A DNA stretch of 34,321 nucleotides from Physcia stellaris (lineage: Eukaryota; Ascomycota; Lecanoromycetes; Caliciales; Physciaceae): NCBI GenBank assembly GCA_018902385.1, contig JABSSW010000094.1, positions 1-34,321 on the forward strand, written 5' to 3'. Positions 1 to 34,321 of this stretch are shown here, one piece after another. How positions within the stretch are numbered: position 1 is the first letter of the stretch; the number at the start of each line of letters is the position of its first letter. The translations under genes and the position numbers were made by a program. Below the pieces are notes generated by a model. The model searched no databases. It saw only the letters and a program-made list of their open reading frames with translations, and had not been told where the DNA came from.

Positions 1-299
1 AACAAAAAAACGACGAACAAAATTTCGATTTTGACGCATTATTAAATGTCGTTTTTATTGACGCGATTGTTTTTTAATCGTTAACGAAATTTAAAAAAAA
101 AAAAAATCAAAATGTTTTTTTTGATCATGAAAAAATTAAACGAAATTATCGACAACGTTAAAAAAATTTAATCAAAATAAAATTGATTTCGATTTGAATT
201 TCAAAAAAATTTAAAATCATGAAAACAATCGTCGAAAAATTGAAACGTAAAATTTTGAATTTTTTAAACGATTCGAAAGCGTATTGATTCAAAAAAATC

Positions 300-1060
300 G
301 ACAAATTATTTTCGCATAAATTTTACGATCGCAAAATCGAATTGACGAAAAAGTTCAGATCAATTATTTCGAAATCGAATTTTATTTTTATCGTTTAAAA
401 ATTCGAAATTTTTCAAAATATTTACACGATAATTTTCAAAAAAATTTATCAATTCAAACAAAACGTTTTATGTTTCGTTATTTTATTCGTTGTCAAATCG
501 AACGAACAATTTCGTTTTTTGTCGATTATCGAAAATTGAACGTCATAATTCAAACGTAATAATTATTTTATTTCGTTAATCGAAAAATTTTCGCAAAAAT
601 TATCGATTGTAAATTTTTGTTCAAATTGAATATTATATTTGTTTTCAATGAAATTTCGAATGAATTCACAAAAACGAAAATTTCATTATTTTTATATGTT
701 CGTTAAGCATTTACAAATATCATGTATTTTTTTAATTAATTAATGATTCGACGTCAATTGACAACATTATATGAACGATTTGTTGTTCGAATATATCAAT
801 CATTTTTGTTAAATGTATTTGAATAATATTTTCATTTACAACAAAATTCGAAAACAACACGAACGACATTTATTCAAATATTTCAAAAATTAAAAAAATC
901 GAATTTCAAATCGATATCAAGAAATGCGAATTTTTTCAAACGAAAATTTTTTTTTTTTTCGACGTCATATTATCGACAAAAATTTGCGCATAAATTCAAA
1001 AAAAATCAAAACATTGTTAATTGAATTCGTTTCAATTTGCATCAAAAAAAAATGCAAACG
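300..1060 (+). pseudogene. Decayed reverse transcriptase domain of the Gypsy element
   Basis: At 515-541 the frame reads FFVDYRKLN, the RT box usually seen as RFCVDYRKLN in Ty3/Gypsy elements. About 70 bases later comes KLNIIFVFNEI, matching the KLDIIFAFN segment of fungal Gypsy RTs. At 907-930 the frame reads QIDIKKCEF, the conserved 'I.KCEF' stretch after the catalytic YVDD box. Upstream, around 300-350, KLFSHKFYDRKIEL matches the lead-in 'LP.HR.YDHKIEL' of these polyproteins. The catalytic DD box itself is not readable. Frame changes between 521 (frame 2) and 907 (frame 1) show at least one indel. Not functional. Confidence 0.85.
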
Positions 1061-1620
1061 TTTATAAATTTTTGCAATTTTTATCGACGTTTCATCAAAA
1101 CATTTTCGAAATTCGTCAAATTTTTAATTCGAATAATCAAAAAAAAATTGATTTCGAATGAATCGATTTAATCAATGAAACGTTCGAAATTTTGAAAAAA
1201 CAAATGATCGAAATTTCAATTTTTCGACATTACGATCGCAATCGTAAAACAATTTTGAAAATCGATTTTTCGAATTGATGTTTAAATGAAGATTTTTTTC
1301 AATACGACGACGACGAAATTTTTCATTCGATAACGTTTTTCAACAAAAAATTGATTTTTGTCGAATGCAATTACGAAATATATGACAAAAATTTTTAATT
1401 ATTATTCGATGTTTAAAGTATTGAAAATTCGAATTCGAAAATATCGACGAATTCGTCGAAATTTACATCGATTACAAAATTTGAAAATTTTATAACAAAC
1501 AAAAAATTGTTTTTCGTTAAATGCGTTAAATCGAAATTTTGATTGATTACAATATCAAAATTCAATATCAATTCGACGTCAAAACGTTAAAATTGATGTT
1601 TTGATTCGAATGTTTGAATT
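1060..1620 (+). pseudogene. Decayed RNase H / connection domain of the Gypsy element
   Basis: After the RT the reading continues through FCNFYRRFIKTFSKF-like residues (the family's FANFYRRFI..FS), then [22 protein letters not shown] around 1350-1425. That corresponds to the highly conserved '[17 protein letters not shown]' of Ty3/Gypsy RNase H. Further on, a stretch with WMRWIEIL.DYNIKIQY, taking stops as W, matches the 'R.ARWAE.LS.F.F.I.YRPG' end of the domain. Several in-frame TGA/TAA fall where the family has Trp. Colinear with the RT upstream and the integrase downstream. Confidence 0.8.
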
Positions 1621-1859
1621 TCGTTCAACGAAAACGACGAAAAAAAACTTTATAAAAAACAAATTTTTTTTTTTCGATTACAATTATGTTCAATAAACGC
1701 GATGAATGATTTGTACGAACGTATTATGCAAATCAATCGAAAAACGAAAATTGTATTAATTATCGTCAAATTTTGATCGATGATCAAATTATCAACGAAA
1801 AAATAAATTTGCGAAATTGTTCGAATCGAAATGAAATTTTATTTAAAATCGATTAAATT

Positions 1860-2330
1860 TTATGATTGAAATAATTCGTGACGTTTACGATCAATTTTTT
1901 TGTGTACATTCGAACATGAATCGTATTGAAAAATTGATTAAACGTTATTATTATTGATTTAATATAAAATTATTCATTAAACGTTACATTTGTAATTGTC
2001 ACAATTGTTAACGATCGAAATTTTCACACGATGATCGTCACGAATTATTAATTTCATTGTCGATTTTTAATCAACGATGAATTGATATATCGATGAATTT
2101 CATAATCGAATTGTTTGATTTCAAAAACAACAATGTTATTTGTATTATTATCGATCGTTTGATCAAAAAACGTCATTACGTTTTTTGCGTAATCGATGAC
2201 GATAATTTGACAATTCAAATTTGTGTCAAAATATTGATACATTACGTATTTCGTATTCATGAATTATTTTTTTCATCATTTCAAATCGAAATGATCAATT
2301 CGTAAATCGCGTTTGAAAAATTTTTTGTAA
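1860..2330 (+). pseudogene. Decayed integrase (zinc-binding segment and start of catalytic core)
   Basis: The zinc-binding segment shows IEKLIKRYYY, a stop in place of W, and then ICNCHNC, with the CxxC pair at 1997-2008. The core starts with NQR, TGA at 2078-2080, then IDISMNF, which is the classical 'RPW.DISMDF' with Trp turned to TGA and Asp (GAT) turned to Asn (AAT). Next come NNVICIIIDRLIKKRHYVFC (family: 'ILVIVDRLTK.RHFIPC') and IHELFFSSFQIEMIN, the degraded 'HGLP.SIISDRG'. The short open stretch 2093-2305 belongs to this domain. Both amino-acid changes are GpG/ApG to A changes, fitting the arm-wide mutation rule. Confidence 0.88.
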
Positions 2331-2849
2331 ACGATTAAAAATCAAATGTAAATTGTTCATTGTTTTTCAATTTGAAACTGATGATCAAATCGAACGAATC
2401 AATCAAAATATCGAAATTCGATTACGTTTGTATTGCAATTATCGTCAAAACGATTGAATTGATTGAATAAATATAATAAAATTCGTTGACAACAACGATG
2501 TTTCAACAATCATTCAATTCATTTCATTTTTTATCAATAAAAATATCATTTTCGAATGATTTTCGAATCAAATTTAAGTGATTACGAAATCAAAAAAACG
2601 TTTGTTGATTAAACAAAACAAATTCATTGTCGAAAAAATGAATTGTATCATCGAATATATCAAAATCAATGTTGTCGATGCAAAACAAAAAATAATTGTT
2701 CGAATCAACAAATTTCGTTTGATTATAAATTTTAAAATAGAAAATTATTTTTGATTAAATCGTCGTCATATAAAAACGACACGTTCATCAAACAAATTCG
2801 ATGACAAAAAATTGAATTCATACAAAATGATCAAAAAAAAATCTCGTTT

Positions 2850-3180
2850 ATGAATTAAAATTGTTCGACGAAATGCACATTTATTCAATATTTTATTTCT
2901 GATTGTTAAAAAAAAAATTTAAAAATTCGTTGAAAAAACAACATAACGATTTTTCAAAATCAATTATTGTCGACGAAATATTTGAATGAAAAATCGATAA
3001 TATATTGCAATTTCGATATCATTATCATCGATTACAATATCGTTGCAATTGATTCGAATGAAAATTTCACGATCGCACATGATATTACGTCGACGACGAC
3101 GAATTTCAAAATGTTCAAAATATCGTGAATGTTTTTCACGAAATCAATTCAAAAACAGCAAAATCTGTTTTGCGAAATGA
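2850..3180 (+). pseudogene. Decayed SH3-like tail and chromodomain of the Gypsy integrase
   Basis: Around 2850-2915 the reading YELKLFDEMHIYSIFYFWLLKK matches the 'Y.LELP..MKIHPVFHVSLL' segment that follows the integrase core in chromoviruses. About 50 bases later EIFEWKIDN, RYHYHRLQYRCNWFEW, DRTWYYVDDDEFQN and HEIN (about 2957-3150) follow the fungal retroelement chromodomain pattern 'EVE.ILD.R..R.KLQY.VKW.G....TWYP...F.NA..LL..FH'. Stops are read as Trp. A chromodomain would have targeted integration to heterochromatin, consistent with an AT-rich compartment. Domain assignment is by eye. Confidence 0.72.
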
Positions 3181-6112
3181 TTAAACAATGAATTTTGTTG
3201 TTTATGATCGATCAAAAAACGTTAACATTCAATTCGTTATTCATTTTCAAATTGATTCAAATGATTTTTTTTTTAATCATTTTAATCATTCGTTTCGTTT
3301 TCATTTCGCGTTGTTTACAGTCAAAATTTACGTCGCATGAAAAATTGAATCGTGTCAAAAACATTTTCAAAAATTGTCGTTCGATTTTATTGAATTATGA
3401 ATGATGTAAAATGTTATGCAATGATATAAATAAACAACAAAATGTTAAAAAAAAAAATTCGAACATTTACAAACAAATTAACAAAATTTTCAATTGTTTA
3501 TTAATAATTGACGAAATTATTTGTAAAATTTTTGCAAAATATTTATTTTTCAAAAAAATTTAATACATGCATATTTCGTTGAATGCAATGTACGAATCGA
3601 TTGTCGAATATGCGATAATATCGACGAATTAATCGTAATGACAAAAATTTTGTCGACATAATCAAATTGTTCGTTTTTGATATCAATTTGATATTGCAAA
3701 AATTTTCAAAATTGTTAACGCGTTCAATTGTTTGTTTATTAATGTTCGTCAAAATTACTTTTAACGAATTATATGAATTGATCATTTTTCACGATATTCA
3801 TTACATTCACGTTTTGTCGCATGCAATATATATATCAATTTTCGCATACGCGAAAATGTCAAAATTTTAAACATTGTTACGATGATTTTATTAACATGAT
3901 CAAATTGTTCATTTTATCGTAAATTAATTTAATGTTTTCACGATTTTTGCGAATCGATTTCGCGAACGAAATCGATTTCACAACATTTCGAATTTATTTG
4001 TTCATTTCATCAATTATTTAATTCAACGTCATTTAACAACGCATTTAAATCGCGCAAAACGTTCATCGTTAAAAATAAAAAAATTCAATTAATCGTTTCG
4101 AAACGAAATTGAAAAAAAACGAAAAATAATGTAACGAACGTATATCGAATTCAATATTTGACAAAATTAACATCGAATTAACATCGTTATTTTATCATAT
4201 CGAATGTTAAAATCGAAATTCGTCTTGACACATTCAAAAATCAAATTTTTACATATGTTTTTGCAAATTTCATGTATTTGTTTTTCATTTCGATATTTTC
4301 GTGTAATTATGTAATAATATCATATTTTTGCATAACATTTCACAAATGTTTCAAAAATTTCATAATCAAACATCGAACACGAAAATTCGATTTTGACAAT
4401 TCAATCGTGCGATTGTTGAATGATAAAAATTCGATCGTAAAAAATATTTTTTTAAATTGTACAATCGTATCGATCGTGTTTGTTTAAAACGTTTCAAATC
4501 GAAAAAAATATCGTGATATATTGTGCAAAAACAAACGCAAAAATAAACGCGAAAACAAACAAAATTGTTTACGAATTTGTTACAAAAACAATCGACACGA
4601 AATCGACAAACGAAACAAACGCAATCGAATCGATAATAACAAAAAAAACGAAACAGAAAAAATTGAATTTTTTGCAAATCAACGCGAAAACGAACGAAAA
4701 ATCAACAATGACGAATAAAAAAACGTTTTTTTTTTACGAATTTTAATGTAAACATTATCGCAATTTTGCGAAAAAATTTTTAACAAAAAACAACGAATTT
4801 TTGCGATTGATTTTTGCATTGTATTAATTACGTTACGCATTAAAAATTACATATTATCATTATTTTAATATTTTAATATCAATTTTAACATATTTTTGTC
4901 GTTATTTTTGATAACGAAAATGCAAACGTTATTTTACAATTTTATTAAAATTATGTTTTTTTCACAATAATGAAAATTCTTTTACAAAATTTGTATTTGT
5001 TGCGTTTTTTTTTTTTTCAAAAAAAACGCAAACGTGTTTTGAATTATAACGAAATTTACGAACGTAATGTTATTATTATAAATAAATCGATTTTGTTGTA
5101 CGTCAACATTGATTTAAAACAATTATGTATATTTGTTTATTAAATTTGATTATAATGCAATCGTAATTGTTACGTTCAAAATATCTTTGTATTGTATTGA
5201 ATTTGTTTAACAATTCAAACGAAAAAATCGATTAATTTAATTTGCGTTAATAACGTTATCGTTATAAACAATATATTCATAACAAACACGACAATCAAAA
5301 CTTTGCGCGATATAATTAAAATCAATCAAAAAAAAAAAATTATGATTTATTGCATTATTAACACGCGTATTATATTGTTGATATTCGAAAATCAATTTCG
5401 TTGTTATTAAAACGTTATTGCGATAACATTATTATTTGTAAAAACGATATAATAATTATACAAACAACGATATATCATGTTAATATCATTGTTGCAATAA
5501 TTATTGTTATTGCAAAAACAGAAAAATCAAATAAAATATTTATTATGTTGTGAAATAAAAATGTTAAAAAATTTAAAAAATAAATTCGAAAATTGAAATA
5601 AACAATTTTTAACATATTATTTATTTCGATTCGATTTTACAACATGAATGCAATATTTGAAATTGCATTTTATTATTGTTGTTATTTTTATTTATTAAAT
5701 TACAATGTTTCAAAATTACACGTTAACAATACAATGTTATATACAAAACAACGTTGTTGCGATATATTCATAATAAAATATTTTTATAAAAAAAAATATT
5801 TGATTATTTTTATTTGACTTTTTTGTCGAATCGAAAAATCAATTTTTTCGAAACAAAAATATCAATTTTCACGACATTTTCATTCACAATCATTTCGTAA
5901 ACATACAAATTCGTAAAACAATTAAATTGTAAAATTAATTAAACGTATTTTAACGCATTAACAATCGCATTAATTTGAACAATATTGAATTTGTTATAAA
6001 ATTTGAAAATATTCAAATTTTAAAATTTGTCAAATTTGTTTCGCAAATTAGAATTTTTTCGTTAAATTTGATATTTTTATCAATTGAAAATTCAAATATT
6101 TAATCGAAACAT
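3181..6112. other. AT-rich, CpT/CpC-depleted tract; no recognisable gene
   Basis: About 2.9 kb with the same mutation signature as the neighbouring transposon remnants. Short open stretches occur on both strands (for example 3667-3870, 4272-4487 and 4480-4746 on +, 4366-4677 on -), but none gives a domain I recognise. The stretch 4520-4720 on + is Lys/Asn/Thr-rich with loosely repeated NAK/KTN words. It could be the 3' flank of the Gypsy element plus other decayed repeats. No LTR pair found by eye. Confidence 0.5.
5000..5031. repeat. Perfect 13-bp inverted repeat (hairpin)
   Basis: The arms ttgcgtttttttt (5000-5012) and aaaaaaaacgcaa (5019-5031) are exact reverse complements around a 6-base loop. 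Half of each arm is an A/T homopolymer, so a chance origin in such biased DNA is quite possible. No link to a gene or an element end is visible. Confidence 0.4.
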
Positions 6113-7261
6113 ATGTCAAAATCATTTTCGAAAAAAATTTTAAAAAAATTTCAAACAAATAAAACACAATTTATAAAAAAATATTCATTAAAATCGTTTA
6201 ACGCGAATGATCGATCGAGAAAAATTTTGATCAATTTCGCGTTTGTATTTTTTAAAGTCGATAAATTCAATCAATATTTAATTCATGTTTTCAATGCGAT
6301 AAATTATCAAATTTTTTTCGTTCAATTATCAAAATTCATTTTGAATGCGAAAATTCGTACAATTGTTTCGCAATTTGCACATCAATCAACAATCACATAT
6401 GATTTTCAATTATTTAATTCAAATTGTAAAACAAAATGAACGCAATTCAACGTCGCAATAATAACAAAAATCGATTCATTATCGTAATAATTTTGAAATT
6501 TCGAACATTAAATCATTGTTATTTAAATGTTTGTTCGCGAAATGTTTTATTTCAATTTTTTTTCAATGTTTGTAAAACAACGATGCGATATTTATTATAA
6601 TTCAATGCGATTACGTCAAATTTTTGAAATTATTGATTGTTTAAATAAAATTCATTTTGCATTTCAAAATGAATTTTCGATTATATGTTTTATTTATTGA
6701 ATGTAAATGTTATTAAGATGCGAATTTCGTGAAATCGCAAAACAATAACGAAATGTCGAATTTGACAATTTTATCAAATTCAATTTTAATTTTGAAAACG
6801 ATTGAAAAAAAATTTTTAAAAAAATTTCGAATTTGTTTGTTTGTATATTATAAAAACATTGATAATTGACACGAAAAATCGATTATTCAAAAAAAAAAAA
6901 CAATTATAATAAAACGAAATCAATTAAACGAACGTTAAAACGTTACGAATTTAATTGTCGTATTTCGTGTTTATATATTCGAAATTTCACGATTTTTTTG
7001 TTTTTTAACAATCAATTTTATTATGTGTTTAATATTTATTATAACAATCAATATTATTATTCGCACATTTTAATTACGCAATGTTTACATTTTTACATTT
7101 TAATTTTTATATTTCATAATTTTACGATGAAAAAAAATTGAAAAAATTTTAATATTAAATTATTTTCAAACATCATTTATTCGATTTATTTTATTTTATA
7201 TTATTGTTCAAAATGAACGATCGCATTTTTAATCAATCATAATATAAAAATGTAAATTTTT
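6113..7261 (+). pseudogene. Unidentified decayed reading frame, open except at TGA/TAA codons
   Basis: From ATG 6113 a single frame runs for about 1.1 kb without apparent frameshift. It joins the open stretches 6113-6439 and 6866-7141, which lie in the same frame. It is interrupted only by TGA and TAA, several of which would be Trp (TGG) if the CpY mutation is undone. The start region reads MSKSFSKKILKKFQ and is Lys/Ser-rich; the middle contains MRLRQIFEIIDCLNKIHFAFQNE; the end is rich in Asn/Tyr. I do not recognise a family. It is probably a transposon-encoded protein because it lies wholly in mutated repeat DNA, but AT-rich codons make long open frames less surprising than usual. Confidence 0.4.
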
Positions 7262-7320
7262 AAAAAATTGAATTATAAATGTTGTGCGTAATGACGTCGA
7301 TAATATAAATCGACATTAAT

Positions 7321-7450
7321 ATTTCGTATTTTTTTCATTATTATGTACAAAAATTTTAATATTTTGAATTTGATAAATTTGTAAATTTTTTATATAAATA
7401 AAACAATTTAACAAAACAATTTTTAAAATTTGATTATTTTTTTTATTTTT
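7321..7450. repeat. Direct repeat copy 1 (about 120 bp)
   Basis: Starts atttcgtatttttttcatt and includes the words ttttgaatttgat, atttgtaaattttt and acaatttaacaaaacaattt. A second copy begins 361 bases downstream (7682), with mainly single-base differences. The two may be parts of one repeat family, for example duplicated element ends. No coding content. Confidence 0.7.
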
Positions 7451-7580
7451 ACGATTGAATTAAAAAACGAAAAAAAAATTCGAACAAAAATGACAAACAA
7501 AATTTTATAAAAAAATGAAAACGTCGAAAAAAATCAAAAAAATAAATAAACGAAACAAAAAAAATAAAAAATAAAAAAAA

Positions 7581-7675
7581 TGAAATATTGATTTTTTATT
7601 TAATTAAAAAATCGATTTTTTTAAATTTTTTTATTTCGTTATTTTTGCATTAACATTCACGTTTAATTTAAACGA
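7581..7675. repeat. 95-bp repeat, deep (mutated) copy; partner at 14787-14881
   Basis: Aligns without gaps over 95 bases to 14787-14881, with 76 identities. Of 19 differences, 17 are C-to-T or G-to-A going from the edge copy to this one. The other two form one adjacent reversal (tcg here, tta there). The shared core includes attttttatttaatta and gcatt.(a/g)cattcacgt. Upstream of both copies is an A-rich tract. It lies immediately before the second copy of the neighbouring direct repeat. Likely part of a dispersed, non-coding transposon segment. Confidence 0.85.
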
Positions 7676-7681
7676 ATTAAA

Positions 7682-7810
7682 ATTTCGTATTTTTTTCATT
7701 GTTATATACAAAAAAATTTGATGTTTTGAATTTGATCGATTTGTAAATTTTTGTATAAACGAAACAATTTAACAAAACAATTTTTAAAATTTAATTTTTT
7801 TTACAATTTT
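7682..7810. repeat. Direct repeat copy 2 (about 120 bp)
   Basis: Partner of 7321-7450 in the same orientation. It begins atttcgtatttttttcatt and keeps the words ttttgaatttgat, atttgtaaatttttgtata and acaatttaacaaaacaattt in the same order. Copies differ at scattered positions and diverge after the aaaatttaa/gattttttt run. It follows the 95-bp repeat by six bases, suggesting both belong to one composite repeat. Confidence 0.7.
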
Positions 7811-8700
7811 AAAACACGTTGAAAAACGACGTCGTCGTTTAAACAAAACGAAAAAAAACAAATTAATCGTTTTAATGATAACACGATATTCGAAAAACGT
7901 AATTTTTGTTAATTTCAATATATAACAAAAACGTTTTGAATTTTTATTTTTAAAAAATGAATCAAATCGTTCGAAACGTTTATATTGCGAATTTCGATTA
8001 CGACATCACGTCGAAAAAAATATTTCGAATAATTGTCATCGTGTTTCAAATTTTCGATCGTTTTACGTAATATTTTGATGACGAATTGAACATTAAAAAT
8101 TTTTAATTTTTCGATTTAAAACAAAAAAACGTATTTCGAAATCGAAAAATGCAAAAACAAATAATATAATGAAATTATTATATAAACAATATCGTTCGTA
8201 ATTATAATAAATATCGAAACTTTTTTTACGAAATAAATCGATTTTCGAAACAAAAAACGTTAAAACGAAATGATCGTCAAAAAAATTATCGAAAAACAAA
8301 TAACGAATTAATTGTCGAAATTGAACGTGCAATTAATATTAAATTACGTAAATTTATCAATACGTAAAAAATTTGCAAAAATTAAACAAAATGCGACATG
8401 TAATGTAACATTTTTTTGATACGAATATCGAAAAATTACAAAATTTTTAGCAAAAAAATCGTTATTTGTATATTTTTTTTTATTGCGTGCAATTTTTCGA
8501 AATGATTTCGATTTTATCGATAAATTATCGATTAAAATTTTTTAAAATTAATTTTCAAATATCGAAAATTGTTTTCGTAATATCGTTAAAATATATGTCA
8601 TATCAAATTTTATGTATTATTTTTACATTTTTAACAACGTGTTGTTTCATTCAATATAACGACGAATATTTTTGTAAAATGTCGTTTTATTATTAACGAA
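7811..8700. other. AT-rich mutated tract before the MULE; no gene recognised
   Basis: About 0.9 kb of CpT/CpC-depleted DNA. Open stretches at 8093-8332 (-) and 8466-8696 (+) are Phe/Ile/Tyr-rich and have no family signal. This segment should contain the 5' end and terminal inverted repeat of the downstream Mutator-like element if it is complete, but I could not locate a convincing inverted repeat pair by eye. Confidence 0.4.
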
Positions 8701-8719
8701 TTCGAATCGATCGATGAAA

Positions 8720-10650
8720 TCATGACGTCGTTTTTTTTAAAAAATCAATATGTAAATGTTTTCGAATTTTTAAAAATCGTCAATGATTTTATCAAAAATC
8801 AAAAATATATTGTAATCATTAAAAATTTCAAATAAAACAAAAAAAACGAAAAAATTATCGCATATTTTTGTTGTATTAAAAATCAAAAAATGAAAAATAA
8901 TACGAACAAAAAAATCGAAACGTCGTTTCGAAACGTACAAATTGTTTGTTTCAAATCGTTACGAAATTCGAAAACAATACGTGAACATTCAAACGAATCA
9001 ATATCGAAATTCACAATTACGAAAAAAATGTTCAATTTTTTTACATTAGATTTCGAAATCAATTCATGAAAAAATTTGACGTTTAAAAAAATATTTTAAT
9101 TCAATACAAAATCAATCGAAAATTTTCGAAAATTTTGAATTTTATTAACATCAAATACGATAACGATGATTTCGACGATTTAATAATCGAAATTCGAAAT
9201 ATTTCGAACGTTTTGTAATTTATTCGAACGAAAAAAATAAACAATAAAATTTTCATTCAAATTTTCAATGTGTATTTTCAAAACAATTTCGATGAATGAT
9301 GAATTCGTGTGAAATTGAATTCAATGACGAAAAAGATTTTTTATATGTATTGATTCAACAAGACGTTCATGAATATGTTTCGAATCAACGAGAAAATTAT
9401 GATAATAAATTGTATTTACAAAATCAATCGTTATCGAATGTTGTTAATTATTTGTACAGAAATCATTTATTTGAACACGTTTTTTTATGCGAAACAAATT
9501 TTTCTCGAAAATGAAAAATTGAATAATTACAAATGACTTTTGCGATTATCAAAAATTTGTACAAACATTTAAACATATCGTTTTCAATTGTATGATTTTC
9601 GAATGATAAATTTAACATATTTACAACAATTGCAAAAGAAATATTATTAATTGTTAAACATGTTTTATGTATATGACATTTGAAACAAAACATTGCAATC
9701 AATTGCAAAAATACTTTTTACAAATAAAATTTGATTCGTATTTTTCGACGAAAATAATAAAAAAATCAAAATCAAAAATACAAAAAATATTTATCGTTTA
9801 TTGTACGTTGATAATCAACAAAATTTCGATTCAATATGACAAAAATTTCAAAACACGTACAATTTTGTAAACGAAAATATTTGTCTTTATTTGAAAAACA
9901 ATTTTCTATCGAAAAAAAAGAAATGATGTAAAATATGAATTAATTTCGTTACGCATTTCGATCATTTTACAACTTTCATCGACGAAAACAACAATACTTT
10001 GTTAAAAAAAATTAATGAATTTTCAAAAAGATTTGAAAACGATAATCGATATTTTCAACATCATTTGCAATCGTCAACGAAACAATTACATTGTTGTTTT
10101 CGAAATTGCTAAAAAACGACTGAATCACAAATTTCGAAAAATCATATATCGAAACGTTGAAATTTACGTCACGTCATTTGCATTGAGAAAAATTGACGAT
10201 CAATACAAAAAATTGTTAAAAACGAAAAAAAAAAACATCAATTTATTTGTTTGTACGAAATTTTTCAAAAAAGTCATGAGTTTTTTTTGTGCGCATGTCA
10301 TCGAAAAACGTCGAGCGAATTTTGAAAATGAAAAAATATTGAAATTGATCGATATACATTCGTATTGAAAATTCAAGAAATTTATTCGTCATTACAATAA
10401 ATTCGACGAGTTCGTGAACGTTGACGACGACGAAAATAATACATTTGTTCAAAAATTTTTGTTACGAATACAGAATTCAACAACGATATTTACGAAAAAT
10501 CGTTTTCGAAAATCACAAAATCGAAACAAAATCAAAACAACAAAAAAACGAAATCGTACAAAAAAACGACAACGAATTTTTGACAATTTTATTCGTCGAA
10601 AATTTTGACGATTCGAATATATTGAAATTATTGATTTTATTTCGAACATA
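8720..10650 (+). mobile_element. Mutator-like element (MULE) transposase remnant
   Basis: Reading + with TGA as former Trp gives a fungal Mutator-like transposase in order. (1) An N-terminal FAR1/WRKY-type part (about 8750-9010), with IVNDFIKNQKYIVIIKNF then KNEKIIAYFCC. (2) A core around 9533-9700, with TFAIIKNLYKHLN and then VKHVLCIWHLKQNI..NCKNTF, the MULE 'HLLCIWHI.KNV..NC...F' block. (3) The C-terminal SWIM-like zinc motif at 10252-10296. (4) A basic tail near 10480-10600 resembling the family's 'GRPRGS.NK' linker. The size (about 1.9 kb, 620-640 codons) is normal for fungal MULEs. Frameshifts and stops make it non-functional. Terminal inverted repeats were not found. Confidence 0.82.
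10015..10368 (+). pseudogene. MULE transposase C-terminal part with SWIM-like C-x11-C-x-H motif
   Basis: The 117-codon open stretch begins inside the transposase and holds ICNRQRNNYIVVFEIAKKRLNHKFRKIIYRNVEIYVTSFALRKIDDQY. It matches the fungal MULE block '..RQ..E........R.PH.FR.....Y.....STFAL.KI..QY'. After it come Cys 10252-10254, then MSFFCAH with Cys 10288-10290 and His 10294-10296, giving C-x11-C-x-H (family: 'MGLPCAH.I..R'). DIHSYW-like residues end the block (stop in place of W). This is one of the best-preserved stretches in the left arm and keeps more CpT/ApG sites than its surroundings. Confidence 0.82.
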
Positions 10651-13600
10651 CAAATTTCTTTTAGTCAATTTTTTTAATCAATTTTTTTGTGTGATTTTTT
10701 TCATTTCAATTTATTCGATCGTTTATTTTTTATTTCGAATTTTCGATATTTGATTCGTTTTTCATTTTATATTTTTAACAACGATTTTAATTCGATTTTT
10801 CGATTTCGATTTAATCGTTTTCAAATCAAATATACAATTAATAATTCAATCAGATTTACAATTAATTTATTTCGATTTAAAATCATTCAACAACAACGAA
10901 AACAAAACGAAATCAAAACAAAAAAACAAACGAAAAAAACATAAAACGAATTAGAAAATAAAAAAATCTCGAAAACTTTGACGATTTTGACGATTTCGAA
11001 TTTTGCAAAATCAATATCGCGATTATATATCGTTGCGAAAATTTCAAATTCGAACAAATTGATTTTTTTATAATAATTTCGATTTTATTGATCGAAAATG
11101 ACAATATATTTATCATGCGAATTAATTCGATAAATACATGATAAAATTTTGATATAAAACGTATTTAAAAATGATTTTTTTTTTATTTTTGTGATATTCG
11201 AAAATTTTGTTTTCGTTTTTCGAAAATTTTAATTTCAATAAAAAATTGCACGCAATAAAAAAAAATATGTAAATAACGATTTTTTTAATAAAATATCACG
11301 AATAATCGTTTTGCGTTTACGTTTTCGTTTTCGTTATACATACGTTTAATGTCGTTAATTTCGCGTTGTAACAAAAATTCATTAAAAACGATAAAATTAA
11401 TATATTTTCGATCGACGCATACAAAACGTAAATCAATAATATATGTTTTAATAATTTTCGATTTAAATTTTCGAAATTTCAACGAATTTATTTATTCAAC
11501 AATGCAAAATCACGTGAATGAAAACGTTTGAAATTTGTTAAAAACGCAAAATTTCACGTATGAATTGACGATCGAATCGTGAATTTTTCGAATGTTTAAA
11601 ATCAAATTTTATTACAAAAATCGAACGATCGTTTTGTTCAATGAAATTTGAATATATTAATAATCAAATGCGTCAACAATAAACGACGAATCGAAATTTA
11701 AAATTAATTATGATGAATTTGCAATTGCGAATATTCGTCAACGATTTTATTATATTTATTACGTGAAAATAAATCAACGAAATAATTGAATTTCGAATTT
11801 AATTATATCATTTCAATCAAAATATCATGAAAAGCGAACAACATGATTATATCACGAAAAAATATTATTGTTGAATCGTGTATCGTGTTTTTGTCGAATT
11901 TTATATAAACGATTTGATTATCGCAATGAATAACGATTTTGTTATTTTCGAAATGAAATAATCATTGACGTAACGCATGTAACATCGTTCGCATTTTTTT
12001 GATTTGAATATTCAATTGTCGATTGCGAAAACGCGTTGAATAACGTCAATTGAAATTTTCGAATAATTCGTCGTTAAAAACACGAAATCAAAAATCGTTT
12101 ATGTTTTAATTGTTCGAAACGTTTGTTCAAATATGATTTGACGATCGTGAAAACATTATTCGCAAAATTTTGATATCGTTTTATTGTGATAAAAACATTT
12201 GTCATTAACGTAAATTTGTTCGCATGATTTCGTTGAATTTGCATATTTTATTGACGTTTCGAATGTGATCGCGAATTCGATACAAAAAAATAAAAAAAAA
12301 TCGTTCAAAATCACGACTTTTGCACAAAAAAATAAAAAATTCACGAAAAAATCGATTTGACGATACGAGAAAAAATTTTGAATAAAAATCACGTTGACAA
12401 ATTTCATTGTTTTCGTCAATTTGATTGAAAAAAATTTGATTTTCATGATTTCGTTATCGAATTCGATGTTCAAAAATTCGAATTTTGTGTCAATTTTTTT
12501 TCGTTCGTTTCGAAATCAAATTTATTGCATATATTTCGTCAAATAAATTTATATGATTCGAAATCGATGTGAAATTTCATGATAATAAAAAATCGTTTAA
12601 ATAATAAAAAACGATGCGAAAATAATTTATTTTAACGAAAATTCAATGCAACGTTTTAATAAATAAATCAAATAAAAAAAAAACGATTCGAAAATCGAAA
12701 AATAAAAATAATTTCATATAAAATTCGTCATTTTAACAAAAATCGAATAATCAACGATTTTATACGATCACAAAAATGTGTTTGAACGCATTTGCAAAAT
12801 TTTTTTTGAACATTATCGCATTTCGTTTTTGAAATATAAATATTGCAATAATTTTATCGAACGTGACATATTTCAAAATTTTTGCATCGAATATAATGTT
12901 TTCATTGATTGAATCGTTTTTGAAATATGATAAATCGTAAATACGTTTTCAATCGTTGTCGTGTTTCGAAATCAAATTTAACGACGAACAAACGTAATGA
13001 ATAAAAAAAACGTCACGCAATTTAATCAATCGATAAACATTTATTTGTTTGACGAAATTGACAATGAATATATCGAAAATTTTGTTGATCGAATTGTGAT
13101 TGTTGAAAATGCGAAATTTTTATTATCGATATATTCGATGTTGACGTTTCGTTTAATAATGTTAAACAATTTGTTAACGAAATTTCAATCAAAATGAATT
13201 TTTAATCGAATATTTTTTTTTGTTTTCAATGACATTTTAATATCGAAATTAAAAACGTTTTCGAAAACGACGTCATATAAAAAATTTCTCGACGATCATT
13301 TTATTGAAATCGACATGATCATACGAAATGAATAATTCGAAAAAAAAAAAGAACGAAAAAAAAAATCGATTAATTATTTTGTGATTTTGTTGATGCATTC
13401 GAATTTGTTATAATATTTTTGTTGACATTTTGTACAAATATGTTTGAATTTGCAATTTTTTCGTATCAAATATTGTTGTTGAACGCAATACAAACGTTGA
13501 TGCGAATTGTAATACGTTTATTTTTGAATTTACGAAAATAAAAATTAATTGATATTCAAACGTTTTTTTGTTTGATTCAATAACGATTATATTTTTGAAT

Positions 13601-14786
13601 TTTTATTCGATAAAATCGATTTTAATTAATCAATTAACGAAAACGTTTTAATCGATACGAATAATTCGAATTAAATTTTTTCGTGTTATATTACGATCAA
13701 CGATCACGTTTTGTAAAAATACGTTTTTATGATACGAATACGATATACGTTCATGACGAAATTCAATTAATATTGAATATTCGAATGAATAAATTCGAAA
13801 ACAACGTTATAATATATTTTTATTGTCATCAAAAAAATATTTTTGAAAAATTTTGAACGCGTATCGATAACGATTTCGAATGCAATTTAAAAAAATAAAT
13901 TTAAAATTTTTTTGATATTTAAACGAAAATAATAAACGTTTTGCAAAAATCGAAACAACATATTGATAAATATTCGTTTCATTTTGAAATATTTCGAATC
14001 ATAAATTATATGTAAAAATTCGTGCGAATTTTTGTCGTTTAAACAACGAACGAAACGACAAAATACGAATTTAAAAAATGTAAAAAAAATAACGAAAACA
14101 ACGTACGTTGAATAAAAATAAATTTATTCAATTTTTTTGATATGTTTTTATTTTGTTTTGAAAAATTATTTTTCGACAAAAATTTTTTTGAAACGAAATT
14201 TTCGTTATTTGAAAATTTTTCGCATGCGCGTGATTATTAAATTTAAAATTCGTCGTCGTCGAATGCGTCGTTATCGTTATTGTCAAAATTGATGAAATTA
14301 AAAATCATGACGTTGAAATCGTTTTCGTTTTCGTTTTCGATTTAATTTTCGAAATAATCAAAAAAAAAAAAATTCGAAAACGAACGTTTCGAAAAATATT
14401 TCGAAATAAACGCGTTAAAATGAAACGAAAACGTAAAACAAATTTTTTAATTCGATTACGATTTTTTACGTCGAAAATAACACGTTTGAAAATTGCAAAC
14501 GATTTGAATTTGAATATAAATGTTTCGTTGTTATTTTTTCAAACGACAATATTATTGTTTTTGTCAAAAATGAAAATAAACTTAATGTCGACGAACATTA
14601 TTACGACAACGAAAAATTTAACGAAATCGAATTTTAATTAAATCGAACGAAATATTACAACAAAAATTGTACGAAAATCGAAAAATTGAAATATGCAACA
14701 TCAAAAATTGATGTGAAAATTTTTACAATTGATTTTTGCAAATAATTTGCAAAAAAAAAGAAAAAAAAAATGAGAAATGAAAAAAA
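10651..14786. other. AT-rich mutated tract, 4.1 kb, no recognisable gene
   Basis: Strong CpT/CpC depletion throughout. Open stretches at 10687-10944 (+), 11285-11482 (-), 12156-12473 (-), 12997-13197 (+) and 14420-14641 (+) give no family I can name. The 12156-12473 minus stretch and its continuation to about 11,500 are open apart from TGA/TAA and contain a few clustered Cys (CEQ, CFYH, CE.CF), so a decayed zinc-binding transposon protein on the minus strand is possible. A minus-strand Asp/Glu/Asn-rich tail (14250-14340) could be the end of another decayed protein. Confidence 0.45.
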
Positions 14787-14881
14787 TGAAACATTGATTT
14801 TTTATTTAATTAGAAGGTTAGTTTTTTCAAGTTTTTTCATTTCGTCATCTCTGCATTAGCATTCACGTCTAGTCTGGACGA
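14787..14881. repeat. 95-bp repeat, island-edge (lightly mutated) copy
   Basis: Gap-free partner of 7581-7675 (76/95 identical). It still has CpT/ApG and GpG sites that are all lost in the deep copy. Homology stops at gtctggacga; the next base starts unique DNA, so 14881/14882 marks the transposon/gene-island junction. An A-rich tract (14750-14786) precedes it, as in the deep copy. The junction is only 20 bases from the stop codon of the MFS transporter gene. Confidence 0.85.
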
Positions 14882-14901
14882 TTTTCGAGCCCGCTCGATG
14901 G

Positions 14902-16889
14902 CTAAGTCTCTTCTTTGTGCAGTCCGGTCCTCGTTTCTACATGTTCTTTGCTAAGTTTGCGTTTGGCTACAAAGGCTGTCGCTACAAGCCCTACGAAGGA
15001 TATGCAGGTATAGAGAATCCACAGATTCCTCAAGCTCCAAGCATAAGCCTCCTTGATGGCGAGCTTCTGGGCAAGGTCGACTATGGTACTGATTGTGTTG
15101 ACGTTGGCGGCAGCATCTCCATCGGAAAAGTGATTTGCGATGTCCACTGGTACACCAGCGTTGAGCATGTTCTTGATCTGAAGATGCATACCATTTTGGA
15201 ATATCACACCACCAATGACGATTGACATGGACATTCCAAGGTTCCGTATGAAAGATAGGGTTGCTGTTGCCGTAGCGGTATCATCTTGCGATACGTGAGC
15301 CTGAAGTGCAATCAGAGGTGGTTCGAACAATAATCCCGATCCCAGGCCTGCTACAATCTGGAAACCGACGATCTGGCTAAGTGGAGATGTTGCGTTCAAA
15401 TGTATCAGCATCCCAAAACCTAGAGCCAGTAGGGCCGACCCAATCCATTGTACCTCCAAATATTTTCCTGTTCTATGAATTATGACACCGCAAGTTATTC
15501 CCATCACAGTCTCGGTAACAATGAAAGGTAGGATTAAAACGCCCGAGCGCAACGGTGATGCTTCTTGGACGGATTGGAAATATAAAGGAAGGTAATATTC
15601 ACCGCCAATGAATGCCTTGATCCATCAGTTTCTATTCCGATAGTATGAAAAAAATAGAGTACTCACAAAGCCATGCGAAAACGCGACCAACAAGCTCATA
15701 ACATTCGACAGCTCCTTCACAATGCGAAGTGGCATCAAAGGGTATTTAGCAAGCCGGCGCTCACTGTAGACAAAGAGGATGGACATCAGACATCCGAAAA
15801 CTATCAAACAAATGACCTTTGGTGAGTCCCATGGGAAGGTTGTACCCCCAAAATTAAGTCCAAGTAGAAGCATGATTGTGAGTCCGATGATGGAGAGGCT
15901 TCCAAACCAGTCCTGTTTGGTTTCAAAGTCAGAAACATCGTCCTTGGTAATGCGATGAATTCCAAGACATGTGTTTTATGCAGAACGCTGGCACTTAATG
16001 TCTTGTACAAGATCTGAAAAAGAAAAGACGTGGTTTGAAAAGACTTACTATAGCTCGTACTCCATCATAGATTTTGGTCTTAGGGTTGTGGACGTCCAAA
16101 AAGAAGAACAGTAGAATGAAGGCAAGACCACAAAATGGGAGATTGACCCAGAATATCCATCTCCAAGAAACGAATTGTGCAAAGGTACCTCCAAGGATTG
16201 GTCCAAGGCCGCCAGCAAGAGCCCATATGCATTCGCAAAGACCGAAAAACAGCGTCCGTTGTCTGTCTTTGTGTGAGGCCGATAAATCGTTCATGTCAAT
16301 TCGCCTTTTTGGACTCACCTCATACTGAAAATATCCGAGATGACGATATTGACGAGCTGGATAAGTCCACCGGCAGCAGTTCCTTGCAACGCTCTTGCAA
16401 CGATCAAAATCTCCATGCTTTTCGACAATGCACACATAATAGAACTGCCACCAAATATTGCAACAGCCACAAGTAATATGGGCTTTCGGCCCCATATGTC
16501 AGATATTTTGGCCCAAACGGGGGCACCTGCAGCACTAGCCAAAAGGTATGCGCCTCCAATCCAGAGGTATCCCGAAGCAGAGTGCAGATCGGATGAAATG
16601 GTTGGAATCGCTGTTGCTACAATAGTCGTATCCAGCGCTGCGATGAAGAGAGACAGCTGTGCGAAAGGTTAGCTTGTCCATCAATTATGTGAAATTCGGA
16701 TACGAGCTGGGTCTCGAATACCGCAAGAGCCAGCAGGATGGCTGCAAGTCTTAGGCGACTGCGAGGCTGGTCCGGCTGAAGCATCTTCATTGGCTGAACA
16801 ATAGCACCGTCATGCTTGCAGATATGGTTGGTCTGATTGCTGATTTCAGCGACCGATGATCCTTGGCGACAATTTTCAATGACATCCAT
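14902..16889 (-). CDS. MFS drug:H+ antiporter (DHA2-like, 14-TM type), five exons
   Basis: Plasma-membrane efflux transporter of the major facilitator superfamily. Exons (minus strand): 16704-16889, 16319-16656, 16049-16262, 15667-15912 and 14902-15615, giving 565 residues, usual for this family. Splice sites are GT-AG, and the second junction restores SMRQRTLFFG. The hydrophilic N-tail (about 45 residues) is followed by TM1 with LDTTIVATAIPTI, typical of DHA2. Motif A is GAPVWAKISDIWGRKPI (residues about 106-122). GLGPILGG fits motif C, followed by SWRWIFWVNLP. Later exons give HGFAFIGGEYYLPLYFQSV and TATATLSFIRNLG..IVIGGVIFQN, both family signatures. The third intron (15913-16048, 136 nt) is longer than the other three (47, 56, 51 nt); its ends are chosen to give RAIDWFGSLS. 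The substrate cannot be told, and there is no biosynthetic cluster beside it. The gene ends 20 bp from mutated transposon DNA. Confidence 0.93.
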
Positions 16890-17423
16890 GATGGTGGTAC
16901 GATGTGAATTTGGACTTCTGCTCCAGCGCAGAGAATTTTACTTTCCCAAGTTCCCCAAAGAACAACACTATTGAAGTTCGAATGATGTTGGCGAACTGTG
17001 AGTCGTACAAGACAAAGGCGCACTCGAAGCATTTTATCTCTAGACGGTGCGTTTCGGGCATGTCCGATGCGTCATCATTAGAGCCCGGCTCCAGAACTAA
17101 GTACACTTGCCGCAATCCAGGGCTATCTTAGGGCTTGGCACCTTAATTGCTGGCGAGCTGGGATGCCAGTCTTCAAGCTGAGTTTGAGCCTAAAGATTAC
17201 CTAGGTAGAAGTGGTAGGTAAAAGACCCGGTATGGACCCGGCTAAGCAGCCAGGATTCTCTTTCCATTGTTCAAATACGATAATAAAGCTTGTCTGGGTC
17301 CCACAACGGAGTGGTGCCTTGGGCCCTGTGAACGGAGACGGAGGGAAAGAGACTAATTGCATTACTGGAGATGCGAGGACATCTTCAAACCCTCCGTACT
17401 CTGACGGGGCTCTCAAAAATTAG
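16890..17423. promoter_or_regulatory. Intergenic region: upstream of the MFS gene, downstream of the DUF7730-like gene
   Basis: About 530 bp between the MFS start codon and the stop codon of the next minus-strand gene. It must hold the MFS promoter and the neighbour's 3' end. Base composition is normal and CpT/ApG sites are plentiful. I see no convincing TATA box, ORF or repeat. Confidence 0.4.
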
Positions 17424-18431
17424 CTAGACGACTACGATATTCCTCTCTTCAAGCTCTGTTTGGCACAGCTGCAACCAATCCCCTTTCTGGACGATCTTAT
17501 GCCTCAGTCTCAATATCCTCAACCCCGTCATCCTATCCAGTATCTCCCGGAGCTCGTGGGGACCGAAATAGGCCGGATGTCCGGTATTCTCATCTGGATG
17601 GAGGGGTTCCTCGATCTGTACGGTCGTCACCAGCTGTAATCGTTTCGGTAGGACGGTTTGAGTGAAGAACTCCATTGCTTTGACATCGAAGAAACAGAAC
17701 ACGTTCTTTGTGTACAGGTAATCGATAGCTTCGGAGTACCTAGATGTGCCGTTAGCCATCTTAATTATAATATGACAAAAATTGAGCTGGTCGGGTTGGA
17801 CAGGAAAGGTATCTGACAGTTTTCTGCAAGATTTCAGCAGCGACAGCACATCGTTTTGAGCTTTGTTGCGCTCTCTGGGTACGATCCATGCACCTGACTC
17901 CGTCTGATCGTGGCCGTGTGCCAGCCCTGGCGGGCAGTTTCCGTATCTTGTTAGGTCATGTGCAGGAGTTGGCCATGTTTCTTGATGCCTCTTGTTACAG
18001 GCGTAGAAACCAAGCCGTCGATCTTTTCGTCTGTATACATGGACATGCTCGGATCCTGCCAGGGCATAGTCGTAGATCATCTCGCGTATCTCCAATGGAC
18101 ATTGGCCAAAGAAGGTTGATTGCAGTTGATCCTGGGTAGTCCTTCCTCCATCCAAAAGCGATGCTTCGGGTGGAACATCTGGTATAGTGAGTGCTCTCTT
18201 GCGTGCAGCTGGCAAGGGGCGAGGGGCTTCTCTCTCCAATTGTCTCTGTAATTCTAAATGGAATAATGCAGCGCGATTGTCTATACCGCAGTACTGCTCG
18301 TTGTGCTGCCTGTCGGGTAGCCGCTCATTGGGCTGCCTGTCAATTATCCGCTCATTTGTCTGCTTGTGCTTTTTGGGTGAAGGCAGCGCCCCACACAGAT
18401 TCAGGCGCCGCCAAGACACAGGAAAGGGCAT
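17424..18431 (-). CDS. DUF7730-like fungal protein, one in-frame intron
   Basis: Unspliced, the frame is open for 335 codons. An intron at 17740-17817 (78 nt) is likely because removing it joins LLKSCRKL to YSEAIDYLY, the common 'LL.TCR.IYSEAI..LY' core of this fungal family; the spliced product is 309 residues. The intron has a GTCAGA donor, a gctaac branch-like site and a TCTAG acceptor. It contains no stop and is a multiple of three, so retention would insert 26 residues. The family signature CPLEIREMIYDYAL lies near residues 110-123 (usual 'LP.EIR..IY.Y.L'). The N-terminal 60 residues are polar and hold a short repeat, DRQPNERLP then DRQHNEQ, from a 27-bp DNA repeat near 18285-18360. Function unknown; no signal peptide or TM segment. 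The family name is from recognition by eye. Confidence 0.78.
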   Translation of the reverse strand: MPFPVSWRRLNLCGALPSPKKHKQTNERIIDRQPNERLPDRQHNEQYCGIDNRAALFHLELQRQLEREAPRPLPAARKRALTIPDVPPEASLLDGGRTTQDQLQSTFFGQCPLEIREMIYDYALAGSEHVHVYRRKDRRLGFYACNKRHQETWPTPAHDLTRYGNCPPGLAHGHDQTESGAWIVPRERNKAQNDVLSLLKSCRKLSDTFPVQPDQLNFCHIIIKMANGTSRYSEAIDYLYTKNVFCFFDVKAMEFFTQTVLPKRLQLVTTVQIEEPLHPDENTGHPAYFGPHELREILDRMTGLRILRLRHKIVQKGDWLQLCQTELEERNIVVV

Positions 18432-19340
18432 CTAGATACGAGGGCGCTGGTTCTGAATGGGTCGGGCGACTCTTTGCTAGATCCTATTTACCAAGTGTTA
18501 GATCTTTACTCCAGCTGTACTTGTAGTGAAATACGCCTTTCTGGGTGGGACTGCTTGGCAGTGGATGAGCTCGGATGGCAAGGCCAAGATACTGCTGCCT
18601 AGCGTGTGGCCTTGTTTTGACCACCTCTGGGAAGCCGCCTTGCACAATCCGTAAGGAACCGGGTCTCGGTGTTTCTTGCTTTTCATCGAGCTCTGCATAT
18701 ATATTCAAACCAATTTTGTTGCAGGATGGAATGAACATGTAATGGAAGATCAGTCACACCTCATTCTACCACATATAGTATATCGTCAGAGGTACAAGAA
18801 AACAGACACCAGTGAGAACTGGTGACCATAGTTCATCAAAGGTGTAACCGTGAACTTCTGATCCAGCTCAGCTTGGTTGAATATCAATATATTGACTCAG
18901 CGAGAATGGTGCACCAACACGAGTACCGATCGTCAGAGAAACCTGTCGGCCACCAATCAAAAGAGGCATATTCGATTTCGAGATGTAGTCCTGAGGTAGG
19001 GAATCCGCTTCTGCAAAGCCGTTGTGTCGGCGTCCCACGACTTGAAGGTGGAGTGGCGCGAAAATTGTTTTTCATGCGAGGTTGGGATGATTACTGTAGC
19101 TTAGTGAAATGTATGTCGAAGATACTGAAAATCACATTGAGAGATTGTTAAGGAATGAGAAGATGATGAAGATCTAAGAATCGACATAAGTGAGAGACGT
19201 CGCATGGACAAGTGTTGCAAAGCTAATATTTGAGCGATAGACTTTGATAACCAGGCGCCAAAGGATTAGTTTTATCAAAGCCATGATAGGAGAGACCACG
19301 ATAGCTACATACTGATTGAAGGAGGGACGATACCTTCCAG
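18432..19340. other. Intergenic DNA, no gene recognised
   Basis: About 0.9 kb upstream of the DUF7730-like gene, so it should include that gene's promoter. Short open stretches on either strand (for example 18484-18738 - and 18822-19151 +) have no ATG in a good context or no family resemblance. CpT/ApG are at normal frequency, so this DNA has not undergone the mutation seen in the arms. Confidence 0.45.
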
Positions 19341-19793
19341 CTAATATGAGTTCTTCTCAAAAATAGAGCAAAGGGAATCAGCACCGAACAAGATAAGAAA
19401 AGGCTTGCGATAGGATCCTACCGGGAGGCTCTGCAGTGAAGGAGATGATAAGACGTCGTAAAGAGAATAGACCACGATGAGCAGCCAATGACAATCCTTC
19501 TTCGCTCTGGGAACGGAAATAAGGTCGAGGCTTGGCATCGTCGGCGAATCTGAAGAATTCAGATTTGTATCCTTACAGGACTGTGGAAAGGACATGGAAA
19601 GGAAAGCGTCCAACTCAACCAGCTCCATCTGGGCACTTTCAAGCCCATCTATGCAAGTCAAGCAATTGATCCAGAACATTTTGGTAAGGCATTCCATGTC
19701 ATTGACCCGGTACTTGAGAATGACGCAGTGAAAGCACTGAGTGTCCGAATACGGTAATACTCTTGCGAGCACTGGCTGGATGGGAGAATCCAA
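19341..19793 (-). CDS. Doubtful small ORF, 150 codons
   Basis: An open minus-strand stretch starting ATGGATTCTCCC, in a 1.7-kb gap between clear genes. The product has scattered Cys (FHCVILKY, INCLTCID) and a hydrophobic patch LLIVVYSLYDVL but no domain I recognise, no signal peptide and no obvious intron joining it to more coding sequence. It could be a lineage-specific gene, the remains of a dead gene, or chance. Kept only because no other candidate explains this segment. Confidence 0.2.
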   Translation of the reverse strand: MDSPIQPVLARVLPYSDTQCFHCVILKYRVNDMECLTKMFWINCLTCIDGLESAQMELVELDAFLSMSFPQSCKDTNLNSSDSPTMPSLDLISVPRAKKDCHWLLIVVYSLYDVLSSPSLQSLPVGSYRKPFLILFGADSLCSIFEKNSY

Positions 19794-20164
19794 AAGACAG
19801 GAATATACTATCCTGGTTGACTTTTCGGATGGAGAAGCAGCCTCTGATGCCTGAGATCAAGAAATAAGGGGCCGGTATCATTCTGCTGTTGCCATCAACT
19901 TAAGGAGGGGGAACTGGCCATGGTCGGCGACGCTCCTACTGGACTTAACCCAATAATGGGCCGAGACTTACTTGACGATTCTTATGGGTTTTCGTTCAAG
20001 GCGAACTCATTATAGGATAGTCTGGAGAGTCCTGTCTCCAGTTTTATGCAGCTGGCCAAATTTACTGCCTTCATCCCATGGTCTCCAGGCAATTCGTTGT
20101 TATTGAATAATATATCCTCGCGGGCGAGTACCAGAGAACTTGATAGCGGCAAGAGCCTCGGGTT
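19794..20164. other. Intergenic DNA downstream of the methyltransferase-like gene
   Basis: About 370 bp with no coding signal. It should hold the 3' UTR of the minus-strand methyltransferase-like gene. No repeat or transposon trace seen. Confidence 0.4.
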
Positions 20165-21049
20165 TTATGGCTCAAGTTTCGTGGCACGGACAACCCACAA
20201 CGGATCTGTTCTCCCACTGAACCAGTCCATGATCCCACTCGCGGCGCCAATTTCCGTCTTCCCATCGTTCAAGGTGCAGATTTCGATGTCTCTCCAGCCG
20301 GCCCACCATAGATAATCGCCGACCATGTGCAGTTTTTCCTCTTCACTGACTCTCAGCCATCTGCCGACGGCCTTTGTCGGAAAGCAGCGATTTGACACAA
20401 CCAGGTGTATCTTTCCACCAGGCTTCGTGTATTCCAGGACAGACGAGAGGACATCAATAGGCTTAGTGAGATAGTCGATGCTCACCACACAGGTTGATGC
20501 GTCAAGAGGAGCCATGGTAGCAGGTAATTTGGGGTTCGTATTCAGGTCTTGCAAGATGGAATTACTTAGAATTGGATTGGCTGCAAGCTCCCGCGCGTTT
20601 ATCCCCATACCTACCACTTCTAGTGACTTATCGCCGTGACTTCCTGACGCTAAGTCTCCCTCATTGTTTGCATGTGTAGCCAGTGACCTCTTTGCTGAAA
20701 TAGCAATTTCCTCTAGCTCCCGCGGAAAATGGCTGATCCAGCTCGAGCAAAAATCGAGAATGCGGCCAGATTGTGGAAGATTCCGCAGGTAGTAGTCTTT
20801 GAGTAAAGCGATTGCATTGTCGTCGATATGAGTCACGAACCGCGGAGATGCGTAGAAATCGGTGTCAGGGGACTCATCTGCTCGTTTGAAGTCCCCGGGT
20901 CCGTAAGGGAAGGAGTCGTGACGAGGCGTATATGAACGCACGCTTTGCCCATGCTGGGTGGGTGTGGATGCAGATGCCATTGTCGAGAAAAGAGCTGGGA
21001 TGGAGAATGAAAGAAAAGTGCGGGTAGGACGAAGGCGTTGCAGCAGCAT
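20165..21049 (-). CDS. SAM-dependent methyltransferase-like protein, probable mitochondrial presequence
   Basis: A single uninterrupted 294-codon frame. Residues 1-28 (MLLQRLRPTRTFLSFSIPALF...) carry Arg, Leu and Ser with no acidic residue, as in mitochondrial presequences. A second in-frame Met at residue 24 (ATG 20978-20980, MASAS) could give a cytosolic form. The core has a Rossmann-like methyltransferase layout: SGRILDFCSSWISHFP (motif I position, residues about 94-109), EVVGMGINARELAANPIL, then CVVSIDYLTKPIDVLSSVLEYTKPGGKIHLVVSN (motif IV/V region with the post-strand loop PGG), and WWAGWRDIEI near the end. The classical GxGxG is replaced by DFCSSW, so SAM binding is inferred from overall order. 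Similar proteins are, as I recall, broadly conserved in fungi and some photosynthetic organisms; the substrate is unknown. Confidence 0.8.
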   Translation of the reverse strand: MLLQRLRPTRTFLSFSIPALFSTMASASTPTQHGQSVRSYTPRHDSFPYGPGDFKRADESPDTDFYASPRFVTHIDDNAIALLKDYYLRNLPQSGRILDFCSSWISHFPRELEEIAISAKRSLATHANNEGDLASGSHGDKSLEVVGMGINARELAANPILSNSILQDLNTNPKLPATMAPLDASTCVVSIDYLTKPIDVLSSVLEYTKPGGKIHLVVSNRCFPTKAVGRWLRVSEEEKLHMVGDYLWWAGWRDIEICTLNDGKTEIGAASGIMDWFSGRTDPLWVVRATKLEP

Positions 21050-21429
21050 TCTAATGTCTGGTAATGTCGAACATGTAGGATAGCAAGACGAGAGGGAAAG
21101 AACGGCCTAAGCTCCTCGAAAGTGCAAATGTATGACGCACTTCATGAAAAGTACCGACGACAGATTGCCCCCGCATCTCGCATCCAAATTTCCTTGCGCG
21201 TCAAAGATCGTCTTCCTCGGACACGGACGTTCTTATGTCCAGAGTGCTATGAATTTGTTGTTTCGTAGTCATTACTATTGTAAGGTACATGTAGAAATCA
21301 ATTCTCTCAAGCAGTTTCTGCATCCAGTTTTGTGAAGTCGGAAGGTACTTTAATTCTCCAACCATAGCCCTAGAAACTACCCAAAGCTCGATCATTGATC
21401 TGACCCATACAAGCCTAAAAGTTACTATA
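21050..21429. promoter_or_regulatory. Upstream region of the methyltransferase-like gene
   Basis: About 380 bp between the start codon of the methyltransferase-like gene (minus strand) and the left end of the MITE-like element. It would hold the promoter of that gene. No specific element is convincing. Confidence 0.4.
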
Positions 21430-21464
21430 CTTTAAGGGTGCCTGGGGGGTTTTCAAAATGCTCC
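21430..21464 (+). repeat. Left terminal inverted repeat of the MITE-like element
   Basis: 35 bp beginning CTTTAAGGG next to a TA dinucleotide, containing CTGGGGGGTTTT and ending AATGCTCC. It pairs with 22088-22122 with five mismatches and no gap. Confidence 0.78.
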
Positions 21465-22087
21465 TGATAGGCTTGGCTAGAGGCTAATTGTATCGAGGTG
21501 CTTCCCAAAGTGCCAAGCATTTCTGTAGCATTTCCTGTAGAATAGCTTTCCTAGAACAGAGTTTTGCAACACAACATGTAGTATCATGCAATCAATATCA
21601 ATATCAATTCGATGCGCAAAGCTTTGATGTCAGCATATCATTTGTTGATATGAAAATCTACAACATTTTTAAGCTTTCAACGAATCAACGGGAACAACAG
21701 TACGCAACATACATCCACGCCACTCAAAATTGAATTGCAAAATCGTGCGATTCGGCCGATTTTCACGCGGGGGTGGCACTCAGAGTATTGTGTGCCAACG
21801 TGGGCGTGCTCATTGATGCGTGCGCATGCGCATTGCGCAGGGGATGTCTATGATCTATGCGCTCCAATCCGGAGAACCCTGGGAAGTTTAAGGTTGAACC
21901 TAGCAAAATTTAAGGTTGATTTCCCGAGACTAGCGTATTTTCTCTGGAAAAGCTCGCCAAAAAGCAAATTCCTCTCGAGAGCCTTGTATATGTGACAGAT
22001 TTTGAGTGTTAGAGTATCTCGATATCTTCTCGAGGTACTTGACTAGGCGATATATTGCGCTAGAAATATTCTATCCAGATTCCTCAG

Positions 22088-22122
22088 GGAGCATTGCGCA
22101 AACCCCCCAGCCGCCCTTAAAG
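22088..22122 (-). repeat. Right terminal inverted repeat of the MITE-like element
   Basis: Reverse complement begins CTTTAAGGGCGGCTGGGGGG and ends AATGCTCC. It is followed on the + strand by TA (22123-22124). Confidence 0.78.
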
Positions 22123-22204
22123 TATCTTAAATTTACACATGTTAAACGATGGAAACCCCCTGTTGATACCGCATTACGCTATACCAAACCCCTTTTAATA
22201 AGGG

Positions 22205-23826
22205 TTATGCAAACTCAGCATCCACTTCCTCATAATGATCGAAAAATCCTTTGAAAAGCTTCACCCCTAGTCCGGGATCTAGGCTTCCAATTGTTGCTCG
22301 AATGGAATGCATGGAAAGTTGTGGTATACCAGCGTCAATAGCCCTCACGCCCATGGCTGACGACAGCATTGGCCCCACAGTACCTCCCGACCGAGAATCG
22401 TTTCTGATCTGGAACACTTGAAGAGTCGAATTACACTTGTCTGCCACGCGTTGGAGAAGGGCGCTGCTGACCGAGTCTGTGGTTGTGTGGCCATTCGGAT
22501 CTGCTTGGATTGCGATTCCTACATTCAGGCGAGGGGAATGATTCTCCAAGTATGATCCCAGATAGTTGGGATTAACTGCGTGGGAGACGTCGGCCGAGAT
22601 GAGGAAGCTGTTGGCGTAGGTTTGGCTCAAGATGTTTGCAGAGCTTGTGTTGTCATTGAACACCTCGCAGATGCGGGAGATAGTGCCAGGTAGGAGATTA
22701 CTATGCGCGCCTTGTCTGAGGAGCGAACCAATCTCTTCATCATCGAACAGACCAACGACTTTGAGGATACCGCTGTTTTCCGATGGGGATCTGTTGTCGA
22801 AGATGCTCGGTGCAGTAGTGGAAGCGATCAAAGCTTCGATGGCTGAGAAGCAACAGAGTTTGTCGTCAACGCGACCTGCGAATATGAATTCTTTATCGAG
22901 GCCACCAAGCTGTGCAGGCTGAATGTCAAATAATTCCAATTCCCAGTTCACGATGGAGGAGTCTGCAGTTCGTGAGTTTAACATCTACAGTAAGAGGATG
23001 CTGAGGACTTACACTCCTCTATCCCTAGCTCTTCAGCGATGACCTTGACAAGGCGTGGTGGTTGGGTTGCAGCAAATGTTTGCGAGCCCGCCGCTTTCGG
23101 TGTGAACCCACCACCATTTTCTGACTCGGACCCGTCTAATCCTATGATTGGCACCATCTGAGTTTCCTTGTTGACATTCGCGAGGCTTGCAGCCGCTCCA
23201 AAGTGCGGTGCTAAGGTTGGTATCCGCGCAATCGGCCATGCTAATTTCACCAATCTCGTCTCTATTTTGCCAGAATCATTATCCTTGACGAGGACTCTCC
23301 CACCGATACCAAGATCCCGGTCAAACCAGGTTGTGTTTAGCCCGCCGGCGTAGGGGGCAACTCCAAGCTGTGTATATCCCGCCTTGCTTGGGAGGGTGGG
23401 TATGGGCTTTAATCTAGCAGATAGCGCATCCACATGGCAAGCGATCATACTGGCTCCGTTGCCTGCTTCGTAGTCCATGCCCACGGTGAAGGCGATGAGA
23501 GAGCTTCCATTCCGCTCCAAGTAGTATTTGCCGCCCTTTTTGAGTTTTCCGGTCCATGAAGCACGCTCTGACAATCTGGTGAAGCCGTAGAACTCGAGCT
23601 TTTTGGCGAAGTATGCGACAGCGTGGAACACTGTCGGGTTTTCCGATATGAATGAGAGGAACGGCTTGGTATATGATCCGACATCGACACTGGATGTTCC
23701 ACCTTGCTTGATGTGTAGGTGGCCGGCTGTAGTGCTTTGCTCTTCATCCTTCTCCTCAATCTTCATCGCTCCCAAAGACACATTGAATGAATGCTCGAGG
23801 TGCGCGCCCCTCGACTTGCGGGTCAT
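22205..23826 (-). CDS. M18 aspartyl aminopeptidase (Ape1/Lap4/DNPEP family), two exons
   Basis: Zinc metallopeptidase that removes N-terminal Asp/Glu; family members are vacuolar (yeast Ape1) or cytosolic (DNPEP, Ape4). Exons 23013-23826 and 22205-22962 flank a 50-nt intron (GTAAGT...TGCAG). The join reads IEEYSSIVNWELELFDIQ, giving 523 residues, close to yeast Ape1. Expected metal-site blocks are all present: HVDALSARLKP (family HxD), AGRVDDKLCCFSAIEAL (Asp ligand), GLFDDEEIGS (catalytic Glu-Glu), SADVSHAVNPNYLGSY and QLSMHSIRATIG near the C-terminus (His ligand). The substitution RVDDKL for the usual NLDNRL is mild. The N-terminal 50 residues are polar and Ala/Ser/Gly-rich; whether they are a vacuolar propeptide is not certain. 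It shares a 510-bp divergent promoter region with the next gene. Confidence 0.93.
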
Positions 23827-24336
23827 AGTTCTTGATAGAGTGAATGTTTAACAGAAATAGAAGAGCCTTTGTGAAAGAGGAGAATGAATCTCTAAGTTGC
23901 CGGAGACGATATCAGGAATATAAGGAAGAAGTCGCTGCTTGATGCTAGAAGGAATGGTCATGAATCATGAGGGATTGGCGAAGGTGATCTCCAGTCGCGT
24001 CACCGCGTAGCTGCAGTCATGTGGGCAGCCGACGGCTTGAGCCATCCAGGAACCGGGCGCGTTCTACCTTCATGACAGGCCCATGACGAATAACACTCAT
24101 CATGTCTCTATTTTACATCTCGTGGTTGAAGTAACGAGAGAGTTGATTCCTGCCGCTTAGAGAGACACCAGGGACAATGCGGAACATCTATGAAACAGCG
24201 TGCGATCGGCCCTTGCGGAGTAAAGCCAGCATGAAGGTTTCAGATTATTGCGGCGGTGCAAAATGAATAGGCAACGAAACCGTCGCAAGGCTGGCTTGTG
24301 AAGAATATTAATGCCTCCGATGCCTCCTTATTGGCC
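23827..24336. promoter_or_regulatory. Shared divergent promoter region (aminopeptidase - / anchored protein +)
   Basis: 510 bp between two divergent start codons. A CCAAT box on the minus strand (ATTGG at 23974-23978) lies about 150 bp upstream of the aminopeptidase start, a usual place for a HAP/CBC-bound element in ascomycetes. No clear TATA box. The GTG-initiated extension of the plus-strand frame at 24298 is not a plausible eukaryotic start. Confidence 0.45.
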
Positions 24337-26375
24337 ATGGGCGAACGAGATGTCGAGCTTGGAATTTTATCTGCGCACCCGGCGGAAGCTCTATTGAGCC
24401 TCGAGACACCAAGCTCATCAAGCGCATTCCACCCTCCCAACTCATACCCCACGCAACCAGCAGTGACCGAGGATAAGGAAGAGCCTGGGGACAGCGATGC
24501 TGATTCCACTGCAATCGAGAATGGCGCCGCCATCACGCAAGACAGCCAGGCCATTTTTGATGACGACGACTATGTCAGGCTCCCGCGCAGAAAGGTCGAG
24601 CAACTGATGGGCATGTGGATCGAGGTCTTGCAACAAAGCCTACAAGCGAAGGACCGGTCACATGATGTTCTTCCGTTACCTCGCAAGCCATCTAGCAGCT
24701 CCTTGCCACAATTCACGCCTTCGATGAGCATAAGTCGTTACCCACCCGTTTCATACCCTCCAAATTCATACCCATGGGCGACCGTCAAGCCCATGGCTCA
24801 ATTTGAGCTGGAGGCAGAAGACGGGTGGAGAAGGATGGGCAGAAGCATGTGGAAGACCCCAGAAAACCTGGCGCATCTCGAAGACAGCTGGAGATACCTT
24901 TGGGAACCGATGGTGGGTGTGGACAAGGGGCTATTTCAATGGCAGGTCGACGAAGAGATTAGGAAGAGGCTACAATACAATCTCGTCGACGCATTGAACG
25001 CCAACGAGAGGATCGTTAGTGCCAATATGTTTATGCGGCGAGATTACCGTACCATATCAACTTTCATTACTCTGATAGGTCTTAGGCTGAACGACCAGTA
25101 TCGATCTTATCATCGTTTTCCAGAAATGGGGCCTGTGAAGCAAATCAATATTTTGATCGAATGTATCTGGGCTTGCAATGCCTTTGATCCGAGCAACGAT
25201 ATCAAGGATGGATATCGGGAAGGTCCACGCTTGAGCAATGTCTTGACAGCTTGCTACAGACGTGGGGTTCTTCCTCGACCAGAAGAAGGCTTTGACGATT
25301 ATGTTACTATGGAAGTTCTGAAGAAACATTGTCAGGCGGTCAGAAGAGCGTTGCACTTGATCAACCTACTACAGAAGCATCAGATTTCTATCTACATGCA
25401 ATGCCAGACTCTGAGTCAAGCTCGTGAACTCTGGAGTATGCCATTGCCCGATGTCGAAGCACCACTGTTACATTTGCCATATCGCTCAAGCACTCTTCGC
25501 GACGGCACTGACGCCTTCCTGCGCATCGACGATTTCAACCTCCGAGATCTCCAGACCCTAGGCCACCTGCAGATCCAATGGACCTCGTACTGGGACGAGC
25601 ACCTCCAGCTCGAAACCAGCTCCACAGCCAACATACTCAAGATATACTGGTTCCAACCAAAGCTCGCTCGATATCTAGTCGAGAAGTGAGTTACTATTCC
25701 CCATCCCATCCAACGCCAGACAAATTCACCACTAACACCATCCCTCCCAGCCATCTCTGCTCCCAACTCTCCTCCAACGAACTCACCCGCCGCGAAGACG
25801 AGCTCTTCAGAACCTGGTGCCTAATCTTCACCTCCAAAACCCGCCCGCGCGAATCAACCGCACAGTACAAATCCCTCCGCGCACCCCGCTGGCTCTCCCT
25901 CCTCGGACACACAAAACTCAACACCTGGACCCCAGAACAAGCAACCAACAACGCGCCCGACTCGGGCCCTCTCCTCTCCAAATTCCTCTCCCCCTCCCCC
26001 TCTCCCTTCCCCTCTTTCTCTTTTCCCTCCCCCTCCACCCCCTCCTCTAACATCACAGACAACCCCTACTGCCTCGAACCCCCCACCCACCTCCTCCTGC
26101 AATGGTCCCGCGCCGGCAAAAAGCTGCCCCACGACCGCATCTCCTACGCCCAATTCCCCATCTACGGCGACCGCCTGCGCGAACTGCGCACCTACATGGA
26201 TAGCCAGCAGCCGACGGGCCTGCGGGCGCTGTGGAAGGATCGCAGGAACTCGAGCGCGTATTATACGTTTTGGTTCGTGACGGTGTTTGGGAGCGCGAGT
26301 GTCCTGCTTGCGGCGGCGGCGTTGGCGGTCGGGATTGCGCAGACTTGGGCTGCTTTTAGGGGGCTGGAGGGGTGA
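24337..26375 (+). CDS. Fungal-specific protein with single C-terminal membrane anchor, two exons
   Basis: Exons 24337-25685 and 25751-26375; the 65-nt intron (GTGAGT...CCCAG) turns VEK into VENHLCSQL and gives 657 residues. I chose ATG 24337 because it sits in a good context (ggccATGG) and no ATG precedes it in frame. Residues 1-80 are acidic/Ser-rich and disordered. The middle is helical and Trp-rich (DGWRRMGRSMWKTPENL, EDSWRYLWEP) with no domain I can name. A Ser/Pro/Phe linker (SPSPSPFPSFSFPSPSTPSS) is encoded by a pure pyrimidine tract. The last 65 residues read YAQFPIYGDRLRELRTYMDSQ, then KDRRNSSAYYTFWFVTVFGSASVLLAAAALAVGIAQ, a single membrane span. That tail resembles one I associate with many uncharacterised Pezizomycotina proteins. 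Function unknown; a tail-anchored topology is inferred. Confidence 0.85.
25983..26036 (+). repeat. 54-nt pure pyrimidine tract inside an exon
   Basis: 54 consecutive C/T bases in exon 2 of the C-terminally anchored protein, coding for the Ser/Pro/Phe linker. It is very dense in CpC and CpT, the exact sites that have vanished from the flanking arms, so the gene island is clearly exempt from that process. Low-complexity DNA; likely variable in length between isolates. Confidence 0.85.
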
Positions 26376-26869
26376 GCTTTGGGGGTTAGGGGGAAGGGTA
26401 GTTTTTGAGGAAGGAGGAGGGGGGTGGGGTGGGGTGGGTTTGCATGTAATATTCTAGGTACTTTAGTATTGGAGGAGAGGTTCGTTCTTTCCCAAAGTCG
26501 GGCAGCTGGTTGTGGTGTCACCAAAATACTAAAAGCATTGGGTCTCTGAAACTTTTTCCCTTTTCTTTTCGTTTCTGTTCTTTTTCTTCCACAATCCCTA
26601 GAAATACAGACTCGCGACCTCAGCATCCCCACTCAACCACCAAGGCGCTGGGATAGCTCGACGTCGAAACGGGGGAGATCACGAAGACCTCACCCCGAAT
26701 CGACGGAGACACATCCCAAACGCCCCACCATCATCACCTCTAAGAATACACGGAAAAAAAAAGGTCCAGCAAACAACTTAATCCGCCCGAAAAACAGAAC
26801 TCCCAAAACGCCATATTCCCAAACCCCGGGTATCCGTTTCCCCCCTCAAAAACACCTCGCTAAAACCCG
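26376..26869. other. Convergent 3' intergenic region
   Basis: 494 bp between two tail-to-tail genes, expected to hold both 3' UTRs and polyadenylation sites. It begins with a G-rich run on the + strand and contains an A-rich stretch (26750-26761). No ORF of interest. Confidence 0.45.
26419..26438 (+). promoter_or_regulatory. Predicted G-quadruplex motif in a 3' UTR
   Basis: G6-T-G4-T-G4-T-G3: four G-runs of at least three with single-T loops, 44 bp past the stop codon of the anchored-protein gene on its coding strand. The sequence satisfies the standard G4 pattern with very short loops. A role in 3' end formation or mRNA stability would be inference. Confidence 0.6.
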
Positions 26870-28396
26870 CTAAATCACCAACCCAAATATATCGCTTCCC
26901 TCGCCGCACAAATCAAACTCACGCCCCAGCTTTAGCATACCGATACCGATACGCCTGGCCCCCCTCCCTCCCCTTCCCCTTCCATTTCCAACCTCCCTCC
27001 GCCCCCACTCCGCCATCAGCGCCTTGGACATCTTCTCCCGCTCGCGAAACAGCAGCTCTACCCTCCCTCTCCACTCCTCCTCCCGCGCTTCCGCTGCTGC
27101 GGTCGCTTCGGAGAGCTGCGTCTCTGTGGCCGCTAAGCGGGCTGCGGTGGTGGAGAGGGAGTGCTGTGTTGATGCTAGAGCGGATTTGGTGGTTGCGAGT
27201 GCTTGGATGGCGTTCTCGGCTTTTTGGCGCAGGTGCGAGCGCGCGGTGTCGCGGTCGCGGAGTTGGGATTTGAGGGTTTGGATCGAGGTTGTTGCTGCGA
27301 TGTCGCGATCGCGGAGTTGGGATTCGAGAGACTGGATCTCGGCTGCTGCTGTGCTTTCGCGGTCGTGGGCTTGGGATTTGAGGGTTTGGAGCGAGGCTGC
27401 GGAGGCTATGTCGCGGTCGCGGAGTTGGGACTTGAGAGTCTGGATCTCGGCTGCAGAGGCCATGTCGCCATCGCGAGCTCGGGATTCCAGAGTCTGGATC
27501 TCGGCCGCGGTCGCAGTTTCTCGGTCCTGGCTTGTCTGGAGTTGAGCGCCGTGCGCGGTTTGCTGCTCGCGGAAACGGTCTTGCAGGTCTTCGAAGCTGG
27601 TTTGCAGTTTCGCGTTGCTTCGTTCCAGGGCTTGGTATGCGGTTTTCTGCGCTTCGGACTCGCGGTCTAGAGACTTGAAGGCGCGCTCGATGTTTTCGTA
27701 GGCCGAGGCGTAGGAGGCGTTGTCGCGCTCGAGGCTGATGTTCGCGGTGCGTAGGTCTTTGTTTTCGTGGCGCAGGCGCTCGATTTCGGCTTGGAGGGCT
27801 GAGATGTCTGGGGTTGGTGCTGGAGGAGAGCTGCGACGAGAGTTGGTCGGTTTCTTTACTGGTAAACCTGCGGAGGAGCCACTACCGGAGCCGCGACGGG
27901 AGACTGGTGTCGGTGAGTTTGGTGCGCGAGGGATAACGTTCTCGGTGATGCGTGAATAGGCTTGCGCTGGGAGGGGGTAGACGCTGTCATTAGGGACGTC
28001 CTCGACTCTTGGGCCGCGCCTAAGCATCATGGGCGACGGGGTGTTGCTGTCGAGAGGCTCGGTGAATCCGGAGATCTCCTCTCTGGCATATGGATCAGGT
28101 GAGTATCTCTCCGTATCATTCTTGGTTTTTTCATTATCGATAGCTGATATCTGCTGCTTTGTGGGCTGCTCTACGGTTTCTGGCTTCGGGTCTTCACCCT
28201 TGCGCGAGTCATCTTTCTCGTTGGCGCCAGTACCCTTCATCCATTTCTCCATGTTCAGTGTGAAGTCCGTGGGACCGTCATCCTCGCTGTCGACAATACT
28301 GACAGTGCGCTTGCGATCTGGAATAATCATGCCACTGCTTTTCTCCAGATTCCCCAGGTCGAGCTGAAAGCCGCCCAGGCTGAATTGGTCGCTCAT
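26870..28396 (-). CDS. Coiled-coil protein with 18-residue tandem repeats, function unknown
   Basis: A single open frame of 508 codons. The N-terminal half is polar and Ser/Pro-rich, opening with MSDQFSLGGFQLDLGNLEKSSG and the acidic motif EDDGPTDFTLNMEKWMKG (residues about 38-55). Residues about 200-450 form a long coiled coil with heptad spacing (ISALQAEIERLRHENKDLR...). Inside it, residues about 294-383 are five 18-residue units of the type AAEIQTLKSQLRDRDIAS. A further helical block, EEWRGRVELLFREREKMSKALMAEWGRREVG, is followed by a Gly/Arg-rich stretch and a short hydrophobic end. The combination suggests a structural or cytoskeleton/spindle-pole type fungal protein, but I cannot name the family. 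The last 40 codons may be less reliable, as a late intron cannot be excluded. Convergent with the upstream gene. Confidence 0.8.
   Translation of the reverse strand: MSDQFSLGGFQLDLGNLEKSSGMIIPDRKRTVSIVDSEDDGPTDFTLNMEKWMKGTGANEKDDSRKGEDPKPETVEQPTKQQISAIDNEKTKNDTERYSPDPYAREEISGFTEPLDSNTPSPMMLRRGPRVEDVPNDSVYPLPAQAYSRITENVIPRAPNSPTPVSRRGSGSGSSAGLPVKKPTNSRRSSPPAPTPDISALQAEIERLRHENKDLRTANISLERDNASYASAYENIERAFKSLDRESEAQKTAYQALERSNAKLQTSFEDLQDRFREQQTAHGAQLQTSQDRETATAAEIQTLESRARDGDMASAAEIQTLKSQLRDRDIASAASLQTLKSQAHDRESTAAAEIQSLESQLRDRDIAATTSIQTLKSQLRDRDTARSHLRQKAENAIQALATTKSALASTQHSLSTTAARLAATETQLSEATAAAEAREEEWRGRVELLFREREKMSKALMAEWGRREVGNGRGRGGRGARRIGIGMLKLGREFDLCGEGSDIFGLVI
27247..27516 (-). repeat. 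Five tandem 54-bp units within the coiled-coil gene
   Basis: Units start at 27247, 27301, 27355, 27409 and 27463, each 54 bp and in frame. Each carries a version of tgtcgcggtcgcggagttgg. Every unit encodes 18 residues (for example SAAEIQTLKSQLRDRDIA). 54 bp is not a multiple of 21 bp (seven codons), so each unit shifts the heptad register by four residues. Confidence 0.88.
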
Positions 28397-28949
28397 TGCG
28401 GTGGCAATTGATGGCTTGCTTGCTTTCTACTATTTTTCCAGACTCGGCCAAGCGTGATATTACGTGGATAACTGAATAAAGCTTGGTTGCACTTGCTTGT
28501 TGATGGATGATGGATGATGAAAATGAATTGGAAGGAAGTGACGCGAAATCGGCTGTTGAGTGTTTACATTTTAGACTTGGAGCACCCGCAGCTAGTGATA
28601 GCAGCTTATCGATAAGAAGCTGCGGAGCATGTGAATTTCCTCCATTCACGCACGAACTCACGTGCTTCTAAAACTAAAGGTAAGATTGAGAGACGCGAAG
28701 CTCAGCGGTGGTCGCTGTGTTTGTTTCCATGTTTCAAGTCAGTGAAGACATTTAATCCAAAATGCTGATTGTCTTCAAGATGTACACTCGCACTCTCGAT
28801 TAACACGAGCGTTCTGGGTTTGTCGGAAGTCTAGATTCCTTCCTGAACGCCCTGGTGTAGACCCTGCAGGTGCGATGGCTGCTATGGTCGCTAGTTAGTC
28901 ATCGAATAGCATATCTGGCCTCTGGCCGTAGATAGTAAATTAATCACCT
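28397..28949. other. Upstream region of the coiled-coil gene and right edge of the gene island
   Basis: About 550 bp of normal composition with no convincing gene. It includes the promoter of the minus-strand coiled-coil gene and a short palindromic word, gcttatcgataag (28604-28616). From about 28930 the sequence becomes AT-rich and passes into the right arm. Confidence 0.45.
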
Positions 28950-30129
28950 TTTATCACTCAATTGTGTCCTATCGTAATATCGACTTTCTTGTTGTTTCTA
29001 CTATTTGAATTCTTCATTTGATGATTTAGTCAGAAATTATTTAAATTTTTATCATTGATTCGCAATCAAGATTCGAAATTGAATGTTACGAAAATACAAA
29101 ACGTCGAGTGAAATTGAAATTACGATAAAAAAACTTGAAAATCGTCAAACGTCAAAACTCAAAATTTACAATACAATAACGATTATTTATCATCAAAAAC
29201 ATCATTCACAATTATTACATCAATTATTAAAATTACGATTTTATCATATCGCAAAATCATTCAACAATTCATTTTATTTATCATCGATTTGTTTATTCGA
29301 AATATTCGCATTTTTCGTTATCAATTTTGACAATTTTATCATAATCGATTTTAATCGAAATCAATTGAATTCGCATTTTTCGAAAAATGAACATTTTCGT
29401 TGATCGATTTTTTCAACGATTGAAAAAAAACATTTTGTTATAATTTTTTTTTTTTAAAAATTTATCATTTTTCAATTATTTCATCGAAACAAATTGAAAA
29501 TATTTATTATAAATTTTTTTTTTGAAAATAAATTGATGTCAAAATCGAATTTTGACATAAATTTTATTTTTGATTTGTACAAAATTCGAAAAAAAAAACA
29601 AACGAAAAAAATTCGTTTGTGAAATTCAATTAAATTATTTGTTCAAAAATCAAAAATTTTAATGTCGATAAATAACAAAACATTAAAAAACGAATTTTTC
29701 GAAATTATTTCAATATTCGCAATCATTTCGATATTTGAATTATCAATTAAATTTATTGATTTATCAAAATCTTTTGCGATAAACAATTTCGTTATTTTTA
29801 TTGAATTTTCAAAATCAAAAAATCGAATTTTCATTTTCATTAACGAATTAATTTCATTTTTTAAACAATTTCAACGAAAAATTTTTCATTTTTATCGTAA
29901 AACGATTTTTGTGAAAATATTTTTACAACATTTCACGAAACAATTTATCATTTTCAAAAACATCAATACGTTAAAAACGTTTGTCGTAATTGATTATCAA
30001 AAAAAAATGTTTTCGAAAATTATACAAATTTCGAATTTTCACGAATATTTTTCGAAAAATTTTTTCGATGATTACGATTCATCGAAATTCAATATTTGTC
30101 ACAATCACAATTAAACACGAAAAACAAAA

Positions 30130-30560
30130 AATTTTTTCAATATTACATCGTTGTATTCAAAATTAAAAAAAATGCAATTAAATAAATTAATGATCAAAAA
30201 AATATTTTGATTAAAAATTGAAATGTTTTTAAAAAAAATTTCATCGAAAAAATTTTTAAAAAAAAAATTAAATACGAATCGATTTTAAATGCATTATATA
30301 ATTTTAAACAATTAAAAAAATCGCTGAATGAATATGTTGAAAAAACGAAAAAAATTCAACGAATATTTTTCAAAAAAATACAAAATCAAATGTTATACAA
30401 AATGATATCGAAATTGAACGATGACATAACGAAAAAAATCGTTAAAAAATAATTGCACAAAAAAAAAATTCGACGTACGATTTTGAAATTATTGTCAAAT
30501 TAATCAAAAATATTATCGAAAATCAAAATAAAAAAATTCGATAACGAAATTACAACGAAA
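30130..30560 (+). pseudogene. Decayed gag (capsid-like) segment
   Basis: Around 30285-30440 the frame gives ALYNFKQLKKSLNEYVEKTK, then KIQNQMLYKMISKLNDDITKKIV. The pattern 'L.NF.Q...ESL.EYV.KA..I......Q...KFI.GLND...R.IV' is typical of retrotransposon gag proteins. TGA/TAA interrupt it where Trp or other residues are expected. Followed by the zinc knuckle 0.4 kb downstream in another frame. Confidence 0.68.
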
Positions 30561-30931
30561 AATGAATTCAAAAAATCGTATGTTTGCAATCATTTTAAAT
30601 CAAAACAACAAAATCATTTCGATTTTTATTCGTCAATTTGTCGATTTCAACGTTTCAACATCATTCAAAAAACGTCAATTTAAAAAACAAAAAAATGTCG
30701 AAAATGTTTTTGTTTTTATCGTAATGATGCATTCAATCAAAAAAACAAAAATACAATTCAAAAAATCAAAATCAAAACAATCAGAATCGAAATAATTAAC
30801 AAAAATATCAAAATCAAAAATATGAAAAACAACAAAATAAAAATTTCAAAAAAAATTTACAACATTTTTTGTATTACGCGTTTGCAATTGCATTATTTGC
30901 AACGTCGTTCAACAATGTTAATTTTTTTATT

Positions 30932-30973
30932 TGTTATAATTGTGAAAAAATCGAACATTTTTTCAAACAATGT
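30932..30973 (+). pseudogene. Gag CCHC zinc knuckle
   Basis: Fourteen codons read CYNCEKIEHFFKQC, an exact C-x2-C-x4-H-x4-C nucleic-acid-binding knuckle as in the nucleocapsid part of retroelement gag. The position that is normally Gly after the second Cys is Glu (GGx to GAx by the arm-wide G-to-A change). The open stretch around it is 30869-31129. Confidence 0.85.
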
Positions 30974-32040
30974 TTTCATTTTCAAACGTTTAAAAAAAAT
31001 AAAAATCGTTTGTTTCGAAAAAATGAAAAAAAAACGATCGACAACACAACAAACATTATTTTCAAAAAAATTTCGTACGACAGAAATTTTTATAATCGAA
31101 CACGATTGTTATTCAACAAACATTCATGATATTTCAAAATAACAAAAAATGATCGACGAATGAAATTTAAACGATGAACAAATGTATTTGAATCAAAACA
31201 ATCAATGCGAATTTTGTGAAAACAAAAAAAAAATGTTGATCGTTAAAAAAAATGCGATCGAATACGAAATTGATCAAAATTTCATTTTGAAAAAAATAAT
31301 GAATCAAAAAAAATTCAAAATCAAAATGTTTCGTCGCATTGAAAATTTTAACAATGATCGATTTCAACAAAATCAAACATCGAAATTTTTTACAAATTTT
31401 GAAAAATTTGATTTTATCGATGAAATTATGAAAAATAAATCAACGAATTCGAAAACGTTACGAAATAATTCGAATGCGTTATTTGTTTCATTGACATCAT
31501 TAATACAAAAAATTCAACAAAAACGAACAACAAAAATAAAACGCAAATACAATTCATAAAAATTGTGAAAACAAACGAAAAAAAATGTTTGATTTCAATG
31601 ATTGAATAAAAAATATCAACATTAACATTGAATTGAAACAATTATTAATCATGATTTCGCGAACAAAAACACAATTGACAAACGTAATAAAATTACAATC
31701 AAATTTCAATCGAAAAAAAAAATTTTTACGACAAAAAACAAAAAAAATGTACAATTTGCAAAACAAATAGAAAAAATCAATCATGTTTATGAAATGACAA
31801 AAAACAATGTGTTTCGATCAAATTCATTACGTTGACATACGATGAAATCACAAAATTTTTACAAACGCATAAAACGTTTCGCAAAAAATTTAACAAACGA
31901 TTTTAAAAAATTTTATCGTCGTTTCATTAATTTTGTTTCATTTCAAATTTCATTAACGAATTTTTTAATGAAAAATTTTTACATTCAAACGATAATCAAA
32001 TTTCGTAAATCATTGTTTAATATTTGAAATATCAAAAAAA

Positions 32041-32223
32041 ATGTTTGTCGATTCGAATTTTACATTGAATTTCATTGTTGAACGAATTTTTCACGCAATG
32101 AACGAAATCGCATATTCGAAAAAATTTATAACAATGATTATAACAAACGAAAACAAAATTCGTTTTTCGAAATATATCAAATTGAAAATCGTCGACAAAA
32201 TTAATCGTGTGATACAAATTTGA
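32041..32223 (+). pseudogene. Decayed retropepsin-like protease segment
   Basis: The frame starts MFVDSNFTLNFI. The family has an active-site D-S/T-G triad in this setting (a hydrophobic pair, then DSGST.N.I). Here the Gly codon reads AAT, consistent with GGT changed at both Gs. Asp is at 32050-32052. It lies about 1.1 kb past the zinc knuckle, the expected order. The call rests on this one motif plus position. Confidence 0.6.
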
Positions 32224-34321
32224 ATTATGTCAAAAAAACGATTTATTCGATGATTTTAAAAAAAAATCGTGATTGAAAAACGTGATCGCAATCGATTTGT
32301 ACGAATTTGACGAATATTGAATTAAAAACGCGATTGCAAAAATTACAAAAAATGAAAATGTTTGATTTCGAAAAAAAAATCGAAAAAAAATATACGAAAT
32401 TGAAATGAACGTTGCGTTAACGCAAAATGTTGATGTCGAAACGTTCATTAATTTGAAATACGAAAAAAAAAAAAAACTGAAAAAATTTTTCGACAAATCG
32501 AAAAAAATTGAAAAAAAAAAAATGTGAAACGAAAAAACTAATTTGATGATAAAAATAAATTTGAAAAAAAAACGCAAATCAAAAAAAAATCATGTTTTTC
32601 ACGACATTGAAACGTAAAACGAACGAAAATAATCATTCAACAAAATCAAAAAAATCGAAAAAATGATGTCGACGTCAAAATAAAAAACGACGATATATGA
32701 TCGAAAAATAAAAAATCAAAAAAAAAAATTTGACAAAAACGCTGTTGAAAATAAAAAACGATAAAATCAATTACGTAAATTATCATCAAAAAATTGAAAT
32801 ATCGACAAATTACATCATTGCATCAAAATTTTTTGTTATAAAAATTCGACGTAAATTTGTTTCGAAAAACATTTTGACGACAAAAATAAATTCGAAAAAA
32901 AAAAAATGAATGACGAAACAAAAAAATGTTTTCAGATTTTTATCGTAAATCATTTGTTTACGATGTGAATGAAAATTAAACACGACGAAAACGAAAAAAT
33001 CGTTTGTCGACAAAAATTCGAACATAAAATGAAAATTCGATTAAAAATGCGACGAAAATCAAATCTCAAAAACGTAAATACAAATGATCGAAAATTATCA
33101 AAAATAATCAACAAAATCATCGTTTGAAAAAAAAATTTTCGTTTTCAATTTTTTTGTCGTAAACATTCATCAAGAAATTTCGATGCAAATACATGATGAA
33201 AAAAAAATCTTTGAAAAAAAAAATGAATTTTTTTATTAACAAAAAATCAATTGAATTTCGAAAAAAATTATTAACAGAAATTTCAAAAAATTCAATTTAT
33301 GATTGAAAATTTTTTCAAATTTGATAAAAAATTTGATTGTTACGAATCAAAAAAACATTAAATACATTGTTTATTAAAAATTTGAAAAACGTTTTTGTTA
33401 CGAATATTAAAAATATGTTTTTACGAATTTAATTCAACACAAAATTTTAACGTATCAACATATCATTTCATGAATAATTAAGTTTGTTTTTTTACACAAA
33501 AAAAATGAAATGACAAAAAAAAAATATTTCATTGTTAAAAGAAATTGAAATCATCATGAGATACAATTTTTTTGATTTTCAAAAACACGATTTTTCGAAA
33601 ATCAAATGAAAAATTGAAAATAATGCATGTTTTTGTGATTTAAACGAAATTATTATCAAAACGAATCAATCAACGCGTAAAATCGAATCAATTTTAAAAA
33701 ATTTAACACAATTTTTCGTCAAATATTTATTTAAAACGAACGCGACGAATAATTTTTGAACGATTTTTGTTTATTTTTTCATGCGTACAAATTTGACATC
33801 AATACGATCATTGAGTTTTATTGTTATTTTAAAATGAAACAAAATACAACAAAAAATTTGAAACATATTTTCAATTAAAAAATACTGTTACAAACAATAT
33901 ATTAAAATCGAATTCGAAATTTGTTTTATCGAATATGAATTTTGAATATTCAGTTTTCAATCATTTCATTGATGACGACGAAAAAAAATTCGACATTTTA
34001 CAAACATTGATTAATTTTTTACATATTCATTATTTTTCAAAATTAATATGAACAAAATTTATTTTGAATTTCAAAAATGCGAATTTTTTCGCCGTTCAAA
34101 ATACAATTATTAAAACATAAACGAAATTTTAAAAACATTAAACTCAATGAAAACAAAATAAAAATATTTAAAAAATTTCTTATTTTTCGTTTATTTGTAA
34201 AAAGAAATTGAAACGTTTTTGTACATGTTATTTTTTTTTTTTTAAAGAATACATTTTTGAACGCGTCGATCGATTTTTTTTTCGTACGATCATAATGAAA
34301 AAACAATCATTATTTTGAAAA

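Follow-up and report, generated by a model that had tools for sequence, protein, structure and literature searches.

The window analysed here is a 34,321-bp stretch of the genome of the lichen fungus Physcia stellaris, in which two AT-rich arms flank a GC-normal segment carrying genes (Table 1). The genes encode a DUF7730 protein, an M18 peptidase and other proteins without an assigned family; an MFS-like fragment in the same segment scored below Pfam's cut-off. The ~4.5-kb dispersed repeat of the left arm is split by a nested element, and in copies on other contigs its two parts adjoin each other. At 10.6 CpT+ApG per kb, against 1.7 and 2.2 per kb in the two parts of its host repeat, the nested element is less depleted and therefore probably younger. 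A 90% copy of it was found at C6. The copy at C90 was expected to be unmutated and was found to be mutated.

Table 1. Features of the 34,321-bp window of P. stellaris
Feature	Position	Strand	Basis or remark
Left AT-rich arm, mutated repeats	1-14805		No CpC/GpG, very little CpT/ApG, CpG retained
~4.5-kb dispersed repeat, first part; split by nested element	7500-8455	+	Matches on other contigs
Nested ~2.85-kb element, ~50-bp terminal inverted repeats	8445-11290		Inverted match of ends
~4.5-kb dispersed repeat, second part	11282-14885	+	Matches on other contigs
Repeat end at junction; last ~75 bp unmutated	14763-14885	+	Compared with mutated relative 7557-7679
GC-normal unmutated segment with genes	14811-29000		Composition, gene matches
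Right AT-rich arm, same rule	29160-34321		Dinucleotide counts

The first-pass annotation of the window had reported 12 CpG and 7 CpA but no CpT, ApG, CpC or GpG in bases 1-180, and our recount was identical. Over bases 1-14786 (GC 0.224) the counts were 0 for CC, 0 for GG, 27 for CT and 41 for AG, compared with means of 191.7, 180.2, 623.1 and 660.5 in mononucleotide shuffles (n = 200). CpG was kept (857 observed, shuffle mean 186.0), and CA and TG stood at 799 and 727 (shuffle means 682.1 and 598.1). The right arm (29200-34321) contained 1 CC, 0 GG, 10 CT, 13 AG and 234 CG, with respective shuffle means of 67.5, 45.1, 193.7, 223.0 and 54.8. Both arms are thus depleted in C before a pyrimidine (CpY) and in its complement RpG, as the annotation had claimed. 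The middle of the window (14787-29200) is normal, with a GC content of 0.496 and 865 CC, 871 GG, 922 CT, 931 AG and 791 CG. Both boundaries are sharp: the number of CpY+RpG per 100 bp is 2 at 14701-14800 and then 17 and 26, and on the right it falls from 18 at 28901-29000 to 5, 3 and 0. The rule recurs across the genome, being obeyed by all ten AT-rich stretches, on ten other contigs, among 20 stretches sampled.

Three unmutated Gypsy copies (L035, L036, and L037) contain 128-141 CpC+GpG and 124-135 CpT+ApG per kb. Since these copies are normal in CpC and CpT, the depletion is mutational and not ancestral, the alternative that the annotation had named as refuting its reading; the copies also show that some elements escape mutation. 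Seven mutated Gypsy copies were each compared with an unmutated member of their own family, and in all seven the hit fractions followed the order CpC ≥ CpT >> CpA and CpG. In the lightly hit copy L041, T was found at 500 of 1638 scored C sites (CpC 334/427, CpT 158/381, CpA 6/411, CpG 2/419), so that the hit fraction at CpC was about fifty times that at CpA. Only 10 of 1554 A/T sites had changed, showing that the mutation is almost exclusively C:G to T:A. The corresponding values were CpC 378/428, CpT 184/382, CpA 8/409, and CpG 3/418 for L042 (A/T changed 14/1556); 233/263, 166/264, 11/262, and 5/268 for L043 (A/T 15/1024); and 131/133, 81/90, 12/106, and 1/129 for L023 (A/T 2/393). A second Gypsy family gave 427/444, 360/461, 16/445, and 11/412 (L045) and 246/256, 236/276, 28/267, and 9/243 (L022). 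L041 and L042 are not independent, because part of their mutations is common (475 common CpY hits against 341 expected). The counts contradict CpA as the main mutated context, the outcome that the annotation had set against its own reading, and support the distinct 3'-base specificity that it proposed.

The mutation lacks a strong 5' rule. CpY hits in L041 were nearly flat with respect to the 5' base (A 112/177, C 119/189, G 114/202, T 123/195), and in the window A, T and G all precede retained C. The claim that the 5' base is irrelevant nevertheless needs a small correction, as G before CpT slightly lowers the hit rate: GpCpT was hit at 18/61 sites in L041, compared with 0.45-0.48 for other 5' bases, and at 21/60 in L042, compared with 0.50-0.60. 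New in-frame stops in five copies arose by TGG to TGA in 44 of 46 cases, and none was TAG.

Two distant Gypsy relatives, L039 and L040 (~58-61% identical to L035), belong to other families and were kept outside the seven-copy count. Their comparison with L035 was blurred (CpC 35/75 and 32/67, CpT 32/78 and 25/59, CpA 15/86 and 18/63, CpG 17/81 and 15/68, respectively). Differences between L036 and L037 (CpC 38, CpT 36, CpG 22, CpA 26) were considered as an early stage of the process and rejected because they are not confined to CpY. No Gypsy relatives were found in viral_contigs, and a 5.8S motif search toward rDNA as a second reference gave no match.

The annotation's description of CpA as partly kept was accurate for old copies, in which CpA is slowly eroded, and understated its survival in the freshest, in which it is nearly untouched. 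The older copy L012 had lost CpA at 66 of 385 sites and CpG at 69 of 389. With the best match alone used, the window's copy of the ~4.5-kb repeat had T at 113/410 and 123/425 of the CpA sites of two sister copies, and the reverse comparison gave 37/348 and 31/350. Loss of CpA and CpG in older copies could represent a second, slower process. No unmutated copy of this repeat family was present among the six fetched (L029-L034), and comparison among these shows the slower CpA/CpG erosion only. Proof within the window's own family consequently rests on the junction pair 14763-14885 and 7557-7679, in which CpC had changed to T at 2/2 sites, CpT at 11/11, CpA at 7/13, and CpG at 0/6.

The mutation can run along one strand, with CpC and CpT hit together. 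L041 contains four tracts in which CpY was hit at 0/108 sites on one strand and at 65/72 CpC and 19/40 CpT sites on the other, and its longest run was 41, compared with at most 20 in 5000 permutations. Strand-limited tracts of this kind are a trait of RIP. Where a repeat borders unique DNA, the mutation also stops sharply at the end of the repeat. Copies of the window's repeat family contain 0.65-1.83 CpY+RpG per 100 bp (window middle, 25.3), whereas six of the 12 flanks of the six copies are normal or near normal at 12.6-28.8, and the gene segment of the window is unmutated. Spread beyond the repeats is possible at the other six flanks, because these lie in mutated DNA (0.8-5.3 per 100 bp).

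Because CpC and CpT are hit instead of CpA, common RIP indices are blind to the pattern, and the annotation's expectation that they under-call it proved correct. With RIPper thresholds of 1.1, 0.75 and a composite above 0.01, none of 36 AT-rich 1-kb windows passed. TpA is not enriched, TpA/ApT being 0.54 and 0.45 in the arms, which also lie below the RIPCAL value of 0.89. A CpY index, (CpT+ApG+CpC+GpG)/(TpC+GpA+CpC+GpG), reached 0.947 in the window middle, whereas the two arms scored 0.039 and 0.041. A recent survey of 1,239 fungal genomes concludes that a CpA preference is common to RIP-like defences (PMC12543289), and from this the fresh Physcia copies depart. RIP in lichen fungi may therefore be miscounted by TpA/CpA indices.

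In its mode of action the Physcia process resembles RIP, with the target set by a 3' pyrimidine. It shares with the RID-dependent, CpA-directed RIP of Neurospora the restriction to C-to-T change, the concentration in repeats, a nearly unlimited intensity, and the presence of both RID and DIM-2 homologues. It lacks the CpA preference and rise in TpA of the canonical type: the target is CpC and then CpT, CpA is hit at 1-4% of sites in L041, L042, L043, and L045, and the stops are TGA rather than TAG or TAA. CpT-biased RIP-like signatures have been described in Magnaporthe, Botrytis, and Sclerotinia by Amselem et al. (2015; PMC4352252), who tied CpT to a motif in RID. As in Physcia, CpT is targeted and a RID/Masc1 gene is present; in the portion of that study drawn on here, however, CpA ranks first or second among the contexts and CpC goes unmentioned, whereas in Physcia CpC is the context hit most and CpA is left almost intact. 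A CpT signature is not in itself new, since much CpT change beside CpA is reported for known RIP fungi (PMC2621366 and PMC7882544). The CpG-type mutation that PMC4352252 describes for basidiomycetes and Tuber is likewise a C-to-T change in transposons with a context rule, but CpG is the best-kept context in Physcia (2/419 to 11/412 in fresh copies). Spontaneous deamination of 5-methylcytosine would remove CpG first, and L041, L042, L043, and L023 show no such loss. The repeats are heavily mutated, unlike those subject to MIP in Ascobolus, which involves methylation without mutation.

Homologues of both RID and DIM-2, which the annotation had suggested seeking, are present in the Physcia genome. 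The DIM-2 homologue matched a PDB entry with an E value of about 1e-181. Two RID-class genes both match DNA_methylase (PF00145) and, as in the RID/Masc1 C5-methyltransferases, keep the SPPCQ motif. Paralogue A (P0001, contig C5) is an ordinary, full-length RID-class protein with the catalytic motif SPPCQFFSDAHT, and in the RID tree, which includes a Sordaria protein named RIP defective, it groups with the RIDs of other lichens, Teloschistaceae among them. Paralogue B (contig C6), whose named sources are so far limited to Physciaceae lichens, departs from the class in having a stem that is long (0.63) and well supported (100/99), a remodelled stretch following the catalytic motif and a His-to-Gln substitution beside that motif. 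Among rows with the motif, every one of the 37 belonging to B has Gln, whereas at least 278 of the 282 others have His; 33 of 352 rows were unscorable. For the first tree, without DIM-2, four rows lacking the motif pattern were dropped and two bacterial rows lay on very long branches; for the second, four rows were dropped, including the Neurospora tetraspora RIP defective protein (P0349), and the midpoint root serves for drawing only.

Judged from the sequence of this one species, the arms are very probably decayed dispersed repeats, the targets of a RIP-like C-to-T mutator that is directed at repeats, works strand-wise and needs a 3' pyrimidine. Such a mutator would take CpC first and then CpT, would hit CpA weakly, visibly only in heavily worked copies, and would hardly touch CpG. 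The agent would be a RID-class C5-methyltransferase acting in the sexual cycle. Paralogue B, with its remodelled stretch, is the leading candidate for the source of the changed specificity. That B is a dedicated, CpC-first CpY mutator, its RIP specificity rewritten after gene duplication, is a possibility to which we give somewhat less than even weight. If true, the damage done by this defence leaves CpA and CpG alone, creates TGA stops and goes unseen in CpA-based surveys. The case also makes it testable which RID-class residues set the target, an old question.

It is rather less likely that paralogue A itself has shifted to CpY and that B does something else. A is full-length and has the catalytic motif, and RID is the known RIP enzyme of Neurospora (PMC12543289). 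Its grouping with other lichen RIDs argues against such a shift, as Gyalolechia flavorubescens (Teloschistaceae) is scored as RIP-positive by CpA-type indices (PMC7882544), a score that opposes a clade-wide shift of A but not one within Physciaceae.

We consider it improbable that the DIM-2 homologue, and not RID, drives a heterochromatin-guided mutation preferring CpT and CpC. The DIM-2 route reportedly reaches single-copy linkers, and the sharp stops seen at half of the repeat flanks, and at the window junction within the repeat itself, are unlike spreading. A CpT preference is ascribed to DIM-2 in one review (PMC13297926), whereas Dim2 of Zymoseptoria tritici promotes CpA mutation and leaves CpT almost unmethylated (PMC8016269).

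A cytidine deaminase of the AID/APOBEC kind working without a methyltransferase is very improbable, although strand-limited tracts would also suit a single-strand deaminase. AID/APOBEC enzymes read the 5' base, and the rule here sits in the 3' base, with L041 showing no strong 5' neighbour effect. A search for APOBEC_N in the genome gave no match; its control was silent too, so the result says little. Ancestral composition or an assembly artefact has practically no probability, given the normal CpC and CpT of the unmutated Gypsy copies and of the middle of the same contig, the near absence of change at A/T sites in fresh copies, and the recurrence of the pattern, which was seen in both Gypsy families and on ten further contigs.

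The left arm of the window (1-14786) contains no CpC or GpG, 27 CpT and 41 ApG; shuffling its bases gives expectations of about 192 CpC, 180 GpG, 623 CpT and 661 ApG. CpG is kept: the left arm has 857 in 14,786 bases, and the normal middle, where genes are present, has 791 in 14,414. The transition between AT-rich and normal DNA spans about 100-200 bp at either side of the middle. The first-pass annotation had described a loss of C before pyrimidines in both AT-rich arms. Its dinucleotide counts for bases 1-180 were exact on recount and the 3'-base rule holds through both arms, confirming the observation.

Physcia, a genus of lichen fungi, belongs to the Caliciales. The available part of PMC7513301 describes long- and short-read sequencing of P. 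stellaris from an axenic ascospore culture (46.57 Mb, 184 scaffolds), and no RIP analysis was found there. The assembly analyzed here comprises 43.97 Mb in 147 contigs. Twenty 10-kb stretches were chosen by position, including 13 at contig starts; 500-bp windows with GC below 0.30 occurred in 10 of the stretches, all of which were at contig starts. Per stretch, these windows had 0.1-2.6 CpC+GpG, 5-36 CpT+ApG and 43-67 CpG per kb; windows with GC of 0.40-0.55 had 85-128 CpC+GpG and 42-59 CpG per kb (the bins also include the window and loci L001-L004).

A reverse-transcriptase search, in which 150 of 527 candidates were scored, returned both mutated and unmutated copies of Gypsy-type elements. 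Three copies, L035, L036 and L037, escaped the mutation process. L036 and L037 are 95% identical, and mutated copies of their family were scored only where the two agree. L035 belongs to a second family and was itself one of the 24 matches to its search. Comparison of mutated copies with these references is direct proof of the direction of mutation, which is C to T at CpC and CpT. Expressed as rates, the hits in L041 average about 1.5 for each CpC and 0.54 for each CpT, with CpA and CpG near the level of unrelated change. In the junction pair within the window, 2/2 CpC, 11/11 CpT, 7/13 CpA and 0/6 CpG had changed.

C sites reading T in mutated Gypsy copies, by 3' base, and changed A/T sites
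Copy	CpC	CpT	CpA	CpG	A/T changed
L041	334/427	158/381	6/411	2/419	10/1554
L042	378/428	184/382	8/409	3/418	14/1556
L043	233/263	166/264	11/262	5/268	15/1024
L023	131/133	81/90	12/106	1/129	2/393
L012 (older copy)	332/395	286/359	66/385	69/389	156/1547
L045 (second family)	427/444	360/461	16/445	11/412	
L022 (second family)	246/256	236/276	28/267	9/243	

Locations of the features
Feature	Location	Description
L036, unmutated Gypsy-type copy	C5:1165021-1168497	normal composition
L037, unmutated Gypsy-type copy	C12:58812-62288	normal composition
L035, unmutated Gypsy-type copy	C52:253840-257322	normal composition
L041, mutated copy	C95:25080-28560	
L042, mutated copy	C51:4741-8229	
Old copies	L012, C5:1-10000; window 11283-14886	
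Junction pair	window 14763-14885; 7557-7679	spared repeat end; mutated relative
Nested element	window 8445-11290	~2.85 kb, terminal inverted repeats
54-bp unit	window 27193-27530	five head-to-tail copies within an ORF of the GC-normal segment
L001 (enzyme B)	C6:790057-794028	divergent RID paralogue

The 5' base had a nearly flat effect in L041 (A 112/177, C 119/189, G 114/202, T 123/195), and positions -4 to -2 and +2 to +4 had little effect on the hit rate. In CCC the first C was mutated in 41/61 and 45/60 cases, less often than in CCA or CCG, which would be expected were the middle C frequently mutated before it. The rate at CpT was somewhat lower after G, the small GpCpT deficit being 18/61 in L041 and 21/60 in L042. 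In L045, 225/274 sites were mutated after G versus 217/234 after T.

Comparison of the window's repeat copy with two sisters showed CpA lost at 113/410 and 123/425 sites (reverse 37/348 and 31/350) and CpG at 60/546 and 58/548 (reverse 18/486 and 16/486). Loss of CpA and CpG was seen in old copies and was absent from fresh ones. Either the one process attacks CpA slowly and CpG more slowly still, or another slow process is superimposed on it; the loss in old copies is either ordinary decay or such a second process. The nested element keeps more CpT than the host repeat around it, as expected of a younger insertion.

Inside six members of the window's repeat family there were 0.65-1.83 CpY+RpG per 100 bp (CpY, CpC or CpT; RpG, the same on the other strand). 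Six of their 12 flanks had 12.6-28.8 per 100 bp, close to the value of 25.3 in the window's middle; the other six, with 0.8-5.3, themselves lie within mutated DNA. At the window junction the final ~75 bp of the repeat was spared. Four tracts of L041 had 0/108 CpY mutated on one strand and 65/72 CpC and 19/40 CpT mutated on the opposite strand, and the longest one-strand run was 41 sites (maximum 20 in 5000 permutations). These tracts, which include both contexts, indicate that a single strand-wise event mutates CpC and CpT together, which argues against a different enzyme for each context. Five copies together gained 46 in-frame stops, 44 of them TGG to TGA and none TAG; the TGA excess is a coding echo of the CpC rule. 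L041 and L042 had 475 CpY hits in common, with 341 expected by chance, which indicates copying or conversion after an earlier mutation round.

In its available portions, PMC12543289 gives CpA as the common rule of RIP-like defences, and none of the 130 species in which it finds strong signatures belongs to the Lecanoromycetes. Known RIP fungi show strong CpT change beside CpA (PMC2621366, PMC7882544); the signatures CpA, CpT and CpG are listed in PMC4352252, where CpC is not reported. Two Lecanoromycetes scored RIP-positive by the indices of PMC7882544, and Cladonia rangiformis has strong RIP with RID and DIM-2 homologues (PMC12542154, whose main text, as available, lacks the words CpG and CpA). 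PMC8016269 and PMC13297926 disagree, in the parts available, on the DIM-2 context. Our search of open-licence papers, as far as their accessible text extends, found neither RIP led by CpC nor any study of RIP in Physcia. The Physcia process works like RIP and lacks the CpA preference that defines the canonical type. It may be described as broad-sense RIP whose target rule is new; the strict sense would entail sexual timing and RID dependence. The initial reading, a distinct specificity of a RIP-like step, is supported.

A six-frame DNA_methylase search of the genome gave four matches in three genes, one DIM-2-like (L002) and two RID-class. Enzyme A (P0001), encoded on contig C5 and 99% identical over 99% to hypothetical protein G7Y79_00005g016670 [Physcia stellaris], groups with lichen RIDs in the tree. 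Enzyme B (L001) belongs to a 12-row clade (support 100/99, stem 0.63); besides Physcia, the only database-named member of this clade is Heterodermia (Physciaceae), which carries both A and B. The position after SPPCQxxSxx is Gln in all 37 B rows with the motif; at least 278 of the 282 others carry His there. The stretch holding this position is presumably the catalytic loop near DNA in C5-methyltransferases. It is plausible, but unproven, that alteration of this stretch in B could have changed the 3'-base rule. A FED-Q-like string was observed in 29 of 38 B-family rows (P0121-P0158 set) and in 0 of 314 other rows.
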